Positions 1-64,000 of a DNA stretch of 64,000 bases are shown piece by piece. The number at the start of each line of letters is the position of its first letter. Within the stretch, counting starts at the first letter, position 1. The stretch spans positions 248,001-312,000 of the forward strand of contig NZ_JAHBGB010000006.1 in the NCBI RefSeq assembly GCF_018390555.1, in the 5' to 3' direction. The notes under the pieces are model-generated. The model was given only the letters and a program-made list of their open reading frames with translations, was not told where the DNA came from and did not search any database. The DNA is from Ancylobacter oerskovii. Its GTDB lineage: Bacteria; Pseudomonadota; Alphaproteobacteria; Rhizobiales; Xanthobacteraceae. Made by a program: the position numbers and the translations under genes.

Positions 1-419
1 CCGGCCACGCTGATCATGCGGTCGAGCGGCCGGCCGGCCCGGAGCGCCGCCAGCACGCCGGCGCCGATGCCGATCGGCACCACGATGGCGAACACCATGG
101 CGGCGAGCTTCAGCGAATTGACCAGCGCGTGGCCGATGAACGGCGCCACCGGCGCGCGATAGGCATAGGACTGGCCCATGTCGCCGGTGAGCAGGCCGCC
201 GATCCACGACAGGTAGATCTCGACCGGCGGCCGGTTGGAGCCGAGCTGCTGGTTCAGCGCCGCCACCGCCCGGGGATCCGCCAGCGGGCCGAGAATGGCC
301 CGCGCCGGATCGCCCGGGAGCACCTGGCAGCCCAGGAAGACGACGATGCTGAGCAGCCAGAGGGTCAGCAGGCTCAGCGCCAGTCGCCTGAGGAAGAAAC
401 GCCCCAGCGCGCCCTTCAT
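1..419 (-). CDS. Dipeptide/oligopeptide-type ABC transporter permease, DppB-like, C-terminus cut by window edge
   Basis: About 139 N-terminal residues are visible. After a basic start (MKGALGRFFLRR) comes a first membrane helix, then the LPGDPAR segment typical of the first periplasmic loop of DppB/OppB permeases, and the beginning of the second helix. The family forms the inner-membrane channel of peptide, nickel or glutathione importers. The start ATG lies 4 bases after the stop of the binding protein, so both belong to one minus-strand operon; the second permease and the ATPases should lie outside the window to the left. The family call is secure; the substrate is not readable from the sequence. 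Confidence 0.9.
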   Translation of the reverse strand, partial: MKGALGRFFLRRLALSLLTLWLLSIVVFLGCQVLPGDPARAILGPLADPRAVAALNQQLGSNRPPVEIYLSWIGGLLTGDMGQSYAYRAPVAPFIGHALVNSLKLAAMVFAIVVPIGIGAGVLAALRAGRPLDRMISVA

Positions 420-423
420 CGGC

Positions 424-2082
424 TCAGGCGAAACCGGCCTTGTGAAGGAACATCTGCCCCATGGCCGTGCCCTCGACGCCCTGGAGAGTGGCCGAGGTCG
501 CGGTCAGGTAATCATAGAAATAGGGGAAGATAATCGGCGTCTCGTCGAGCAGCAGCTTCTGGATGGCGCCGGCCTGCGCCTTCTGCGCCGCCGGATCGAG
601 GGCGGCGATATAGGAGGCGACCAGCTTGTCGTAACCGGGGTTCTTGAATTCCGCCGAGTTCCAGGTGCCGGTGCTGAGCAGCGGCGCGGCGAGGAACACG
701 TTCGGCGTGCCGCGATGGCCGTAATCGGTGATGCCGAACTGGCTGTCCAGCCAATCCGACTTGCCCGGCACGGCATCGCCGTAATAGGCGCCGACATCCT
801 CCAGCTTGAGCGTCACCTTGACGCCGATCTCGGCGGCGGCATTGCGGATGAGGCTGGCGATGGCCGGCAGTTCCTGCAGCTGCATGGTGGTGAGCGTCAC
901 ATCGAAGCCGCCCGACATGCCGGCGGCGGCCATGAGCTCCTTGGCCTTGGCGATGTCCTTGCCCCGCTGCGGGATGGTCGTGTCGGTCGAGGGGAAGACC
1001 GGCGCGAAGGGGCTGTCATTGCCGAGATCGGCCATGCCGCGGAACAGGCCCTTGACGATGGCCGGCCGGTCCAGCGTCAACGCCATGGCCTGGCGCACGC
1101 GCTTGTCGGCGAAGGGGCCGGTGTTCTTCATGTGGATCTGGCGATGCGCGTTCGACTTCAGGCGCAGGATCTTCACCGCCGGATTGTCGAACAGGCTCTG
1201 CGAGCCCTGCACCACCACCTGCTGGATCATGTCCACCTGCCCGCCCAGCAGGGCGAGCACCTGCGGCTGCTGGTCGGCATAGAAGCTGAGCTCGAGCTTC
1301 TCGGCGAGCGCGGGGCCGGCCCAGTAATCGGGGTTGCGCACGAAGCTCGCGCCGACCTTGGGCGTGTAGCTGACCATTCTGAACGGCCCGGTGCCGTTGA
1401 AGGTCTTCTCGAAGTCGCCCTTGTAATCGGCCGGCAGGATGATGGCGTTGTAATTGTCCGAGGACACGTAATAGGGAAAATTGCCGTTCGGCGCGTCGAG
1501 GCTGAAGCGCACCGTCTTGTCGTCCACCTTGGTGGTGCCGCCCTTGGACAGCACGCCCTTGAAGGCGGACAGCGCGTTCGAGCCGTTGGCGGGGTCGGCG
1601 AGCCGGTCGATGGAGGCGACCACATCGTCGGCGGTCATCACGCGGCCATCGTGGAACTTGACGCCGTCGCGCAGCGTGAAGGTCCAGACGCTGCCATCCT
1701 CGTTCGGCTTCCAGGAGGTGGCCAGCATCGGGCGCAGCACGAGGTCCGGCCCGTCCATGACCAGGAAGTCGCCGGCCTGCTGGAGCGGCAGCAGCCCGCC
1801 CTGGTCGGCCACCGACACCGGCTCGATGGCGCCGGAAGGCGTTATCTGCGCCAGCCGGATCGTGCCGCCCTGCTTGGCCTGCGCAAAGGCGCGGCCGATG
1901 GGCGCGAGGCCGAGGCCCTGCAGCACCCCGCCCATCAGCGCCAGCGACAGGCCGACGCGGCTGCCATGGCGCAGGAAGGACCGGCGGTCCAGGCGCCCTG
2001 TCAGCAATTGATCGATGACCTCGTTCTCCAGCTCCGTCCTGCCTTCTCGCCACTGACTCAGGCACTTGGACCGATCAGGCAT
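424..2082 (-). CDS. ABC transporter substrate-binding protein, family 5 (peptide/nickel type), Tat-exported
   Basis: 552 aa, normal for SBP family 5. The N-terminus has a cytoplasmic extension and a twin-arginine motif (DRRSFLRHG, about residues 32-40) followed by a hydrophobic stretch, so it is probably exported folded by Tat, as in many alphaproteobacterial relatives. The rest has family landmarks: LATSWKPNEDGSVWTF, FHDGRVMTADDVVAS, and later the TGPFRMVSY and RNPDYWAG blocks. It delivers its ligand to the permease encoded 4 bases downstream. Dipeptides, other small peptides or opine-like compounds are all possible. It diverges from an oxidase gene, with a 175-base control region between them. 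Confidence 0.92.
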   Translation of the reverse strand: MPDRSKCLSQWREGRTELENEVIDQLLTGRLDRRSFLRHGSRVGLSLALMGGVLQGLGLAPIGRAFAQAKQGGTIRLAQITPSGAIEPVSVADQGGLLPLQQAGDFLVMDGPDLVLRPMLATSWKPNEDGSVWTFTLRDGVKFHDGRVMTADDVVASIDRLADPANGSNALSAFKGVLSKGGTTKVDDKTVRFSLDAPNGNFPYYVSSDNYNAIILPADYKGDFEKTFNGTGPFRMVSYTPKVGASFVRNPDYWAGPALAEKLELSFYADQQPQVLALLGGQVDMIQQVVVQGSQSLFDNPAVKILRLKSNAHRQIHMKNTGPFADKRVRQAMALTLDRPAIVKGLFRGMADLGNDSPFAPVFPSTDTTIPQRGKDIAKAKELMAAAGMSGGFDVTLTTMQLQELPAIASLIRNAAAEIGVKVTLKLEDVGAYYGDAVPGKSDWLDSQFGITDYGHRGTPNVFLAAPLLSTGTWNSAEFKNPGYDKLVASYIAALDPAAQKAQAGAIQKLLLDETPIIFPYFYDYLTATSATLQGVEGTAMGQMFLHKAGFA

Positions 2083-2139
2083 GGCACGGCTCCTCTTCGA
2101 GGTCTCTGGAAGAACGCGTTTTTATCTAGACAAATCCTA

Positions 2140-2160
2140 TGCAACTGAAGCCATGTTGCA
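2140..2160. promoter_or_regulatory. Inverted repeat in the divergent control region (candidate operator)
   Basis: TGCAAC and GTTGCA are perfect inverted 6-base arms separated by 9 bases, inside the AT-richer part of the region between the divergent binding-protein gene and the sarcosine-oxidase-like gene. The position suits a regulator site shared by both promoters. No regulator gene lies next to it, so the bound protein is unknown. Confidence 0.35.
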
Positions 2161-2257
2161 ATATCTTTATTGGCGAGATCGAAACGGCAGAGGTGAAAAA
2201 ATCTCGACGCCTCCGCGATCCGTCCATCACCGCATCCACCACCCGGAAGGAGCCCGC

Positions 2258-3424
2258 ATGACCGCCTCCGACTATGATGTCGCGGTGATCGGCCTCGGCG
2301 CCATGGGGAGCGCCGCCCTCGCCCATCTCGCGGCGCGCGGGCTCCGCGTCGTCGGGATCGAGGCCTTCTCGCCCGCCCACGGCCTCAGCTCCTCGCATGG
2401 CGATAGCCGCATCATCCGGCTCGGCTATTTCGAGGATCCGAGCTACGTGCCGCTGCTGCGCCGCGCCTATGAGAACTGGCGCCGGCTGGAGGCCGAGACC
2501 GGCGCCGACATCCTCACCATCACCGGCGTGCTGCAGATCGGACGGCCCGACAGCCCCATCGTCGCCGGCACCCTCGCCTCCTGCCGCGCCTACGGGCTCG
2601 ATCACGAGATCCTCGACGCCGAGGCGATGGCGCGGCGCCATCCCGCCTTCGCCCTCGACCCGGACGAGATCGCCGTCTTCGAGACGCAGGGTGGCTTCGT
2701 GCGGCCCGAGACCGCCGTGACGGCGCATCTGGCCCTCGCCCGGCGCGAGGGCGCCGAGCTGCGCATGGCCGCCCGCGTCACCGCCATCGAGCCCGACGAT
2801 GCCGGCGTGACCCTGCGGCTCGGCGCTGAGCCTCTCCGGGCCCGGCGGGTGGTGGTGGCGACGGGTCCCTGGATCGCCGAACTGGTGCCGGCACTGGCGG
2901 CGCTGGCGACGCCGATCCGGCAGGTGGTCGCCTGGTACGAGCCGAAGGATGCCGCGGCCACCGCCCTCGGCACCATGCCGGTTTTCCTGCGCGATGCCGG
3001 GCCGGTCGGCTCGTTCTTCGGCTTCCCCGCACTGGACGGCGCCGGCGTGAAGATCGGCAAGCACGCGCATTTCCGCGAGCCGATCGGCGACCCCGATGCG
3101 CCGAACGCCGCCGTCAACGAGGCCGACACCGCGCTGCTGGACGACTTCATCTCCCGGCGCCTGCCGCTGGCCGCCGGCGAAAGGCGGGCCAGCACCACCT
3201 GCCGCTACACCATGCTGCCGGGCGAAGACTTCCTGCTGGACCGGCTTCCCGGCGAGCCGAACGTCGTCGTGGCCTCGCCCTGTTCCGGCCATGGCTACAA
3301 ATTCGCCAGCGTGGTGGGCGAAATCCTCGCCGATCTCGCCCAGGACGGCGAGACACGCTGGCCCGTCGAGGCGTTCAGCTTCCGCGCGCTGCGGGACAAG
3401 GCGGCGGCCGTGCCGGCGCTGTGA
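2258..3424 (+). CDS. Monomeric sarcosine oxidase / N-methyl-L-tryptophan oxidase family FAD enzyme
   Basis: 388 aa, the usual size for MSOX/MTOX. The N-terminus has the dinucleotide-binding glycine motif GLGAMGS, followed by SSSHGDSRIIR, a family landmark. Cys315 in TTCRYT sits exactly where monomeric sarcosine oxidase carries its covalently bound FAD, and the C-terminal CSGHGYKF block is also conserved. The family oxidatively demethylates or deaminates N-methyl amino acids or small secondary amines and makes hydrogen peroxide. I chose the ATG at 2258, preceded by an AAGGAG ribosome site, over upstream in-frame codons. The exact substrate is open; the neighbouring peptide-type importer may supply it. 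Confidence 0.88.
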   Translation: MTASDYDVAVIGLGAMGSAALAHLAARGLRVVGIEAFSPAHGLSSSHGDSRIIRLGYFEDPSYVPLLRRAYENWRRLEAETGADILTITGVLQIGRPDSPIVAGTLASCRAYGLDHEILDAEAMARRHPAFALDPDEIAVFETQGGFVRPETAVTAHLALARREGAELRMAARVTAIEPDDAGVTLRLGAEPLRARRVVVATGPWIAELVPALAALATPIRQVVAWYEPKDAAATALGTMPVFLRDAGPVGSFFGFPALDGAGVKIGKHAHFREPIGDPDAPNAAVNEADTALLDDFISRRLPLAAGERRASTTCRYTMLPGEDFLLDRLPGEPNVVVASPCSGHGYKFASVVGEILADLAQDGETRWPVEAFSFRALRDKAAAVPAL

Positions 3425-3765
3425 CGACGGTCCCCCGCGAGACGAGGCCGGTCGCCGCAAATGGAAGGCGGCGAGGTCGGGCGTTTCCCGGCCCCGTTCC
3501 ATGGGAAAATGCACTTGCGGCCGGTTCAGGCCCCGTGCATTATCTGCCGCGCCAGCAATCGGCGAGATTTCGATAGTCTCTATACACGCGCTTGCCTTCG
3601 TCGGGTCGAACGCCTTGCGCAGGAGACTTGGGTATTGGCGCTACCCGAAGAAGATCGGACAGCGCGCCTTGGCCGTTCGTGTTGCGTTTCGTCGAAATTC
3701 CGGCATGCCTTTCGGCGTTTTTGCTCCCGAGCGGATGTCGCCGCCGGCATGATGCTCGTTTCGTG

Positions 3766-3794
3766 CCCCCCGATGCTGTCGGCAAATCGGGGGG
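3766..3794. promoter_or_regulatory. Strong hairpin in the leader of the injection-system operon
   Basis: CCCCCCGAT (3766-3774) and ATCGGGGGG (3786-3794) form a perfect 9-base-pair stem with an 11-base loop. It is followed by TCGTTT, too short a T run for a confident intrinsic terminator. It may be a terminator for upstream transcription, an attenuator, or an RNA-stabilising structure. Confidence 0.45.
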
Positions 3795-3982
3795 TCGTTT
3801 CATGCGCCGTTTCCCTACGTCTCGTCTTCTGCCTGCCAGGGCTTTCCTATACTGAGCGTTCACCTTGCCTGTACATGCCGGCGGCCCGTGCCGCCCTGTG
3901 AGGGGCATGTCTACGTCCGCGGGTTCGACCCGTCCGATCCGATCAAGAAGACAAGCAACAAAGATCACCCGGAGTGACGACC

Positions 3983-4018
3983 ATGAGGAAACGCCCGCCG
4001 ACCCAGAGCTTCCGTTAG
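3983..4018 (+). CDS. Possible 11-aa leader peptide (weak)
   Basis: ATG at 3983 is preceded by GGAG (3971-3974) at 8 bases and opens MRKRPPTQSFR before a TAG. Just upstream, another frame open from GTG 3888 to the TGA at 3975-3977 has G/C-rich third positions and ends in a charged tail (KKTSNKDHPE). Neither resembles a family I know. They may be leader peptides of the eCIS transcript, the end of a decayed gene, or chance. Confidence 0.2.
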   Translation: MRKRPPTQSFR

Positions 4019-4140
4019 GGAAATTTCCGCCGTTGCCTCTCCGATCCGTTTGGGCCGGGGGGGTGTTTGCCGTGCCTGCCGTCCACCTTTGCTGCGGGTG
4101 ACCGGGCTGGTCCGCGATCCCCGAGCCAGGAGCAGTCGCG

Positions 4141-6465
4141 ATGCCGGTCTCGGTCAGCTATCCGGGCGTCTATATCGAGGAAGTGCCGAGCGGCGTCCGC
4201 ACCCTGGTCGGCGTCGCCACCTCCGTCACCGCCCTTGTCGGCTACACCACCCGCGGCGCCGTCAACAAGGCGGTGCAGATCTTCAATTTCAGCGATTACG
4301 AGCGCGCCTTTGGCGGGCTCGACGTCGACTCGCCGCTGAGCTACGCGGTGCAGAACTTCTTCCGCAATGGCGGCGGACAGGCCTGGGTGGTGCGCGTCGC
4401 CAACGGCGCCGCCCGCGCCGCCATCGAGCTGAAGAACGATGCCGGCGGCGGCGGGGTGACGGCGCTTGCGGTGACGGCCCGCTCCGAGGGGTTGTGGGGC
4501 AACGGCCTGCGGATCGATGTCGACTACGACACCGCCAACCCCGCCAGCCTGTTCAACCTGCAGGTGGTGGAGTTCGTCGACCAGGGCGCGGGGCCGGTGC
4601 CCACGCGCGTGGAGAGCCACCGCAACCTGTCGATGAACGAGTTCTCGCCGGCCTATGCGGTGAACGTGATCAACGAGGCTTCCGACCTGATCCGGGCCAG
4701 CCGCCCGGCGGCGGCGGCCACGGCAGTCGCCAACGGCAACGGCACCAGCACCAGCGGCACCCTGGCGCAAGCCGACCTCGACCGCCTGGACGATGCGCAT
4801 CGCCGGATCGCCGTCACCCTCGACGGCGACGGTCCCTACGAGTTCGACCTGTTCGATGCCGGCGGCGGGCTGGTCGGGGACAATCTCGGCGAGCTGCTCG
4901 ACAACCTCGCCGACCGCATCCGGGATCGGGTGAAGCTGCTGCGGCCCACGGTGGCGGCGTTCAGCGACTTCAACTGCACCGCCGGGGCGACCAACATCGT
5001 CGCCGCCTCGGGCACCGCCGACGGGCAGGGGCAGCGCTCCTCGGTGCGCTTCACCCGGGCCGGACAACGCAGCGCGACGGAGATCCTCAAGCTCGGCACG
5101 CTGAATGGCGGCCGCGAGGCGGACGCCGCGGCGTCGATCCGCCCGGCCCAGACCGGCACGGTCGGCGCCAGCATCGCGGCGCTCGACCTGTCGACCCTGC
5201 CGCAGCCGGCCTCGATGAACGTGACGCTGCTCGCCAGCGGTGCCGCCAATGACGGGCCGCATACGCTGGAATTGTGGGGCGCCACCGGTCGACCGGCGAC
5301 GCCGCAGGCCCTGGTCTCCGCCCTGCAGGCCGCGCTGTCGGCCTCGCCCAGGGCGGAGCTCAACCAGGCGCGGGTGGCGCTGATCGACGGCAGGCTTCGC
5401 CTCGCGCCGGGCGGCAGCAATGCGTCGGTACGGCTGAACGTCACCAATAATGGCGGCAACACCAGCGCGGCGACGCTCGGCCTCGCGGGCGGCGCCGAGA
5501 ACGTCGCGCGCTATGCGCTGGGCATCGGCCCGGCCGGCCAGGCGCAGACCGGCGCCGTGCCCGGCGACGACGGCACGCCCGGCACCCCGACCCAGCTGGC
5601 CGGCAGCCGCAGCGCCAAGACCGGCCTCTTCGCGCTGGAGGAGGTCGATCTGTTCAACATACTCTGCGTGCCCGACCAGTCCGACGACGCGCTGCTGGCC
5701 GCGGCGCTCGACTATGCGAAGGAGAGGCGGGCCTTCTTCATCGCCGACCTGCCCCGCAGCGTCGACACGCTCGACGAGGCGCGTACCTGGCTGAACGGCC
5801 ACGGCTTCCTGCGCGATCCCAATGTCGCGGTCTATTTCCCGCGCATCCAGCAGGCCGACCCGCTCGACGGCAACCGCCTCAGATCCTTCGCCAATAGCGG
5901 CGCCGTCGCCGGCCTCTACGCCCGCACCGACAGCGAGCGCGGGGTCTGGAAGGCGCCGGCGGGCACCGACGCCGTGCTGCGCGGCGTGATGGGGCTCGAT
6001 TATCTGCTGACCGATGCCGAGAACGGCGTGCTCAATCCGCTCGGCCTCAACTGCCTGCGCAACCGGCCGGGCTTCGGACCGGTGGTGTGGGGGGCCCGCA
6101 CCCTGCGCGGCAGCGACCAGCTCGCCTCGGAGTGGAAATACGTGCCGGTGCGCCGCCTGGCGCTGTTCCTGGAGGAGAGCCTCTATCGCGGCACGCAATG
6201 GGTGGTGTTCGAACCCAATGACGAACCGCTCTGGGCGCAGATCCGGCTCAATCTCGGGGCCTTCATGAACAACCTGTTCCGCCAGGGCGCCTTCCAGGGG
6301 CGATCCCCGCGCGAGGCCTATTTCGTGAAATGCGACGCCGAGACCACGACGCAGAACGACATCGATCTCGGCATCGTCAACATCGTCGTCGGCTTCGCCC
6401 CGCTGAAGCCGGCCGAGTTCGTCATCATCAAGCTCCAGCAGATGGCTGGGCAGATCCAGGTCTGA
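4141..6465 (+). CDS. Contractile injection system sheath protein
   Basis: 774 aa. The start SVSYPGVYIEEVPSG and the C-terminal block (LALFLEESLYRGTQWVVFEPN, then AYFVKCD and GFAPLKPAEFV near the end) are hallmarks of phage tail sheath proteins, including the Afp and PVC sheaths. Subunits assemble around the tube and contract to drive it through a target membrane. The conserved core is split by a large middle insertion (roughly residues 190-480), which makes this protein longer than minimal sheaths and probably decorates the outside. It is the only sheath gene in the locus, whereas Afp/PVC clusters carry several paralogues. Start ATG follows an AGGAG site. First gene of a run of co-directional, mostly overlapping genes. 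Confidence 0.95.
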   Translation: MPVSVSYPGVYIEEVPSGVRTLVGVATSVTALVGYTTRGAVNKAVQIFNFSDYERAFGGLDVDSPLSYAVQNFFRNGGGQAWVVRVANGAARAAIELKNDAGGGGVTALAVTARSEGLWGNGLRIDVDYDTANPASLFNLQVVEFVDQGAGPVPTRVESHRNLSMNEFSPAYAVNVINEASDLIRASRPAAAATAVANGNGTSTSGTLAQADLDRLDDAHRRIAVTLDGDGPYEFDLFDAGGGLVGDNLGELLDNLADRIRDRVKLLRPTVAAFSDFNCTAGATNIVAASGTADGQGQRSSVRFTRAGQRSATEILKLGTLNGGREADAAASIRPAQTGTVGASIAALDLSTLPQPASMNVTLLASGAANDGPHTLELWGATGRPATPQALVSALQAALSASPRAELNQARVALIDGRLRLAPGGSNASVRLNVTNNGGNTSAATLGLAGGAENVARYALGIGPAGQAQTGAVPGDDGTPGTPTQLAGSRSAKTGLFALEEVDLFNILCVPDQSDDALLAAALDYAKERRAFFIADLPRSVDTLDEARTWLNGHGFLRDPNVAVYFPRIQQADPLDGNRLRSFANSGAVAGLYARTDSERGVWKAPAGTDAVLRGVMGLDYLLTDAENGVLNPLGLNCLRNRPGFGPVVWGARTLRGSDQLASEWKYVPVRRLALFLEESLYRGTQWVVFEPNDEPLWAQIRLNLGAFMNNLFRQGAFQGRSPREAYFVKCDAETTTQNDIDLGIVNIVVGFAPLKPAEFVIIKLQQMAGQIQV

Positions 6466-6475
6466 GGGGGCGGCG

Positions 6476-7000
6476 ATGGTTCAGTTCAGCGTCAACGCAC
6501 AACGCTTCGACCCGTACAAGAACTTCAAGTTCCGCGTGAAATGGGACGGGCGCTATGTCGCGGGCATCAGCAAGGTGGGGGCGCTGAAGCGGTCCACCGA
6601 AGTGGTCGAGCATCGCGAGGGCGGCGACCCGTCCACCGGCCGCAAATCCCCCGGCCGCACCAAATACGACGCCATCTCGCTCGAACGCGGCGTGACTCAC
6701 GACACCGAGTTCGAGAAATGGGCCTCGAAGGTGTGGAACTTCGCCTCCGGGCTCGGCGCGGAGGTGTCGCTCAAGGATTTCCGCAAGGACATCATCGTCG
6801 AGGTCTATAACGAGGCGGGTCAGCTCGCGCTCGCCTACAAGGTGTTCCGCTGCTGGGTGTCGGAATATCAGGCATTGCCGGATCTCGACGCCAATGCCAA
6901 CGCCGTCGCCATCCAGTCGATCAAGCTGGAGAACGAAGGCTGGGAGCGCGACTACGAAATTCCCGAACCCAGCGAGCCGACCTTCACGGAGCCGGAGTGA
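6476..7000 (+). CDS. Contractile injection system inner tube protein (T4 gp19-like)
   Basis: 174 aa. The sequence follows the phage tail tube family: DPYKNFKFRVKWDGRYVAGIS at the start, then the EHREGGDPS and PGRTKYD blocks, LERGVTHD, and the late LENEGWERD. The tube is the rigid, hollow part that sits inside the sheath and carries the payload in its lumen or at its tip. Only one tube gene is present here; Afp-like systems usually have two or more tube-type proteins, although the CIS-tube-domain protein at 14383 may make the tube-baseplate adaptor. Start ATG after a GAGGGGG site, 10 bases after the sheath stop. Confidence 0.94.
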   Translation: MVQFSVNAQRFDPYKNFKFRVKWDGRYVAGISKVGALKRSTEVVEHREGGDPSTGRKSPGRTKYDAISLERGVTHDTEFEKWASKVWNFASGLGAEVSLKDFRKDIIVEVYNEAGQLALAYKVFRCWVSEYQALPDLDANANAVAIQSIKLENEGWERDYEIPEPSEPTFTEPE

Positions 7001-7755
7001 TGGTCGCCCCGATGGCCCGGGGGGCGTGGCGCGGCCTCTCCGGTGCCGACGTGCTGCATATCTGGGAAGTCGGCCACGACCTGCCATCCGGGGAACGGGC
7101 GCTGCTGGTGCTGGCCGCCGCCGCGCCCGACGCCGCCTTCGACGAGTTGGCCCGGCTGCCGCTGGGCGCGCGCGACCGCGCCCTGCTGGCGGTGCGGACG
7201 GCAACGCTCGGCAGCCGGATCGACGCCTTTGCGCAGTGCCCCGCCTGCGCGGGGGCGCTGGAATTTCCGCTCGATACCGGGCCGCTTCTCGCCGGCAGCG
7301 AGGCGGGCGGGCGGCCGCAGACGATGCGGACGGGCGGCTATCTATTGAACCTGCGCCCGCCCGACTGCCGGGACGAAGCGGCCGCGGAGCGCTGCGTGGA
7401 TGTCGCGTCGGCGGAGGCGGTGCTGCTCGCGGCCTGCGTGTGCGCGACCGGGGACGACGGCGGCCCCGTCCCCGTCGAGGCGTTGCCCGACAGCGTACGC
7501 AGGGCGGCCGCGGACGCCATACTGGCGCTCGATCCGCTGACCGATGTCAGCTTCGACGTCACCTGCGCCGATTGCGGCTGCGGCTGGTCGCTCGCCTTCG
7601 ACGTGCCCGCCTTCCTCTGGCAGGAAATCGGCCATCATGCCCGACGGCTGGTGGGCGAGGTGGCCACGCTCGCGCGGGCCTATGGCTGGTCCGAGCATGA
7701 CATCCTCGCGATGAGCCCGGCGCGCCGGCAAAGCTATCTGGCATGGGCGGGCTAG
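7000..7755 (+). CDS. T4 gp26/gp51-like baseplate protein with zinc-ribbon cysteines
   Basis: About 251 aa. The sequence fits the T4 baseplate (gp26/gp51-like) family that recurs in eCIS loci: LSGADVLHIWEVG near the start, a CPAC cysteine pair around residue 80, a second CADCGC cluster around residue 188, and a C-terminal FLWQEIGHHARRL / LARAYGWSEHDI region. The two cysteine pairs probably bind one zinc ion. The role is likely baseplate hub assembly, perhaps as a chaperone. ATG at 7000 overlaps the tube stop (TGATG); an in-frame GTG lies 3 bases upstream but sits too close to the ribosome site. Confidence 0.75.
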   Translation: MVAPMARGAWRGLSGADVLHIWEVGHDLPSGERALLVLAAAAPDAAFDELARLPLGARDRALLAVRTATLGSRIDAFAQCPACAGALEFPLDTGPLLAGSEAGGRPQTMRTGGYLLNLRPPDCRDEAAAERCVDVASAEAVLLAACVCATGDDGGPVPVEALPDSVRRAAADAILALDPLTDVSFDVTCADCGCGWSLAFDVPAFLWQEIGHHARRLVGEVATLARAYGWSEHDILAMSPARRQSYLAWAG

Positions 7756-7758
7756 CCG

Positions 7759-8472
7759 ATGGGCGACCTGTTCAACCGTCTCGCGCGACGCGCACAGGGC
7801 ACCTTGCCGACCGTGCTGCCCCGGCATGCCTCGCGGTTCGAGACGGCCGCCGCCGATGCGCCGGCGCCGCCCATGCCCGCTTCCGTGCCGCTCGCCTCGC
7901 CGCCGGCACCCGTCCCGCAGCCGGCCCCCCGCGTGGAGGCCGTGCCCTCACCCATCGCTTCGTCCGATCCGGGCGGAACGCCTGCGGTTGGCGACGCCGT
8001 CGTCTTCGCCCCCGTTCCTGACGGATCGCCCGCGCCCGGCCCCCTCGCTCCGCCCCAGCCGCCGCGCCAACCCTCGATCGCCTCCCCGCCGGCCGTTGCG
8101 GTCGCGCTAACCATCCCGCGACGGGAACCGGCCCCGGAGCGGGCGCGGCCGGACGACCCACCCGGCGAGATCTTCCCGCAGGAGGCGCGGCGGGAGCCGG
8201 GCACGATCCCGCCATCGCTCCTGCCTCCCGATAGTCGCGACCGGCCCCCTACCCTCGTCACCTCCGCAGCGGCGTCGCTGCCGGCAGCGCCTCGCGAGAC
8301 CGGCGCGCCCGCCATCGCGGCGACGGCGGAGCCGGAACCGGCTCCCATCGTGCGCGTGAGCATCGGCCGCGTGGAGGTGCGGGCCCCGGCCGCCGCGCCG
8401 GCACCACCGCCGGCCAGCCGCCTGATGTCGCTCGACGACTATCTGCGAGGCGACGTTCGGGGGCGGCGATGA
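7759..8472 (+). CDS. Proline/alanine-rich eCIS protein of unknown function
   Basis: 237 aa with no fold I recognise. The first 30 residues (GDLFNRLARRAQG) and the last 20 (RLMSLDDYLRGD) look structured. Everything between is low-complexity Pro/Ala/Arg-rich sequence, probably disordered. Its place between the gp26-like gene and the DUF4255 gene, 3 bases after one and overlapping the other by ATGA, makes it part of the machine or its assembly. Two short conserved ends joined by a flexible linker would suit a tether between two structural parts. It could be a species-specific substitute for a missing component, but that is speculation. Confidence 0.6.
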   Translation: MGDLFNRLARRAQGTLPTVLPRHASRFETAAADAPAPPMPASVPLASPPAPVPQPAPRVEAVPSPIASSDPGGTPAVGDAVVFAPVPDGSPAPGPLAPPQPPRQPSIASPPAVAVALTIPRREPAPERARPDDPPGEIFPQEARREPGTIPPSLLPPDSRDRPPTLVTSAAASLPAAPRETGAPAIAATAEPEPAPIVRVSIGRVEVRAPAAAPAPPPASRLMSLDDYLRGDVRGRR

Positions 8473-9809
8473 GCAACGGCCTCGCCATAGCCGCCGTCAC
8501 CCGCGTGCTGCAGGACATGCTGCATTCCGGGCTGGTCGCCTCCGGCATTGGCGGGGCCGTCGGAGGCACGATCAGCGTGAGCGCCATGCCGCCCGACCGC
8601 ATCCTCGGCGATGGCACCGGCACCGAGGCGACGCAGCTGAACCTGTTCCTGCACCAGATCGCGCCCAATGCGGGCTGGACCGGGCGCGACCTGCCGAGCC
8701 GGGACGCGCGGGCCGAGCGGCTGGTCGATCCGATGCTGGCGCTCGACCTGCACTACCTGCTCACCGCCTATGCCGCGGAGGAGTTCCAGGGCGAGATCTT
8801 GCTCGGCCACGCCATGCAGCTGCTGCACGAGACCCCCGTGCTCAGCCGCGACTACATACGCGACGTGCTGGCCAATCCGCCGGGCGGAGGCATGGCGGCG
8901 GTGGCGCTGCAGGCGCTGGTGCAATCGGATCTGGCCGAGCAGCTGGAGCTGATCAAGATCCGGCCACGCAGCCTCGGCACCGACGACATGTCGAAGCTCT
9001 GGACGGCGTTCCAGTCGCATTACCGCACCAGCACCGCCTATGAGGTATCGGTGGTGCTGATCCAGCGCCGGCACCCCAAGCGGACGCCGCTGCCGGTGCT
9101 GTCGCGCGGGCCGGCCGATCCCGTCACCGGCCGCGACGCCGGCGTGACGGTGCAGGCCTCGCCGGTGCCGAGCCTCCCGACCCTGACCGGCATCGTGCCG
9201 CCCCGGCAGCAAACCGCCGCCCGGCTCGGCGAGACGATCCGGCTCGAGGGACACCATCTGTCGGGCGAGCAGGTTTCCGTGCGCTTCGCCGTCGAGCCGG
9301 ACGGCACGGCGCTGACGCTGCCGGGGATGCTGGCGGGGGACGGCGCGATCACCGTCACGCTGCCGCCGGCGAACCCTCCGCCTCCCCCGCCGCCGCTTCC
9401 CGCGGAGCGCGATCCGGCGAACTGGCCGGTCGGCGTCTACCGGGTCACCGCCCTGCTGCGCGATGCCGGCGGCGAATGGCAGGCCACCAATGTGCTGCCG
9501 CTGCTGCTGGCACCGCTGCTCCTCGCCGTGACGGCGGTCCGGGCGGCTGATGTCGTCACCTTCACCGTGACCTGCGGGCCGCCGATCCGCCGGACCTCGA
9601 CGGTGTTCCTCATCGTCGGCAGCCGGGAATTGCCGGCCGAGCCGATTGCGATGCCTCAGGCGACCACGCTGACCTTCCGCGGCACCGGTTTCACCGCCGG
9701 GCAGACGCTGCCGGTTCGCCTGCGCGTGGACGGCATCGACAGCCTGCTCATCGACCGGACCGCCCGCCCGCCGGCCTTCGACCCGAGCCAGCAGGTGATG
9801 TTGCCATGA
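8469..9809 (+). CDS. DUF4255 (Pvc16-type) protein with Ig-like C-terminal domain
   Basis: 446 aa. Residues 1 to about 190 match the DUF4255/Pvc16 N-terminal family: LAIAAVTRVLQDML, the NLFLHQIAPNAGW segment, then DLHYLLTAYA and an ILLGHAMQLLHE block. In PVC and Afp particles this family caps or terminates the tube and sheath at the end away from the baseplate. A second part begins with LTGIVPPRQ and looks like an IPT/TIG (immunoglobulin-like) domain, followed by a run of seven prolines and another beta-rich segment. The extra domains are longer than in minimal terminators. ATGA overlap on both sides. Confidence 0.85.
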   Translation: MSNGLAIAAVTRVLQDMLHSGLVASGIGGAVGGTISVSAMPPDRILGDGTGTEATQLNLFLHQIAPNAGWTGRDLPSRDARAERLVDPMLALDLHYLLTAYAAEEFQGEILLGHAMQLLHETPVLSRDYIRDVLANPPGGGMAAVALQALVQSDLAEQLELIKIRPRSLGTDDMSKLWTAFQSHYRTSTAYEVSVVLIQRRHPKRTPLPVLSRGPADPVTGRDAGVTVQASPVPSLPTLTGIVPPRQQTAARLGETIRLEGHHLSGEQVSVRFAVEPDGTALTLPGMLAGDGAITVTLPPANPPPPPPPLPAERDPANWPVGVYRVTALLRDAGGEWQATNVLPLLLAPLLLAVTAVRAADVVTFTVTCGPPIRRTSTVFLIVGSRELPAEPIAMPQATTLTFRGTGFTAGQTLPVRLRVDGIDSLLIDRTARPPAFDPSQQVMLP

Positions 9810-11806
9810 GAAATGCGGCCATGAGAGATGCGGCGACGGTGAGGACAGGCATCGGGAAGGCGGCGCCGAGGCGCCCGCAGGATCCCGGCTGGACCGACCG
9901 CAACCAGCACCATCTCTCGGCCGAGATCGCACGGGTGCGGCGGCGGCTCGAACGCCATCTCGACCAGGGCGCCGACGACGCCGGCGCTGAAGAGCCGGCC
10001 GTCGCGGCGGATCCCCAGACCGCGCTCGGACATCTGTGCGCCGCCTTCCAGCTGTCGCCGTTCGAGCGGGACCTGCTGCTGCTCTGCGCGGGCGCGGAAC
10101 TCGACACCGGCATTGCCGGGCTCTGCGCGACGCTGCATGCCGATCCGCGCCGACGAATGCCGAGCTTCGGCCTCGCGCTGGCGGTGCTGCCCGGCGCGCA
10201 TTGGAGCGCGCTCTCCCCGGCGAGCCCGCTGCGCCGGTGGAGCCTGATCGAACCCGGCGCGGGCGAGGCGCTGACCGCCACACCGCTCGGCATGGACGAG
10301 GCGGTGCTGCATTATCTCGCCGGCACGGGCTTCGCCGATCCCCGTCTCGACGGCCTGCTGTCCGCGGTCGACGCAGGCGTCCTCACCGCCTCGCAGGCGG
10401 CCGCGGCGGAGAAGATCGCGCATCTGTGGGCCGGCGCGGGCGATGCGTCATGGCCGGCGGTCCAGCTGTGCGGCGACGACCCGGCCGGCCGGGCGCAAGC
10501 GGCGGCCGAGGCCTGCCGGGCGATCGGCCTCACGCTGCTGCGACTGGACGCCGGCGACCTCCCGGCCGCTCCCCGGGACCGTTTCGCCCTTGCGCGGATG
10601 TGCGAGCGCCGGTTGGTGCTGGAAGGCGCCGCGCTGCTGCTGGAAGGCGCGGACGAGCGCGACGGAAGGGCCGAGCGCGGCCTCGTCGCCTTCGCCGAGG
10701 ACATGTCCGGGCCGCTGATACTGGCGCGCGGCGAGCCGCTCGCCCTGCCGCGCCGGACGAGCCGGCGGCTGGAGGTGAACCGGCCCGACGCCTCCGAGCG
10801 GCGGGCGCTGTGGATGCGGGCGCTGGGCCCGCTGGCCAGCACCCTGAACGGACGGTTCGAGCCGATGATCGACCGCTTCCGGCTGGACCGCGCCGGCATC
10901 GAGGCCGCCTGCGCGGCGGCGGAGGGAGACGATGCCGGTGGCGAGGCGCTCGGCCCGCGGCTCTGGGCGGCGTGCCGGGTGCAGGCCCGTCGTCGCCTCG
11001 ACAACCTCGCCCAGCGCATCGAGGCCCGCGCCTCCTGGGACGATCTGGTGCTGCCGGAGGCGCAGCTGGCGGTGCTGCGCCAGATGTCCACGCATGTGTG
11101 TCACGCCGCCACCGTCTATGAACGCTGGGGCTTCGCCAGCCGGACCGAGCGCGGGCTCGGCATCAGCGCCCTGTTCGCGGGAGCGAGCGGCACCGGCAAG
11201 ACGATGGCGGCCGAGGTGCTGGCCAACGATCTCGGGCTGGACCTCTACCGCATCGATCTCAGCCAGACGGTGAGCAAATATATCGGCGAGACCGAGAAGA
11301 ACCTGCGGATCATCTTCGATGCGGCCGACGACAGCGGCGCCGTGCTGCTGTTCGACGAGGCGGACGCCCTGTTCGGCAAGCGCTCGGAGGTGAAGGACAG
11401 CCATGACCGCTACGCCAATATCGAGGTCAGCTACCTGCTCCAGCGCATGGAGGCGTATCGCGGCCTCGCCGTCCTGACCACCAACCAGAAAAGCGCGGTC
11501 GATCCGGCCTTCCTGCGCCGCATCCGCTTCGTGGTGCAGTTCCCCTTCCCGGATGCCGGCCAGCGCTGCGAGATCTGGCGCCGCGCCTTCCCGCAGGACA
11601 CGCCGACCCTGGACCTCGATCCGGCGCGCCTCGCGCAGCTCGCCCTCGCCGGCGGCAACATCCGCAATGTGGCGATGAACGCCGCCTTCCTTGCCGCGGG
11701 TCGTGGCGAGGCGGTCGGGATGGGGCACATACGCGAGGCGGCGGTGGCGGAATATGCCAAGCTGGAAAAGCCGCTGACCAGTTCCGAGCTCGGAGGGTGG
11801 CGATGA
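9806..11806 (+). CDS. eCIS AAA+ ATPase (Afp15/Pvc15 type)
   Basis: 666 aa. The N-terminal 400 residues form the helical, degenerate region seen in eCIS ATPases. The C-terminal AAA+ domain has Walker A GASGTGKT at about 459-466, Walker B LLFDEAD at about 513-519, sensor-like TTNQ, and the arginine-finger region FLRRIRF. Members of this family are needed for particle assembly or payload loading in PVC/Afp systems. They are not the ClpV disassembly ATPase of type VI secretion, which has two AAA+ modules. Overlaps both neighbours by 4 bases. Confidence 0.93.
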   Translation: MRNAAMRDAATVRTGIGKAAPRRPQDPGWTDRNQHHLSAEIARVRRRLERHLDQGADDAGAEEPAVAADPQTALGHLCAAFQLSPFERDLLLLCAGAELDTGIAGLCATLHADPRRRMPSFGLALAVLPGAHWSALSPASPLRRWSLIEPGAGEALTATPLGMDEAVLHYLAGTGFADPRLDGLLSAVDAGVLTASQAAAAEKIAHLWAGAGDASWPAVQLCGDDPAGRAQAAAEACRAIGLTLLRLDAGDLPAAPRDRFALARMCERRLVLEGAALLLEGADERDGRAERGLVAFAEDMSGPLILARGEPLALPRRTSRRLEVNRPDASERRALWMRALGPLASTLNGRFEPMIDRFRLDRAGIEAACAAAEGDDAGGEALGPRLWAACRVQARRRLDNLAQRIEARASWDDLVLPEAQLAVLRQMSTHVCHAATVYERWGFASRTERGLGISALFAGASGTGKTMAAEVLANDLGLDLYRIDLSQTVSKYIGETEKNLRIIFDAADDSGAVLLFDEADALFGKRSEVKDSHDRYANIEVSYLLQRMEAYRGLAVLTTNQKSAVDPAFLRRIRFVVQFPFPDAGQRCEIWRRAFPQDTPTLDLDPARLAQLALAGGNIRNVAMNAAFLAAGRGEAVGMGHIREAAVAEYAKLEKPLTSSELGGWR

Positions 11807-12060
11807 GGCGGGCCGGCATCGAGCTTCACATCGACCGGCTGGTGGTCGAGGGCATCGCGCCCACCGACGCCGCCGCGCTGCGCCGCGCGGTCGAGCGCGA
11901 GCTGGCGCGCCGGCTCGCCGCGCCGACGGCAACGGCAACCGACACTCCCCGTGGCGCCGCGCATGTGGATGCGGGGGTGTTGCCGGTCCCCGCATCGGCC
12001 GGCCCGCAGCGTTTCGGCACGGCGATCGCCGACCGGGTGTTGGGAGGGCTGAAACGATGA
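11803..12060 (+). CDS. Small conserved-type eCIS protein, unknown function
   Basis: 85 aa. It opens RRAGIELHIDRLVVEG; short proteins with a similar HIDRLVLxG start commonly sit between the ATPase and the DUF4157 gene in eCIS loci (from memory, not searched). No catalytic motif, signal or membrane segment is visible. I start it at the ATG at 11803, after GGAGG at 11792-11796. It overlaps the ATPase stop by 4 bases and the next start by 4 bases, so it should be made in step with both. A role as adaptor or chaperone for the ATPase or payload is possible. Confidence 0.65.
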   Translation: MRRAGIELHIDRLVVEGIAPTDAAALRRAVERELARRLAAPTATATDTPRGAAHVDAGVLPVPASAGPQRFGTAIADRVLGGLKR

Positions 12061-14270
12061 AAGCATCGGCTTCCGCCGCTCGGGTTCCCGCTGCCGCTCC
12101 CGCCATTGCCCAGCCCAGCAGAACGACCACGGCCCGGACGGAGCGTGGCCGGGAACGCCCGGCCCCGGCGGCGGCGGAAGCCTCCGGTTTCAGCCATGTC
12201 CGCCTCGCGGCCAACGGCCAGCCGCTGCAGCGCAGGCTCGCCGTGGATGTTTCCGAGCCGCTGGAACGGGAAGCCGACGCCATGGCGGACCGGGTCATGC
12301 GCATGGCCGATCCCGACAGGGCCATCGGCAGGGACCAGCCGCCTTCGCTTGCGAGGAAGTGCGCCGCCTGCGCCGCCGAGCACGAGGAGGACGAACGCGA
12401 GGATGACGAGCAAAAGCTTCGGCGCAGGCACGCATCGGCGCGCGACAATCTCGGTGGAACGACGGCTCCGGCCATCGTCCATGACGTGCTCGGCTCGCCC
12501 GGCAGGCCGCTCGCCTCTTCCGAGCGCCGCTTCTTCGAGCCGCGCTTCGGCTATGATTTCGGCAGCGTGCGCGTCCATGCCGACAGCCGCGCCGCCGCCT
12601 CCGCCGATGCGGTGAATGCGCTCGCCTATACGGTGGAGCACAACATCGTCTTCGCACAAGGCCGCTACCAGCCGGGCGATACGGCTGCCCGCCACCTGAT
12701 GGCGCACGAGCTGACGCATGTCGTGCAGCAGGGCCGGGCGGCGCGGGCCGAGGGCGGTGTCGCGCCGGCCAAGCCGGCCGTGGCGCGCAAGGCCCGCACC
12801 GACCGGCAATATGACCTGCTTGCCGCCCATGTCCATGACGGCATCTATCGGCTCGGCACCGACGAGGAGCTGGTCTATCAGGCGCTGCAGGAACTCGACC
12901 GCGATCCCGTGGCGATCGCCGAGTTCATGGACGTCTACCGCAACTACATTGCGCGGGTCGAGAACAAGGCGGTCAACGACCTGCCGGCGGACCTGCTCAT
13001 CCAGGACATCGAAGGCGATTTCAGCGGCGGCGAGCTGGAGTTCGCCCTGCAATTGCTCAACCGGGGCACGAAGGACGCCGCACAGCAGATCGAGGCGGGG
13101 GCGCCGGGATCGGAAGCCGCCCTGACCTCAGCCGCGAAACGCCTGCTGGCCGCTGTGGATACCATCTGGGGCACCGACGAGGAGGCGATCTATGCCGTCC
13201 TGCTGCCGTTCGGGCGCGACCAGACCAAGCTCCAGCCATTGCGCGACGCCTACAAGAAGATCGCCAGCGGCGAGGATCTGGAAACGCGCCTTCTCGACGA
13301 GATGAGCGGATCGGAGCTCGACTACGCGATCTACCTGCTTTTCGATCCCAAGCGGGCCTACGACTTCTATCTGCGCCAGGCGTCCGACACCGAATTCAGC
13401 AGCTTCGTGACCGGCGGGGCCAGGACCGTCGGGTCGGATTGCGTGATGCCGAAAGGCGACGCCTTCAACAAGACCTATTGGGAAAAGGGCAACCCGAACG
13501 GCAACGAGATGTGCGCGCTGATGGCGAAGACCGGCGGGCGCCCCTCGGAAGCGGTCAAGGCGCTGTTCGACTACATGACGGCGGACGGCTTCACCGGGGC
13601 GCTCCGGGGAGCGGCGGAGAACACGGTCGCCAGCCCGGGCTGGCGGGTGGACTGCGCCGAATGGGTGCAGATCCACCATCTCTACGCGATGCTGAAGCTT
13701 CTCGGCCCCTATCGCTTCGACCTGAAGTTCGGAAACTCGCCCTTCTGGCTGAAGGAGCACCGGACGACCGGGCTGTCGTCCCGGATGTTCTTCCTCCGCT
13801 CCGGGTTCGATACCGACACGCGGCGCCCGCGCGAGGAGATGGCGCCGGTGAAGCTGGACAAGGGTTCGCCGCAGAAGAAGAAGGGTGGCGACTACGACGT
13901 CAATGCGAACGAGAAGCCCCGCGATGTCGAGACGGTGCTGCGGGAGGCGCCGGTCGGCAGCCGGGTCATGTGGTCGAACGTCTATCTCGCCCAGAATCCC
14001 GGCGGCGTCGGTGGAACCCCCAATTCGTTCACCAACGAGAACACCATCAAGCTGGGCGACGACACCTATGGCGCCCATGGCTTCTTCGCCCGCCAGGTCT
14101 TCAAGCGCGCCGAGCTGGAGGCCAAGCTGGCGAATGTCGACAAGCCGTCCGGCATGTCGACGGAGCAGGCGATCAAGACCTACATCGTGATCCGCGAGAT
14201 CGAATACTACACCACCATAGCCGAGGAACCCTGGGAAAGGGTCGCGGAAGACCCGGACAGGACAGCCTAG
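12057..14270 (+). CDS. DUF4157 (eCIS core) payload with annexin-like repeats and Tgl-type transglutaminase domain
   Basis: 737 aa in four parts. Residues 1-95: basic, Ala-rich leader. 101-125: CAAC followed by an acidic run, the usual prelude to DUF4157. About 145-230: the DUF4157/eCIS-core domain with the PRFGYDFGSVRVH block and a HELTH motif at 217-221. About 250-440: two segments with LGTDE (266-270) and WGTDEE (371-376), resembling annexin repeats. About 460-737: a region that matches Bacillus spore transglutaminase Tgl around its active residues: Cys533 in VDCAEW, Glu661 in NENTIKLGDD, and His674 in YGAHG, with the same 13-residue Glu-to-His spacing as Tgl Glu187/His200. If active it would cross-link or modify glutamines in a target cell. 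DUF4157 is known to mark eCIS-associated toxins. The annexin and Tgl calls rest on motif reading from memory. Confidence 0.75.
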   Translation: MKASASAARVPAAAPAIAQPSRTTTARTERGRERPAPAAAEASGFSHVRLAANGQPLQRRLAVDVSEPLEREADAMADRVMRMADPDRAIGRDQPPSLARKCAACAAEHEEDEREDDEQKLRRRHASARDNLGGTTAPAIVHDVLGSPGRPLASSERRFFEPRFGYDFGSVRVHADSRAAASADAVNALAYTVEHNIVFAQGRYQPGDTAARHLMAHELTHVVQQGRAARAEGGVAPAKPAVARKARTDRQYDLLAAHVHDGIYRLGTDEELVYQALQELDRDPVAIAEFMDVYRNYIARVENKAVNDLPADLLIQDIEGDFSGGELEFALQLLNRGTKDAAQQIEAGAPGSEAALTSAAKRLLAAVDTIWGTDEEAIYAVLLPFGRDQTKLQPLRDAYKKIASGEDLETRLLDEMSGSELDYAIYLLFDPKRAYDFYLRQASDTEFSSFVTGGARTVGSDCVMPKGDAFNKTYWEKGNPNGNEMCALMAKTGGRPSEAVKALFDYMTADGFTGALRGAAENTVASPGWRVDCAEWVQIHHLYAMLKLLGPYRFDLKFGNSPFWLKEHRTTGLSSRMFFLRSGFDTDTRRPREEMAPVKLDKGSPQKKKGGDYDVNANEKPRDVETVLREAPVGSRVMWSNVYLAQNPGGVGGTPNSFTNENTIKLGDDTYGAHGFFARQVFKRAELEAKLANVDKPSGMSTEQAIKTYIVIREIEYYTTIAEEPWERVAEDPDRTA

Positions 14271-14382
14271 CGCCTACCAGCGGCGTCGGCGACGTCGCTG
14301 CGTGCCTATACGGTTTCATCGGCAGGGCCGGCTTCACGGGCCGTCATCTGCCGGCGGGCAAGCATGCAGGACGAGCGGAGCG

Positions 14383-15039
14383 ATGACCTCCTTTCCGAAT
14401 TCGCCGAAGCTGATCAAGGGCGGCATCGTGCAGGTCGCGACGGAGGGCGCGGCGGTGCAGCGGGTCATCACGCTGCAGTACAATCCCGAAAGCGTCAGCC
14501 GCAGCCTGCAGGTGCAGGGTACCGGCGAGAACGGCCAGCGCTCGGAAGCGCTGCGGCTGAAAGGGCCCGCCGTCGAGACCATCAAGATCGACGCCGAGAT
14601 CGACGCCACCGACCAGCTCGAATTCCCGCAGTCCAATCCGGTGGCGACCGCCTTCGGGGTGTTCCCACAGCTCGCGGCGCTGGAGACCATGGTCTACCCG
14701 ACCAGCGGCCAGCTCCAGGCCAACCATGCGCGGGCGGGCAGCGGCACGCTGGAGATCGCGCCGATGGAGACCCCGCTCACCCTGTTCATCTGGAGCAAGA
14801 ACCGCATCGTGCCGGTGCGGATCACCGAGTTCAGCGTCACCGAGGAGGCCTTCGACGCCGCCCTGAACCCGATCCGCGCCAAGGTCAGCCTCGGCATGAG
14901 GGTGCTGAGCGTCGACGATCTCGGCTTCGCCCATCGCGGCGGCAGCCTGTTCATGAGCTACCTGCAGGCCAAGGAGCAGATGGCGGCGAAGGCCGCCGGC
15001 GGCAGCCTCGGCCTGCTCGGCATTGGAGGCTTGCCATGA
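14383..15039 (+). CDS. CIS tube-domain protein (Afp7-like tube/baseplate adaptor)
   Basis: 218 aa. The sequence follows the CIS tube N-terminal family: LIKGGIVQV, LQYNPESVSRSLQ, LRLKGPAVETI, and the strand-rich PLTLFIWSKNRIVPVRI segment. In Afp and PVC such proteins link the tube to the hub, usually together with a LysM domain. Here the LysM part is a separate gene starting 4 bases before this one ends, so the Afp7-type protein appears split in two. Start ATG at 14383 after GCGGAG. A 112-base gap precedes it, the largest in the operon, so an internal promoter or processing site could lie there. Confidence 0.88.
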   Translation: MTSFPNSPKLIKGGIVQVATEGAAVQRVITLQYNPESVSRSLQVQGTGENGQRSEALRLKGPAVETIKIDAEIDATDQLEFPQSNPVATAFGVFPQLAALETMVYPTSGQLQANHARAGSGTLEIAPMETPLTLFIWSKNRIVPVRITEFSVTEEAFDAALNPIRAKVSLGMRVLSVDDLGFAHRGGSLFMSYLQAKEQMAAKAAGGSLGLLGIGGLP

Positions 15040-15398
15040 GCGACCCGGTGCAGGCGCTGTTTCAGGTCGGCGTGCTGAAGAGCACCGACTTCCCGCCGAA
15101 CAGCCGCTATCACGATGTGCCCACCCGCCGGCTGACCGCGCCGGACGGCAGCGTCACCGTCTATCTGGCCCGCCGGCTCGTGCCGCCGCCGGAGCGCTTC
15201 GCGCTGCTCCAGGAGCACAGCGTCACGCAGGGGGACCGGCTCGACCGCCTCGCCGCCCGCTATCTCGGCGATCCCGAGCGGTTCTGGGCGTTGTGCGACG
15301 CCAACGGTGCCATCCGGCCGGACGAACTGGTGGAGACGCTCGGCCGCCGGCTGCGCATCACGCTGCCCGAGGGCATCCCCGGACCGTTCGGGGAGTGA
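15036..15398 (+). CDS. LysM-domain baseplate protein (gp53-like)
   Basis: 120 aa. The C-terminal half (QEHSVTQGDRLDRLAARYLGD through LRITLP) is a LysM fold with the usual ERFWALCDAN segment of phage gp53/gpX-type proteins. In contractile tails this small protein helps clamp hub and wedge, and the LysM fold is thought to be structural rather than for cell-wall binding. ATGA overlap with the upstream CIS-tube gene, and 4 bases before the hub gene. Confidence 0.87.
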   Translation: MSDPVQALFQVGVLKSTDFPPNSRYHDVPTRRLTAPDGSVTVYLARRLVPPPERFALLQEHSVTQGDRLDRLAARYLGDPERFWALCDANGAIRPDELVETLGRRLRITLPEGIPGPFGE

Positions 15399-15402
15399 CG
15401 CG

Positions 15403-16536
15403 ATGCGGATCCAGGGCATCCATCTCACGCTGATGATCGGTCCCGGGGTCCCGGTGCCGGTGCCGCGCGAGGTGCTCGACGCCCTCACCTCGGTGCAGGT
15501 GACGAGCGCCGCGGGAGACACCCAGAGCGGCTTCGACCTCACCTTCGCGCTCGACCGCCGCTCGCCGCTCGCCACGCTGTTCCTGGTGTCCGGCGGCGCC
15601 TCCATTCCGCTGGTGCGGGTGATCGTGGTGGCGACGATCAACGGCACGCCCAACGTGCTGATCGACGGGGTGATGACGCATCACCAGGTCGAGCCGGGTT
15701 CCGGGGGCGGGCCGTCGACGCTGAAGGTGCAGGGCAAGGATCTCAGCACCGTCATGGGCTATATCGATTTCTCCGGCCTGCCCTACCCGGCGATGCCGCC
15801 GGTCGCCCGCGTGGCGCTGATCATCGCCAAATATGCCTGGCTGGGCCTGATGCCGCTGACCATACCCAGCGTGGTCGAGGACATTCCGCTGCCGACCGAC
15901 CGCATCCCGGTGCAGAAGGGCAAGGACCTCGACTACGTCAGGCAGCTGGCACGGCAATGCGGGCATGTCTTCTATGTCGAGCCGGGGCCGGCACCGGGCA
16001 CCAGCGTCGCCTATTGGGGGCCGGAAATCCGCGTCGGCCCGCCGCAGCCGGCGTTGAGCATCGACATGGACGCCCACACCAATGTCGAGCAACTGAGCTT
16101 CCGCTTCGACAAGGAGCGCAAGGAGATGCCGGTGGTGTTCATCCAGGAACCCCTCAGCAAGGCGCCGATCCCGATCCCCATTCCCGATGTCACGCCGCTG
16201 AACCCGCCGCTCGGGGCGGTGCCGCCGCTGCCGCCCAAGATCACGCTGATGAACGACACCACCCAGCTCTCGCCGCTGGCGGCGCTGATGCGCGGCATCG
16301 CCTATGCCTCGCAGCACAGCGACTGCGTGTTCGCCAGCGGCAGCCTCGACGTGCTGCGCTACGGGCAGGTGCTGAAGTCGCGGCGGCTGGTCGGGCTGCG
16401 CGGTGCCGGCCTCGCCTTTGACGGCCTCTACTACGTCTCCCGCGTCACCCACGAGATCGCGCGCGGGCAATACAAGCAATCCTTCGAGCTCGCCCGCAAC
16501 GGCGTCGTCTCCACATTGCCGCAGGTGGCCGCATGA
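15403..16536 (+). CDS. Baseplate hub protein, gpD/T4 gp27-like
   Basis: 377 aa. The pattern is that of phage late control D / VgrG N-terminal proteins: a beta-barrel start (LTSVQVTSAAGDTQSGFDLTF), VVATINGTPNVLIDGVM with HHQV, KGKDLDYVRQLARQCGHVFYV, and the C-terminal GLYYVSRVTHEI. The trimer forms the hub on which tube and spike sit. It is separate from the spike gene that follows, as in T4 gp27 plus gp5, rather than fused as in VgrG. Pro-rich loop at about residues 260-285. ATG at 15403 after GGGGAG. Confidence 0.9.
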   Translation: MRIQGIHLTLMIGPGVPVPVPREVLDALTSVQVTSAAGDTQSGFDLTFALDRRSPLATLFLVSGGASIPLVRVIVVATINGTPNVLIDGVMTHHQVEPGSGGGPSTLKVQGKDLSTVMGYIDFSGLPYPAMPPVARVALIIAKYAWLGLMPLTIPSVVEDIPLPTDRIPVQKGKDLDYVRQLARQCGHVFYVEPGPAPGTSVAYWGPEIRVGPPQPALSIDMDAHTNVEQLSFRFDKERKEMPVVFIQEPLSKAPIPIPIPDVTPLNPPLGAVPPLPPKITLMNDTTQLSPLAALMRGIAYASQHSDCVFASGSLDVLRYGQVLKSRRLVGLRGAGLAFDGLYYVSRVTHEIARGQYKQSFELARNGVVSTLPQVAA

Positions 16537-17048
16537 CCGACGAAACCCGCTTCCTCGGCAAGTATCGCGGCACCTGCATCAACAATGTCGACCCGATGAT
16601 GATGGGCCGCATCCAGCTCATCGTGCCCGACGTCTCCAATGTCATGCTGTCGAGCTGGGCGATGCCCTGCCTGCCGGTGGCCGGCATGCAGATGGGCATG
16701 TTCGCCGTGCCGGTGATCGGCTCCGGCGTCTGGGTGGAGTTCGAGAAGGGCGACCCGGACCATCCGATCTGGGTCGGCGGCTATTGGGGCAGCGGCGCCG
16801 AGGTGCCGGTGCTGGCGCGCATGGTGCCGCCCGCCGTGCCCGGCATCACCCTGCAGACCACGCTGCAGAACGGGCTCACCATCAACGACGTGCCCGGCCC
16901 GACCGGCGGCATCATGATCAAGAGCGCCACCGGCGCGACGCTGATCGTCAACGACACCGGCATCTACATCCAGAACGGCAAGGGGGCGAGCCTCGTCATG
17001 GTGGGGCCGTCCGTCACCATCAACAACGGCGCGCTCACGGTGATCTGA
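16533..17048 (+). CDS. Baseplate spike protein, gp5/gpV-like
   Basis: 171 aa. Residues 1-90 form the OB-fold domain of baseplate assembly protein V (LGKYRGTC, MMGRIQLIVPDV, PVIGSGVWVEFEKGDPDHPIWVGGYW). The rest alternates short hydrophobic and polar segments (ITLQTTLQ, GIMIKSATGATLIV, GIYIQNG), as expected for a short trimeric beta-helix needle. It has no lysozyme domain. The PAAR-like tip encoded next should cap it. ATGA overlap with the hub gene. Confidence 0.92.
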   Translation: MTDETRFLGKYRGTCINNVDPMMMGRIQLIVPDVSNVMLSSWAMPCLPVAGMQMGMFAVPVIGSGVWVEFEKGDPDHPIWVGGYWGSGAEVPVLARMVPPAVPGITLQTTLQNGLTINDVPGPTGGIMIKSATGATLIVNDTGIYIQNGKGASLVMVGPSVTINNGALTVI

Positions 17049-17060
17049 GAGGAGACGGGA

Positions 17061-17384
17061 ATGCCTGGCTTTCTCCTGCATGTCGGCGCCACCGTGCTGT
17101 GCTCGCATGGCGGACAGGCGCAGCCGGCGACGCCGGTGCCGCGGGTGCTGGTCAGCGGCCAGCCGGTGGTGACCATCGCCAGCCCCTATCTCGTCGCCGG
17201 TTGCGCCATGCCGCCGCCACCGGCCGGCAACGGGCCGTGCGTCACCGGCCAGTTCGTCACCGCGGCGCTGCGGGTCACCGCCCTCGGCCAGCCGGTGCTG
17301 CTGCAGGACAGCCAATCGGTCTGCGCCCCCACCGGCACCCCGCTGATGCCGGTGGCGATGCAGACGCGGGTGATGGGGAGCTAG
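17061..17384 (+). CDS. PAAR-like spike tip protein
   Basis: 107 aa, immediately after the spike gene. It opens GFLLHVGATVLCSHGG and has four Cys and two His in a repeating Gly/Pro/Val-rich pattern (VAGCAMP, NGPC, QSVCAP), which suggests a small metal-bound cone like PAAR proteins. Such tips sharpen the needle and can carry or anchor payload. It has no C-terminal extension, so any payload must attach non-covalently. GAGAGGAG-type ribosome site upstream. Confidence 0.8.
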   Translation: MPGFLLHVGATVLCSHGGQAQPATPVPRVLVSGQPVVTIASPYLVAGCAMPPPPAGNGPCVTGQFVTAALRVTALGQPVLLQDSQSVCAPTGTPLMPVAMQTRVMGS

Positions 17385-17386
17385 CC

Positions 17387-17752
17387 ATGCACCTCGCCTA
17401 TCCCTTCCATTTCGACGGGCGGGCGCGCACGGCGCAGGCCGGGGACGACGAGCATATCCGCCAGCAGATCGAGCAGGTGCTGTTCACCGCGCCGGGCGAG
17501 CGGGTGAACCGGCCGGATTTCGGCAGCGGCGTGCTGCAGCTCGTCTTCGCGCCGAACAGCCAGGAGCTCGCCGCCACCGTGCAGTTCCTGGTGCAGGGCG
17601 CGCTGCAGCAATGGCTCGGCGACCTCATCGTGGTCGATGCGGTGGAGATCGAGGCCGAAGACGCCCGGCTCACCGTGCGCATCGCCTATCTCAATCGCCG
17701 GACCCAGCAGCGCGCCGCCGCCGACTTCGTGCGGGAGGTGCCGGCGCCATGA
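17387..17752 (+). CDS. Baseplate wedge protein, gp25-like
   Basis: 121 aa. It carries the GPW/gp25 family landmarks: EHIRQQIEQVLFTAPGERV with NRPDFGSG, LQQWLGDLIVVDAV and a C-terminal LTVRIAYLNRR. gp25 starts sheath polymerisation and ties it to the baseplate. The EPR-like glutamate/arginine core motif appears as GERVNRPDFG. ATG at 17387 with GGGGAG 6 bases upstream; the end overlaps the first baseplate-J gene by ATGA. Confidence 0.94.
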   Translation: MHLAYPFHFDGRARTAQAGDDEHIRQQIEQVLFTAPGERVNRPDFGSGVLQLVFAPNSQELAATVQFLVQGALQQWLGDLIVVDAVEIEAEDARLTVRIAYLNRRTQQRAAADFVREVPAP

Positions 17753-20349
17753 TCTACACCTGCTGCAACGAGGACCGCCGTGATCGCGTGTTCCAGGACA
17801 GCACGCTGAACGGCATCGATTTCCTCGAGGTGCTCGACCGCGCCGCGCCGGCCGCGACGCCGCGCCAGCGCACCCTTTTGGTGCGGCTGCTGCGGCCGCC
17901 GCCGGCGGGGCTCGGCGCCGAGAATGTGGTGATCGAGGGCGGCGAGCGCGTCACCGCCATCCGCGTGCTCTGGGCGCATCCGGCCAATGCGATCCCGCCG
18001 GCCGACCTCGGCGCGGAAGACGCGGCCTTCTTCGCCGGCCTGCCGGAACCCGCGGCCACGCTCGTGGTGCGCACCGATGCCGCCGGCGACTACTCCGCCT
18101 ATCGGCTGCGCTTCGTCCGCTCCCGCACCGACCCCTTGCCGCCAGCGACTTTCGACCCGCCGCTGGCCAGCATCGACTTCTCGTTCAAGGTGGAATGCCC
18201 GAGCGATTTCGACTGCCGCGACGATCACGATTGCTCGCCCGATCCCGGCGAGGCACCGGAGATCGATTATCTCGCCAAGGACTATGCGAGCTTCCGCCGG
18301 CTGATGCTCGACCGGCTGTCGCGGCTCATGCCGGACTGGCGCGACCGCAGTGCCGCCGATCTCGGCGTCGCCCTGGTGGAGACGCTCGCCTATGTCGCCG
18401 ACCATCTGAGCTACCGGCAGGATGCCGTCGCCACCGAGGCCTATCTCGGCACGGCGCGGCGGCGCGTCTCGGTGCGGCGTCATGCGCGGCTGGTGGACTA
18501 TCGCCTGCATGAGGGCAGCAATGCCCGCGCCTTCGTGCAATTGCTGGTCTCTGCCGATGCCGATGACGACCAGCCGGGATTGCCGATCCTCGTCCCGCAG
18601 GCCTCCATGCTGCTGACGCAGATCACCGGCAGCGGCGGGCGCATCCCGCTTTCCAACCCTGTCCCGGGGCGGCTGGCACCGCTGGAACTGGCGCTGCGCC
18701 AGAGCCCCACCGTGTTCGAGACGCTGCATCCGCTGCGGCTGTTCACCTCCCACCACCTCATGCCCTTCTACACCTGGAGCGACAGCGCCTGCCGCCTGCC
18801 GAAGGGAGCGGTGCGCGCGACATTGCGCGGGCATTTCCCGAACCTCGCCAGCGCGGAAGGCGAGCCGGGCAAGGTGCTCGTCTTCGAGGAGGTGCTGGGG
18901 CCGCTGACCGGGCGCGCGGAGGATGCCGACCCCGCCATGCGGCATGCGGTGCGCCTCACCGCCGTGCGCGCCTTCGCGCCGAAAGCGAACCCGGCCGACC
19001 CGCCCTCGCCGCTGACCGATGAGGTGACCGGTGAGGCCATCACCGAGATCCGCTGGCACGAGGAGGACGCCCTGCCCTTCCCGCTGTGCATCTCCTCGCG
19101 CACCGATGCCGATCACGGCGAGGTGGCGGTGGCGGATGTCAGCATGGCGCGCGGCAATATCGTGCTCGCCGACCACGGCTTCACCATCCGGGACGAGCCG
19201 CTCGGCGCCGTGCCGCAGCCGCACCTCTTCACGGTGAGCAGGGCCGCCGGCTGCTGCACGCCGCCGCTGCGGCAGGCGGTGCCGCCACGCTTCCGCCCGA
19301 TGCTGGGCGAGCGTCCGCTCACCCACGGTACTAGCGAAGTCATGCCGGCCGCGGCAGCGTCCGGGGCGATGTCCGCCGTCGAGTTCCAGCCGGCGATCAC
19401 CCTCACCGACATCACCGCCCCGGAGATGCCGCGCTGGGAGGCGCGACCGGACCTGCTGGGGAGCGGGCCCGCCGACCGTCACTTCGTGGCCGAGGTCGAG
19501 GCCGATGGCGAGGTGCGGCTGCGCTTCGGCGACGACCGCCACGGCATGCGGCCGCAACCCGGCAGCGCCTTCACCGCCACCTACCGCATCGGCCAGGGAC
19601 GGGCCGGCAATGTCGGTGCCGGCGCGCTGGTGCATGTGGTGAGCGACGATGGCCGCGTCGCCGGCGCCTCCAACCCGCTGCCGGCACGCGGCGGCACCGA
19701 CCCCGAAAGCCTGGAAGAGGCGCGGCAGAAGGCGCCCTTCGCCTTCCGCACCCTGCAGCGCGCCGTCACCCCGGCGGACTACGCCACGCTCGCCGAGCGG
19801 CAGGAGGGCGTGCAGCGGGCGGCGGCGACCTTCCGCTGGACCGGCAGCTGGCACACCGCCTTCGTCACCGTGGACCGTATCGGCGGCGCCGCGGTGACGG
19901 AAGCCTTCGAGACCCGCCTGCGCGACCGGCTGGAGGCCTTCCGCATGGCCGGCTACGACGTGGAGATCGATTCCCCGCGCTTCGTGCCGCTGGAGCTGGA
20001 CCTTCAGGTGGAGGTGGCCCCGGATTATTTCCGCGCCAATATCCGCGCCGCGCTCCTGGAGGCGCTCGGCAGCCGGACGCTGCGCGACGGCCGGCGGGGC
20101 CTGTTCCATCCCGACAACCTCACCTTCGCCCAGCCCATCTATCTCAGCGCCATCCACGCGGCGGCGCAGGCGGTGCCCGGCGTCGTCTCGGTGGAGGTGA
20201 CGCGGTTCCATCGCCAGGGCCAGCCGAGCCGCCGGGCGCTGGACGACAGCCGGCTGGAGCTCGGGCGGCTGGAGATCGCCCGGCTCGACAACGACCGTAA
20301 TTTCCCCGAGCGCGGCGTGCTGCGCCTCAGCATCGGAGGCGGCAAATGA
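17749..20349 (+). CDS. Baseplate J-like wedge protein 1 (Afp11/gp6-like)
   Basis: 866 aa. The mid-N region has EIDYLAKDYASFRRLMLDRL with DLGVALVETLAYVADHLSYRQD, typical of eCIS putative baseplate assembly proteins. The C-terminal third has the baseplate-J pattern (RTLQRAVTPADYATLAERQEGV, then an arm ending in ISLSAIHAAAQAVPGV-like sequence). It should build the wedge that surrounds the hub. The first 150 residues, with Cys-rich YTCCNEDRR and a CPSDFDCRDDHDC stretch (about 145-160), may bind metal. Start ATG 17749 overlaps the gp25 stop. Confidence 0.88.
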   Translation: MIYTCCNEDRRDRVFQDSTLNGIDFLEVLDRAAPAATPRQRTLLVRLLRPPPAGLGAENVVIEGGERVTAIRVLWAHPANAIPPADLGAEDAAFFAGLPEPAATLVVRTDAAGDYSAYRLRFVRSRTDPLPPATFDPPLASIDFSFKVECPSDFDCRDDHDCSPDPGEAPEIDYLAKDYASFRRLMLDRLSRLMPDWRDRSAADLGVALVETLAYVADHLSYRQDAVATEAYLGTARRRVSVRRHARLVDYRLHEGSNARAFVQLLVSADADDDQPGLPILVPQASMLLTQITGSGGRIPLSNPVPGRLAPLELALRQSPTVFETLHPLRLFTSHHLMPFYTWSDSACRLPKGAVRATLRGHFPNLASAEGEPGKVLVFEEVLGPLTGRAEDADPAMRHAVRLTAVRAFAPKANPADPPSPLTDEVTGEAITEIRWHEEDALPFPLCISSRTDADHGEVAVADVSMARGNIVLADHGFTIRDEPLGAVPQPHLFTVSRAAGCCTPPLRQAVPPRFRPMLGERPLTHGTSEVMPAAAASGAMSAVEFQPAITLTDITAPEMPRWEARPDLLGSGPADRHFVAEVEADGEVRLRFGDDRHGMRPQPGSAFTATYRIGQGRAGNVGAGALVHVVSDDGRVAGASNPLPARGGTDPESLEEARQKAPFAFRTLQRAVTPADYATLAERQEGVQRAAATFRWTGSWHTAFVTVDRIGGAAVTEAFETRLRDRLEAFRMAGYDVEIDSPRFVPLELDLQVEVAPDYFRANIRAALLEALGSRTLRDGRRGLFHPDNLTFAQPIYLSAIHAAAQAVPGVVSVEVTRFHRQGQPSRRALDDSRLELGRLEIARLDNDRNFPERGVLRLSIGGGK

Positions 20350-23072
20350 GCGACGACATCATCGTCGGCGATGCCACGCTGCCCGCCGGTGCCGACGATT
20401 GCGGCTGCTGCGGCGGTACCGGCGCCGCGCTGCCGGCGACACGCCACAACCCGCCGGGCCAGCCCGCCATTGCCTACCGCGCCGGCACCCATGCCGAATT
20501 CAAGCAGGCGATGCTGGCGCTGCTGTCCTCGCCGCGCTTTCCGGCGCTCGGGCGGCTCGCCACCCGCGCCGACGACGACTTCGCCATCGCGCTGATCGAC
20601 AGCTGGGCCACCGTCTGCGACGTGCTGAGCTTCTACCAGGAACGCCTCGCCAACGAGGCCTTCCTGCCGACCGCCGGCGAAACCCTCTCGATCACCGAGC
20701 TGGCCCGGCTGGTCGGCTATCGCCGGCGGCCGGGCCTCGCCGCCTCGGTGGACCTCGCCTTCACCCTCGAGCCCGCGCCGGGGGCGCCGGAGCAGGCGGT
20801 GGCGGAGACCGCCATCCCCGCCGGCTCCAAGGTGCAGAGCATTCCCGGCCCCGGCGAGCGCAGCCAGAGCTTCGAGACGGTGGAGGCGATCACCGGCCGC
20901 GTGGCGTGGAACGCCCTCAAGGCACGGCAGACCGTGCGGCACCGGCTGCGCAGCGGCGACCGCATCGCCTTCCTGAAGGGGGCGGCCCTCTCGCTGCGCG
21001 CCGGCGACGTGGTGCTGCTGGCCGACCGGCATCTGGCATCCGCGGCGAGCCGCACCAGCTGGGAGCTGCGCACCATCATCGCCGTGGAGACTGACGCGGC
21101 GGCGGAACGCACCGCCGTCACGCTGGATCGCGGCCTCGGCGCCTGGGTGTCGGCGCTCGGGCCGGATGCCGAGCTGTCGCTGTTCGTGATGCGCCAGCGG
21201 GCGGCGCTGTTCGCCTATAACGCCCCGCATCCCTCGGCGCTGCACCCGGAACATCTCAAGTCGAACTTTTCCCACCAGCTGGCGACCGACGACTGGCCGT
21301 TCGCCATCAGCAACGCGACGCTGCGTCTCGACAATGCCTATCCCGGCATCGTGCCCGGCAGCTGGCTGGTGCTTGCCGGCCCGGATGCCACGGCCCTCTA
21401 TCGCGTCGAGGCGGCGGCGGAGGGCGGCTGGACCCAATATCTCGTCAGCGGCAAGTCCACCCGGCTGCGCCTCGACACCTCCACCGGGCTCGACGATTTC
21501 GATGCCGAAAATTACCGCTCGACGGCGGTCCACGCGCAAGCCGAGCCATTGGCTCTCGCCGATGCGCCGGTCGTCGAGCCGGTCTGGGGCGAGACGGTGG
21601 TGCTGGACGCCCTTGCCGACGGGCTGCCGGCCGGCCGCCGGCTGATCCTGCGCGGCAAGCGGCCACGGGTGCGTCTCAACGACCGCCTCACCCTTGCCGA
21701 TGTCGCGCGGCCCGGCGAGACCTTCGCGGTGGCTGCCGGCGAGACGCTCACCGTGGCGGCGCCTCCGGTGGCGCTCGCCGGCGGGAGCCTGCGCTGGAGC
21801 CTGGCGAGCCCGGGCGGGCGCGAGGGGACGGTGGATATCGGCGCCATGACGCGCCCCCTCGCCTTCCTCCCGGCGGGCAAGGACGACCCGCTCGTCGCCG
21901 AGGTGGTGACGCTCGACGCGGTGGAGGCGGAAGACCCGACGCATAGCCGGCTGCGGTTCGGCAAGCCGCTAACCCATGCCTATGACCGCACCTCGCTGGA
22001 GGTGCTGGCCAATGTGGCGCGGGCGACGCATGGCGAGAGCGCCAGCGATATCCTCGGCGCCGGCGACGCCGCCGCCACCTTCCAGCGCTTCACCCTGCGC
22101 CAGCCGCCGCTGACGCATGTGCGCACCGCGCAGGGCGAAGGACGGCAATCGACGCTGGCGGTGCGCGTCAACGACGTGCTGTGGGACGAGGTGCCCTATC
22201 TGTACGGCCACGGGCCGCGCGAGCGGGTCTATGCCACGCGCCTCGCCGATGACGGCAGCACCCTGGTCGAGTTCGGCGACGGCCTTGCCGGCGCACGGCT
22301 GCCGACCGGCCGCGACAATGTGGTGGCGAGCTATCGCAAGGGATCCGGGCTGGAAGGGCTGGTGCGCGAGAACCAGCTGAGCCTGCTCGCCTCCCGCCCG
22401 CTCGGCGTCAAGGCGGTGACCAACCCGCTGGCCGCCGAGGGGGCGCAGGACCCGGAGCGGATGGACGAGGCACGCTCCAATGTGCCCGCCAGCGTGCTGA
22501 CGCTGGGACGCACCGTGTCGCTGCGCGACTATGAGGACCATGCCCGCAGCTTCGCCGGCATCGCCAAGGCACAGGCGGCGCTGCTCTGGGACGGCCGGGC
22601 GCGCCGCGTCTTCCTCACCGTCGCCGGCGCCGATGGCCTGCCTGTCGCGGTGGAGGACATGCTGCAGGCGCTGCGCGGCGACGGAGATCCCTTCGTCGCC
22701 CTCGATGCCGGCGGCTTCCGGCCCGTGGAGGTGCGGCTGTCGCTGCGGGTCAAGGTCGACCCGAAGCGACGCAGCGAGGCGGTGCTGGCGGCGCTCGCCG
22801 CCCGGATGCGGGAGACCTTCGGCTTCGAGGCGCGCCGCCTGGGCCAGCCGCTGCACCTGAGCGAGGTGTTCGCCGCCGCCGCCGCGGTTCCCGGCGTCGA
22901 GGCGGTCATCGTCGATCGCCTCTACCGGACGCGCGCCCCCGACGACACGCCCGAGCGCCACGCCCGGCTGGCGGCCGCCTCCGCGACGCGGCGTCCCGAT
23001 GGCGGAGTGGACGGCGCCGAGCTGCTCATGCTCGCCGCCGAGCCGTTCGACCGGCTGGAGGTGCTGCCATGA
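20346..23072 (+). CDS. Baseplate J-like wedge protein 2 (Afp12-like)
   Basis: 908 aa, a distant paralogue of the preceding gene. It shares the AFKQAMLALL / DDFAIALIDSWATVCDVLSFYQERLANEA block and, towards the C-terminus, TLGRTVSLRDYEDHARSFAGIAKAQA and the LHLSEVFAAAAAVPGV arm. A DCGCCGGTG cluster near residue 18 is a likely metal or disulfide site. Afp and PVC also carry two J-type proteins that make a heteromeric wedge, so the pair is expected. ATGA overlaps on both sides. Confidence 0.87.
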   Translation: MSDDIIVGDATLPAGADDCGCCGGTGAALPATRHNPPGQPAIAYRAGTHAEFKQAMLALLSSPRFPALGRLATRADDDFAIALIDSWATVCDVLSFYQERLANEAFLPTAGETLSITELARLVGYRRRPGLAASVDLAFTLEPAPGAPEQAVAETAIPAGSKVQSIPGPGERSQSFETVEAITGRVAWNALKARQTVRHRLRSGDRIAFLKGAALSLRAGDVVLLADRHLASAASRTSWELRTIIAVETDAAAERTAVTLDRGLGAWVSALGPDAELSLFVMRQRAALFAYNAPHPSALHPEHLKSNFSHQLATDDWPFAISNATLRLDNAYPGIVPGSWLVLAGPDATALYRVEAAAEGGWTQYLVSGKSTRLRLDTSTGLDDFDAENYRSTAVHAQAEPLALADAPVVEPVWGETVVLDALADGLPAGRRLILRGKRPRVRLNDRLTLADVARPGETFAVAAGETLTVAAPPVALAGGSLRWSLASPGGREGTVDIGAMTRPLAFLPAGKDDPLVAEVVTLDAVEAEDPTHSRLRFGKPLTHAYDRTSLEVLANVARATHGESASDILGAGDAAATFQRFTLRQPPLTHVRTAQGEGRQSTLAVRVNDVLWDEVPYLYGHGPRERVYATRLADDGSTLVEFGDGLAGARLPTGRDNVVASYRKGSGLEGLVRENQLSLLASRPLGVKAVTNPLAAEGAQDPERMDEARSNVPASVLTLGRTVSLRDYEDHARSFAGIAKAQAALLWDGRARRVFLTVAGADGLPVAVEDMLQALRGDGDPFVALDAGGFRPVEVRLSLRVKVDPKRRSEAVLAALAARMRETFGFEARRLGQPLHLSEVFAAAAAVPGVEAVIVDRLYRTRAPDDTPERHARLAAASATRRPDGGVDGAELLMLAAEPFDRLEVLP

Positions 23073-25225
23073 GTTTCGACGCCCGCACCATCTACGAGCT
23101 GCTGCCGGCGATCTACCGGCTGCGCGACGCCGACCAGGAGGGCGCGCTGCGCGACCTGATCGCCGTGCTCGCCGAAGAAGCGGCGGTGATCGAGGAGGAT
23201 CTCGACCAGCTCTATGACGACCAGTTCATCGAGACCTGCGCCGACTGGGTCGCCCCCTATATTGGCGGGCTGATCGGCTACCGCACTCTGCACGGCGTGG
23301 TCCCGACGGTATCGAGCCCGCGGGCGGAGGTGGCCAACACCATCGCCTATCGCCGCCGCAAGGGCACGGCGAGCGTGCTGGAGGAACTGGCCCGGGACGT
23401 GACCGGCTGGCGCGCCCATGTCGTCGAGTTCTTCGAGCGGCTCGTCGCCACGCAATATCTCAACCATCTGCGCCCCCATGCGCCGCTCACCGCCAATCTG
23501 CGGGACTGGGAGGGAATGGAGCGCCGTGGCACCGCCTTCGACCGGCTGCCGCACGGCGTCGACATGCGCTCGATCGCGCGTGGGCGCGGGCGGCACAACA
23601 TTCCCAATGTCGGGCTGTTCCTCTGGCGGCTCGACGCCTTTCCGCTGGAGCGGGCGGTGCCGGCGCGGCTCGACGCCCGGCGCCTGCGCTTCAACCCGCT
23701 CGGCATCGACATGCCGCTGTTCACCAACCCGCAGACCGAGCCGGGCATCGCCCATCTGGCGACGCCGCTCAACGTGCCCGCGCCGATCAGCCGCCGGGTG
23801 CTGGCGGCGCGCGATGCCGGGGAGCCGGAACGGCGGTTGGAGCGCTATTACGGCGCCAACCGGAGCCTGCTGATCGAGACGCGGGCGGCGCCGGGCGAGG
23901 CCTTCGCTCCCCTCGCCGCTGACGATATCGAGGTGTGCAACCTGTCGGACCGGCCGGGCGGCGACTGGTCGTTCGCCGGCCCGTCGCGGCCGGTGGCCAT
24001 CGACCCGGTGCTGGGCCGTATGCTGCTGCGCGACGCGCCGGCGGCCGGCACCGAATGGCGGGTGAGCTTCCATCACGGCTTCAGCGGGCCGATGGGCGGC
24101 GGGCAATATGAGCGCGGCGCGGCCGCCGATGCCGCCGGCCTGACGGTGGTTCGCGTCTCCGAGGCTCCCGGCGACCAGGCGAGCCTGCAGGCGGCGCTGG
24201 ACCTCGTCGCCGCGACCGGCGGCGTGGTCGAGATCGCCGACAACCGCACCTATGCCGAGACGCCGGCGATCACGGTGCCGGCCGGCGGCACGGTGATCCT
24301 GCGCGCCGCCAATGAGCGCCGGCCGGTGCTGGCGCTCGCCGGCGACCTCGCGGTGACGGTGAACGACCCCGCCGCCGAAGCCTCGCTGGTGCTCGACGGG
24401 CTGCTGATCGCCGGCGGCGCGCTGGTGCTGACGGATGACCGCGTTACCGGGCTGCGGCGCCTCGTCATCCGCGACACCACGCTGGTGCCCGGCCGCACCC
24501 TGGCCGCCGACGGCACCCCGGCAGGCGCGGCGGCGAGCCTGATCGCCGACATCGCCGGCACCGACATTTCCATCGAGCGCTCGATCGTCGGCGGACTGCG
24601 CGTCTCGACGCTGTCGCAGGCCGGCATCGCCGACAGCCTCGTCGACGCGACCGCCACCACCGGGCTCGCCTATGGCGGGCCGGTGGCGGGGACGCCGGGC
24701 GGCAGGTTGACCCTGACCGCTTCCACCGTGGTCGGCGGGATGTTCGCCGAGGCGTTCGCACTGGTCAGCAACGCCGTGGTGATCGCCGAGCCCGGCCCGG
24801 ACACCTCGCCGGTGCCGGTGCGGGCCGAGCGGCTGCAGCAGGGATGCGTGCGCTTTTCCTATGTGCCGCCGGCCTCGGCGACGCCGCGGCGCTATCGCTG
24901 CCAGCCGGACCAGGAAGTCGCCGACGCGCTCGAACGGCGCCAGCGCGAGACCGGCGCCGAGCTCTCCGACGCGCAGGCCGCCGCCATCCGCGCCGGCGTG
25001 CTCGCCTGGCTGAAGCCGCGCTTCACCTCGCTGCGCTACGGCCGTCCCGGCTATGGCCAGCTCGCCACGCGGTGCCCGGCGCAGATCCGCACCGGCGCCG
25101 ACGACGAGGCGGAGATGGGGGCGTTCCACGCCCTCTACCAATCGCAGCGCGAGACCAACCTGAAGGTGCGCGTCGAGGAATATCTGCGGTTCGGCCTCGA
25201 GGCCGGGCTGTTCTACGAGAGCTGA
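23069..25225 (+). CDS. Tail protein I-like baseplate protein with beta-helix-like middle
   Basis: 718 aa. Residues 1 to about 200 resemble phage tail protein gpI from eCIS loci: IYELLPAIYRLRDADQ, LDQLYDDQFIETCADWVAPYIGGLIGYR, and YRRRKGTASVLEELARDVTGW. From about 360 to 590 short repeating strands (AITVPAGGTVILRAAN, LVLDGLLIAGGAL, ISIERSIVGGLRVS) suggest a right-handed parallel beta-helix as in fibres and spikes. Residues 620-718 are helical and end in VRVEEYLRFGLEAGLFYES. It may provide the outer, surface-contacting part of the baseplate, since no separate fibre gene was found. Confidence 0.8.
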   Translation: MSFDARTIYELLPAIYRLRDADQEGALRDLIAVLAEEAAVIEEDLDQLYDDQFIETCADWVAPYIGGLIGYRTLHGVVPTVSSPRAEVANTIAYRRRKGTASVLEELARDVTGWRAHVVEFFERLVATQYLNHLRPHAPLTANLRDWEGMERRGTAFDRLPHGVDMRSIARGRGRHNIPNVGLFLWRLDAFPLERAVPARLDARRLRFNPLGIDMPLFTNPQTEPGIAHLATPLNVPAPISRRVLAARDAGEPERRLERYYGANRSLLIETRAAPGEAFAPLAADDIEVCNLSDRPGGDWSFAGPSRPVAIDPVLGRMLLRDAPAAGTEWRVSFHHGFSGPMGGGQYERGAAADAAGLTVVRVSEAPGDQASLQAALDLVAATGGVVEIADNRTYAETPAITVPAGGTVILRAANERRPVLALAGDLAVTVNDPAAEASLVLDGLLIAGGALVLTDDRVTGLRRLVIRDTTLVPGRTLAADGTPAGAAASLIADIAGTDISIERSIVGGLRVSTLSQAGIADSLVDATATTGLAYGGPVAGTPGGRLTLTASTVVGGMFAEAFALVSNAVVIAEPGPDTSPVPVRAERLQQGCVRFSYVPPASATPRRYRCQPDQEVADALERRQRETGAELSDAQAAAIRAGVLAWLKPRFTSLRYGRPGYGQLATRCPAQIRTGADDEAEMGAFHALYQSQRETNLKVRVEEYLRFGLEAGLFYES

Positions 25226-25269
25226 AGCGGGACGACGGCTGGCGGGCCATACGTCATCGGGGGGATGCC

Positions 25270-27927
25270 ATGAGCGGCGACTATAGTCGGAACAGCTTCG
25301 ACGCAGGGCGGCATTTCAGCCTCGTGCGCCTCCAGCAGGGCCGCGTCGGCCTCGATTCGGACTGGAACGAGCAGGCCGAGATCGTCGAGCGCCGCCTGCG
25401 CGCCCAGACCGTGGACAGCCTCGGGCGCCAGGGCGTGCCGCGCGAGACCCTCGACGGCTTCCGCATCACCCTCGGCACGACCGCCGGGCAGCCGAACCTC
25501 CGCATCGGGCGCGGGCGCCTCTATGTCGCCGGCCTGCTGGCGGAGAACCATGACAGCACCCCGCCGGCCTTCGACCTCTCCTCCCTGGGGGCGGACGGGC
25601 GCAGCACCCGGGGCGTGCTCGGCGAGACCCTCGGCCCGGATACGCTCGACTATGCCGCGCAGCCCTACTGGCCGGCGCCGGACCCGCTGCCGGCCGGCAA
25701 CGGCCCTCACCTCGTCTATCTCGACGCCTGGCAGCGCGAGGTGACGGCGATCGAGGACCCCGGATTGCTGGAGAAGGCGCTGGGCGGCGTCGACACCACC
25801 ACGCGGCTGCAGACGGTCTGGCAGGTGCGGGTGCTGGCGAATGTGGGCGCCAACCTCGTGCAGGCCGCCACGGCGCTGTGGCAGCGCGTGGAACAGCCGC
25901 GCCTGCCCGCCGGCCGGCTGAGCACGCAGCTCGATCCCGGCGTCCAGCCGACCAATCCCTGCCTCATCGCCACCGCCGGCGGCTATGGCGGGCTGGAGAA
26001 CCAGCTCTACCGGGTGGAGGTGCACGAAGGCGGCCCTCCCGGCGTCGCGACCTTCAAATGGTCGCGTGACAACGGCACCGTGGCGACCACGGTCGACGAG
26101 GTGATCTCCAACACCCTGCTGCGCGTGGCCTCGACCGGGCGCGACGCCGTGCTGGGCTTCGATCCCGGCCAATGGGTGGAACTGACCGACGACCGTCGCG
26201 ACTTCGCCGGCCGGCCCGGCGTGCTCCTGAAGATCGCCGATGTCGACCATGAGAGCCGGCGCATCAGCTTCGGCACGCCGGTGCCGGCGGAACTGCTGCC
26301 GAGCGGCGTCGACGGCGACACGCTCGAGGCGCGCCGCACCCGCCTGCGCCGCTGGGACCAGGCCGGCATCGTGCGCGACGCGGGCGGCGGCGTGGTGGTC
26401 GACCTCGACGCGGCCGGCGCCGGCGGCGCCATTCCGATCCCGACGCCGGGCAGCCTCGTCGTGGCGCTGGAGAGCGGCATCCGCGTGGCGTTCGGCCTCG
26501 CCGAGGCGGGCGGACGCTTCCGCACAGGCGACTACTGGACCTTCGCCGCGCGCAGCATCGACGCCTCGGTGGAGGTGCTCGACCAGGCCCCGCCGCGCGG
26601 CGTGCACCGCCACAGCGTGCCGCTGGCGCTGATCGCCGCCGGCGAGGCAATCGACCTGCGGCCGCTGTTCAACCCGGCCGCCGGACGGATCCGGGTTGCC
26701 ACGGCGCTGCATGTGGACGCGGATGGCCGCAGCCGTCCGATCCGCGCCGGGCAGGAAATCCCGGTGAACCTGCTGGCCGAGGGGCTGAACGTGCTGCTGC
26801 ACGACAGCGTCGACGCCGACAGCGTCAATGACGGCTCGCTGCACGTCACCACCGAGATCCCCTACCGGCTGCCGGCGCCCTATGCCACGGCCGGTGGCGG
26901 CGGCGTGGTGGCCTACCAGCCGGTGGTGCTGCCGGCGGAGATCGCGCTGGCGGGCGACGGCGTGCTGAACTGGCGGCCCTATGCGCAGACCGTGTCCTTC
27001 CTCCGCGATCTCGTGCAGAAGGACGTGCCGCGGCTCGGCAATGTCCGCTTCGAGCGCGAGTTCGAGGTGTTCGACAATGGCGGGCCGGCCTCCCGCTGGG
27101 CGGTGGGGGCCGGCAACAGCGTGGTGCAGACGCAGCCGCTGGCGGGAACCTCCAACACGCCGCAGATCGGCGCCCTGCCGACCATGGCGGTGCACCGGCA
27201 CCGGCTCAAGGAGGACGCCGGCTATATCGGCGTGACCTGCGAGGATTCGCTGAACGGCGGCGTCGGGGTGGTCTATAACTGGCTTTCCCCGAACGACTTC
27301 TCGCTGTTCGTCGCCCGCGAGGTGTGGGTGCCGGTGGGCTTCAGCGGCGCCACGCCGACCTTCGTGGTGTCGCATGCCCAGATCAAGGGCGGGCAGGTGG
27401 TTCCCGACAGCCAGCTCGACGTGACGCTTCCGGGCAATTTCGCCGATCCACGCCACATCACCCTCGACATCAAGCAGACCGGGCGGCGGCTGCAATTCGG
27501 CTGCACCGCCCTGTTCGCCGGGGGGCGTACGGAGCGGGCGGATATCGCCTTCCCCAATGTGCTGCGGCTCCATCCCGACAGCCGCGTCGGCCTGCTCACC
27601 ACCGGCACCGGCACGGCGCGCTTTACCCGGCTGCAGGTGATCTATGGCAGCGACGTGCCGACGACGCTGGTGCCGGCCGGGCTCAATTCTCGGCTGCTGG
27701 CGCGGCTGGTGGTGAAGCGCTCGCTGCTGGAGCTGACGCGGGAGCGCAGCAGCGTCTCCGCCCTGCCCGCCCCCGAGCCGGATTTCGAAACCTGGTTCTG
27801 GCTCACGCCGCCGACCTCGGCCTATTACGGCTACCGCTCCGGCTATGGCAGCTATGGCGGCTTCCCCGGCATCGGCTTCGGGCGGCTGGTGGCCGGCGCC
27901 CGCACCATGGAACGGATCGAGCGATGA
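25270..27927 (+). CDS. DUF6519 eCIS baseplate-associated protein
   Basis: 885 aa. The N-terminus SGDYSRNSFDAGRHFSLVRLQQGRV with LDSDWNEQAEI is the signature of the DUF6519 family, which occurs with eCIS baseplate genes. Further blocks are LVYLDAWQREVTAIEDP and FKWSRDNGTVAT. The C-terminus is Tyr/Gly-rich (YYGYRSGYGSYGG). The mostly beta composition and position after the gpI-like gene fit an outer baseplate or host-contact component. The function is not established for the family. Start ATG 25270, 44 bases after the gpI-like stop; the end overlaps the next gene by ATGA. Confidence 0.75.
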   Translation: MSGDYSRNSFDAGRHFSLVRLQQGRVGLDSDWNEQAEIVERRLRAQTVDSLGRQGVPRETLDGFRITLGTTAGQPNLRIGRGRLYVAGLLAENHDSTPPAFDLSSLGADGRSTRGVLGETLGPDTLDYAAQPYWPAPDPLPAGNGPHLVYLDAWQREVTAIEDPGLLEKALGGVDTTTRLQTVWQVRVLANVGANLVQAATALWQRVEQPRLPAGRLSTQLDPGVQPTNPCLIATAGGYGGLENQLYRVEVHEGGPPGVATFKWSRDNGTVATTVDEVISNTLLRVASTGRDAVLGFDPGQWVELTDDRRDFAGRPGVLLKIADVDHESRRISFGTPVPAELLPSGVDGDTLEARRTRLRRWDQAGIVRDAGGGVVVDLDAAGAGGAIPIPTPGSLVVALESGIRVAFGLAEAGGRFRTGDYWTFAARSIDASVEVLDQAPPRGVHRHSVPLALIAAGEAIDLRPLFNPAAGRIRVATALHVDADGRSRPIRAGQEIPVNLLAEGLNVLLHDSVDADSVNDGSLHVTTEIPYRLPAPYATAGGGGVVAYQPVVLPAEIALAGDGVLNWRPYAQTVSFLRDLVQKDVPRLGNVRFEREFEVFDNGGPASRWAVGAGNSVVQTQPLAGTSNTPQIGALPTMAVHRHRLKEDAGYIGVTCEDSLNGGVGVVYNWLSPNDFSLFVAREVWVPVGFSGATPTFVVSHAQIKGGQVVPDSQLDVTLPGNFADPRHITLDIKQTGRRLQFGCTALFAGGRTERADIAFPNVLRLHPDSRVGLLTTGTGTARFTRLQVIYGSDVPTTLVPAGLNSRLLARLVVKRSLLELTRERSSVSALPAPEPDFETWFWLTPPTSAYYGYRSGYGSYGGFPGIGFGRLVAGARTMERIER

Positions 27928-28835
27928 GGGCGGTGTGGTCGCTCTGGACCAAGCCGCTGAAGGCGCAGCGGCGGGCCGGCTGGCTCACCCCGCGGCATCA
28001 TCTGCTGGCCTGGGTGCTGTCGGTCGAGCTCGCCAGCCGGCATTACGGCGACACCTGCCTGGTCGCCGACGACGCGGCCGCCGCGGTGCTGGTGGATGCG
28101 CTGGGGCTGCGCTTCGGCACGGTCAGCCTCGGACTCAATGCGCTCGACGCGCACGATCCCGACTGGTGGGCGATCGGCAAGCTCTACGCGCAGATCGAGC
28201 AGGACCGCCCCTATGTGCACATCGACAATGACGTGTTCCTGTGGGAACCGCTGCCGGAGGCGCTGGTGCGGCAGGCGGTGTTCGCGCAGAACCCGGAGAT
28301 CTCGCCCTACGGCGCGTCCTATTACCGGCCGGAAAGCATCGAATACGACATTCGCCGGCATGGCGGCTGGATGCCGGAGGAATTCGAGCACTACATGCCG
28401 TTCGGCGGCGAATTGCGGGCCGAGAATTGCGGCATCGTCGGCGGCAACCGGGTCGACTTCATGCGCTACTACGCGCAGCGGGCGATCGACTTCATCGAGC
28501 ACCCGGCGAACCAGAGCGTCTGGGCGCGGCGGCCGCGGCGCGACCAGGACTTCGTGACCTTCGAGCAGCTGATGCTGTCGGCCTGCCTCGCCTATCACCG
28601 GGGACAGGCCGGCTCGCCCTTCGCCGATGTCGTCATGGCGCATCTGTTCGACAGCCATGACGACGCCCTGGCTCGCGCCAATGCGCATGGCTACACCCAC
28701 CTCGCCGCCGATTCCAAGCGCGACCCGGAGCTCTCGCTCCAGCTGGAACAGGCGGTGGCGCAGCATTTTCCCGAGCAGTACCGGCGTCTCGACGACTTCC
28801 TCGCGGACCGGCCGGAGGGGTGGCCGGCAGCCTGA
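27924..28835 (+). CDS. DUF6734-like, glycosyltransferase-type protein closing the eCIS operon
   Basis: 303 aa. I read it as the DUF6734 family: AVWSLWTKPLK at the start, YGDTCLVADD, DWWAIGKLYAQIEQD, then YVHIDNDVFLW, whose DND (about residues 97-99) is a DxD-type nucleotide-sugar/metal motif of GT-A glycosyltransferases. Later blocks are ENCGIVGGN and QDFVTFEQLMLSA. No signal peptide or membrane segment. The ATGA overlap with the DUF6519 gene means it is translated with the machine. It could be a second payload, an enzyme that glycosylates a particle component such as the fibre-like proteins, or a passenger. No reaction can be assigned from the sequence. Confidence 0.65.
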   Translation: MRAVWSLWTKPLKAQRRAGWLTPRHHLLAWVLSVELASRHYGDTCLVADDAAAAVLVDALGLRFGTVSLGLNALDAHDPDWWAIGKLYAQIEQDRPYVHIDNDVFLWEPLPEALVRQAVFAQNPEISPYGASYYRPESIEYDIRRHGGWMPEEFEHYMPFGGELRAENCGIVGGNRVDFMRYYAQRAIDFIEHPANQSVWARRPRRDQDFVTFEQLMLSACLAYHRGQAGSPFADVVMAHLFDSHDDALARANAHGYTHLAADSKRDPELSLQLEQAVAQHFPEQYRRLDDFLADRPEGWPAA

Positions 28836-28838
28836 CCC

Positions 28839-28873
28839 GGCCGGGATCCGGGCCGGGATTCGGCCGGGATCCG
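28839..28873. repeat. Three short GC tandem units after the eCIS operon
   Basis: GGCCGGGATCCG at 28839-28850, GGCCGGGATTC at 28851-28861 and GGCCGGGATCCG at 28862-28873. Self-complementary CCGG and GGATCC cores let the RNA fold. They start 3 bases after the last eCIS stop, where a terminator would be expected, but there is no T run. Confidence 0.5.
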
Positions 28874-28900
28874 GGGCGTGGAAAAGCGCTGCCGCTATAT

Positions 28901-28915
28901 TGATACATTATATCA
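28901..28915. promoter_or_regulatory. AT-rich palindrome in a promoter-like segment (candidate operator)
   Basis: TGATA-CATTA-TATCA: perfect 5-base arms around 5 bases, in a 30-base AT-rich island that stands out from the GC-rich surroundings. It lies 17 bases before a strong GAGGAG site and a tiny reading frame, upstream of the cobalamin riboswitch. It looks like the operator and -10 region of an autoregulated or metal-responsive promoter. The regulator is unknown. Confidence 0.4.
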
Positions 28916-28932
28916 TTCACGATAGAGGAGAC

Positions 28933-29004
28933 ATGGATCAGGCGCGGCGCTCCCGCCGCGCGGCAGCGGGAACCGTGCGATGCGTCGCGAGATCGACGAC
29001 TTGA
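28933..29004 (+). CDS. 23-codon Arg-rich small reading frame with strong ribosome site
   Basis: ATG at 28933 follows GAGGAG (28925-28930) by two bases, and the AT-rich promoter-like island precedes it. The peptide begins MDQARRSRRAAAG and ends at TGA 29002-29004, 34 bases before the riboswitch. It may be a leader peptide, the remaining start of a lost gene, or a chance frame. I do not recognise the peptide. Confidence 0.3.
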   Translation: MDQARRSRRAAAGTVRCVARSTT

Positions 29005-29037
29005 CGAAGCGTCGGGCATGTCTATCGTCGATGGCGA

Positions 29038-29250
29038 TCATGGTTCTTCGGGTGTTCGCATCCGAAGCTAAGAGGGAATCCGGTGAGGCGCCTCGCGCCG
29101 AAGCCGGGGCTGCCCCCGCAACTGTAAGCGGCGAGCCCTCTGCCCATCGTCCACTGAGGCCCTGCATTGCGGCACGCATTGCACAAGGCCTCGGGAAGGC
29201 CGGGCAGAGCCAGCGTCGACCCGCGAGCCAGGAGACCTGCCCTGATCGCC
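29038..29250 (+). promoter_or_regulatory. Cobalamin riboswitch
   Basis: The conserved cobalamin aptamer elements are present in order: AGAGGGAATCCGGTG (29071-29085), the core GCCGGGGCTGCCCCCGCAAC followed by TGTAAGCGG (29104-29132), the B12-box-like CCACTG (29151-29156), and the closing GGGAAGGC and GCCAGGAGACCTGCC (29193-29240). It lies in the 5' leader of an ABC importer gene whose ribosome site is masked by a downstream hairpin (29331-29357), so adenosylcobalamin binding should reduce translation of the importer. Confidence 0.95.
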
Positions 29251-29330
29251 AACCATCTTTCGGGCGGGGTGCTCCGAAGGTTGCCGGTCGGGCGCGGACA
29301 GGCTGGTCCGCCGATGCACGGTTCCCTTTG

Positions 29331-29357
29331 CGCTTCCCGTCTTCCTTAAGGGAAGCG
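29331..29357 (+). promoter_or_regulatory. Shine-Dalgarno-masking hairpin (riboswitch expression platform)
   Basis: CGCTTCCC (29331-29338) pairs perfectly with GGGAAGCG (29350-29357) across an 11-base loop. The 3' arm and loop edge contain the AAGGG ribosome site, and the GTG start at 29358 is the very next base. There is no T run, so control is probably translational. Confidence 0.75.
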
Positions 29358-30422
29358 GTGAATCACATGCTCAAGACATTCCTCGATCCTTCCACGGCGC
29401 GTCACAGGCGCGGCCTGGCGCTGGCGCTCGGCCTCCTGGCCGGGATCGGCCTTGCCGGCTCCGCCGCGGCGGAGCCGACGCGCTATCCGCTGACGCTGGA
29501 GAATTGCGGCGCCTCCGTCGTCATCGACCACGCGCCCCGGCGGGTGGTGAGCCTCGGGCAGGCGCAGACGGAGATCCTCTACGCGCTCGGTCTCGGCGAC
29601 CGCCTCGTCGGCACGGCGGTGTGGTTCAGCCCGGTCGCCAAGCCCTATGAGGCGGTGAACGCCAAGGTGAAGCGGCTCGCCGACAACGACCCCAGCTTCG
29701 AGGCGGTGGTGGCGCAGGAGCCGGACTTCGTGACCGCGATGTATGAGTGGCACATCGGGCCGAACGGCATCGTCGGCAAGCGCGACCGCTTCGAGGGCGT
29801 GAAGGTGCCGGTCTATGTCTCGCCCACCGATTGCGTCGGCAAGGACAATAGCGGCGCCGGCGACGGGGTGCGCACGCAGATGTATTCGATGGAGCTGCTC
29901 TACCGGAACATCCGCGACTATGGCGCCATCTTCGACGTCTCCGACCGCGCCGAGGCGCTGGTGGCGGAACTGACGCAGCGCGAGGAGGCCGCGATCCGCT
30001 CCGTCGCCGGGCTGAAGGGCAAGAACGTCTCGATGGCGGTGTGGTTCTCCAGCAAGGACATCAAGGGCGACGCCTTCCTGGCGGGCCGTAACGGCGTGCC
30101 GGCCTATCTGATGTCGAAGCTCGGGGCGCGCAACATCGTCACCACCAACGAGGAATGGCCGCTGGTGGGCTGGGAGACCGTCGCCGGCGCCGATCCCGAC
30201 GTGCTGGTGATCGTGAGGATGGACCGCCGCCGCTTCCCGGCCGACTCCGTCGAGGCGAAGCTGAATTTCCTCGCCACCGACCCGGTGGCCAGCCAGCTCT
30301 CCGCCGTGCGCAACAAGCGGATCGTGGTGGTGGATGTCGGCGCCACCCGGCCGGGCATGGACGCCATCGACGGCATCGAGGCGATCGCCAGGGCGGTCGA
30401 CGGCTTCGGGCTCGTCAATTGA
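29358..30422 (+). CDS. Periplasmic binding protein of a cobalamin/cobalt-type ABC importer (BtuF/CbtJ-like)
   Basis: 354 aa. A Sec signal peptide (about residues 1-35, ending GSAAA before EPTRYPLTL) precedes a helical-backbone type binding protein: APRRVVSLGQAQTEILYALGLGDRLVGT, a middle ELLYRNIRDYGAIFDV helix, and LVIVRMDRRRFP. The family binds cobalamin, haem or siderophores; the riboswitch makes cobalamin, a corrinoid or cobalt the best guess. Sinorhizobium cbtJKL is a known homologous, B12-riboswitch-controlled cobalt importer. Start GTG 29358 fits the AAGGG spacing; ATG 29367 is the alternative. First gene of a four-gene overlapping operon. Confidence 0.85.
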   Translation: MNHMLKTFLDPSTARHRRGLALALGLLAGIGLAGSAAAEPTRYPLTLENCGASVVIDHAPRRVVSLGQAQTEILYALGLGDRLVGTAVWFSPVAKPYEAVNAKVKRLADNDPSFEAVVAQEPDFVTAMYEWHIGPNGIVGKRDRFEGVKVPVYVSPTDCVGKDNSGAGDGVRTQMYSMELLYRNIRDYGAIFDVSDRAEALVAELTQREEAAIRSVAGLKGKNVSMAVWFSSKDIKGDAFLAGRNGVPAYLMSKLGARNIVTTNEEWPLVGWETVAGADPDVLVIVRMDRRRFPADSVEAKLNFLATDPVASQLSAVRNKRIVVVDVGATRPGMDAIDGIEAIARAVDGFGLVN

Positions 30423-31456
30423 CCCACGCCGCCGTCTCGCCCAACTGGCCGGCGCGGATCGCGCTCGCCCTCGCCGCGCTCGTCGCGCTGACCCTCGCCG
30501 TCGCGCTGGCGGTGACGGTCGGCGAGATGGCGATCCCGCTGCCGGTCGCGCTCCGCGCGCTCGGCAACGGCCTGTTCGGGCTCGATCTGCCGGTGGGCGC
30601 CATCCAGCAGGGGGTGATCTTCGACTACCGGCTGAGCCGGGCGCTGATGGCGGCGCTGTGCGGCGGCGCGCTCGCCATTTCCGGCGCCATCCTGCAGGCG
30701 CTGCTGCGCAACCCGCTGGCCGAGCCCTACCTGCTGGGCGTCTCGGCCGGCGCCTCCACCGGCGCGGTCTGCGTGATGATCCTCGGCTTCGGCGGCGCCA
30801 CGCTCGGCCTGTCCGGCGGCGCCTTTCTCGGCTCGGTGGCGGCGCTGGCGCTGGTGGCGCTGCTGGCGGCCGGCGCCGGCGGCTCCAGCGACCGGGTGAT
30901 CCTCGCCGGCGTCGCCGGCTCGCAGCTGTTCAATGCCGCGACCGCCACCATCGTCACCACGCTGGCCAGCGCCGAACAGGCGCGCGGGGTGATGTTCTGG
31001 CTGCTCGGCAATTTCGGCGGCGTGCGCTGGCCCGACCTGTGGGTGGCGACGCCGGTGGCGCTGATCGGCTTCCTCATCTGCATGATCAACGCCAAGGCGC
31101 TCGACGCCTTCGCCTTCGGCGTGGACGCCGCCGCCTCGCTCGGCATCGCCGTCGCCCGCGTGCGGCTGGTGCTGCTGGCGACGACGGCGCTGCTCACCGC
31201 CACCATGGTCGCCATCGTCGGCACCATCGGCTTCGTCGGGCTGGTGATCCCGCATGCGGCGCGCTTCCTGGTCGGGCCGGGCCATGCGCGGCTGCTGCCG
31301 GCCTGCCTGGTGATCGGCGGCATCTTCATGATCCTCGCCGACATCCTCTCGCGCATCCTGGTGCCGCAGCAGATCCTGCCCATCGGCATCGTCACCGCCC
31401 TGTTCGGCGCGCCGGCCTTCGCGCTGATCCTCTATCGCGCGAGGCGGAGCTCATGA
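30419..31456 (+). CDS. FecCD/BtuC-family permease
   Basis: 345 aa with about ten hydrophobic helices. Landmarks: DYRLSRALMAALCGGALAISGAILQ, NPLAEPYLLGVSAGA, and the C-terminal GTIGFVGLVIPHAAR, which is the coupling region of FecCD permeases. It forms the membrane channel for the ligand held by the preceding binding protein. I start at TTG 30419, overlapping the upstream stop (TTGA); no later start would leave the first helix intact. Confidence 0.9.
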   Translation: MTHAAVSPNWPARIALALAALVALTLAVALAVTVGEMAIPLPVALRALGNGLFGLDLPVGAIQQGVIFDYRLSRALMAALCGGALAISGAILQALLRNPLAEPYLLGVSAGASTGAVCVMILGFGGATLGLSGGAFLGSVAALALVALLAAGAGGSSDRVILAGVAGSQLFNAATATIVTTLASAEQARGVMFWLLGNFGGVRWPDLWVATPVALIGFLICMINAKALDAFAFGVDAAASLGIAVARVRLVLLATTALLTATMVAIVGTIGFVGLVIPHAARFLVGPGHARLLPACLVIGGIFMILADILSRILVPQQILPIGIVTALFGAPAFALILYRARRSS

Positions 31457-32247
31457 CGGATGCCGTAACACTTGCCGCGCACGACGTCCGCTGGGAGGCG
31501 GATGGCCGCATGATCATCGACGGCGTCACCCTCGCCGCCGAACCCAACCGCATCCTCGGGCTGATCGGGCCGAACGGATCCGGCAAGTCGAGCCTGCTGC
31601 GGCTGCTGTGCCGGCTGCGCAAGGTGGCGAGCGGCGTGGTGACGCTCGACGGCGCCGACATCGCCGGCCTGCCGCGCCGCGACCTCGCGCGGCGCCTCGC
31701 CTTCGTCGAGCAGCAGGCGACCACGGATGTCCACCTCACCGTGTGCGACGTGGTGCGGCTGGGGCGCACGCCGCACCGCTCCGCCTTCGCCTCGTGGAAC
31801 GCGGCGGACGAGCAGGCGGTGGAGGCGGCATTGACCCGCGTGGGGCTGGCCGAGCGCCATCACCAGCCATGGCACACGCTGTCGGGCGGCGAGCGCCAGC
31901 GCGTCCACATCGCCCGCGCGCTGGCGCAGGACCCGCGCGAGCTCATCCTCGACGAGCCGACCAATCATCTCGACATCCGCCACCAGCTCTCGATCCTGGC
32001 GCTGATCCGCCGCCTCGGGCTGACCTGCATCGTGGCCCTGCACGACCTCAACCTCGCCTCGCTGTTCTGCGACCGCATCGGCGTGCTGCACGAGGGCCGG
32101 CTGGTGGCCTGCGGCGCCCCCGCCAAGGTTCTGACGCCGGAGCTGATCCGCCGGGTGTTCGAGGTGGAGGTGAGGATCTGCGAGGGCACCGGCGGACACC
32201 GCCACGTCGAATATGTCGTCGATCATCAACAGGGAGACAGCCGGTGA
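31453..32247 (+). CDS. FecE/BtuD-family ABC ATPase
   Basis: 264 aa. Walker A GPNGSGKS at about 40-47, signature LSGGERQRV around 140, Walker B ELILDEPTNHLDI around 161, and H-loop ALHDLNLA. It powers the preceding permease. The C-terminal tail (CEGTGGHRHVEYVVDH) is somewhat His-rich, which could bind metal. ATG overlaps the permease stop. Confidence 0.93.
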   Translation: MTDAVTLAAHDVRWEADGRMIIDGVTLAAEPNRILGLIGPNGSGKSSLLRLLCRLRKVASGVVTLDGADIAGLPRRDLARRLAFVEQQATTDVHLTVCDVVRLGRTPHRSAFASWNAADEQAVEAALTRVGLAERHHQPWHTLSGGERQRVHIARALAQDPRELILDEPTNHLDIRHQLSILALIRRLGLTCIVALHDLNLASLFCDRIGVLHEGRLVACGAPAKVLTPELIRRVFEVEVRICEGTGGHRHVEYVVDHQQGDSR

Positions 32248-32912
32248 GCAGCGCCAACGGATCCGATGAACTTCAGGCCGCCGTGACCGCGCATTGGAGC
32301 GCCCGCGCGCCGCTGTTCGACGGCGTCGCCTCGCATGTCGCGCAGCGCGACCTATGGCGGCGGGTGCTGGAAGCCGCCTTCCAGGCCGACCGCCCCCGGG
32401 ACGTGGTCGATCTCGGCTGCGGCACCGGCGCCTGCGCCGTCATCGCCGCCGAACTCGGCCATCGGGTGCGGGCCTTCGACGCCTCGCCGGAAATGATCGC
32501 CGCGGCGCGGCGGGCCGCCGAGGCGGCGGGCGTCGAGATCGGCTTCGAGGTCGCGCAACTCCGCGACATCGCGGCAGAGGAGGCCGTCGCCGACATCGTC
32601 ACCCTGCGCAACGTGCTCTGGACGCTGGAACGGCCGATGGAGGCGCTGCGTCTCGCGCATCGCCTGCTGCGGCCCGGCGGCCTTGTCGTGGTGTCGGACG
32701 GGCTATGGTCGGTGGCGCCGCGCTATCGCTCCACCTACCCGGCCGATGTCGCCGACCGGCTTCCGCTCCATGACGGCCTCACCGAGGAGATGGCGCGGCG
32801 GATGCTCGCCGATGCCGGCTTCACCGCCTTCCGCAGCTGGCAGCATCTGTTCGCCGCCTCGCCCTATCCCGGCGAGGTGCCGGTCTTCGTGCTCGGCGCG
32901 ACCCGGGCATGA
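32244..32912 (+). CDS. Class I SAM-dependent methyltransferase in the riboswitch operon
   Basis: 222 aa. Motif I VVDLGCGTGACAV (about residues 50-62), then HRVRAFDASPEMI, VTLRNVLWTLERP and LLRPGGLVVVSDG give a standard class I fold. GTG start overlaps the ATPase stop by 4 bases, so it is controlled by the cobalamin riboswitch. Its role next to the importer is unclear; it might modify a corrinoid, a metallophore or an importer ligand. It is not one of the known cobalamin-ring methyltransferases (CobI/J/M/F/A type) by motif. Confidence 0.85.
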   Translation: MSSANGSDELQAAVTAHWSARAPLFDGVASHVAQRDLWRRVLEAAFQADRPRDVVDLGCGTGACAVIAAELGHRVRAFDASPEMIAAARRAAEAAGVEIGFEVAQLRDIAAEEAVADIVTLRNVLWTLERPMEALRLAHRLLRPGGLVVVSDGLWSVAPRYRSTYPADVADRLPLHDGLTEEMARRMLADAGFTAFRSWQHLFAASPYPGEVPVFVLGATRA

Positions 32913-33009
32913 GCGGCGCGCGCCGCGCTTTTACAAAGCGGCGACTCGCCGTCAGAGTGGCGGGACGGCCTGCGCCGCCCCGATCAATCATCAGCCTGCG
33001 AGGACTATC

Positions 33010-33851
33010 TTGAGCCTGTTCCGCGGCCTTTCGGCCTTTTCGCTCACCCCGACGGACGCGGAAGGCCGCGTGCAGGTGGAGACGCTCGCCGCGCTGCTGC
33101 GGCGTATCGAGGGCGCGGGCGTCGATTCCATCGGCCTGCTCGGCAGCACCGGCGGCTATGCCTATCTGACGCGCGCCGAACGGCAGCGTGCGGTGCGGGC
33201 GGCGGTGGAAAGCCTCCACGGCACGGTGCCGCTGATCGTCGGCGTCGGCGCGCTGAGGACCGACGAGGCGAAGGCGCTCGCCCGCGATGCGCAGGAGGCC
33301 GGCGCCGACGGGCTGCTGCTCGCCCCCATGTCCTATACGCCGCTGACCGAGGAGGAGGTGTTCCGCCACACGGTGGAGGTCGCGGAGACAAATTCGTCTT
33401 CAGCGAGGAACTGATCGCCCGGCTGGCCGGCATCGCCCCCGTCGCGGCGGTGAAGATGCCGCTTCCCGCCGATGGAAACATCCCGGCCGAACTCGCCCGC
33501 CTGCGGGCCCGCGTGCCGGACGGCTTCACCATCGGCTATAGCGGCGACTGGGGCGTGGCCGACGCCCTGCTGGCCGGCGCCGACGCCTTCTACAGCGTGG
33601 CGGCGGGGCTGCTGCCCGCGCCGATGCTGAAGCTCGCCCGCGCCGCGCAGGCGGGCGACACGGCGGAGGCCCGCCGCCTCGACGACGGCTTCCAGCCGCT
33701 CTGGAAGCTGTTCAAGGAATTCGGCAGCTTCCGCGTCATGCATGTCATGGCGGATCTGCTGGGCTTCGGCCCGCTGGAGCCGCCGCGACCGATCCTGCCG
33801 CTCGACGCCGCCGCCCGGCAGCGCGTGGCGCTGGCCTTGCGGGGCCTTTGA
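33010..33851 (+). pseudogene. Dihydrodipicolinate synthase/N-acetylneuraminate lyase family gene, broken by an internal deletion
   Basis: Two in-line fragments in different frames. The 5' part (TTG 33010, after a GAGGA site) runs FRGLSAFSLTPTDAEGRV to FRHTVEVAE and then enters a short out-of-frame tail ending at 33414. The 3' part resumes as KFVFSEELIARLAG around 33391 and continues through VKMPLP, GYSGDWGVADALLAGADAFYSV to the TGA at 33851. In family members the segment between these halves holds the YNxP loop with the catalytic tyrosine. It is missing here, along with the reading frame, so the enzyme should be dead unless this is an assembly error. The chain would normally be about 290-300 aa. 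Confidence 0.85.
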
Positions 33852-33866
33852 GCCGGGGACGGTGTA

Positions 33867-34562
33867 CTACTCCCGCGCGGAGCCGCCGCCCGCCTCCCCG
33901 GCCGGCACCAGTTGCTGCCATTGGGCGAGCGTCGGCGTCGGCATGTCGAAGCGGTCGCGGATGGTGGCGCAGGTCGAGCCGCCCAGGCGGGCGATGGCAT
34001 CGAGCCGCGCCGGATCGATGCGCAGCCGCTCGGCGTCGATGACGTCGGCACGGTAATGCGCATAGAGGATCTCGCCGAGGATGATCTGGCGCGATTTGCC
34101 GAGCTCCAGCGTGAGATGGCGGCGGCACTCGAAGGCGGCCGGCGCCTCGCCGATCCAGGGCGAGGCGACCTTCACGCCGGGCCTGGCGGTGAAGCCGGCG
34201 GCGGCGAGTTCGTCCTGCTCCGGCGGGAAGTTCACGGCGCAGACATGCATCGCCTCGGCGATGGCGTGCGAGACGATGTTCACCGTGAACACCTCGGTCA
34301 GCCGGATATTCCGCGCCGTGTCCTTGAACGACATGTCGGCATGGTTCTCCACGCCGAGCGCCAGGATCGGCGGATCCGCGGACAGGCAATTGAAGAAGCT
34401 GAACGGCGCCGCGTTGACCCGCCCCTGCGGGTCGACCGTGGTGACGAGCGCGATGGGGCGCGGCACGATGGTGCCGATCATCAGCTTGTAGCGCTCGCGC
34501 TCGCCGAGGGCCTGAAAATCGAAGGCGACGGAATCCGTTCCCGCCGGCGGCTGCATGCTCAT
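33867..34562 (-). CDS. Flavin reductase-like (FMN-binding) domain protein
   Basis: 231 aa. Family landmarks: KLMIGTIVPRPIALVTTVD, GRVNAAPFSFFNCLSADPP, FKDTARNIRLTEVFTVNIVSHAIAEAM. Relatives bind FMN and either supply reduced flavin to a partner monooxygenase or act on small substrates. No flavin monooxygenase lies next to it. ATG at 34562 overlaps the GntR stop by 4 bases, so the two are co-translated. Last gene of the minus-strand transporter/deaminase group. Confidence 0.87.
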   Translation of the reverse strand: MSMQPPAGTDSVAFDFQALGERERYKLMIGTIVPRPIALVTTVDPQGRVNAAPFSFFNCLSADPPILALGVENHADMSFKDTARNIRLTEVFTVNIVSHAIAEAMHVCAVNFPPEQDELAAAGFTARPGVKVASPWIGEAPAAFECRRHLTLELGKSRQIILGEILYAHYRADVIDAERLRIDPARLDAIARLGGSTCATIRDRFDMPTPTLAQWQQLVPAGEAGGGSARE

Positions 34563-35341
34563 GACGAAAGTCCCTTGATCCGCGCCGCATAGGGCGCCAG
34601 CACATCGCGGATGTCGCGCTCGACCTTTTCCTGAAGCAGCGCGCGGCTGGCGACGGCGGCGAGGTGGCGATCGATCAGATCGGCGGCACCGGACGCGTTG
34701 CCGGCGATCAGCGCCTCGACGATCTCGCCATGCTCGCTCACGCCGCAATCGGAGGAATGCGGGCGGCCATACATGGCGAGGATCAGCGAGCAGCGCGACA
34801 CCACCTCGGTGACGTAGCGGATCAGCACCTGGTTGCCGGTCAGCCGGGCGAGCAGCAGATGGAACTCGCCGGCGAGGCGGATCGATTCCACCTCGCTTTG
34901 GCCCGAGGCCGCCTGCTCGCGGGCGAGATGGTCGCGCAACCTCGCGATCTCGTCCGGCTTCAGCCGGCCGGCGAGGCATTCGGTGACGATGCGCTCCAGT
35001 CCCCGGCGGACCACGAACACGTCGCGTCCCTCGTCGAGGCTGGGATTGGCGACATAGGCGCCGCGATTGGGCTTCAGCTCCACCAGTCCCTCGACCGCGA
35101 GGCGGCCGAGCGCTTCGCGGGCGATGGTGCGGCTGGTGCCGAAGGCATCGCCGATCGCGTCCTCCGGGAGCTTGGCGCCGGGCTGGAGGCGCTGCTCGAT
35201 GATGGCCTGGCGGAGCGCCTCCTGCACCGCCTCGGTGCGGGAGACCATCGGGGTCTCCGCACCGGCCGACGTCCCTCGCCTACCGGCGGCCGGGGTGGGC
35301 GTAGCGGGTGGCGGCCTATTGTTCATGCCGGCGGTCTTCAT
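34559..35341 (-). CDS. GntR-family regulator, FadR/FCD subfamily
   Basis: 260 aa. After a Pro/Ala-rich N-terminal tail, residues about 33-100 form the winged helix (VQEALRQAIIEQRLQPGAKLPEDAIGDAFGTSRTIAREALGRLAVEGLVE). Residues about 105-240 form the all-helical FCD effector domain, with the metal-binding type histidines in AGEFHLLL and SEHGEIVEAL. Such proteins usually repress catabolic genes and are released by an organic acid. It probably controls the surrounding amidohydrolase/deaminase genes; a palindrome at 35988-36002 is a candidate site. Confidence 0.9.
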   Translation of the reverse strand: MKTAGMNNRPPPATPTPAAGRRGTSAGAETPMVSRTEAVQEALRQAIIEQRLQPGAKLPEDAIGDAFGTSRTIAREALGRLAVEGLVELKPNRGAYVANPSLDEGRDVFVVRRGLERIVTECLAGRLKPDEIARLRDHLAREQAASGQSEVESIRLAGEFHLLLARLTGNQVLIRYVTEVVSRCSLILAMYGRPHSSDCGVSEHGEIVEALIAGNASGAADLIDRHLAAVASRALLQEKVERDIRDVLAPYAARIKGLSS

Positions 35342-35371
35342 GCGAACATCTCGTGTTTCGTATGCGATCTT

Positions 35372-35881
35372 TCAGCCGGCACGCCCGGTCGCAGCCTTGC
35401 GCGCCGTCGCCCAGCTTTCGAGGATCGCCACCGCCTCCGCGTCCATCGCCTGCCGCGAGGGCATGGCACGCTCCTCGACAGGCGCTCCGGCGGCGATGCG
35501 CAGCGCCTCGGCGTCGATCGGATGGCGCTCGGCCCGGGTCAGCGCGGCGAAGGCGACGCCGGCCTGCCGCATCGAGGCGGCGTAATAGAGCGTCGAGATA
35601 CCGGCCACTTCCATGGTGGCGACGCACATCGCGCAGGGCTCGCAGGAGGTGTAGAGGTCGCAGCCCGTCAGGTCGACGCATTCCAGCCGCCGGCAGGCGT
35701 CGCGGATCGCCTCCACCTCGCCGTGGGAGGTGGGATCGAAATGGGCGAGCGAGTGGTTCAGCCCCTCGCCGACGATCACGCCGTCCTTCACGATCACGCA
35801 GCCGAACGGTTCCGTGCCGGGCTTTTCCAGCGCCTCGCGCGAGATTTCGATGGCGCGGCTCATGAAGTCTTCGCGATACAT
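35372..35881 (-). CDS. Nucleoside/guanine-type deaminase, HGE variant
   Basis: 169 aa. It has the cytidine-deaminase-fold zinc site: His53-Gly-Glu55 (HGE instead of the common HAE) and PCAMC with Cys83 and Cys86. The HGE variant is found in a group of nucleoside and amino-heterocycle deaminases. I start at ATG 35881, preceded by AGGAGAAG, rather than further upstream. It is followed after 30 bases by the GntR gene. A substrate with an exocyclic amine or guanidine-like group would suit the neighbouring arginine-type genes, but that link is inferred. Confidence 0.85.
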   Translation of the reverse strand: MYREDFMSRAIEISREALEKPGTEPFGCVIVKDGVIVGEGLNHSLAHFDPTSHGEVEAIRDACRRLECVDLTGCDLYTSCEPCAMCVATMEVAGISTLYYAASMRQAGVAFAALTRAERHPIDAEALRIAAGAPVEERAMPSRQAMDAEAVAILESWATARKAATGRAG

Positions 35882-35987
35882 GCTTCTTCTCCTGCAGCGT
35901 CTCACCGGCCGCGGCTGCACGCCGGGGCATCGGTGGAGCGCTCTCGCGTCGGGCGGGCATGGCCCGCAAGTGACCCTGCATTATCGA

Positions 35988-36002
35988 ATGCAATTAGTGC
36001 AT
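35988..36002. promoter_or_regulatory. ATGCA palindrome upstream of the deaminase gene (candidate GntR site)
   Basis: ATGCA-ATTAG-TGCAT has perfect 5-base arms. On the minus strand ATTGCAT also occurs twice, 13 bases apart, in the same 30 bases. The site sits in the 166-base gap between the M20 gene and the deaminase and is AT-rich, so a separate promoter for the deaminase-GntR-reductase group is likely here. Confidence 0.35.
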
Positions 36003-36047
36003 GCAATAGAAAGTACGGGAGAGGCGCATGCGCCGGCGGGGCCGGGC

Positions 36048-37217
36048 TCACGACTGCGGGAGATAGGCCTCGACGAGCTCCGTCCAGAAGGCGGCGCCGA
36101 TCGGCAGCAGGTCGTCGTTGAAATTATAGCCGGGATGGTGAAGCGGGCGGTCCGCCTCGGAGCGCCGCGCGCCGAGGAAGAAGTAGCTGCCCGGACGCGC
36201 CTTCAGCATATAGGCGAAGTCCTCGCTTCCCATGCTCGGGCGCGGCATCTCGGTCACGAGAGCGCGGCCGGCGAAGCGCACCGCGAGATCCCGCAGGAAA
36301 TCGGTCTCCGCCTTGTGGTTGATGGTGGCGTCGTAGCTGCGCTCATAGTCCACGCGCGCGCTCATGCCGTAGCTTTCCGCCTGCCGTTCGGCGACCAGCC
36401 AGATGCGGCGCTCCAGCTCGTCGCGCACCGCCGGGTCGAAGGAGCGGATGCCGACGACCAGCTCGGCGCGCTCGGGAATGACGTTGCTGGCGGACCCGGC
36501 ATGGAAGGCCCCCACCGTCACCACCGTCGGGTCGAGCGGGTGGATGTTGCGGGAGACGATGGTCTGCAGCGCCATGACGATGGAGGCCCCGGCGACGACG
36601 GGGTCCGCCGTCGATTGCGGCTCGGCGCCATGGCCGCCGACGCCGTGCACGGTGATGCGGCACTCGTCCACCGCCGCCATGATCGGCCCGTCCCGGAAGG
36701 CGAAGGTGCCGAAGGGCAAGCCGGGATCATTGTGGAGCGCGAAGACGGCATCGCAGGGAAAGCGGTCGAACAGCCCCTCCTCCACCATGATGCGGGCGCC
36801 GCCGACATTTTCCTCGGCGGGCTGGAAGATGAGATGGACGGTGCCGTCGAAATGGCGCCGCTCGGCGATGGCGCGGGCGGCGCCGAGCAGCATGGCGGTG
36901 TGACCGTCATGGCCGCAGGCATGCATCAGCCCCGGGGTGCGGCTGGCATAGGCAAGGCCGGTCTCCTCGTGGATCGGCAGCGCATCGATGTCGGCGCGTA
37001 TGCCGACGGCGCGGTGGCCGGTGCCGTTGGACAGCGTGGCGACCACGCCGGTCCGGGCGAGGCCGCGCGAGACGCTGTAGCCGAGCGCGGCGAGCTCGCG
37101 GGCGATCACCTCCGAGGTCCGCACCTCCTCCAGCCCCAGCTCGGGATGGGCGTGCAGGTCCTGGCGCAGGGCGACCAATTCCGGCACGGCATTGGTGAGC
37201 AACGCGCGAACGTTCAT
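36048..37217 (-). CDS. M20 family amidohydrolase (hippurate hydrolase/aminoacylase type)
   Basis: 389 aa. Landmarks: LRQDLHAHPELGLEE, GLMHACGHDGHTAMLLGAA (metal ligands), FQPAEENVGGARIM (catalytic and metal glutamates), and the late MGSEDFAYML metal ligand. The family hydrolyses N-acyl amino acids such as hippurate or indole-acetyl amino acids. ATG 37217 lies one base after the permease stop with CGGAG upstream; an in-frame GTG at 37226 is too close to that site. Coupling to the ABC transporter suggests it opens the imported compound. Confidence 0.92.
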   Translation of the reverse strand: MNVRALLTNAVPELVALRQDLHAHPELGLEEVRTSEVIARELAALGYSVSRGLARTGVVATLSNGTGHRAVGIRADIDALPIHEETGLAYASRTPGLMHACGHDGHTAMLLGAARAIAERRHFDGTVHLIFQPAEENVGGARIMVEEGLFDRFPCDAVFALHNDPGLPFGTFAFRDGPIMAAVDECRITVHGVGGHGAEPQSTADPVVAGASIVMALQTIVSRNIHPLDPTVVTVGAFHAGSASNVIPERAELVVGIRSFDPAVRDELERRIWLVAERQAESYGMSARVDYERSYDATINHKAETDFLRDLAVRFAGRALVTEMPRPSMGSEDFAYMLKARPGSYFFLGARRSEADRPLHHPGYNFNDDLLPIGAAFWTELVEAYLPQS

Positions 37218-37218
37218 C

Positions 37219-38043
37219 TCAGGCACTCCGGGTTGGAATCTTGTTCTCGAAATAGCGGAACGCCAGCACCAGCAGGGCTGTGAGGCAGAGATAGATCAGC
37301 GCCAGCAGCAGCAGCGGCTCATAGGTGAGATAGGTGACCTGGCGGATCTTGGAGACCACGGCATAGACGTCGATCACGGTGATGGTGGCGACCAGCGGCG
37401 TCGATTTCAGCTGCAGCACCGTCTCGCCATTGAGCGTGGGCAGCGCCCGGTGCACCGCCCGCGGCAGCCAGATGCGCCGGAACACCTTCCACCGGCTCAT
37501 GCCATAGGCGCGGGCCGCCTCGAGTTCGCCGGCCGGCACGCCGGCGAAGGCCCCGCGCATCACCTCGCCCTCATAGGCGGCGAAGGAGATGGTCAGCGCG
37601 GCGACGCCATAAGGCCAGGCCTCGCGCAGCAGCGGCCAGAGGAAGGACTGGCGTATGGCGGGGAATTGCGGGAACAGCGAGCCGAGCCCGTAATAGAGCA
37701 GCCAGAGCTGCAGCAGCAGCGGCGTGCCACGGATGACGGTGCAGAAGCCCTTGGCGAGCAGCTTCAGCGGCCACGGGCCGGCCACCTGCACCAGCCCGAT
37801 GGGCACGGCGAGAAGGAAGCCGAGAAGGCAGGTGCCGACCAGCATCAGCAGGGTGACGCCGACGCCATGGGCGAGGCGGCCGGCATAGTCCGGCAGCCAG
37901 TCCCACCGCATGAACCAGATCGCGCAGAACAGGATGGCGGCGGCGACCGCCATCAGCACGAGGCGGTGCGGCTTGAAGAAGCCCCGGCCGCTCGGCAGCT
38001 GCGTGAGCGCCGTGGCCTCGATGGTGCTCTCCTCGCTCATCAT
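37219..38043 (-). CDS. Polar amino-acid ABC transporter permease (HisM/GlnP type) 2
   Basis: 274 aa. A long cytoplasmic N-terminus is followed by about five helices and the coupling loop YEGEVMRGAFAGVPAGELEAARAYGMSRWKVFRRIWLPRA, the EAA motif of histidine/arginine/opine permeases. It pairs with the permease encoded just upstream to form a heterodimeric channel. Starts inside the stop of that gene (ATGATGA), either at 38043 or 38040. Confidence 0.93.
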   Translation of the reverse strand: MMSEESTIEATALTQLPSGRGFFKPHRLVLMAVAAAILFCAIWFMRWDWLPDYAGRLAHGVGVTLLMLVGTCLLGFLLAVPIGLVQVAGPWPLKLLAKGFCTVIRGTPLLLQLWLLYYGLGSLFPQFPAIRQSFLWPLLREAWPYGVAALTISFAAYEGEVMRGAFAGVPAGELEAARAYGMSRWKVFRRIWLPRAVHRALPTLNGETVLQLKSTPLVATITVIDVYAVVSKIRQVTYLTYEPLLLLALIYLCLTALLVLAFRYFENKIPTRSA

Positions 38044-38771
38044 CGCGTGGAGACCCAGCCCCGCCGGGCCCGGAGCTCGATGAGGCGGATGACGAGGTTC
38101 GAGACGAGCGTCAGCGCGAGATAGAGCGCGCCGGCGGCGCAGAAGAACAGCATATAGGCCTTGGTGCTGCCCGCCGCCTGCCGCGTCACCAGCGTCAGCT
38201 CGCTGAAGCCGACCACGGCGAGCAGCGCGGTATCCTTGGTGGCGATCAGCCAGAGATTGGACAGGCCCGGCAAGGCGTGCGGCAGCATGGCCGGAAAGGT
38301 GACGCGCCACAGGATGAGCAGCGGCGGCATGCCGAAGGCGCGGGCCGCCTCGATCTGCCCGGGCGGCACGGCGCGGATGGCGCCGCGCATCACCTCGGTG
38401 GCGTAGGCGCCCTGCACGACGCCGATGACGAAGATGCCCGCCGCCAGCCCGCTGATGTCGACGGTGCCGTAGCCGGCGGCGGCGGCGAGACGGTTCAGAA
38501 GATCGGTGCCGGCATAGTAGAGCAGCAGGATCAGCACCAGCTCGGGAACCGCCCGCACCACCGTGGTGTAGACCTCCAGCAGGTCCTTCGTCACCGGCCC
38601 GCCATAGAGCTTGCCGAAGGCGCCGCCGGTGCCCAGCACCAGGCCGAGCGAATAGCCGCCGATGGCGATCTTGATCGAGTTCATCAGGCCGGCCAGCAGC
38701 ACCGCGCCCCAGCCGGGCGGATCGAACGCCAGCAGGCTCCAGTCGATCAGGGATGCGGGATCGGCCGCCAT
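38040..38771 (-). CDS. Polar amino-acid ABC transporter permease (HisQ type) 1
   Basis: 243 aa. The EAA loop reads YATEVMRGAIRAVPPGQIEAARAFGMPPLLILWRVTFP, and about five membrane helices are visible. HisQ-type start GLMNSIKIAIGGYSLGLVLG. Start at ATG 38771 gives the normal family length; 61 bases separate it from the binding-protein stop. Confidence 0.93.
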   Translation of the reverse strand: MAADPASLIDWSLLAFDPPGWGAVLLAGLMNSIKIAIGGYSLGLVLGTGGAFGKLYGGPVTKDLLEVYTTVVRAVPELVLILLLYYAGTDLLNRLAAAAGYGTVDISGLAAGIFVIGVVQGAYATEVMRGAIRAVPPGQIEAARAFGMPPLLILWRVTFPAMLPHALPGLSNLWLIATKDTALLAVVGFSELTLVTRQAAGSTKAYMLFFCAAGALYLALTLVSNLVIRLIELRARRGWVSTR

Positions 38772-38832
38772 GGCTGCGCCTCGCCTCGAGGAAGGAAGGC
38801 CGGCGCGCGGCGCCGGCCCGGCTCGCACGCGA

Positions 38833-39615
38833 TCAGCCGCCGTAGATGTCGAAGTCGAAATACTTCTTCGAGAAGGCGTCGTAGGTGCCGTCGGCACGGA
38901 TCGCCTTGATCGCGGCGTTCATCTTGTTCTTCAGCTCGGTGTCGCCTTTGCGCAGGCCCACGCCCACGCCGGCGCCGAGCACCTCGGGATCGTCCTTGAC
39001 GTTGCCCTTCAGCTCGCAGCACTGCTTGCCCTGGTCCGACTTCAGGAAGGCGTCGAGCGCGATGGCGTCGGCCTGCACGGCATCGAGGCGGCCGGCCGCC
39101 AGGTCGTTATTGGCCTCGTCCTGCGTCTGGTATTCCTTGACCGTCGCCCCGGCGCTGCCGAAATACTTGTTGGCATAGTCCTGGTGGATGGTGGCGACCT
39201 GCACGCCGATGGTCTTGCCCTTCAGGCCGGCCGGCGTCGCGTCGAATTTTTCGCTCTTCGGCCCGATCACCCCGGTCGGGGTGTTGTAGTACTTGTCGGA
39301 GAAGTCGATGGTCTTGAGGCGCTCCGGCGTGATCGACATGGAGCCGACGATCATGTCGATCTTCTTGCTGGTCAGCGCGGGAATGATGCCGTCCCAGGCG
39401 ACCGGGGTGATGACGCAGTCGAGCTTGGCCTGCGCGCAGGCCGCCTTCATGAAATCGACCTCCCAGCCTTCCCATTTGCCGGCGGCGTCGGGCGAGGCGA
39501 AGGGCGGGTAGGGTTCGGCGGCGAAGCCGACCTTGATCGGCTCGGCGGCGGCGGACGCGAGGCCGGCAAGGCCGACGGCCGCGGCGAGCGCCATCGCAGT
39601 CAGTGCATTCTTCAT
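38833..39615 (-). CDS. Periplasmic amino-acid binding protein (SBP family 3, Lys/Arg/ornithine type)
   Basis: 260 aa with a Sec signal peptide (about 1-24). The mature part shows the family 3 pattern: IKVGFAAEPYPPFASPDAAG, GWEVDFMKAACAQ, DGIIPALTSKKIDMIVGSMSITPERLKTIDFSDKYYNT. The GSMSITPER stretch is the classic alpha-carboxyl clamp with its arginine. Close relatives bind lysine, arginine, ornithine, histidine or opines. The AruH/AruI-like genes nearby favour an arginine-type ligand. Confidence 0.92.
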   Translation of the reverse strand: MKNALTAMALAAAVGLAGLASAAAEPIKVGFAAEPYPPFASPDAAGKWEGWEVDFMKAACAQAKLDCVITPVAWDGIIPALTSKKIDMIVGSMSITPERLKTIDFSDKYYNTPTGVIGPKSEKFDATPAGLKGKTIGVQVATIHQDYANKYFGSAGATVKEYQTQDEANNDLAAGRLDAVQADAIALDAFLKSDQGKQCCELKGNVKDDPEVLGAGVGVGLRKGDTELKNKMNAAIKAIRADGTYDAFSKKYFDFDIYGG

Positions 39616-39643
39616 GATCGGTCCCCTCTGGCTTTTCAGTTTT

Positions 39644-40417
<774 letters not shown>

Positions 40418-40548
40418 CGGAGCGTCGCCCCCGATGCCCGGCATCCAGAAATCCGGCTCATGCCACGCCTTCCCTGCCTGTCGGAACGTCGCATTCCCGC
40501 GGCGAGGCCCGCCCCGTCGCCGCTTTACCTCTCGCCCATCGTTGCACT

Positions 40549-40575
40549 TTATGCGACAGTTACTCAAGCGTATAA
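40549..40575. promoter_or_regulatory. Imperfect inverted repeat in the divergent region (candidate TetR operator)
   Basis: TTATGCG (40549-40555) and CGTATAA (40569-40575) pair at 6 of 7 positions across 13 bases, in the only AT-rich part of the region between the ABC ATPase and the TetR gene. TATAAC at 40571-40576 could be a rightward -10 box. This is a reasonable autoregulatory site for the TetR protein. Confidence 0.3.
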
Positions 40576-40640
40576 CAACGGCGTTCGCGCTTTTTTTATG
40601 CAGCGTCAAAAAAGCAGCATTTTCAATCGGGGAGCAGGAG

Positions 40641-40715
40641 ATGTCCGCCTTCGGGCTTCAGGAAATGTCGGGGCCGACGCGCCTCGCCTGCCCTCGCCTG
40701 CGGCGCGCGGCATGA
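40641..40715 (+). CDS. 24-codon leader frame coupled to the TetR start
   Basis: ATG 40641 sits right behind GGGGAGCAGGAG, the best ribosome site in this region. The frame (MSAFGLQEMSGP...) ends with a TGA at 40713-40715 that overlaps the TetR ATG at 40712 (ATGA). The TetR start itself has no ribosome site, so the frame may serve as a translational coupler. The peptide resembles nothing I know. Confidence 0.45.
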   Translation: MSAFGLQEMSGPTRLACPRLRRAA

Positions 40716-41380
40716 GCCGGCGCAACTTCCATCGCGGGACGGAAACCGAACGCCGCCACGACCTGATCGAGGCGACGCTGGAGGCCATCTCCGAGGCCGG
40801 GCTCCAGGGGGCGACGGTCCGGCAGATCGCGGTCAAGGCGGGCGTGACGCCCGGGTTGATCCGGCACTATTTCGATTCGAAGGAGATGATCCTCCAGGAG
40901 GCCTACAGGACCGTGATCGCCCGGCTGACCGAGAAGGCCAAGGCGGTGACGGGTACGCCGGAGGAGCGCCTCGGCGCCTTCATCCTGATCAACCTCACCG
41001 AGCCGGTCGCCAATAGCCGCAGCCTGTCGCTCTGGGCGTCGTTCATCAGCCGGGTCGGTGTCGACCCGGCGCTCGCGGCGATCCACCGCGAGGGCTATCT
41101 CAGCTTCCGCCACACGCTGGAGGGCCTGCTGGCGGAGTTCTTCGCAGCCGGCGGGCAGGCCGCCGATCCGGCCCGGTGCCGGGCACTGGCCATCGCGATC
41201 AACGGCATTCTCGACGGCCTCTGGCTGGAGGGATGCCTCGCGGACGAGCTCTTCGAGGAGCGCGAGCTGGTCTCGATCGCCTTTTCATCGATCGGCGCAC
41301 TGATCGGTCATCCGATCGGCCCGCCGGTCGCAACCGAGCAGGACAAGGAATCCGATGCGCTACGCCTCCATCACCGATAG
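40712..41380 (+). CDS. TetR-family regulator, BetI-like
   Basis: 222 aa. The N-terminal HTH reads RRHDLIEATLEAISEAGLQGATVRQIAVKAGVTPGLIRHYFDSKEMIL, very like BetI-group TetR regulators, and the C-terminal domain has the same subfamily layout (SLSLWASFISR, LAIAINGILDGLWLEGCL). It probably represses its own operon and perhaps the divergent transporter. Its 3' end overlaps the aminotransferase gene by 26 bases. Translation likely depends on the small upstream frame. Confidence 0.9.
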   Translation: MSRRNFHRGTETERRHDLIEATLEAISEAGLQGATVRQIAVKAGVTPGLIRHYFDSKEMILQEAYRTVIARLTEKAKAVTGTPEERLGAFILINLTEPVANSRSLSLWASFISRVGVDPALAAIHREGYLSFRHTLEGLLAEFFAAGGQAADPARCRALAIAINGILDGLWLEGCLADELFEERELVSIAFSSIGALIGHPIGPPVATEQDKESDALRLHHR

Positions 41381-42545
41381 GCTCGCCAGCCTCGGCTCCG
41401 AGAAATGGGCGGTTCACGTCGAGGCCCGCCGCCGTAGGGAAAGCGGCGAGCCCATCATCGAGCTGACCATCGGCGAGCCGGACCTGCCGCCGCACGAATC
41501 GCTGATCGCCGAGGCCACGCGCGCCATGCTCGCCGGTCGCCACCGCTATTCCAACGGTCGCGGCGAGCAGGTGGTGCTGGACGCGCTGGTGCGGAAATAT
41601 GCCCGGCGCCAGCCCGGCGTGACCGCCGACAACGTGCTGTGCTTCCCCGGCACGCAGACGGCGCTGTTCGCGGTGATGCTCGGCCTTGTCGAGGCGAGCG
41701 ATGCGGTGCTGGTCGGCGACCCGCTCTATGCCACCTATGAGGGCGTCATCCGCGCCACCGGCGCCGACCAGTTGACCGTGCCGCTGCACCCGGAGCACGG
41801 CTTCCACATGCAGGCCGCCGATCTCGAGCGGGCGGTGACGCCGCAATGCCGGGTGCTGCTGCTCAACACCCCGCACAACCCGACCGGCGCCGTGCTGACG
41901 GCGGAGGAGATCGCGGCAATCGGCGAGGTCTGCCGGCGGCACGATCTGTGGATCGTCTGCGACGAGGTCTATGAGGACCTGGTGCTGTCCGGCAGCTTCG
42001 CCTCGCCTTTCGACGACCCGCGGCTCGCCGAACGCACCATCGTCTGCTCCTCTATCTCCAAGTCGCACGCCGCGCCGGGCTTCCGCAGCGGCTGGGCGGT
42101 GGGGCCGACCGAGTTCGCCCGCCGGCTGCTCGCGGTATCGGAGACGATGCTGTTCGGCGGTCAGCCCTTCATCGCCGACATGACCGCCTACGCGCTCGAC
42201 AACCCGGTCGATACCTCGGCGCGGATGCGCCAGGCCTACCGGCGGCGCGTCGACCTGATCGTCGCGGCGCTGGCCGGATCGCCGGAGCTGGTGCCCTTCC
42301 CACCCGAGGCGGGCATGTTCATCCTCGTCGACGTCAGCGGCACCGGCATGAGCAGCGCCGCCTTCGCCCAGGCATTGCTGGACGAGGAGCAGGTCGCGGT
42401 GATGCCCGGCTCCTCCTTCGGCACCGGCGCACGCGATTTCATCCGCATCAGCCTCACCGTGCCGGACGCGGCCATCGACGAGGCGTGCCGGCGGATGTCG
42501 GCGCTGGCGGCACGTTCGGGCATCAGGAAGGCGAAGCGGGCATGA
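41355..42545 (+). CDS. aruH: Class I/II PLP aminotransferase, AruH-like (arginine:pyruvate transaminase type)
   Basis: 396 aa. Fold-type I aminotransferase with NTPHNPTGA (Asn175 region), CDEVYED (Asp203) and the PLP lysine Lys236 in SSISKSHAA. The start MRYASITDRLASLGSEKW and overall layout recall Pseudomonas AruH, which moves the alpha-amino group of arginine to pyruvate and gives 2-ketoarginine. The next gene looks like AruI, which acts on that product, and this pairing is the main reason for the call. An aspartate or other amino-acid specificity cannot be excluded. ATG follows AAGGA and lies inside the TetR gene end. Confidence 0.7.
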   Translation: MRYASITDRLASLGSEKWAVHVEARRRRESGEPIIELTIGEPDLPPHESLIAEATRAMLAGRHRYSNGRGEQVVLDALVRKYARRQPGVTADNVLCFPGTQTALFAVMLGLVEASDAVLVGDPLYATYEGVIRATGADQLTVPLHPEHGFHMQAADLERAVTPQCRVLLLNTPHNPTGAVLTAEEIAAIGEVCRRHDLWIVCDEVYEDLVLSGSFASPFDDPRLAERTIVCSSISKSHAAPGFRSGWAVGPTEFARRLLAVSETMLFGGQPFIADMTAYALDNPVDTSARMRQAYRRRVDLIVAALAGSPELVPFPPEAGMFILVDVSGTGMSSAAFAQALLDEEQVAVMPGSSFGTGARDFIRISLTVPDAAIDEACRRMSALAARSGIRKAKRA

Positions 42546-44179
42546 GCGGGACGAGTATCAGCGGGACGAGCATCAGCGGGACGAGAACGGTCGGAGAGGC
42601 GCTGATCGATCTTCTGGAAGCCAACGGCGTGGAGGTGGTGTTCGGCATCCCCGGCGTCCACACGGTCGAGCTCTATCGGGGGCTGGCGGGATCCGCCATC
42701 CGCCACATCACCCCCCGCCACGAACAGGGCGCGGGCTTCATGGCCGACGGCTATGCCCGCGTCACCGGCAAGCCGGGCGTGGCGCTGGTGATCACCGGCC
42801 CGGGCCTCACCAACACCATCACCGCCATGGCGCAGGCACGGCAGGATTCGGTGCCGATGCTGGTGATCTCCGGCGTCAACCGGCGCAACTCGCTCGGCCA
42901 GGGGCGCGGCCTGCTGCACGAATTGCCCGACCAGTCGGCGATGATGAGGAGCTTCGCGCTGGCCTCGCATACGCTGGTCGACCCCGCCGAGCTGCCGGCG
43001 GTGATCGCGCAGGCCTTCGCCATCATGGGGTCGAGCCGGCCGGGGCCGGTGCATATCGAGATTCCGACCGACGTCATGCCGCTGCCGGCCGGCGAGATCG
43101 TGGCCCGGCCGACGCTCGCGGCACGGCCGGGCGCCGATGGGGCGACGCTGAAGCGTCTCGCCGCGCGGTGCGAAGGGGCGCGGCGCATCGTGTTGATGTG
43201 CGGCGGCGGCGCGGTGGCGGCCGGTCCGGCGGTGACGACGCTGGCCGAACGGCTCGACGCGCCGGTGGTTCTCACCACCAATGCGAGGGGCCTGCTGGCG
43301 GGCCACAAGCTGCGGGTTCCCGCCAGCCCCAGCCTCGCGGCCACCCGGGCACTCATTGCCGAGGCCGATCTCGTCATCGGCCTCGGCACCGAGATGGGCC
43401 AGACCGATTACGACATGTATGCCGATGGCGGCTTCCCGGCGCTGGCGAGCTTCGTTCGGGTCGACATCGACGCGCTGCAACTGGCGCGCGAGCCGCGTGC
43501 CGACCTCGCCGTGCTCTCGACGGTGGAGGCGGCGGTCGAGGGCCTGCTGCCGCTAGTTTCACCGCGCGTCGGCGACGGCGCCGCGCGGGCGGCATCAGCG
43601 CGGGAGGCGGCGTGGAACGGGCTGTCGGCGAAGATCCGCACCGAGATCGGCGTGATCGAGCGCATCTACCAGGCGCTGCCGGAGGCGATCATCGTCGGCG
43701 ACTCCACCCAGCCCGTCTATGCCGGCAATCTCTATCTCGACATCAACAGGCCGCTCTCCTGGTTCAACGCCGCCACCGGCTACGGCGCGCTCGGCTACGG
43801 ACCGCCGGCGGCGATCGGGGCGGCTATCGGCGCGCCGGGGCGCCCGGTCGTGTGCCTGACCGGCGATGGCGGCTTGCAATTCTCGCTGGCCGAGATCGGC
43901 TCGGCGGCGGATGCCGGCGCGACGGTGATCTTCCTGGTCTGGAACAATGACGGCTATCAGGAAATCGAGACCTACATGGTGGATTGCGGCATCGTGCCGG
44001 AAGGCGTGAAGCCCTCGCCTCCCGACTTCGCGGCCATCGCCGGCGCCTATGGCGTGCCGGCCGCCTGTCTCGACGACGTCGCCGAACTCGGCCCGGCGCT
44101 GGCGGCGGCGGCGCAGTGCAACGGGCCGAGCCTGATCGAGATCCACCAGACGCGAACCCGGGGGGTGAGCCCGAGCTAG
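42542..44179 (+). CDS. aruI: ThDP-dependent decarboxylase, AruI-like (2-ketoarginine decarboxylase type)
   Basis: 545 aa, acetolactate-synthase-like three-domain fold. The N-terminal Pyr domain carries VEVVFGIPGVHTVELYRGL and the catalytic Glu61 in PRHEQGAGFMADGYAR. The PP domain has the ThDP/Mg motif GDGGLQFSLAEIGS ending in WNND. HTVELYRGL and the LHELPDQ segment recall AruI, which converts 2-ketoarginine to 4-guanidinobutyraldehyde. An acetolactate synthase is unlikely because no small subunit follows. The first 16 residues come from a 15-base tandem repeat and are probably disordered. ATGA overlap with the aminotransferase. Confidence 0.72.
   Translation: MSGTSISGTSISGTRTVGEALIDLLEANGVEVVFGIPGVHTVELYRGLAGSAIRHITPRHEQGAGFMADGYARVTGKPGVALVITGPGLTNTITAMAQARQDSVPMLVISGVNRRNSLGQGRGLLHELPDQSAMMRSFALASHTLVDPAELPAVIAQAFAIMGSSRPGPVHIEIPTDVMPLPAGEIVARPTLAARPGADGATLKRLAARCEGARRIVLMCGGGAVAAGPAVTTLAERLDAPVVLTTNARGLLAGHKLRVPASPSLAATRALIAEADLVIGLGTEMGQTDYDMYADGGFPALASFVRVDIDALQLAREPRADLAVLSTVEAAVEGLLPLVSPRVGDGAARAASAREAAWNGLSAKIRTEIGVIERIYQALPEAIIVGDSTQPVYAGNLYLDINRPLSWFNAATGYGALGYGPPAAIGAAIGAPGRPVVCLTGDGGLQFSLAEIGSAADAGATVIFLVWNNDGYQEIETYMVDCGIVPEGVKPSPPDFAAIAGAYGVPAACLDDVAELGPALAAAAQCNGPSLIEIHQTRTRGVSPS
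42545..42589 (+). repeat. 15-base tandem repeat inside the decarboxylase start
   Basis: AGCGGGACGAGTATC, AGCGGGACGAGCATC and AGCGGGACGAGAACG follow the ATG directly and encode SGTSI SGTSI SGTRT. The units keep frame, so slippage would add or remove five residues at a time without breaking the gene. Confidence 0.85.
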
Positions 44180-44201
44180 CGCCCCGGCTCGTTCGCCCGG
44201 T

Positions 44202-45830
44202 TCAGTTCCGGCGGGCGCGGATGTCGCGCATGATCTCGCGGGCGGCGTTGTAGCCGGGAATGCCGGAGACGCCGCCGCCCGGATGCATGGAGGAGCCGCA
44301 AATATAGAGGCCCTTCACCGGGGTGCGGTAATCGGCATAGCCGGAGACCGGCCGCTGGAAGAACAGCTGGTCGGTCGACAATTCGCCGTGGAAGATGTGG
44401 CCCTGCGGCAGGTTGACGATGTTCTCGATATCGGGAGCCACCAGAAGCTGCGCCTCGATGACGTCGTCGCGGAAGCCGGGGGCGTAGTCCTCGATGGTGT
44501 CGAACACCGTCTTGCGGAAATTCTCCTTCTCGGTCGCCCAGTCGCCGCCCTTCAGCGTGTAGGGCGCGTGGCCGCCGAACAGGTTGACCACATGCTTGCC
44601 CTCGGGCGCCAGCGTGGTGTCGACCATGGTCGGCACCACCGGGGTGATGAAGGGGCGCGACGAGTACCAGCCATGCTTGGCGTCGTCATAGGCGCGCTCG
44701 AGATAATCGATGTCGGGCGCGATGTGCATGTAGGTCGGGTAATCGAAATTGCCGAGCCCGCCCTCGCGGCGCACCCGGTCCAGTATGCGGTATTGCGGCG
44801 GGCGCTCGCAGGCGATGTTCATCTTGAAGGCGGTGGAGAAGGTGCGGTAGCCGCGGATTTCGCGCAGCACCTCCTCCGGCAGGTGCTGCTCGCCCACCAG
44901 ATCGAGATAGAGAATCTTGGCGCTGGCATTGGAAATGATCGTCTTCGCCACATAGGTCTCGCCCGTCGTCGTCAGCACCGACGTCGCACGTCCGCCCTGC
45001 ACGCGGACTTCCTTGATCGGCGCGCCGGTGACGATGTCGACGCCCTTCTCGCGTGCCGAGGCGGCCAATGCCTGGGTGATGGAGCCCATGCCGCCCTTGA
45101 TGAAGCCCCAGCCGCCGGCACCCTCATGCTCGCCCATGATGTGGTGCATGATGACATAGGCCGAGCCCGGCGATTTCGGCCCGACGAAGGTGCCGATGGA
45201 GGCGTAATAGGCCAGCACCGCCATGACGCGCTCATCGTCGAACCATTCGCGCAGGAAGTCGTAGGCGCTCATCGTCAGCATATCGACGATGCGGTACATC
45301 TTGCGGCCGATCTTGCGGTGGCGCCACAGCAGCGAGGCGCCGTCCTTGAAAGTGCGCCAGTCGCGCTTGGTCGGGTCGACCGGCGTCTCCCAGAGCAGCT
45401 TGCGCACGATGTTCGCCGCCTCGCTGAGATAGCGGTCGAACTCGGGGTAGATCTCCGCATCATGCTTGGAAAACCGCGCGAAGCTCGCCTGCGACTTGGC
45501 GACGTTGTCGGAGAACAGGATGTAATCCTCGCCATCGAGCGGCGAGACCATGTCCGAGCAGGGCAACACTTCGAGGCCGTGCTTCTTCAGCTCCAGTTCG
45601 CGGATGATGCGCGGGTGCAGCAGGCTCATGAGATAGGAGAAGATCGAGGCGCGGAAGCCGGGCGCGATCTCCTCCGTCACCGCCGCGCCGCCGACGACAT
45701 CGCGCCGTTCCAGCACCAGAACCTTCTGCCCGGCCTTTGCGAGGTAGTTCGCGCAGACGAGGCCGTTATGTCCGGCGCCTATGATGATGGCGTCATAGTT
45801 CTTGCCCACGGTGACGTCGGCGGCATGCAT
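44202..45830 (-). CDS. Phytoene-desaturase-like FAD/NAD(P)-dependent oxidoreductase
   Basis: 542 aa. N-terminal FAD site YDAIIIGAGHNGLVCANYLAKAG with LERRDVVGGAAVTEE, and the C-terminal GLYICGSSMHPGGGVSGIPGYNAA motif of the CrtI/retinol-saturase-like amine-oxidase superfamily. Proteins of this bacterial subgroup are common outside carotenoid clusters, and their substrates are mostly unknown. It ends the minus-strand oxygenase operon, so an oxidation of an intermediate is likely. ATG 45830 follows GAGGA. Confidence 0.85.
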   Translation of the reverse strand: MHAADVTVGKNYDAIIIGAGHNGLVCANYLAKAGQKVLVLERRDVVGGAAVTEEIAPGFRASIFSYLMSLLHPRIIRELELKKHGLEVLPCSDMVSPLDGEDYILFSDNVAKSQASFARFSKHDAEIYPEFDRYLSEAANIVRKLLWETPVDPTKRDWRTFKDGASLLWRHRKIGRKMYRIVDMLTMSAYDFLREWFDDERVMAVLAYYASIGTFVGPKSPGSAYVIMHHIMGEHEGAGGWGFIKGGMGSITQALAASAREKGVDIVTGAPIKEVRVQGGRATSVLTTTGETYVAKTIISNASAKILYLDLVGEQHLPEEVLREIRGYRTFSTAFKMNIACERPPQYRILDRVRREGGLGNFDYPTYMHIAPDIDYLERAYDDAKHGWYSSRPFITPVVPTMVDTTLAPEGKHVVNLFGGHAPYTLKGGDWATEKENFRKTVFDTIEDYAPGFRDDVIEAQLLVAPDIENIVNLPQGHIFHGELSTDQLFFQRPVSGYADYRTPVKGLYICGSSMHPGGGVSGIPGYNAAREIMRDIRARRN

Positions 45831-45876
45831 CGGATGATCCTCGACTGGGGTGATCGCTGCTGGGAGAACGGGCGGC

Positions 45877-46950
45877 CTATTCGGCCGCGACACCGCGTAG
45901 AGGCTCCTTCGGCTCCAGGCCCTCGCGCACCATGTCCTGGAAGGACTTCACCGCGTATTCGTATTTCGGCGACAGCGGGCCGCGCGTGTAGATGCCGGCC
46001 TCGAGGTTGCGCTGCACCCCGGTGATGATGTCGAGATCCTCGGTGACGATCTGCGCCGACCATGCCGCCGAGCGGCTGTTTTCCTCCGCCTTCTCCGGCG
46101 AGATGTCGGTGAAGAAATACCAGTTGATGTGCCGGATGCGCCCCGGGCCCAGCGGCTCGATGGTGGCGATCGACGAGCCCCAGTCGTAGAGGTTCAGCAT
46201 CAGGAAGGGGAAGCGGTAGAAATACAGGCCGCGCGTCAGCCCGCCGTCGCGCTTGGGCGCATGGAGATGAAAGAACTTCTCCTTGGCGTAGGTGTCGATC
46301 CGGTAGCTGTCGATATCCATGGATTCGCACAGGCCGGGATGCATCGTCCGGCAATGGTAGCATTCGAGATAGTTCTCGCCGTAGGTCTTCCAGTCGACGG
46401 CGCAGTCGCGATCCTTCGACGTGAAATAATGCTGCCGGTCGAGCGGATAGTCGGCGGCCATGTCGTGGATGGGACCGAGCCATTCCACGAGGCTCTCGCC
46501 ACCGCGCTCCAGCCGCAGGAAGATCAGGCCCCGCCATTCCTCGGCGTCGATCGCGTAGAGGCCCCAGGCCTGCGGATCGAAGGAGATGCCCTCGCCGAAA
46601 TCCACCGCCTTGTTGAGCCGGCCGGAGCGGGTGTAGCTCCAGCTGTGATAGGGACAGACGACGAGCTTGCCGCAATGCCCCTCCTCCTTCTCCAGGAGCT
46701 GGGCGCCGCGGTGCCGGCAGACATTGTGGAAGGCGCGCACCACGCCGTCATCGTCGCGGATGGCGAACACGGGATAACCGGCCACGGTGCCCGAGACATA
46801 ATCGCCCGGCGCCTTTAGCCGCTCCGACCAGGTGAACAGCATCCAGTTGCGGGCGAAGATCTCCTTGCGCTCGCGCTGGTAAAGCGCCGGATCGCAATAA
46901 TCGCGAGCCGGCAGCGTCCAGTCGAACGAGGCCTTGGTGGTGGCGTTCAT
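45877..46950 (-). CDS. Rieske non-haem iron oxygenase, alpha subunit
   Basis: 357 aa. Rieske ligands Cys78-x-His80 and Cys99-x2-His102 bind the [2Fe-2S] cluster. The catalytic iron site is in ENYLECYHCRTMHP (His199, His204). The family includes choline monooxygenase-, glycine-betaine-, stachydrine- and carnitine-type N-demethylases as well as ring hydroxylases. The spermidine-type importer upstream would suit a cationic amine or betaine. No reductase or ferredoxin gene is in the operon, so electrons must come from elsewhere. ATG 46950 follows GGGAG. Lies 46 bases upstream of the phytoene-desaturase-like gene. Confidence 0.88.
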   Translation of the reverse strand: MNATTKASFDWTLPARDYCDPALYQRERKEIFARNWMLFTWSERLKAPGDYVSGTVAGYPVFAIRDDDGVVRAFHNVCRHRGAQLLEKEEGHCGKLVVCPYHSWSYTRSGRLNKAVDFGEGISFDPQAWGLYAIDAEEWRGLIFLRLERGGESLVEWLGPIHDMAADYPLDRQHYFTSKDRDCAVDWKTYGENYLECYHCRTMHPGLCESMDIDSYRIDTYAKEKFFHLHAPKRDGGLTRGLYFYRFPFLMLNLYDWGSSIATIEPLGPGRIRHINWYFFTDISPEKAEENSRSAAWSAQIVTEDLDIITGVQRNLEAGIYTRGPLSPKYEYAVKSFQDMVREGLEPKEPLRGVAAE

Positions 46951-47006
46951 GGCGGCGCTCCCGAGTTTGCATCGGCCAGGCCCGCACGGGGCCAGCCGGC
47001 AGGATG

Positions 47007-47768
47007 TCAGTGGCGGTAGGAAGGATCGATCCCGTCCAGCAGGCGCAGATGGGCGGCCCATTCGAGCAGCAGGTCGCCGTCGTCGAAGTTCATCTGGTCA
47101 TATTGCGCGCCGACCCTCTCGCAGACCTCCGGCGGCGGCAGTACCACCTCGCGGCCCATGGACAGGGTGGCGACCTGCACCTCGCAGGCGCGCTCCAGAT
47201 AGAACATCAGGTTGAACGCCTCGGCCACGGTGCGCCCGACGGTGAGCAGGCCGTGATTACGCAGCAGCAGGCCGCATTTGGCGCCGAGGTCGGCGATGAT
47301 GCGCTCGCGCTCGTCGAGGTCGAGCGCGATGCCCTCATAGTCGTGGATGCCGAGCCGCCCGTAGAACTGCAGCGCGATCTGGTTGAGCGGCAGCAGCCCT
47401 TCCTTCAGCGAGGCCACCGCCATGCCGGCGCGGGTATGGGTGTGGATGACGCAGGCGGCGTCATGGCGGGACATGTGCACCGCGCTGTGGATGGTGAAGC
47501 CGGCCGGGTTCACCCGGTGCGGGCTGTCGCCGACCTTGTTGCCGTCGACATCGATCTTCACCAGCGAGGAGGCGGTGATCTCCTCCCAGCGATGGCCGTA
47601 GGGATTGATGAGGAACCGCCCCGGCTCGCCCGGCACCCGCACCGTGCAATGGGTGTAGATGAGGTCGGTCATCTTGAAATGCGCGAGCAGACGGTAGCAG
47701 GCGGCGAGCTCGACGCGCTGCTGCCATTCGGCGGGCGAGATGTCCGGGCGCAGGCTGGTGACGGTCAT
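47007..47768 (-). CDS. Class II aldolase/adducin family protein
   Basis: 253 aa. Zinc-site histidines in ACVIHTHTRAG and in LLRNHGLLTVG, with IYTHCTVRVPG and FLINPYGHRW at the start. The family includes fuculose-phosphate aldolase and several decarboxylases or dehydratases acting on non-phosphorylated acids. Within this operon it may cleave or rearrange an oxidised intermediate. ATG 47768 follows GAGAGGA. Confidence 0.87.
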   Translation of the reverse strand: MTVTSLRPDISPAEWQQRVELAACYRLLAHFKMTDLIYTHCTVRVPGEPGRFLINPYGHRWEEITASSLVKIDVDGNKVGDSPHRVNPAGFTIHSAVHMSRHDAACVIHTHTRAGMAVASLKEGLLPLNQIALQFYGRLGIHDYEGIALDLDERERIIADLGAKCGLLLRNHGLLTVGRTVAEAFNLMFYLERACEVQVATLSMGREVVLPPPEVCERVGAQYDQMNFDDGDLLLEWAAHLRLLDGIDPSYRH

Positions 47769-47784
47769 AAGTCGTATCCTCTCT

Positions 47785-48642
47785 TCAGACGGGATCGGCG
47801 ACCCGCAGCGCGGCCGCCTGCTGCCAGTCCTCCAGTGCCCAGCGGCGCAGCAGCAGCGCCTCCTCCCACCGATCCGACAGCTCCTCGCCATTGGCGTCGG
47901 TGATGGCGTAGTCGCGCGGGCCGAGCTCGCACAGGAAGACGCAGTCGGCCGCCGCGGGGTTGCGCGCCTGCCAGGATGCGAAGCCGCGCCGCCACCAGTC
48001 GCGGAACACCTCGATCCATGGCCGGTGCTGCGGGAAATGCAGCGGCAGCTGCACCTGGCAGCGATTGGCGACGCGACCCTGGAAGGAATCCGAGCGCTCC
48101 AGCAAGCGCGCGACATGAGCCTGATATTCGGCGCTGATCGGCAGCATCATCTCGCGGTCGACGACATAATGCGAGAGGTCGGCGGCGAGCCGCAGGTCGG
48201 GGATGGCGTCGAGCAGCAGCAGCGTCGCGAACATGTCGTTGGTGATGCAGTTGCGGTGCGTCTCGAACTGAAGCGGCACGCCCTCCTCGCGGCCGATCCG
48301 CATCCATGCCTCGATCACCGGCACCATCTCGGCCACCGACAGCGGCATCACCTGGCCGATGACGATGACGAAGGGCGAGCCGATGTCCTTGGCGAGATGC
48401 AGCGCCGGACGCAGTTCCTCGATCGAGCGCGGAAAGGCGGTGAGCAGCCCGGCGAGCCCGGTGCGGGCGAATTCCGGGACGGTTGCCCGCGCGGCCTCGA
48501 TGTCCATGGCGCCGAGGTCGATCGCCATGCCGTCGAAGCCGGCTGCCTTCACCCGTTCGAAGTGCTCGGCGACCGGCCGTTCCGGGATGCCGGGACGGCG
48601 CAGCTCGGTGGCCCAGAGCGATTGGTAGATCCTGAGCGACAT
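47785..48642 (-). CDS. TIM-barrel sugar-phosphate isomerase/epimerase-like protein
   Basis: 285 aa. The layout (ERVKAAGFDGMAIDLG, VIVIGQVMP, VPLQFETHRNCITND, LRLAADLSHYVV) is that of xylose-isomerase-like TIM barrels, with probable metal ligands Glu and His in FETHRN and Asp/His in DLSH. Members isomerise, epimerise or dehydrate small hydroxy acids. Only 2-3 bases separate it from the desaturase gene upstream. Confidence 0.82.
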   Translation of the reverse strand: MSLRIYQSLWATELRRPGIPERPVAEHFERVKAAGFDGMAIDLGAMDIEAARATVPEFARTGLAGLLTAFPRSIEELRPALHLAKDIGSPFVIVIGQVMPLSVAEMVPVIEAWMRIGREEGVPLQFETHRNCITNDMFATLLLLDAIPDLRLAADLSHYVVDREMMLPISAEYQAHVARLLERSDSFQGRVANRCQVQLPLHFPQHRPWIEVFRDWWRRGFASWQARNPAAADCVFLCELGPRDYAITDANGEELSDRWEEALLLRRWALEDWQQAAALRVADPV

Positions 48643-48645
48643 GGT

Positions 48646-49650
48646 TCAGGCCTGCTTCACGCGGCCCGGACGCGGGGCCACCGGTTCGAGATCGGTATCG
48701 TCCATGATCCAGATCTTGTCGTCGGGGTAATCCGCCTCGGTGCGCCCGTTCCAGAATGCCTTGATCACCGCCAGCTGGAAGCCGAGATAGGTCATCGAAT
48801 GCGGCTTGCGCCCCTTCTCGACGAAGATGGTGCGGTGCAGGTCGGGCAGCCGGTGGAACGGCACGGCGGGAAAGGCGTGGTGGGCGGTGTGGAACTGCAT
48901 GTTCCAGCACATCCACCGCATGATCGCGTTGGTGCGGGTGGTGCGGGTATTCTCGCTGATCTGGTCGACATGCGGCAGGCCGAGATGCTCGATGGTGTTC
49001 TGCAACTGGTGCACCGGCTTCATCACCAGCATCGGCAGCAGCCAGAGCTTCACCGCGATCCAGCTGCCCGCGAGCACCGAAAGCGCGGCGATGAGCGCGT
49101 AGCCGGCGAGGTGCCAGCGTGCCTCGCGGATCACCCTGGGGTGCTGGTCGGCGGGGATGTAGGTCTCGCTGACGATGCCCAGCGAGAAGCGGATGACACG
49201 GCGGATGCGCGTGTACCAATAGGTCGGGCCGAGCACCCACAGCAGGTAGGAGAGCATGGAGTAGCGCTCGCGGCCCAGCTCGCCGTCGCCTTCCCAATCC
49301 TGCGTGTAACGGTGATGGGCGAAGTGCTGGATCTGGTCGAAGTCGCGCGGGTAGATCAGCACGAAGCCGAACAGCCGGCCGAAGATCTCGTTGAGCTTCT
49401 TGGTCCTGAAGACCGTCGAGTGGCTCATCTCGTGCTGGCCGGCATAGAGGAAATTGATGAGCACGCCGTGGGCGATGAAGAACGGCACCGCCCACCAGCC
49501 GCCCCAGAAATACCAGAGTCCCGCGCCGGTGATCGCCAGCGCGCCGAGATGGCTGCCGAGCTGGACGAAGCCCGACACGTCCGATTTCACGCTCAGCTCC
49601 TTGAGCCGCACCGGGCTGATCATGTCCTTGCGGCCGAAAACCTCATCCAT
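48646..49650 (-). CDS. Membrane diiron fatty-acid-desaturase-family oxygenase
   Basis: 334 aa, about four membrane helices. Three histidine boxes hold the diiron centre: HEMSH (73-77), HFAHH (109-113) and HTAHH (254-258), plus IEHLGLPH near 220. The family includes desaturases and hydroxylases for fatty acids, alkanes, carotenoids and small metabolites. Its place between a transporter and catabolic enzymes suggests a hydroxylation or desaturation of the imported compound rather than membrane lipid synthesis. One base separates it from the permease stop. Confidence 0.87.
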   Translation of the reverse strand: MDEVFGRKDMISPVRLKELSVKSDVSGFVQLGSHLGALAITGAGLWYFWGGWWAVPFFIAHGVLINFLYAGQHEMSHSTVFRTKKLNEIFGRLFGFVLIYPRDFDQIQHFAHHRYTQDWEGDGELGRERYSMLSYLLWVLGPTYWYTRIRRVIRFSLGIVSETYIPADQHPRVIREARWHLAGYALIAALSVLAGSWIAVKLWLLPMLVMKPVHQLQNTIEHLGLPHVDQISENTRTTRTNAIMRWMCWNMQFHTAHHAFPAVPFHRLPDLHRTIFVEKGRKPHSMTYLGFQLAVIKAFWNGRTEADYPDDKIWIMDDTDLEPVAPRPGRVKQA

Positions 49651-49651
49651 C

Positions 49652-50464
49652 TCATTCCTCCTCGAATTCGGGGCGACGCTGGAGCGCCATGCGGAGCAGC
49701 AGGATCAGCGTGGTGACGACGATGAGCACCACGGATATGGCGGCGATCGCCGGGTCCACATTGTCGCGCAGCCCCATCCACATCAGGCGCGGCAGGGTGA
49801 TCGCGTCGACGCTGGTGATGAACAGCGTGACGCCGATCTCTTCCCAGGACAGGACGAAGACCAGCAGGGCGGCGGTGGCCACGCCGAAGCCGATATTGGG
49901 CAGGATGACGTGGACGATGCGCTGCATGACGGTGGCGCCGAGCCCGCGCGCGGCGAGGTCGATGCGCCGGTCCACCTGCGCCAGCGCGACCAGCACCATC
50001 ACCACCGCGAAGGGCACGGTCATCACGATATGCGCCACGGTGACGCCGACGACGCTGTCGAAGCCGACGGCCTGCGAGAGCTGCGACAGGCCGGTCAGCA
50101 GGAAATACAGCGTCATCGCCGAGACCACCGGCGGCACGATCATCGGCAGCAGCACGAAGCCGACCAGCAGCTGCGAGAAGCGCGGCTGCAGCATCCAGAT
50201 GCCCAGCGCGAAGCTGGTGGCGAGCGTCGTCGAGACGAGGCTGGTGAGGAGGCCGATCTTGGTGCTGAGCACAATGGCACTCAGCCAGTCGGGATCCTCG
50301 ATCAGCTGCCGGTAATGGGTGAGCGAGAGGCTGCCCTGCGGCATGGAGAGCATACGGCCAGGCGTGAAGGAGATCGGCACCACGGCCAGCAGCGGCAGCA
50401 GCAGGAAGAGGCCGACCAGCAGGGCAAGGGCAAGAGCGAGCGGACCGGGGCGCTGGATCTTCAT
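49652..50464 (-). CDS. Spermidine/putrescine-type ABC permease (PotC-like)
   Basis: 270 aa, six helices. The EAA coupling loop reads LAARGLGATVMQRIVHVILPNI. The N-terminal loop has FTPGRMLSMPQGSLSLTHYRQLIEDPDWL, typical of PotC/YdcV relatives. ATG overlaps the stop of the partner permease. The substrate may be a polyamine, a betaine-like or another organic cation. Confidence 0.92.
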   Translation of the reverse strand: MKIQRPGPLALALALLVGLFLLLPLLAVVPISFTPGRMLSMPQGSLSLTHYRQLIEDPDWLSAIVLSTKIGLLTSLVSTTLATSFALGIWMLQPRFSQLLVGFVLLPMIVPPVVSAMTLYFLLTGLSQLSQAVGFDSVVGVTVAHIVMTVPFAVVMVLVALAQVDRRIDLAARGLGATVMQRIVHVILPNIGFGVATAALLVFVLSWEEIGVTLFITSVDAITLPRLMWMGLRDNVDPAIAAISVVLIVVTTLILLLRMALQRRPEFEEE

Positions 50465-51306
50465 TTCCCGCTCCCTGTCAGCGCGAGGGCGGCGAAGCGC
50501 GACAGCAGGGCCATCAGCGCCGCGACGATGAGGACCAGGGCGACGCTGATCGCCGCCCCCAGCCCCCAGTCCGGGCTCTGGAACATTCTGAGATAGACGA
50601 GTTCCGCCACCATGATGGAGCGCCCGCCACCGAGAATGGCCGGGGTGACGAAGAAGCCGAGGCTGAACACGAAGACGATCAGCGTCGCGCCGATGACACC
50701 GGGCAACGTCAGCGGCAGGAACACAGACCAGAAGATGCGTAGGCGCGAGGCGCCCATGCCGCGCGCAGCGAGCAGCACGCGCTCGTCCACCGCGCGCATC
50801 GCCGAGGCCAGCGGTAGCACCGCGAAGGGGATGAGCACATGCACCATGCCGGCGATCACGCTCGGCTCGTTGCGCACCAGCGCCAGCGGGCTGTCGATGA
50901 GGCCGAGCGCCTGCATCCAGCTGTTGAACAGGCCCCGATTGGACAACAGCGCCAGCCAGCCGAAGGCACGGGTCAGCAGCGAGATCCAGAACGGCACGAA
51001 GATGCAGATCTCGAGGATGCGCCGCTGCAGGCGCGAGCCGCGCACCCAGACATAGGTGATGGCATAGGCGGCGGCGACCGCGACGACGGTGACGACGAGG
51101 CAGATGCGGAAGGTGCGCAGGAACACCGAAAGCACCAGCGGATCGCCGACGAGGCGCTGATACTGGCCGGTACCGAGTTCCGGCAGCGTGACGCTCCACA
51201 GCGCGACGCCGAGGAACGGCAGGGCATAGGCGCACGCCAGGAACAGCACCAAAGGTGCCGTCAGGGCGAGAGCGGGCCAGAGTGCCGAGCGATTGCGCAT
51301 CATCAT
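50461..51306 (-). CDS. Spermidine/putrescine-type ABC permease (PotB-like)
   Basis: 281 aa, six helices. EAA loop LAARGMGASRLRIFWSVFLPLTLPGVI and a cytoplasmic start MMMRNRS. Pairs with the following permease. Three consecutive ATG codons (51306-51298) could serve as start. A 178-base spacer with hairpins separates it from the binding-protein gene. Confidence 0.92.
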   Translation of the reverse strand: MMMRNRSALWPALALTAPLVLFLACAYALPFLGVALWSVTLPELGTGQYQRLVGDPLVLSVFLRTFRICLVVTVVAVAAAYAITYVWVRGSRLQRRILEICIFVPFWISLLTRAFGWLALLSNRGLFNSWMQALGLIDSPLALVRNEPSVIAGMVHVLIPFAVLPLASAMRAVDERVLLAARGMGASRLRIFWSVFLPLTLPGVIGATLIVFVFSLGFFVTPAILGGGRSIMVAELVYLRMFQSPDWGLGAAISVALVLIVAALMALLSRFAALALTGSGK

Positions 51307-51345
51307 GCCGGTTCGGGTACAGGTTCGGGTGGTCGGTGCTGTGTT

Positions 51346-51434
51346 CCCGCTCCTGAACTGGGAGCGGGCACTTGCTGTTGCCTCCCCACCGGGGAGGGCT
51401 CCTTGCTAATCCCTCTCCCCGTTGGGGAGAGGGA
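51346..51434. repeat. Array of palindromic hairpins between binding-protein and permease genes
   Basis: Three perfect stems in 90 bases: CCCGCTCC/GGAGCGGG (51346-51368, 7-base loop), CCTCCCC/GGGGAGG (51381-51397, loop ACC) and an 11-base-pair stem TCCCTCTCCCC/GGGGAGAGGGA (51410-51434, loop GTT). A fourth, decayed inverted copy seems present to about 51475. No T run follows on the minus strand. Such structures often protect the mRNA of an upstream binding protein. Confidence 0.8.
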
Positions 51435-51484
51435 GAAAAAGACGGCCCTCCCTCAACGGGGAAGAGAGACCCTCCGCCACGCCG

Positions 51485-52600
51485 CTACGCCGAGATCACC
51501 TTGGTGAACTCGTCGAGCGCCGCGCCGTAATTGTCGGCGTACCAGGGCATGTCGAGCGCGACCTGGCTCTTCATATTGGCCGGATCGACCGGGTTGTAGC
51601 GCTTCTGGTCGGCCGGGATGAGCGCATCGGTGGCCGGATTGGCCGGCCCCTGACCGAGCATCTCGAACATGACCAGCTGACGCTCGGGCACCGAGGTCGA
51701 GGCGATGAACTTCATCGCGTTCTCCTTGCCGCCGGGATTGTTCTTGATCACCGCCAGCGCGCCGGGCGAGAGCAGGCCCTGGTTCCAGGTGAACTTCACC
51801 TGCCCGCCGGAATCCTTCTCGATCAGCGAGGCGCGGGTCGACCAGATCAGCCCCATCGCGGCGTCGCCGCCCAGCATGAGCTGCTGGCTCTCGGCGCCGC
51901 CGCCCCAATAGGCGGCGACATCGGGCTTCAGCGCCGCGATCTTCTCATGGGCGCGCTTGAGATCGAGCGGGTACAGCTTGTCGGGCGCCACGCCGTCCGC
52001 CAGCAGCGCCGCCTCCCACATGCCGGCGCCCCATTTGTACATGGTGCGCTTGCCTGGATATTTCTTCACGTCGAAGAAATCGGCCATGCTGGTCGGCGGG
52101 TTGGCGCCGAACTTCTGCGCGTCATAGGCGATGACGTAGGAGAAGAAATAGGTCGAGGCGGCGTATTCCCAGTCGAAGCCCGGCCGCATCTTCGACTTGT
52201 CGACGACCTTGTAGTCGATCGGCTCGATCATGCCCTGCTTGCCCAGCGAGATCGCCGAGAACGGATCGGCGTCGACGAGGTCCCAGGTCGGCTTGCCGCT
52301 CTTGAACTGCGCCGCGATGGCGCCCTCGGTCGGGCCGGTGCCGTCCTCCTTGACGACGATGCCGGTCTCCTTCTCGAAGGGCTGGCCATAGGCCTTGTCA
52401 TAGGCCTTCAGCGCATCGCCGCCCCAATTGACGAGGACGAGCTGGCGCACCTGCGCCAGCGCCTCGGGCGAGCGCATGAGCAGCGGCGCGCCGCCGAAGA
52501 CCAGCGCGGCGAGCTGGGCGAAGCGGCGGCGACTGATTTCGCCCCGGGCCGCCCTGGCCGCGAGGATGTCGAGGCAGTCTTTCTGGAATGCATCGTTCAC
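51485..52600 (-). CDS. ABC transporter substrate-binding protein, spermidine/putrescine type, Tat-exported
   Basis: 371 aa. Twin-arginine motif SRRRFAQLAAL near residues 23-33 and a hydrophobic stretch show Tat export. The mature part follows SBP family 1 PotD-like proteins: LVLVNWGGDALKAYDKAYGQPFEKETGI, WDLVDADPFSAISLGKQGMIEPID, TSMADFFDVKKYPGKR. It binds the ligand for the two permeases downstream. Ligand unknown; acidic and aromatic residues would be needed for a polyamine, and I cannot judge these without a model. Confidence 0.92.
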   Translation of the reverse strand: MNDAFQKDCLDILAARAARGEISRRRFAQLAALVFGGAPLLMRSPEALAQVRQLVLVNWGGDALKAYDKAYGQPFEKETGIVVKEDGTGPTEGAIAAQFKSGKPTWDLVDADPFSAISLGKQGMIEPIDYKVVDKSKMRPGFDWEYAASTYFFSYVIAYDAQKFGANPPTSMADFFDVKKYPGKRTMYKWGAGMWEAALLADGVAPDKLYPLDLKRAHEKIAALKPDVAAYWGGGAESQQLMLGGDAAMGLIWSTRASLIEKDSGGQVKFTWNQGLLSPGALAVIKNNPGGKENAMKFIASTSVPERQLVMFEMLGQGPANPATDALIPADQKRYNPVDPANMKSQVALDMPWYADNYGAALDEFTKVISA

Positions 52601-52618
52601 GGCGTGCTCCTGCTGTTT

Positions 52619-53701
52619 TCAGCTTTGCTCTGGAAGAAGGAAGCCATTGTCGAAGGACCATGTGACCCACACGTCCGGGCCGCGGGCGAGGACGCGGCCG
52701 GCGACCTCGCTGGGCAGCGTCACGGTCAGCGGCGTGCCGCTGCGCGTGGCGAAGGCGAGGCGCATGGCCGCGCCGAGATAAGTGGTATTGGCCAGCCGCG
52801 CCGCGACGCCGTTGCCCTCCGACGGCGGTTCCGCGCTGACCGACATGTGCTCCGGCCGCACCGCCAGCATGGCGCGGCCGCCGACATGCTCGTGCCGCGG
52901 GGCCCGCAGCCGCATGCCCTCGAACAGGCCGCTGGTTCCGAGCGAGCAATGGCCGACCTCGGCCACCGGCAGCAGATTGATCTCGCCGAGGAACTCCGCG
53001 ACGAAACGGCTCTGCGGCCGCTCGTAGATGTCGCGCGGGGCGCCGGCCTGCAGCAGCCGCCCATTGTTGAAGATGGCAATGCGCGAGGACAGCGACAGCG
53101 CCTCGCTCTGGTCGTGGGTGACGAAGACGAAGGTGGTGCCGAACTCGCCGTGCAGGCGCGCCACCTCCTCCTGCATCCGTCCGCGCAAATGCTTGTCGAG
53201 CGCCGAGAACGGTTCGTCGAGCAGCAGTACCGGAGGCTCGAACACCAAAGCGCGGGCCAGCGCCACGCGCTGCTGCTGGCCACCGGACAGCATGGCCGGC
53301 CGCTTCTTCTCGTGCCCGACCAGCCCGACGCGCGCGATGATCGCGTCGACCCGGCGGGCGATCTCCTCGCGCCCCACGCCGCGCACCTGCAGCGGGAAGG
53401 CGATGTTCTGGGCGACGCTCTTGTGGGGAAACAGCGCATAGCCCTGGAAGACCATGCCGAAGGAGCGATCCTCGGCGCGGCTGTTGGTGATGTCGATCCC
53501 GTCGCTGAGCAACCGGCCGGTGCTCGCCGCCTGGAAGCCGGCCAGCAGCATGAGGAAGGTGGTCTTTCCCGAGCCGGATGGCCCGAGCAACGTCAGGAAC
53601 TCGCCGGGCGCGATGTCGAGCGAGATGTCCCTCAGCGCCTCGAAATGGCCGAAGGACTTCCCGATCCCGATCGCCTGTATCCCGACCGCCCGCGTGGTCA
53701 C
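52619..53701 (-). CDS. Spermidine/putrescine-type ABC ATPase (PotA-like)
   Basis: 360 aa. Walker A GPSGSGKT at about 39-46, signature LSGGQQQRVALARAL, Walker B LLLDEPFSALDK, H-loop VTHDQSEA, and a C-terminal TOBE domain (about 280-355). GTG 53701 is the only start that keeps the N-terminal strand; the ribosome site is weak. First structural gene of the operon, 133 bases after the LysR gene. Confidence 0.92.
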   Translation of the reverse strand: MTTRAVGIQAIGIGKSFGHFEALRDISLDIAPGEFLTLLGPSGSGKTTFLMLLAGFQAASTGRLLSDGIDITNSRAEDRSFGMVFQGYALFPHKSVAQNIAFPLQVRGVGREEIARRVDAIIARVGLVGHEKKRPAMLSGGQQQRVALARALVFEPPVLLLDEPFSALDKHLRGRMQEEVARLHGEFGTTFVFVTHDQSEALSLSSRIAIFNNGRLLQAGAPRDIYERPQSRFVAEFLGEINLLPVAEVGHCSLGTSGLFEGMRLRAPRHEHVGGRAMLAVRPEHMSVSAEPPSEGNGVAARLANTTYLGAAMRLAFATRSGTPLTVTLPSEVAGRVLARGPDVWVTWSFDNGFLLPEQS

Positions 53702-53766
53702 GTTCGAATGCGCGCTCCCTCAGACTAGAGGGATGCTAACTTCGCGATTTCCTCACCTCAAATGAA

Positions 53767-53792
53767 GATTTTTTCTCCTTTCGGAAAAAATC
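53767..53792. promoter_or_regulatory. A/T-stem inverted repeat between LysR and the ABC operon
   Basis: GATTTTTT (53767-53774) and AAAAAATC (53785-53792) are perfect inverted arms in the 133-base gap. Read on the transcribed minus strand, a GAAA tetraloop closes the stem. It may be a terminator for LysR, an operator, or both. Confidence 0.4.
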
Positions 53793-53834
53793 CTTCACCC
53801 CAATGTTTCACTGTTGTGCACATTGAGGCGCAGC

Positions 53835-54737
53835 CTATCGATGCAGCACCGGCGTGGTCTGCGCGACCCGCGATTTGAGCCAGCCGGCGAAGGCCTGTAT
53901 CGCCGGATTGCCCTCGCGCTCGCGTTCGGTGACGAAGTAATAGGCTCGGGCCGAGCGCACAGCGAGATCGAAGGGACGCACGAGGCGCCCCATGTCGAGC
54001 AGGTGCCGGCAGACGAAATTGTCGCCGATCGCAATGCCCTGCCCGGAGATCGCGGCGGCGAGCACGAGGTTCATGTCGGAAAAGACCACGCCGCGGTCGA
54101 TGCGCGGCCCCACGATGCCGGCGGCCGCGAACCAGTTGAGCCAGTCGCCCAGCCCGTCGAGATGCAGCAGCACGGCCCGGAACATGTCGACCGGCTCGGT
54201 GAGCCCGCCAAGCTGGTTGAGCAGGATCGGGCTGCACACCGGCATGAAATCGACGGCGCTGATCAACTCCACCGAGTGGCGCGGCCACTCGCCGTCGCCA
54301 TAGGCGATGAAGACGTCGACCCCCGGCGTCTCGACATCGTCGAGCCGCTGCGGCGTCACGATGCGCAGGCTGACATCGGGATAGAGGCGCTTGAACTCGG
54401 CGACATGCGAGCACAGCCAGAAGGAGGCGAAACCCGGTGTCGAGCTGACGGTGAGCGCGCCCCTCAGCACGCCCCTGTCGACATATTGCACGGCAGCGTC
54501 GGCGAGCACCGTCAGGGCCCTGCGGACATCGGCCGCGTAGCGCTTGCCCTGCGGCGTGAGCGCCACGCCCTTGCCGGCTCGCTCCAGCAGCGCGAAGCCG
54601 AGGTCCTGTTCCAGGAAGCGCAACTGATGGCTGACGGCGCTGCGGGTGATGTTCAGCTCCGCCGCCGCCTGCCAGACAGTGCCGTGCCGGGCGAAGGCCT
54701 CGAGCGCGCGCAGGGCTTGGGTGGATGGCAGCCGCAT
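53835..54737 (-). CDS. LysR-family regulator, GcvA-like
   Basis: 300 aa. N-terminal HTH with LRALEAFARHGTVWQAAAELNITRSAVSHQLRFLEQDLGFALLER, close to GcvA-type regulators, and the periplasmic-binding-like effector domain from about residue 90. It precedes the ABC/oxygenase operon in the same direction rather than diverging from it, which is less usual for LysR activators. It is the obvious candidate controller of that operon. Confidence 0.9.
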   Translation of the reverse strand: MRLPSTQALRALEAFARHGTVWQAAAELNITRSAVSHQLRFLEQDLGFALLERAGKGVALTPQGKRYAADVRRALTVLADAAVQYVDRGVLRGALTVSSTPGFASFWLCSHVAEFKRLYPDVSLRIVTPQRLDDVETPGVDVFIAYGDGEWPRHSVELISAVDFMPVCSPILLNQLGGLTEPVDMFRAVLLHLDGLGDWLNWFAAAGIVGPRIDRGVVFSDMNLVLAAAISGQGIAIGDNFVCRHLLDMGRLVRPFDLAVRSARAYYFVTEREREGNPAIQAFAGWLKSRVAQTTPVLHR

Positions 54738-55138
54738 GGAATACTCGTCTCGGCCTGCGGCGCTGGCGGCCGCATCGGAATCTGGGAAAGGCTCGTGTCA
54801 TCGGAGCGATCAACCTCGCCGGCGTCAAGGAAGCTCTGCCCCCTGCCCTTCGCTCCCGACAGAGAGGACCGGATCATCGCCGGCCTCGCGCTTTCCGCGA
54901 CGCATCGGCATGGCCGGCGCCGCCGACACCTTCCTCGCGGGAGATCGAGGAGAGTGATCGGGCCCGTGACCGCCTGCGGGGCACCAGATGAGGGCCGTTT
55001 CCCCGGATCGCGCGACCTCGCCCCTCCACGTGGTTCGGGACAAATTCTGACCCAAATTCGAGTGGTATTTGCGGACCTCGATGCCACCACTGCAACGATT
55101 TACGATGCGTCAGGCTGATTAAAAAGGCGGAATACGGC
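54738..55138. other. Intergenic region between divergent LysR and glycan-enzyme genes
   Basis: 401 bases. I see no gene, RNA gene or clear repeat. The last 80 bases are AT-richer and should hold the promoter of the large glycan enzyme. Confidence 0.4.
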
Positions 55139-58100
55139 TTGAAGGACCATAATGCTTCTTATCGCGAAACCGTCCCCTTCTGGCTGGAAGGCGAAGCGAT
55201 ACAGAATTTCGGCGACTTCCTGACAGTTTATCTGATGAGAAAACTGTTCTTGCGTACGCCGCGCCTGCCGGGAGACATCCGCGTCATCGGAAGCTGTCTC
55301 GACGACTATTTCGTGAAACAGGCCAGGGAGCGCATCGCCGACTCCGAACTGCCCCACGGCAAGCCGCTCTCCGTTTGGGGAGCCGGATTGCGCCGGCCCG
55401 GCGGGCTCGACAAGGAACGCGGCGATGTCGACATTCGCGCGGTGCGCGGCCCGCTCACCGTGAGCGAGCTCGGCCTCGGGGCGGATTTTCCGATCGGCGA
55501 TCCCGGGCTGCTGCTCCCTGCCCTCTATTCCCCGAAGACGAGCACACGATTTGCCGGCCGGACGCTGTGCGTCCCGCATTTCCACGACAAGCGCACCGAT
55601 GCCGATCTGCTGACGGCCTCCGGGGCGGAGCTGATCCTGCGTCCGAACGTGCCGAACTCGATCACCGAAGTCGAGGCCTTCATCGACGCGCTGACCTCGG
55701 CGCGCTTCGTCATCTGCGGTTCGCTGCATGCGGCCATCGTCGCCGTCGCCTACAAGGTGCCGTTCGCCTTCTGGGAAAGCGGTTGCGTCGATCTTCCGTT
55801 CAAATGGCATGACTTCGCCGCATCCGTCGGCATCGACTGCGTTTTCTGCCCCGATGTCGCGGAAGGCGAGCGCACCTATGCGAACGCGATCAGCCCCCGC
55901 CTGCGCATCCCGGAGCTTTGGGACCTGCTCGCCGTCGCACCGTTTCCGATCCGGCCGGAGGCGTTGATAAGCATCCTCGCGCATTTCTCCGCCGACCCCG
56001 GCACCAGCACCTTGCCGGAGATCGCCAGGATCTTCGCGCGGCGACGGCATCGGCTGGAGGAAATCGTCGGCGATGCCGAGACGTTGCTGAACGATTTCCA
56101 CGAGCGCAATCTCGATATCGCCGAGAAGCAGGACGAACAGGCCCGGCACCAGGAAAGACGAAGCCGGGAATTCAGCAAATACAAGACCTTGCTACAGAAT
56201 TCCGAGACGGCACTCGAGGCGGAGCGACAGGAAAGCCAGCTGCGCATCGCTGTGCTGAAGGAAAAGAGCCGGACGAGGCTGAAGGCGGCGCGCCGGGACA
56301 ACCAGCAGCGCGTCGCCGCGATGAGAGCGGCCGGCGACCGGCTGGCGCAGGAACTGATGCGCAGCTATTCGAACCCGTTGCGGCCGCTGCGAAAGGGGCT
56401 CGAACGGTTCCTGCTACGCTTCGTCCTGCTGTTGAGCCCGATATTGCCGGGGCGCAGCCTCCGCTCGCTCCGGCATGCCGCCGCCAAGCGCAAACCGCTC
56501 CGCTTTCGTCAGCAATGGGAAGAGGCCTGCGGCCTCCCCGGCCCGTCGCAGGCGCAAGGCCCTGTCTCCGCGACGGCCTTCGGAGCCACGCCGCCGGCCA
56601 CCGAGGTGCGGCTTCTGGACGGCGTCACGCTGCCGGTCCATGTGCCGGGTTCAGCCGATCCGATCGTGTCGATCATCATTCCGACCTACGGGCAGGTCGA
56701 CTACACGATCAACTGCGTGGCGGCGCTGGCCGCCTGCCCGCCCACGGGCGCCTTCGAGGTGATCGTCATGGACGATGCCTATCCCGGCCCCGAGGCCGCG
56801 CGGCTCGAGACGGCATTCGAGGGCGTGCGGCTCGTCCGCAACGAGAGCAACAGGGGCTTCCTGCACACCTGCAATGCGGCGGCGGGAATGGCCAGGGGGC
56901 GCTATCTGTTCTTCCTGAACAACGACACGCAGCTCCAGCCGGGGGCGATCGACGCGCTGGTCGATCTGCTCGACGCCGACCCGGCCGTGGGAATGACCGG
57001 GTCGAAGCTGATCTATCCCGACGGCACCCTTCAGGAGGCCGGCGGCCTCATCTGGCGCGATGGAACCGGCTGGAACCTCGGACGCGGAAGCGATCCCCGC
57101 CGTCCCGAATATAATTACCGCCGCGAGGCCGACTACATTTCCGGTGCGGCCATCATGGTGCGGGCGGAGCTCTTCGCGCGGCTCGGCGGTTTCGACAAGG
57201 CCTATGAGCCCGCCTATTGCGAGGATTCCGACCTCGCCTTCCGCATCCGCGAAGCCGGCTTCTCCGTGGTCTATGAACCGAGGTCCGAGGTCGTTCATTT
57301 CGAGGGAAAATCGCACGGCACCGATGTCGGAACCGGCGTGAAGGCCTACCAGCTCGCCAACAGCAAACGCCTCCACCAGCGCTGGAAGGAGGTGCTGATG
57401 CGCGACGGCTTCGACGGGCCGCAGGACCTGCTGCGCGCCCGCGACCGCGCGCGGCATCGGCGGGTCATTCTTGTCATCGATCACTATGTGCCCGAGCCCG
57501 ATCGCGATGCCGGCTCACGGACCATCATGAGGATTCTCGAAAGCCTGCGCGCCGACGACTGGGTCGTGAAGTTCTGGCCGCAGAACCGTCGCTATTCCCC
57601 GACCTACACGCCGCCGCTCCAGGACATGGGCATCGAGGTGCTGGATTCGCGCTGGCCGGGCAGCTTTCAGGACTGGATCGCCGAGAACGGCCATGCCCTC
57701 GACCATGTGCTGACGAGCCGCCCGTCGGTGGCGCCGGAATTTCTCGACGACGTCATCCGCAACAGCGATGCCCATCTCAGCTATTACGGGCACGACCTGC
57801 ACTTCCTCAGAATGCGGCGGCAGGCCGAATCCACCGGAGATGCCGGGCTGCTCAACGATGCCGAAGCCATGGAGGAACTCGAGAAGAGCCTCTGGCACCG
57901 CGTCGACACCGTTCTCTATCCCTCGAACATCGAGACAAGCCTCGTCCGGCAGGCGGTTCCCGGCACCAATGCCCACACGATCGTGCCCTATTGCTTCGAC
58001 GCGTTCGAAGCCCGGACCGAGCCGGTCCGCAACCACACGCTTCTGTTCGTCGGAGGCTTCGCCCATGCGCCGAACATCGATGCGGCCGAGTTTCTGGTGC

Positions 58101-58549
58101 GGGATGTCATGCCGCTCGTCTGGCTGAAGAACCCCGATGCGCGCCTGCTCCTCGTCGGTTCGCACCCGACGGATGCGGTCAAGGCGCTCGCCGGCGACCG
58201 TGTCGAAGTGACCGGCTGGGTGAGCGACGAGGCACTGTGGCAACATTACCGGGCGGCGCGCGCGGCGGTCATTCCGCTGCGCTTCGGCGCCGGCATCAAG
58301 AGCAAGGTGGTCGAGGCCCTGAGCCTGGGCGTGCCGCTGGTGACGACGCCCATCGGAACCGAGGGGCTCCCCGGTCTTGAGGATATCGTCAATGTCCGCG
58401 AGGACGCAGGCGCACTCGCCGCCAGCCTCGTGCGGCTGCTCGAGGACGATGCGCTGTGGATGGAGATCTCGGCCGGCGAAACCGCCTATGCCGAGCGGCA
58501 TTTTTCCCGGCGTGCCCTGGCGCACTCGCTGCTCGGAGCCCTGGGCTAG
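55139..58549 (+). CDS. Three-domain glycan enzyme: pyruvyl-transferase-like, GT2 and GT4 fused
   Basis: 1136 aa. Residues 1 to about 290 look like a polysaccharide pyruvyl transferase: NFGDFLTVYLMRKL, VWGAGLRRPG, and ICGSLHAAIVAVAYKVP (192-208). About 300-405 is a charged coiled coil. About 505-765 is a GT2 domain: VSIIIPTYGQVDYTINCVAAL, DDAYPGP, NNDTQ (594-598) and EDSDLAFRIREAGF. About 770-1136 is a GT4 domain: VILVIDHYVPEPD, FVGGFAHAPNIDA, ARLLLVGS, RFGAGIKSKVVEALSLGVPLVTT. There is no signal peptide. It probably builds a pyruvylated surface polysaccharide as a single multienzyme. Start TTG 55139 after AAGGCGG. No other polysaccharide gene is adjacent. Confidence 0.82.
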   Translation: MKDHNASYRETVPFWLEGEAIQNFGDFLTVYLMRKLFLRTPRLPGDIRVIGSCLDDYFVKQARERIADSELPHGKPLSVWGAGLRRPGGLDKERGDVDIRAVRGPLTVSELGLGADFPIGDPGLLLPALYSPKTSTRFAGRTLCVPHFHDKRTDADLLTASGAELILRPNVPNSITEVEAFIDALTSARFVICGSLHAAIVAVAYKVPFAFWESGCVDLPFKWHDFAASVGIDCVFCPDVAEGERTYANAISPRLRIPELWDLLAVAPFPIRPEALISILAHFSADPGTSTLPEIARIFARRRHRLEEIVGDAETLLNDFHERNLDIAEKQDEQARHQERRSREFSKYKTLLQNSETALEAERQESQLRIAVLKEKSRTRLKAARRDNQQRVAAMRAAGDRLAQELMRSYSNPLRPLRKGLERFLLRFVLLLSPILPGRSLRSLRHAAAKRKPLRFRQQWEEACGLPGPSQAQGPVSATAFGATPPATEVRLLDGVTLPVHVPGSADPIVSIIIPTYGQVDYTINCVAALAACPPTGAFEVIVMDDAYPGPEAARLETAFEGVRLVRNESNRGFLHTCNAAAGMARGRYLFFLNNDTQLQPGAIDALVDLLDADPAVGMTGSKLIYPDGTLQEAGGLIWRDGTGWNLGRGSDPRRPEYNYRREADYISGAAIMVRAELFARLGGFDKAYEPAYCEDSDLAFRIREAGFSVVYEPRSEVVHFEGKSHGTDVGTGVKAYQLANSKRLHQRWKEVLMRDGFDGPQDLLRARDRARHRRVILVIDHYVPEPDRDAGSRTIMRILESLRADDWVVKFWPQNRRYSPTYTPPLQDMGIEVLDSRWPGSFQDWIAENGHALDHVLTSRPSVAPEFLDDVIRNSDAHLSYYGHDLHFLRMRRQAESTGDAGLLNDAEAMEELEKSLWHRVDTVLYPSNIETSLVRQAVPGTNAHTIVPYCFDAFEARTEPVRNHTLLFVGGFAHAPNIDAAEFLVRDVMPLVWLKNPDARLLLVGSHPTDAVKALAGDRVEVTGWVSDEALWQHYRAARAAVIPLRFGAGIKSKVVEALSLGVPLVTTPIGTEGLPGLEDIVNVREDAGALAASLVRLLEDDALWMEISAGETAYAERHFSRRALAHSLLGALG

Positions 58550-58618
58550 GCCCGGCCGGCCGGAGGGTGGCGTCACGGCCATGACCTCTGGCCCGCCGGA
58601 ATGGCCCGGCGTCGGATC

Positions 58619-59944
58619 TCAGCTGCCGGACGGGGGCGAGGTCGGCGTCGGTGTGGCACCCGTCTCCCCCCTTCCGGCCGGGCTCCTTCCCGACAGGTCG
58701 CCGGTGATCAATCGTGCCGCCCGCTGGCGCGTCACGTAGTTCCACAGCCAGTTCATCGCCACCGCGAAGCGGTTGCGGGCCCCGACAAGAAAATAGACGT
58801 GGACGAGGCCCCAGAACACCCAGCCGAGGAAGCCGGTCAGCTGCAGCCGGCCCAGCTTCACCACCGCGGCGTTGCGGCCGATGGTGGCGAGATCGCCGGC
58901 ATGGCGATAGCGGAACGGGCCCGGCGCCGGTCGCCCGGCGACACGCGCCGCGATGACCGATGCCACATGATCGCCCATCTGCTTGGCCGCCGGGGCGATG
59001 CCGGGGATGGGTCCGAGTTCCGGCGGCGGCGCCGAGGTATCGCCGATCACGAAGATCTCCGGCGCTCCCGGCACGGCGAGATCCGGGCCGACCCGGCAGC
59101 GCCCGGCGCGGTCCATCTCCACGCCGAGCCATTGCGCCGCCGCCGAGGCGCGCACGCCCGCCGCCCAGATCTTGGTCGAGGCATCGATGCGCTCCCCGCC
59201 CGCGAGCGTGACGTGATCGGCGCCGCAATCCACCACCGCCCGGCCGGTCAGCACCTCGACGCCCATCGCCTCGAGCCGCTGGTGGGTATAGGTGGAGAGC
59301 TCGGGCGGAAAGGCCGGCAGCAGCCGTTCGCCGGCCTCGATGAGCAGGATGCGCGCCGTGCGCGGGTCGACATTCTTGAAGTCGGGCGCGAGCGAATGGC
59401 GCGCCACCTCGGCGATGGCGCCGGCAAGCTCTACGCCGGTCGGGCCGCCGCCGATGATCACGAAGGTGAGCAGCCGGCGGCGTATCTCCTCGTCGTCCGT
59501 CGCCTCCGCCCGCTCGAAGGCGACGAGAATGGAGCGGCGCAAATTCGTCGCGTCCTCGATGTCCTTCAGCCCCGGGGCGTAAGGGGCCCAATCGTCATGG
59601 CCGAAATAGGAATGGGTGGCCCCGGTCGCCAGCACCAGGAAATCATAGGGGATGGTGCCGCGGTCGGTGAGCAGGAGGCGCGCCGCGCGGTCCACGCCCT
59701 CCACCTGCGCCATCAGCATGGTGATGTTGTCCTGCCGGGACAAGATGTGCCGCACCGGCCAGGCGATGTCCGCCGGCGACAGCACCGCCGTCGCCACCTG
59801 ATACAGCAACGGCTGGAAGCAATGGTAATTGTGCCTGTCGACCAGGGTGACGTCGACCGGCGCCCCGGCGAGCCCACGCGCCACCTGCAGCCCGCCGAAG
59901 CCGGCGCCGGCGATTACGATCCTGGGATGCTCCGATCCTGCCAT
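58619..59944 (-). CDS. ndh: Type II NADH dehydrogenase-like FAD enzyme
   Basis: 441 aa. Two dinucleotide sites: IVIAGAGFGGLQVARGL for FAD near the start and FVIIGGGPTGVELAGAIAE for NADH around 165. VDRHNYHCFQPLLYQVAT is a landmark of NDH-2, as is the C-terminal membrane-associating segment FLGWVFWGLVHVYFLVGARNR. It passes electrons from NADH to quinone without pumping protons. I start at ATG 59944 after AGAGG rather than at an upstream codon. Convergent with the glycan enzyme. Confidence 0.9.
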   Translation of the reverse strand: MAGSEHPRIVIAGAGFGGLQVARGLAGAPVDVTLVDRHNYHCFQPLLYQVATAVLSPADIAWPVRHILSRQDNITMLMAQVEGVDRAARLLLTDRGTIPYDFLVLATGATHSYFGHDDWAPYAPGLKDIEDATNLRRSILVAFERAEATDDEEIRRRLLTFVIIGGGPTGVELAGAIAEVARHSLAPDFKNVDPRTARILLIEAGERLLPAFPPELSTYTHQRLEAMGVEVLTGRAVVDCGADHVTLAGGERIDASTKIWAAGVRASAAAQWLGVEMDRAGRCRVGPDLAVPGAPEIFVIGDTSAPPPELGPIPGIAPAAKQMGDHVASVIAARVAGRPAPGPFRYRHAGDLATIGRNAAVVKLGRLQLTGFLGWVFWGLVHVYFLVGARNRFAVAMNWLWNYVTRQRAARLITGDLSGRSPAGRGETGATPTPTSPPSGS

Positions 59945-60221
59945 GTCTGCCTCTGCTATCGGGGACCGAGCGGTTGTCGACCGATCTCGGATCGGCTGTT
60001 TCTTCTCCGCGCCGGATTGCTTGTTCCCCAATCAGGATTGCGCCGCCGTGCATGCGCGGCGCTTCAGGGGAGTGCCATGCAACTCGAGGCACATTCTACC
60101 CATTTCGAGCGGTGACGTCGCTCATTTGCCGACGGCCGTGCCCGGCTCGACCTGCGCTATTAGCGCGCTCCCACATGCGGTGTGATGGTCGGCGCATCGG
60201 CGCGGAATCATCCGCGGCGGA

Positions 60222-61310
60222 TCATTCCTCGGCCGCTGCGGTGCGGATCAGCGAACCGAGCATGCCCTTGCGCTTGGCCTCGTAGTAATAGCCCCGGGCA
60301 TAGAGCATCACCGCCCGCGTCTCGTCGCGGCCCGCGACCCGATAGGCGTTGGCGAGATAGGCGGCCGCGTAGGCCATGTTGGTGTCGGCGTCGAGAAGGT
60401 CCTTCGGCGCGCCACGGAAGCCGAGGGCACGGGCGGTGTCGACGCGGATCTGCATCAATCCCCAATAGGGGCCGTGGCGCCGGCTCGGGTCGAATTTGCT
60501 CTCCCGCCAAGCCACGCGGCGTACCAGCCGCGCGGGAACATCGAAGCGCTCGGCGTAGCGCACGATCAACGCCTCGATGCGCGGGGGCGCGCGTTCGGAC
60601 GAGAGACGGCCCGTGACAGGCTCAGGCGCGTCGTCGATGGGCGCGGCGGCGTCCTCCGCCGGAGCGTTGACGTCCTCGCCGCCGGCGGCGTCGCCCGACA
60701 GCGGCGGCTCCTCCGGCATGGCCTCTTCGGGCGGGGCCATGGCCAGCGCGGTGCGCGGCAGCGGCGCGGCGAGCCGCTTGGGCGGCAGCGGCACCAGTGA
60801 CGCCATGACGACTACGGGCCTTTCGGCGAGGCGCTTGGGCGGCAGGGGGATGGGCGAAGGGATCGCGGCGGAAAGAGCCGCCTCGCCCGATGGATGAGCC
60901 GGCGGCGGTACCGCGATCTCCCGCTGGAAGACCCCGACCTCGGAGACGGCCTGCGCCCGGACCACGAACCTTCCGGCAGGCAACGCCCCATGCGGCGGGT
61001 CGGTCAGCCATCCGGCGTAGGACGAAGCGACCAGACCCGAGGAATCCCGAACGACCGGTGCCAGCAAGACGACCGGCATGGCGCCATCGAGGAAGGGCGA
61101 GACCAGTTGCGGCACATATGCGGATAACGGTTCCGCCAAAGCGGCCGGAACCGGCGCAACCGGCTTCGGCGCATCCGCGGCCCATACCGACGGTGCCGCG
61201 AGAAACGGGCTACAGACGACCGCAGCCGCCTGCGCGAACACCGCGGCCGCAAGAGGCCTTCCACCCGTCCATCGCTGTGTTGCTCGCCATTCCACGCCGC
61301 TGTCTAGCAC
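60222..61310 (-). CDS. Lytic transglycosylase, SLT domain at the C-terminus
   Basis: 362 aa. A signal-like N-terminus (hydrophobic to about residue 44, ending VWAADA) is followed by 190 residues of Pro/Ala-rich sequence containing the direct repeat PLPPKRLA at 155-162 and 174-181. The SLT domain starts around 240: catalytic Glu270 in WRESKFDP, then GLMQIRVDTARALGF and YLANAYRVAG. It should cut peptidoglycan glycan strands in the periplasm. The start at GTG 61310 is uncertain. Not adjacent to any secretion machine, so a general cell-wall role is likely. Confidence 0.85.
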   Translation of the reverse strand: MLDSGVEWRATQRWTGGRPLAAAVFAQAAAVVCSPFLAAPSVWAADAPKPVAPVPAALAEPLSAYVPQLVSPFLDGAMPVVLLAPVVRDSSGLVASSYAGWLTDPPHGALPAGRFVVRAQAVSEVGVFQREIAVPPPAHPSGEAALSAAIPSPIPLPPKRLAERPVVVMASLVPLPPKRLAAPLPRTALAMAPPEEAMPEEPPLSGDAAGGEDVNAPAEDAAAPIDDAPEPVTGRLSSERAPPRIEALIVRYAERFDVPARLVRRVAWRESKFDPSRRHGPYWGLMQIRVDTARALGFRGAPKDLLDADTNMAYAAAYLANAYRVAGRDETRAVMLYARGYYYEAKRKGMLGSLIRTAAAEE

Positions 61311-61379
61311 AATTCGCCGAGGGTCGAAACGCTGCCCTCACCCGCACCGGCGGTCGGCCGGGAAGCGGCCTGGAAGCAG

Positions 61380-62567
61380 CTAGGACTCGCCGCGAACGGT
61401 GTGGCCATTGGCCCGCTCGTCGCCCAGCAGATTGGCGGCGACACGGGCAAACACCCGCGCGCCGATAGGGATCAGGTCGTCCGGGAAATCATAGTCCGGG
61501 TTGTGCAGCGATGGGTGCGCCTCGCCGGCGCCGAGAAAGAACATGGCGGATTTCGCGCCGCGCCCGAACAGGCCGAAATCCTCCGAAGCCCGCATCGGGA
61601 GGTCTTCCTCGCTGTGCCGGACACCCTCTTGATCGAGAGCCAGCCGGAGAGGCTCGACCGCCTCGGGCGCGTTCACGCTGGCAACGAAGATCTCGTGATA
61701 GGTGATCTCGTGCATGAGACCATGATCACCCGCGATCCTGGTCACAAGAGCCTCGGCGGCCGCGCGCAGGTCGGACATGTTGTCGTCGAGCCTGGTCCGC
61801 AGGCAGGCCCATATCTCGGCATGTCCGGGGGCGACGCCGAACACCGCCTCGCCCATGGAGGCGTGCGTGACCGTCACCATGCGGAAGCCGTCGTCGGCGA
61901 AAGTGAACTGGCCCAGCCTTGGGAGTTCCGGCATCAGCCGGCTGACCGCCTGCATGGGTGAAATACCGGTCTCGGGCATGGAGGAATGGGCGGTCTTGCC
62001 GCCCAGCCTTATGCGCATCCCCCGCGAGGCGCAGTTCACGGTCCCGGCCTTCAGCCTCACCTCGCCGAGCGGCACGCCCGGAAGGTTGTGAAGCGAGAAG
62101 GCGAATTCCGGCGCAATCTCGGAAAAGCGCGGGTCGCCCACCACTCCAGCCGCGCCGTCTCCACTTTCCTCGGCCGGCTGAAACATCAGGACGACGCGGC
62201 CGCGCGCGGGTCGAGCCCGCCCGAACAGTCGGCCGAGGGCGGCCAGGATGGTCGTGTGGCCGTCATGCCCGCACATATGAGACTTGCCCGGCACGAGCGA
62301 GGCGTGCGGAACGCCGGACAGTTCGTGAATCGGCAGCGCATCCAGTTCCGAACGGAACAGCAGGGTCGGGCCCGGCCGGCCGCTGTCATAGACCATGGCG
62401 ACGCCGTGACCGCCCATCCCGGTAAGCACCCGGTCGGGATTCGTGTCCCGAAGGAACGCCACCACTTCCCTCGCGGTCTCCGCTTCCTCGTTCGAGATTT
62501 CCGGCCGCTGGTGCAGCTTCCGTCGCCACGCGGTGAGTTCAACCAGATCGCGATTGGTCAGCGTCAA
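61380..62567 (-). CDS. M20 family amidohydrolase 2
   Basis: 395 aa. WRRKLHQRPEISNEEAETA, KSHMCGHDGHTTILAALG (metal ligands), FQPAEESGDGAAGVV (catalytic glutamates) and the late ASEDFGLFG ligand define the family. It is only distantly similar to the M20 gene at 36048. I choose TTG 62567, 8 bases after GGGGAG; no ATG gives a sensible length. Divergent from the aconitase gene. Confidence 0.88.
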   Translation of the reverse strand: MTLTNRDLVELTAWRRKLHQRPEISNEEAETAREVVAFLRDTNPDRVLTGMGGHGVAMVYDSGRPGPTLLFRSELDALPIHELSGVPHASLVPGKSHMCGHDGHTTILAALGRLFGRARPARGRVVLMFQPAEESGDGAAGVVGDPRFSEIAPEFAFSLHNLPGVPLGEVRLKAGTVNCASRGMRIRLGGKTAHSSMPETGISPMQAVSRLMPELPRLGQFTFADDGFRMVTVTHASMGEAVFGVAPGHAEIWACLRTRLDDNMSDLRAAAEALVTRIAGDHGLMHEITYHEIFVASVNAPEAVEPLRLALDQEGVRHSEEDLPMRASEDFGLFGRGAKSAMFFLGAGEAHPSLHNPDYDFPDDLIPIGARVFARVAANLLGDERANGHTVRGES

Positions 62568-62865
62568 TGCGGAAACTCCCCTCTCCCGGCGCGAGGGCGC
62601 CGGAGTGCCGCGGCAGCGAATGCGGGCGGCGGAATTCTGGCATAGGCGGGTGTTCCGCCGAAACCCGTCTCGATCGCCAGAAGAACAGAACGTCGCCTCG
62701 CCGCGGCGGGCAGCGGCTTGAGCGAGCCGTTGGCCGGGTGCCTCTCTCAACCAATTATGTCGACAAAAACTATCATATAATCAATTTTCTCGTTCTTAAT
62801 TGCAAAAAGTGTCGACAAAAAATCTGCGTGCCGTATGTAGGACGGAACATATGGGAGAGGCGGAC
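62568..62865. promoter_or_regulatory. Divergent control region with paired direct repeats before the aconitase gene
   Basis: TGTCGACAAAAA occurs at 62758-62769 and again at 62810-62821, 52 bases apart (close to five helical turns) on the same strand. Between them lies an AT-rich segment with TATAAT at 62776-62781. The rest of the region is GC-rich and featureless. The layout suggests a regulator binding two sites around the aconitase promoter. Confidence 0.5.

Positions 62866-64000
<1,135 letters not shown>

Follow-up and report, generated by a model that had tools for sequence, protein, structure and literature searches.

EAT14 of Chitinophaga rupis, an eCIS-associated DUF4157 protein with a transglutaminase-like C-terminus, is described as having shown toxicity in E. 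coli as well as in yeast (PMC11297309), and a DUF4157 region, an annexin and a toxin domain in a single chain were described in proteins of Haliangium ochraceum in 2014, the other domains there being Ntox_3 or Peptidase_M90; the main text of that paper does not contain the word "transglutaminase" (PMC3894181). The Tgl of Bacillus subtilis is a free-standing spore enzyme with a catalytic dyad of Cys116 and Glu187, in which Glu115 can replace Glu187, while His200, at the mouth of a tunnel, is dispensable for catalysis (PMC6490927). Genes for eCIS toxins are usually found at the 3′ end of the operon (PMC8213781).

Here, we examined a predicted effector of 737 aa (12057..14270, plus strand) in a 64,000-nucleotide stretch of Ancylobacter oerskovii DNA (the window), which combines DUF4157, two annexin-like repeats and a Tgl-like domain. 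It resembles EAT14 in its N-terminal DUF4157 region and in the distance between acid and histidine, which is 13 residues both for Asp397-His410 of EAT14 and for Glu661-His674 here. In contrast to EAT14, which is known to us by its description, has a Transglut_prok domain (PF09017) with LysM and carries an aspartate as its acid, the effector carries a glutamate and has TGL (PF20085) as its family; it also has annexin-like repeats, whereas the main text of PMC11297309 does not mention "annexin". No PF09017 match was found in the whole-protein or C-terminal Pfam scans, whose reporting limits were E 1 and 10, with HMMER filters dropping most matches above about 0.1. The sequence-only reading had held that no payload with this combination was described, which is too strong given EAT14 and the Haliangium proteins, but the literature searched yielded neither the combination of DUF4157, annexin and Tgl nor any eCIS payload of the Tgl family. 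Injected transglutaminase-like enzymes are already known, and it is the pairing of a Tgl-like domain with annexin-like repeats that looks new.

The operon and the N-terminal half of the effector

That the 737-aa chain lies in the middle of an eCIS operon, as had been proposed from the letters alone, was borne out by translation of the plus strand and by Pfam matches of the surrounding genes, including that for the tail fibre. The Pfam set is complete (sheath, tube, baseplate J, spike V, Pvc16_N, AAA, CIS_tube and DUF4157), with CIS_tube below its cut-off, and all of the following genes are on the plus strand. Upstream lie the contractile sheath protein (4141..6465, 774 aa; Phage_sheath_1 E 6.8e-13, Phage_sheath_1C E 2.5e-10), the inner tube protein (6476..7000, 174 aa; Phage_T4_gp19 E 2.4e-45), a T4_baseplate-like protein (6997..7755, 252 aa; T4_baseplate E 2.8e-4, below cut-off), a Pvc16-type terminator (8469..9809, 446 aa; Pvc16_N E 1.5e-44), an AAA ATPase that is Pvc15-like by position and family (9806..11806, 666 aa; AAA E 6.4e-25) and a small ORF of 87 aa (11797..12060), which has no Pfam or NCBIfam match at E 0.01 and whose stop overlaps the effector start (ATGA). 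Downstream follow a CIS_tube-type protein (14302..15039, 245 aa; E 5.4e-6, 26.7 bits against a cut-off of 27), a protein of 409 aa without family or Pfam match, assigned to the spike region by position (15307..16536), a spike or baseplate V OB domain (16533..17048, 171 aa; Phage_base_V E 6e-20), a small DUF4280-like protein (17061..17384, 107 aa; E 0.0035, below cut-off), two Baseplate_J proteins (17611..20349, 912 aa, E 6.4e-8; 20346..23072, 908 aa, E 9e-7) and a phage-tail domain protein (23069..25225, 718 aa), which has no Pfam match and an NCBIfam match, TIGR02242, far below cut-off (E 0.006). The operon closes with a DUF6519 tail-fibre protein (25270..27927, 885 aa, start chosen; E 3.4e-46), of the fibre class termed eBAP5 (PMC12923769), and, as its last gene, a DUF6734 protein (27924..28835, 303 aa; E 1.7e-52). 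Standing directly after the AAA gene and the small ORF, the effector gene differs from the usual 3′-end position of toxin genes, as does its Rhizobacter counterpart, which likewise follows an AAA gene and is not at the operon 3′ end. The effector ORF has a strong GC3 (0.86), and homologues are recognisable.

The DUF4157 block, previously placed at residues 145-230, is matched by Pfam eCIS_core (PF13699) at residues 151-228 (12507..12740; E 6.5e-28, 97.2 bits against a cut-off of 22 in the whole-protein scan) and contains the HExxH motif as HELTH at 217-221. Within it, H217, E218, L219 and H221 are invariant across the seven rows of alignment A1.

Two annexin-like GTDE segments had also been noted, and these were found at 267 and 372. 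Repeat 2 (13134..13313, residues 360-419, with WGTDE at 371-375) matches Pfam Annexin (PF00191) below the cut-off of 25 in the whole-protein scan (E 6.4e-4, 20.2 bits) and just over it when residues 231-450 were scanned alone (E 1.3e-5, 25.6 bits); against annexin A4, phmmer gave E 1.5e-5 summed over two stretches, which singly reach 0.22 and 0.68. Repeat 1 (12804..13046, about residues 250-330, limits approximate) has no Pfam match of its own and aligns with an annexin repeat of the Rhizobacter protein, which itself matches the Pfam family at 29.6 bits and the two-repeat region of the effector at 104.8 bits. With two GTDE repeats only, the four-repeat annexin core is absent, and the effector is by its predicted repeats annexin-like, not a canonical annexin. 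At the positions of the GxGT type II calcium motif it has RLGT and IWGT, unlike the Rhizobacter protein, which retains the full motif in both repeats (GLGT and GPGT). A membrane-binding role of these repeats is possible.

The Tgl-like C-terminal domain

Taken alone, the C-terminal region (residues 441-737, 13377..14267) reaches Tgl weakly. Pfam TGL is its best match at E 0.013 and 15.2 bits, missing the cut-off of 23.7, with lower values for the whole effector (E 0.27, 10.9 bits) and for a shorter C-terminal cut (E 0.14, 11.8 bits), and the match is confined to the Glu/His segment. No match was obtained with phmmer against PDB, and a PF20085 search of the effector's own genome did not have it among the matches listed. 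The C-terminus scored 26.1 bits when compared to a profile built from 15 Tgl-type proteins, as opposed to 6.0 for the best of 1000 shuffles (499 of the 1000 listed). This match is made up of three weak stretches (7.3, 1.7 and 13.3 bits) in which the N..YW, DC and EN..LG....HG blocks are collinear, and only the first two blocks are independent of the choice of rows, all 15 having been picked by DNA pattern from the Glu/His segment.

It is because the profiles of its homologues reach Tgl that the homology is settled. Profile A2, built from the C-terminal domains of three DUF4157 proteins (the effector and its Rhizobacter and Hyalangium relatives), found only two sequences in PDB at E up to 10, both of them Tgl: 4p8i (E 1.4e-4), which like 4pa5 we take to be the B. 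subtilis enzyme, and 7c9j (E 0.0047), each E-value being summed over a Cys stretch and a Glu/His stretch that are both weak singly. A2 also matched a free-standing Tgl of a Deltaproteobacterium in two segments (E 5.7e-4 and 6.2e-4), and a single hhalign comparison of A2 with A4, both partly chosen on the Glu/His segment, gave a probability of 98 and E 2.7e-13. Once homologues were available, profile searches, which could have overturned the assignment to Tgl made by the sequence-only reading, thus bore it out; by profile comparison it is a distant homologue of that family in the broad sense, established through its relatives and not on its own.

All three residues singled out earlier, Cys533 (VDCAEW), Glu661 (NENTIKLGDD) and His674 (YGAHG), are present as checked by script, and the A2-to-PDB alignment to 4p8i pairs them with Tgl Cys116, Glu187 and His200. 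Their codons (13653..13655, 14037..14039 and 14076..14078, plus strand) specify residues that are invariant in the 20 rows of alignment A3, although for Glu661 and His674 this is qualified by the selection of 17 of the 20 rows by a pattern that includes them. W475, A499, C533, F554 and G634 are equally invariant, and none of these is fixed by the selection pattern. Of the Cys-Glu-His triad that had been suggested, the counterparts align, but the Tgl dyad comprises Cys116 and Glu187 only, with His200 non-essential (PMC6490927). B. subtilis Tgl and the effector also have N..YW and PSxA blocks in common. They differ where Tgl has its back-up acid Glu115, at which position the effector has Asp532, an acid but shorter; an aspartate before the cysteine is no mark of the injected-type proteins, L071, L092 and L102 also carrying one. 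The Cys-to-Glu distance is 128 residues in the effector and a shorter 70-85 in eight of the nine other Tgl-type rows measured, and identity to the 16 Tgl-type A3 rows outside the injected clade is 17-23%.

The NlpC/P60 fold also occurs in cysteine peptidases. Tgl has an NlpC/P60 catalytic core (PMC6490927), the authors of the EAT14 study could not rule out a protease for their transglutaminase-like toxin (PMC11297309), and the residues preceding Glu661 have diverged in the effector (Tgl W184 = Phe658), all of which would suit a cysteine protease or another Cys hydrolase on the same fold in place of a glutamyl transferase. We consider this unlikely, given that TGL is the best C-terminal profile match for the effector, L078 (Rhizobacter), L081 (Hyalangium) and P0002, that the listings for that region contained no cysteine-peptidase family, NlpC/P60 included, and that A2 finds only Tgl in PDB; the N..YW block and the ENxxxLG....HG segment are both kept.

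Relatives and exchange of the payload

Genome contigs scanned for the Glu...His segment yielded 41 loci, nine of them Pfam-scanned and the other Bacillota-type rows taken as Tgl by motif context. Two loci encode DUF4157 proteins that share the effector's C-terminus, and these were also the only matches of the effector C-terminus among the 41 frames in phmmer. The first, from Rhizobacter sp. MAG_54 (L078, NZ_JADMJX010000117.1), shares with the effector DUF4157, two annexin repeats, a Tgl-like domain and the place directly behind an AAA gene, but its annexin part is preceded by about 200 additional residues, which match an M35 metallopeptidase weakly (E 0.091), and its TGL score of 20.7 bits is below the cut-off of 23.7. 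The second, from Hyalangium versicolor (L081, NZ_JAHXBF010000027.1), has DUF4157 and a Tgl-like domain over the cut-off (34.8 bits, profile positions 75-210), differs in showing no annexin match at E 0.1, and lies on another contig than the Pvc16_N match of its genome. P0002, found without the DNA-pattern filter, is likewise over the cut-off (33.4 bits) and keeps the Cys, Glu and His. Loci L048, L060 and L082, without a TGL match in Pfam scans, and L067, L069, L075 and L076, judged by their frames only, were read as chance; L068 had no Pfam match.

In a tree with long branches and a midpoint root, the effector, L078, L081 and L091 form a clade of their own (support 100/99) beside other Tgl-type proteins and outside the clade of spore-type Tgl, including that of B. 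subtilis. Over all searches made, this injected type numbers four members, effector included. Among nine genomes, Pvc16_N was present in all three with the injected-type clade and in none of the remaining six, whose Tgl-type proteins are of other kinds; two of the clade-bearing genomes had already been recognised as DUF4157 carriers, the only independent case being G1030.

Further searches added no members. With the C-terminus alone, neither the 30 pattern stretches of a close-relative scan of genome contigs nor the 11 in viral contigs were confirmed, plasmids and phages held no relative, and none was found in 60 of 61 related genomes or 384 of 385 class genomes, the last in each case being the effector's own genome. 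Residues 251-737 gave one extra match in 398 phylum genomes (L004, E 0.007), which has internal stops and was taken as chance. Of 198 family genomes, 16 had PF20085 matches at E up to 1; all of these fell short of the cut-off, and the effector was not among them. A1 identified 12 DUF4157 loci in viral contigs, none matching the C-terminus or the annexin part (phmmer, E 1); the only viral-contig locus with the Glu/His pattern (L045) was put down to chance, its match being on the minus strand and its listed frames of at least 80 aa on the plus strand. A2 gave 29 pattern stretches in viral contigs, none confirmed, and in 199 genomes of the order only the effector's own genome.

The same-genus genome G027 has particle and fibre genes 57-97% identical to those of the window where they match, including the 409-aa protein (88%) and a frame of 503 residues holding the DUF6734 protein (77%); the AAA ATPase is 74% identical (47% in Rhizobacter) and the 87-aa ORF 70%. 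The effector match is limited to residues 123-261 (46% identical), and the C-terminus is different. Similar particle and fibre genes with a different payload make the effector look like a swappable eCIS payload, a result that comes from this one particle comparison. Rhizobacter keeps the gene order of tube, baseplate, Pvc16, AAA and effector, with two further DUF4157 genes before CIS_tube.

The position among structural genes, and the fact that canonical Tgl acts on complexes that its own cell has assembled beforehand (PMC6490927), could also mean that the domain works at home, welding or maturing the particle's own proteins as Tgl does the spore coat. This appears highly improbable to us, as the closely similar particle of G027 has another C-terminus at this place, one clade member stands alone, separated from the Pvc16_N matches in its genome by about 0.5 Mb or more, and two of six further scanned DUF4157 proteins of the family have toxin-like C-termini (Peptidase_M10, below cut-off, and Ntox44, over it). 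The gene, its operon, the domain homology, the conserved residues and the swapping of payloads between two related eCIS are direct results of this study.

Proposed action and meaning

As a whole, the data are best explained by a loaded effector of the surrounding eCIS, a Tgl-like gamma-glutamyl transferase that is injected into a target cell, and we regard this as probable; its delivery, catalysis, membrane binding and target are our inference. By what is known of the family, the DUF4157 part would mark the protein for the particle; the neighbouring AAA ATPase, on the model of Pvc15, would probably load it, and contraction would bring the effector into the target cell. There, Cys533, helped by an acid (Glu661, perhaps Asp532), would attack a glutamine side chain to form a thioester, and the glutamyl group would pass either to an amine, resulting in protein cross-linking or amine attachment, or to water, resulting in deamidation. 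Most likely, both annexin-like repeats would serve to keep the enzyme on an acidic membrane surface, perhaps with the help of calcium. That the C-terminus is instead a degenerate, non-catalytic Tgl relative serving binding would fit its low identity to other Tgl-type proteins, the missed Pfam cut-off and the long Cys-Glu stretch, but is the least credible reading, with Cys533, Glu661 and His674 retained in all four injected-type members, one of them found without the DNA-pattern filter.

Beyond the injected transferase itself, we tentatively propose, as possible though short of probable, that a distinct, injected Tgl branch exists in Alphaproteobacteria, Rhizobacter and Myxococcota, a lineage of the spore-coat "spot-welder" turned into a weapon for contractile injection. 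Two members of this branch might then use a half-annexin to keep the enzyme on the target membrane's inner face, where it would weld membrane-near proteins or cytoskeleton, perhaps switched on by calcium.

The effector joins three threads that the literature consulted treats separately: DUF4157 payloads of eCIS, the bacterial annexins, whose role is unknown, and the spore-coat Tgl family. Four natural sequences are supplied with a clear catalytic hypothesis, and since compact transglutaminases are used for protein labelling, a new Tgl branch is also of practical interest. For bacterial annexin repeats, a testable role is offered, namely the placing of an injected enzyme, and the comparison with G027 supports the view of eCIS particles as general carriers, whose cargo would be swapped by replacing the part after DUF4157.

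Operon context and probable payload exchange

The frame at 12057-14270 (+) translates into a product of 737 aa; its composition (GC3 of 0.86) and the homologues described below support a genuine gene. Between it and the AAA gene lies an 87-aa ORF that overlaps both, its stop overlapping the start of this frame, and because of this chain of overlaps we infer that the AAA gene and the predicted effector are probably co-translated. The surrounding eCIS operon extends from the sheath gene (4141) to a DUF6734 gene (27924-28835, +), and includes tube, T4_baseplate-like, Pvc16_N, AAA, CIS_tube, base V, DUF4280-like, two Baseplate_J and DUF6519 fibre genes; DUF6519 has been described as eBAP5, a class of fibre (PMC12923769). 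The fibre and DUF6734 genes share 4 bases, and the product of the latter may be a modifying enzyme or a further cargo.

A genome of the same genus (G027) carries a closely similar operon, with identities of 90% for sheath, 97% for tube, 91% for CIS_tube, 96% for base V, 80% for the fibre, 77% for the frame holding DUF6734 and 74% for AAA, the lowest values being 70% for the 87-aa ORF and 57% over 54 residues for a 237-aa protein. In the latter (7759-8472, +), the first 54 residues alone match G027, and no other particle-region gene in the comparison matches less well. The DUF4157 protein of G027 (L097:10442-12724, -) matches the effector only within residues 123-261 (46% identity), and the C-terminal ends differ: it has hydrophobic stretches and, instead of the annexin/Tgl part, a C-terminus in which no Pfam domain was found, eCIS_core being the sole domain at E 0.05. 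In the window's own family, DUF4157 occurs in 7/198 genomes at 12 places; scanning 6 of the 11 places besides the window's revealed toxin-like C-termini in two of the six proteins, Peptidase_M10 (below cut-off) and Ntox44 (over cut-off).

Domain evidence and the Tgl-like C-terminus

The effector contains a DUF4157/eCIS_core domain (residues 151-228, E 6.5e-28) followed by two annexin-like repeats, with GTDE at 267 and 372. Of the two annexin-like segments claimed by the sequence-only reading, repeat 2 exceeds the Pfam Annexin cut-off of 25 when residues 231-450 are scanned alone (25.6 bits), with 20.2 bits, under the cut-off, in the whole-protein scan. Against annexin A4 in the PDB, repeat 2 reaches E 1.5e-5 for two stretches summed (0.22 and 0.68 singly), and its WGTDE is similar to the third repeat of annexin A5.

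For the C-terminus, Pfam TGL was the top match (residues 441-737, E 0.013; 0.14 for a more closely trimmed region; 0.27 when the whole protein is scanned), with all matches under cut-off and confined to the Glu/His segment. A phmmer search of the PDB with only this C-terminus gave no match at E <=10. Given these two results, the Tgl claim is, from the effector's sequence alone, a lead and not a result.

Close-relative searches found no relatives. Scanning genome_contigs, which comprises one genome per species (84,980 species), with a degenerate DNA pattern covering the Glu...His segment gave 41 loci, two of which are eCIS_core proteins with C-termini like that of the effector: L078 from Rhizobacter sp. 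MAG_54 (NZ_JADMJX010000117.1; 40.8 bits) and L081 from Hyalangium versicolor (NZ_JAHXBF010000027.1; 80.3 bits). Both were picked on the Glu/His segment, and their likeness reaches the Cys region, outside that selection. With 34.8 bits (E 1.4e-8, profile 75-210) the Hyalangium protein exceeds the TGL cut-off; the Rhizobacter protein stays under it (20.7 bits, across the Cys region) and also matches the annexin region of the effector (104.8 bits, best stretch). A cyanobacterial hypothetical protein, on Brasilonema octagenarum plasmid pBOCT2 (L111:3701-5116, +) matches query residues 133-351, past DUF4157 into the annexin region.

The three C-termini were aligned (A2; 33% and 39% identity to the effector) and compared with all PDB sequences at E <=10, which returned two matches, both Tgl: 4p8i (E 1.4e-4) and 7c9j (E 0.0047). 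The Tgl-like assignment, under cut-off on the effector's own sequence, is supported by this three-row profile. Counted along these alignments, Cys533, Glu661 and His674 stand opposite Tgl C116, E187 and H200, and Asp532 takes the position of E115. A single hhalign comparison of A2 with 15 Tgl-type proteins gave probability 98 and E 2.7e-13, a score that comes partly from selection, as both sides include rows chosen on the Glu/His segment. In a 20-row alignment, W475, A499, C533, F554, G634, E661, N662, G667 and H674 are invariant; the pattern fixed E661, N662, G667 and H674 in the 17 rows chosen with it, and did not fix the other five.

Distribution and relatives

Searched against whole genomes, A2 recovers a free-standing Tgl of a Deltaproteobacterium. 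Within the Hyalangium class it matches 3/147 genomes, namely those of P0002, P0003 and Hyalangium, and across the phylum 7/195; no DUF4157 was found by Pfam or phmmer in the frames read from the six phylum matches besides Hyalangium. No match was found beyond the window's own genome in its order (199 genomes), or beyond that Rhizobacter genome in its family (200 genomes). Among plasmids, the top-ranked matches to the second half of the window come from Shinella and Sinorhizobium (71-77% identity over 6-12% of the query), which makes an alphaproteobacterial host likely. P0002, obtained without the DNA-pattern filter, exceeds the TGL cut-off (33.4 bits) and retains Cys, Glu and His. It is a stand-alone protein without DUF4157 (L091:1501-2511, -, genome G1030); a nearby ORF resembles a von Willebrand A protein, judged by reading.

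In a tree of 25 sequences, the window effector, L078, L081 and L091 form one clade (support 100/99). The program warns of long branches (window row 1.51; L092, another row, 2.63), and rooting was at the midpoint; we therefore regard this clade as separate and claim no order of events. The Cys-Glu distance is 98-130 in its four members and 70-85 in 8/9 other rows measured (L092, 103), these nine coming from 21 rows outside the clade. Four other Tgl-type proteins (L098, L101 and L102 in G1350; L099 in G1353) have long N-terminal extensions and, in some, Glu-His spacing >13; two of the G1350 copies adjoin and the third lies elsewhere on the contig.

Pvc16_N was found in 3/9 genomes examined: Hyalangium, Rhizobacter and G1030, which are the three that carry members of the injected-type clade. 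None of the 6 with other Tgl-type proteins has it; as two of the three positives were known beforehand as DUF4157 carriers, G1030 is the sole independent case. In G1030 the two Pvc16_N matches are some 0.5 and 1.8 Mb away from the Tgl-like gene, and in Hyalangium gene and match are on different contigs, so that the eCIS linkage in these two is by genome only. In Rhizobacter the gene order is AAA, effector, two more DUF4157 genes in tandem (L096:130-1326 and 1330-2967, both -; neither has a further Pfam domain at E 0.05) and CIS_tube. The Rhizobacter effector (L078:2793-5552, -) has a second HExxH region, HEAAH, at about residues 330-440 between DUF4157 and annexin; it matches Aspzincin_M35 weakly (E 0.091) and is perhaps a built-in protease.

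Prior art and proposed activity

Among described eCIS toxins, EAT14 of Chitinophaga rupis combines DUF4157, LysM and Transglut_prok and is toxic to E. coli and yeast, the toxicity being abolished by change of Cys298, Asp397 or His410 (PMC11297309). Annexin (PF00191) is on a list of eCIS-associated domains (PMC8213781), DUF4157 + annexin proteins with Ntox_3 or M90 are reported from Haliangium (PMC3894181), and an article on a mycobacterial transglutaminase has a section heading on its loading into PVC (PMC12113844). No Tgl-family eCIS payload was found in the literature searched, chiefly papers outside subscription journals.

In B. subtilis Tgl, Cys116 sits inside a tunnel, catalysis is supported by Glu187 or, as a substitute, Glu115, and His200 is located at a tunnel entrance, the enzyme being produced in active form (PMC6490927). 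By homology, Cys533 and Glu661 would perform the chemistry, with Asp532 as a possible back-up acid. Transglutamination is our first choice of activity, indistinguishable here from deamidation by the same chemistry. The residues ahead of Glu661 are changed relative to Tgl (W184 to Phe658, G186 to Asn660), a difference that suggests substrates other than those of Tgl. The two annexin-like repeats make membrane placement of the enzyme plausible, although full GxGT motifs are present in the Rhizobacter protein and absent from the window effector.
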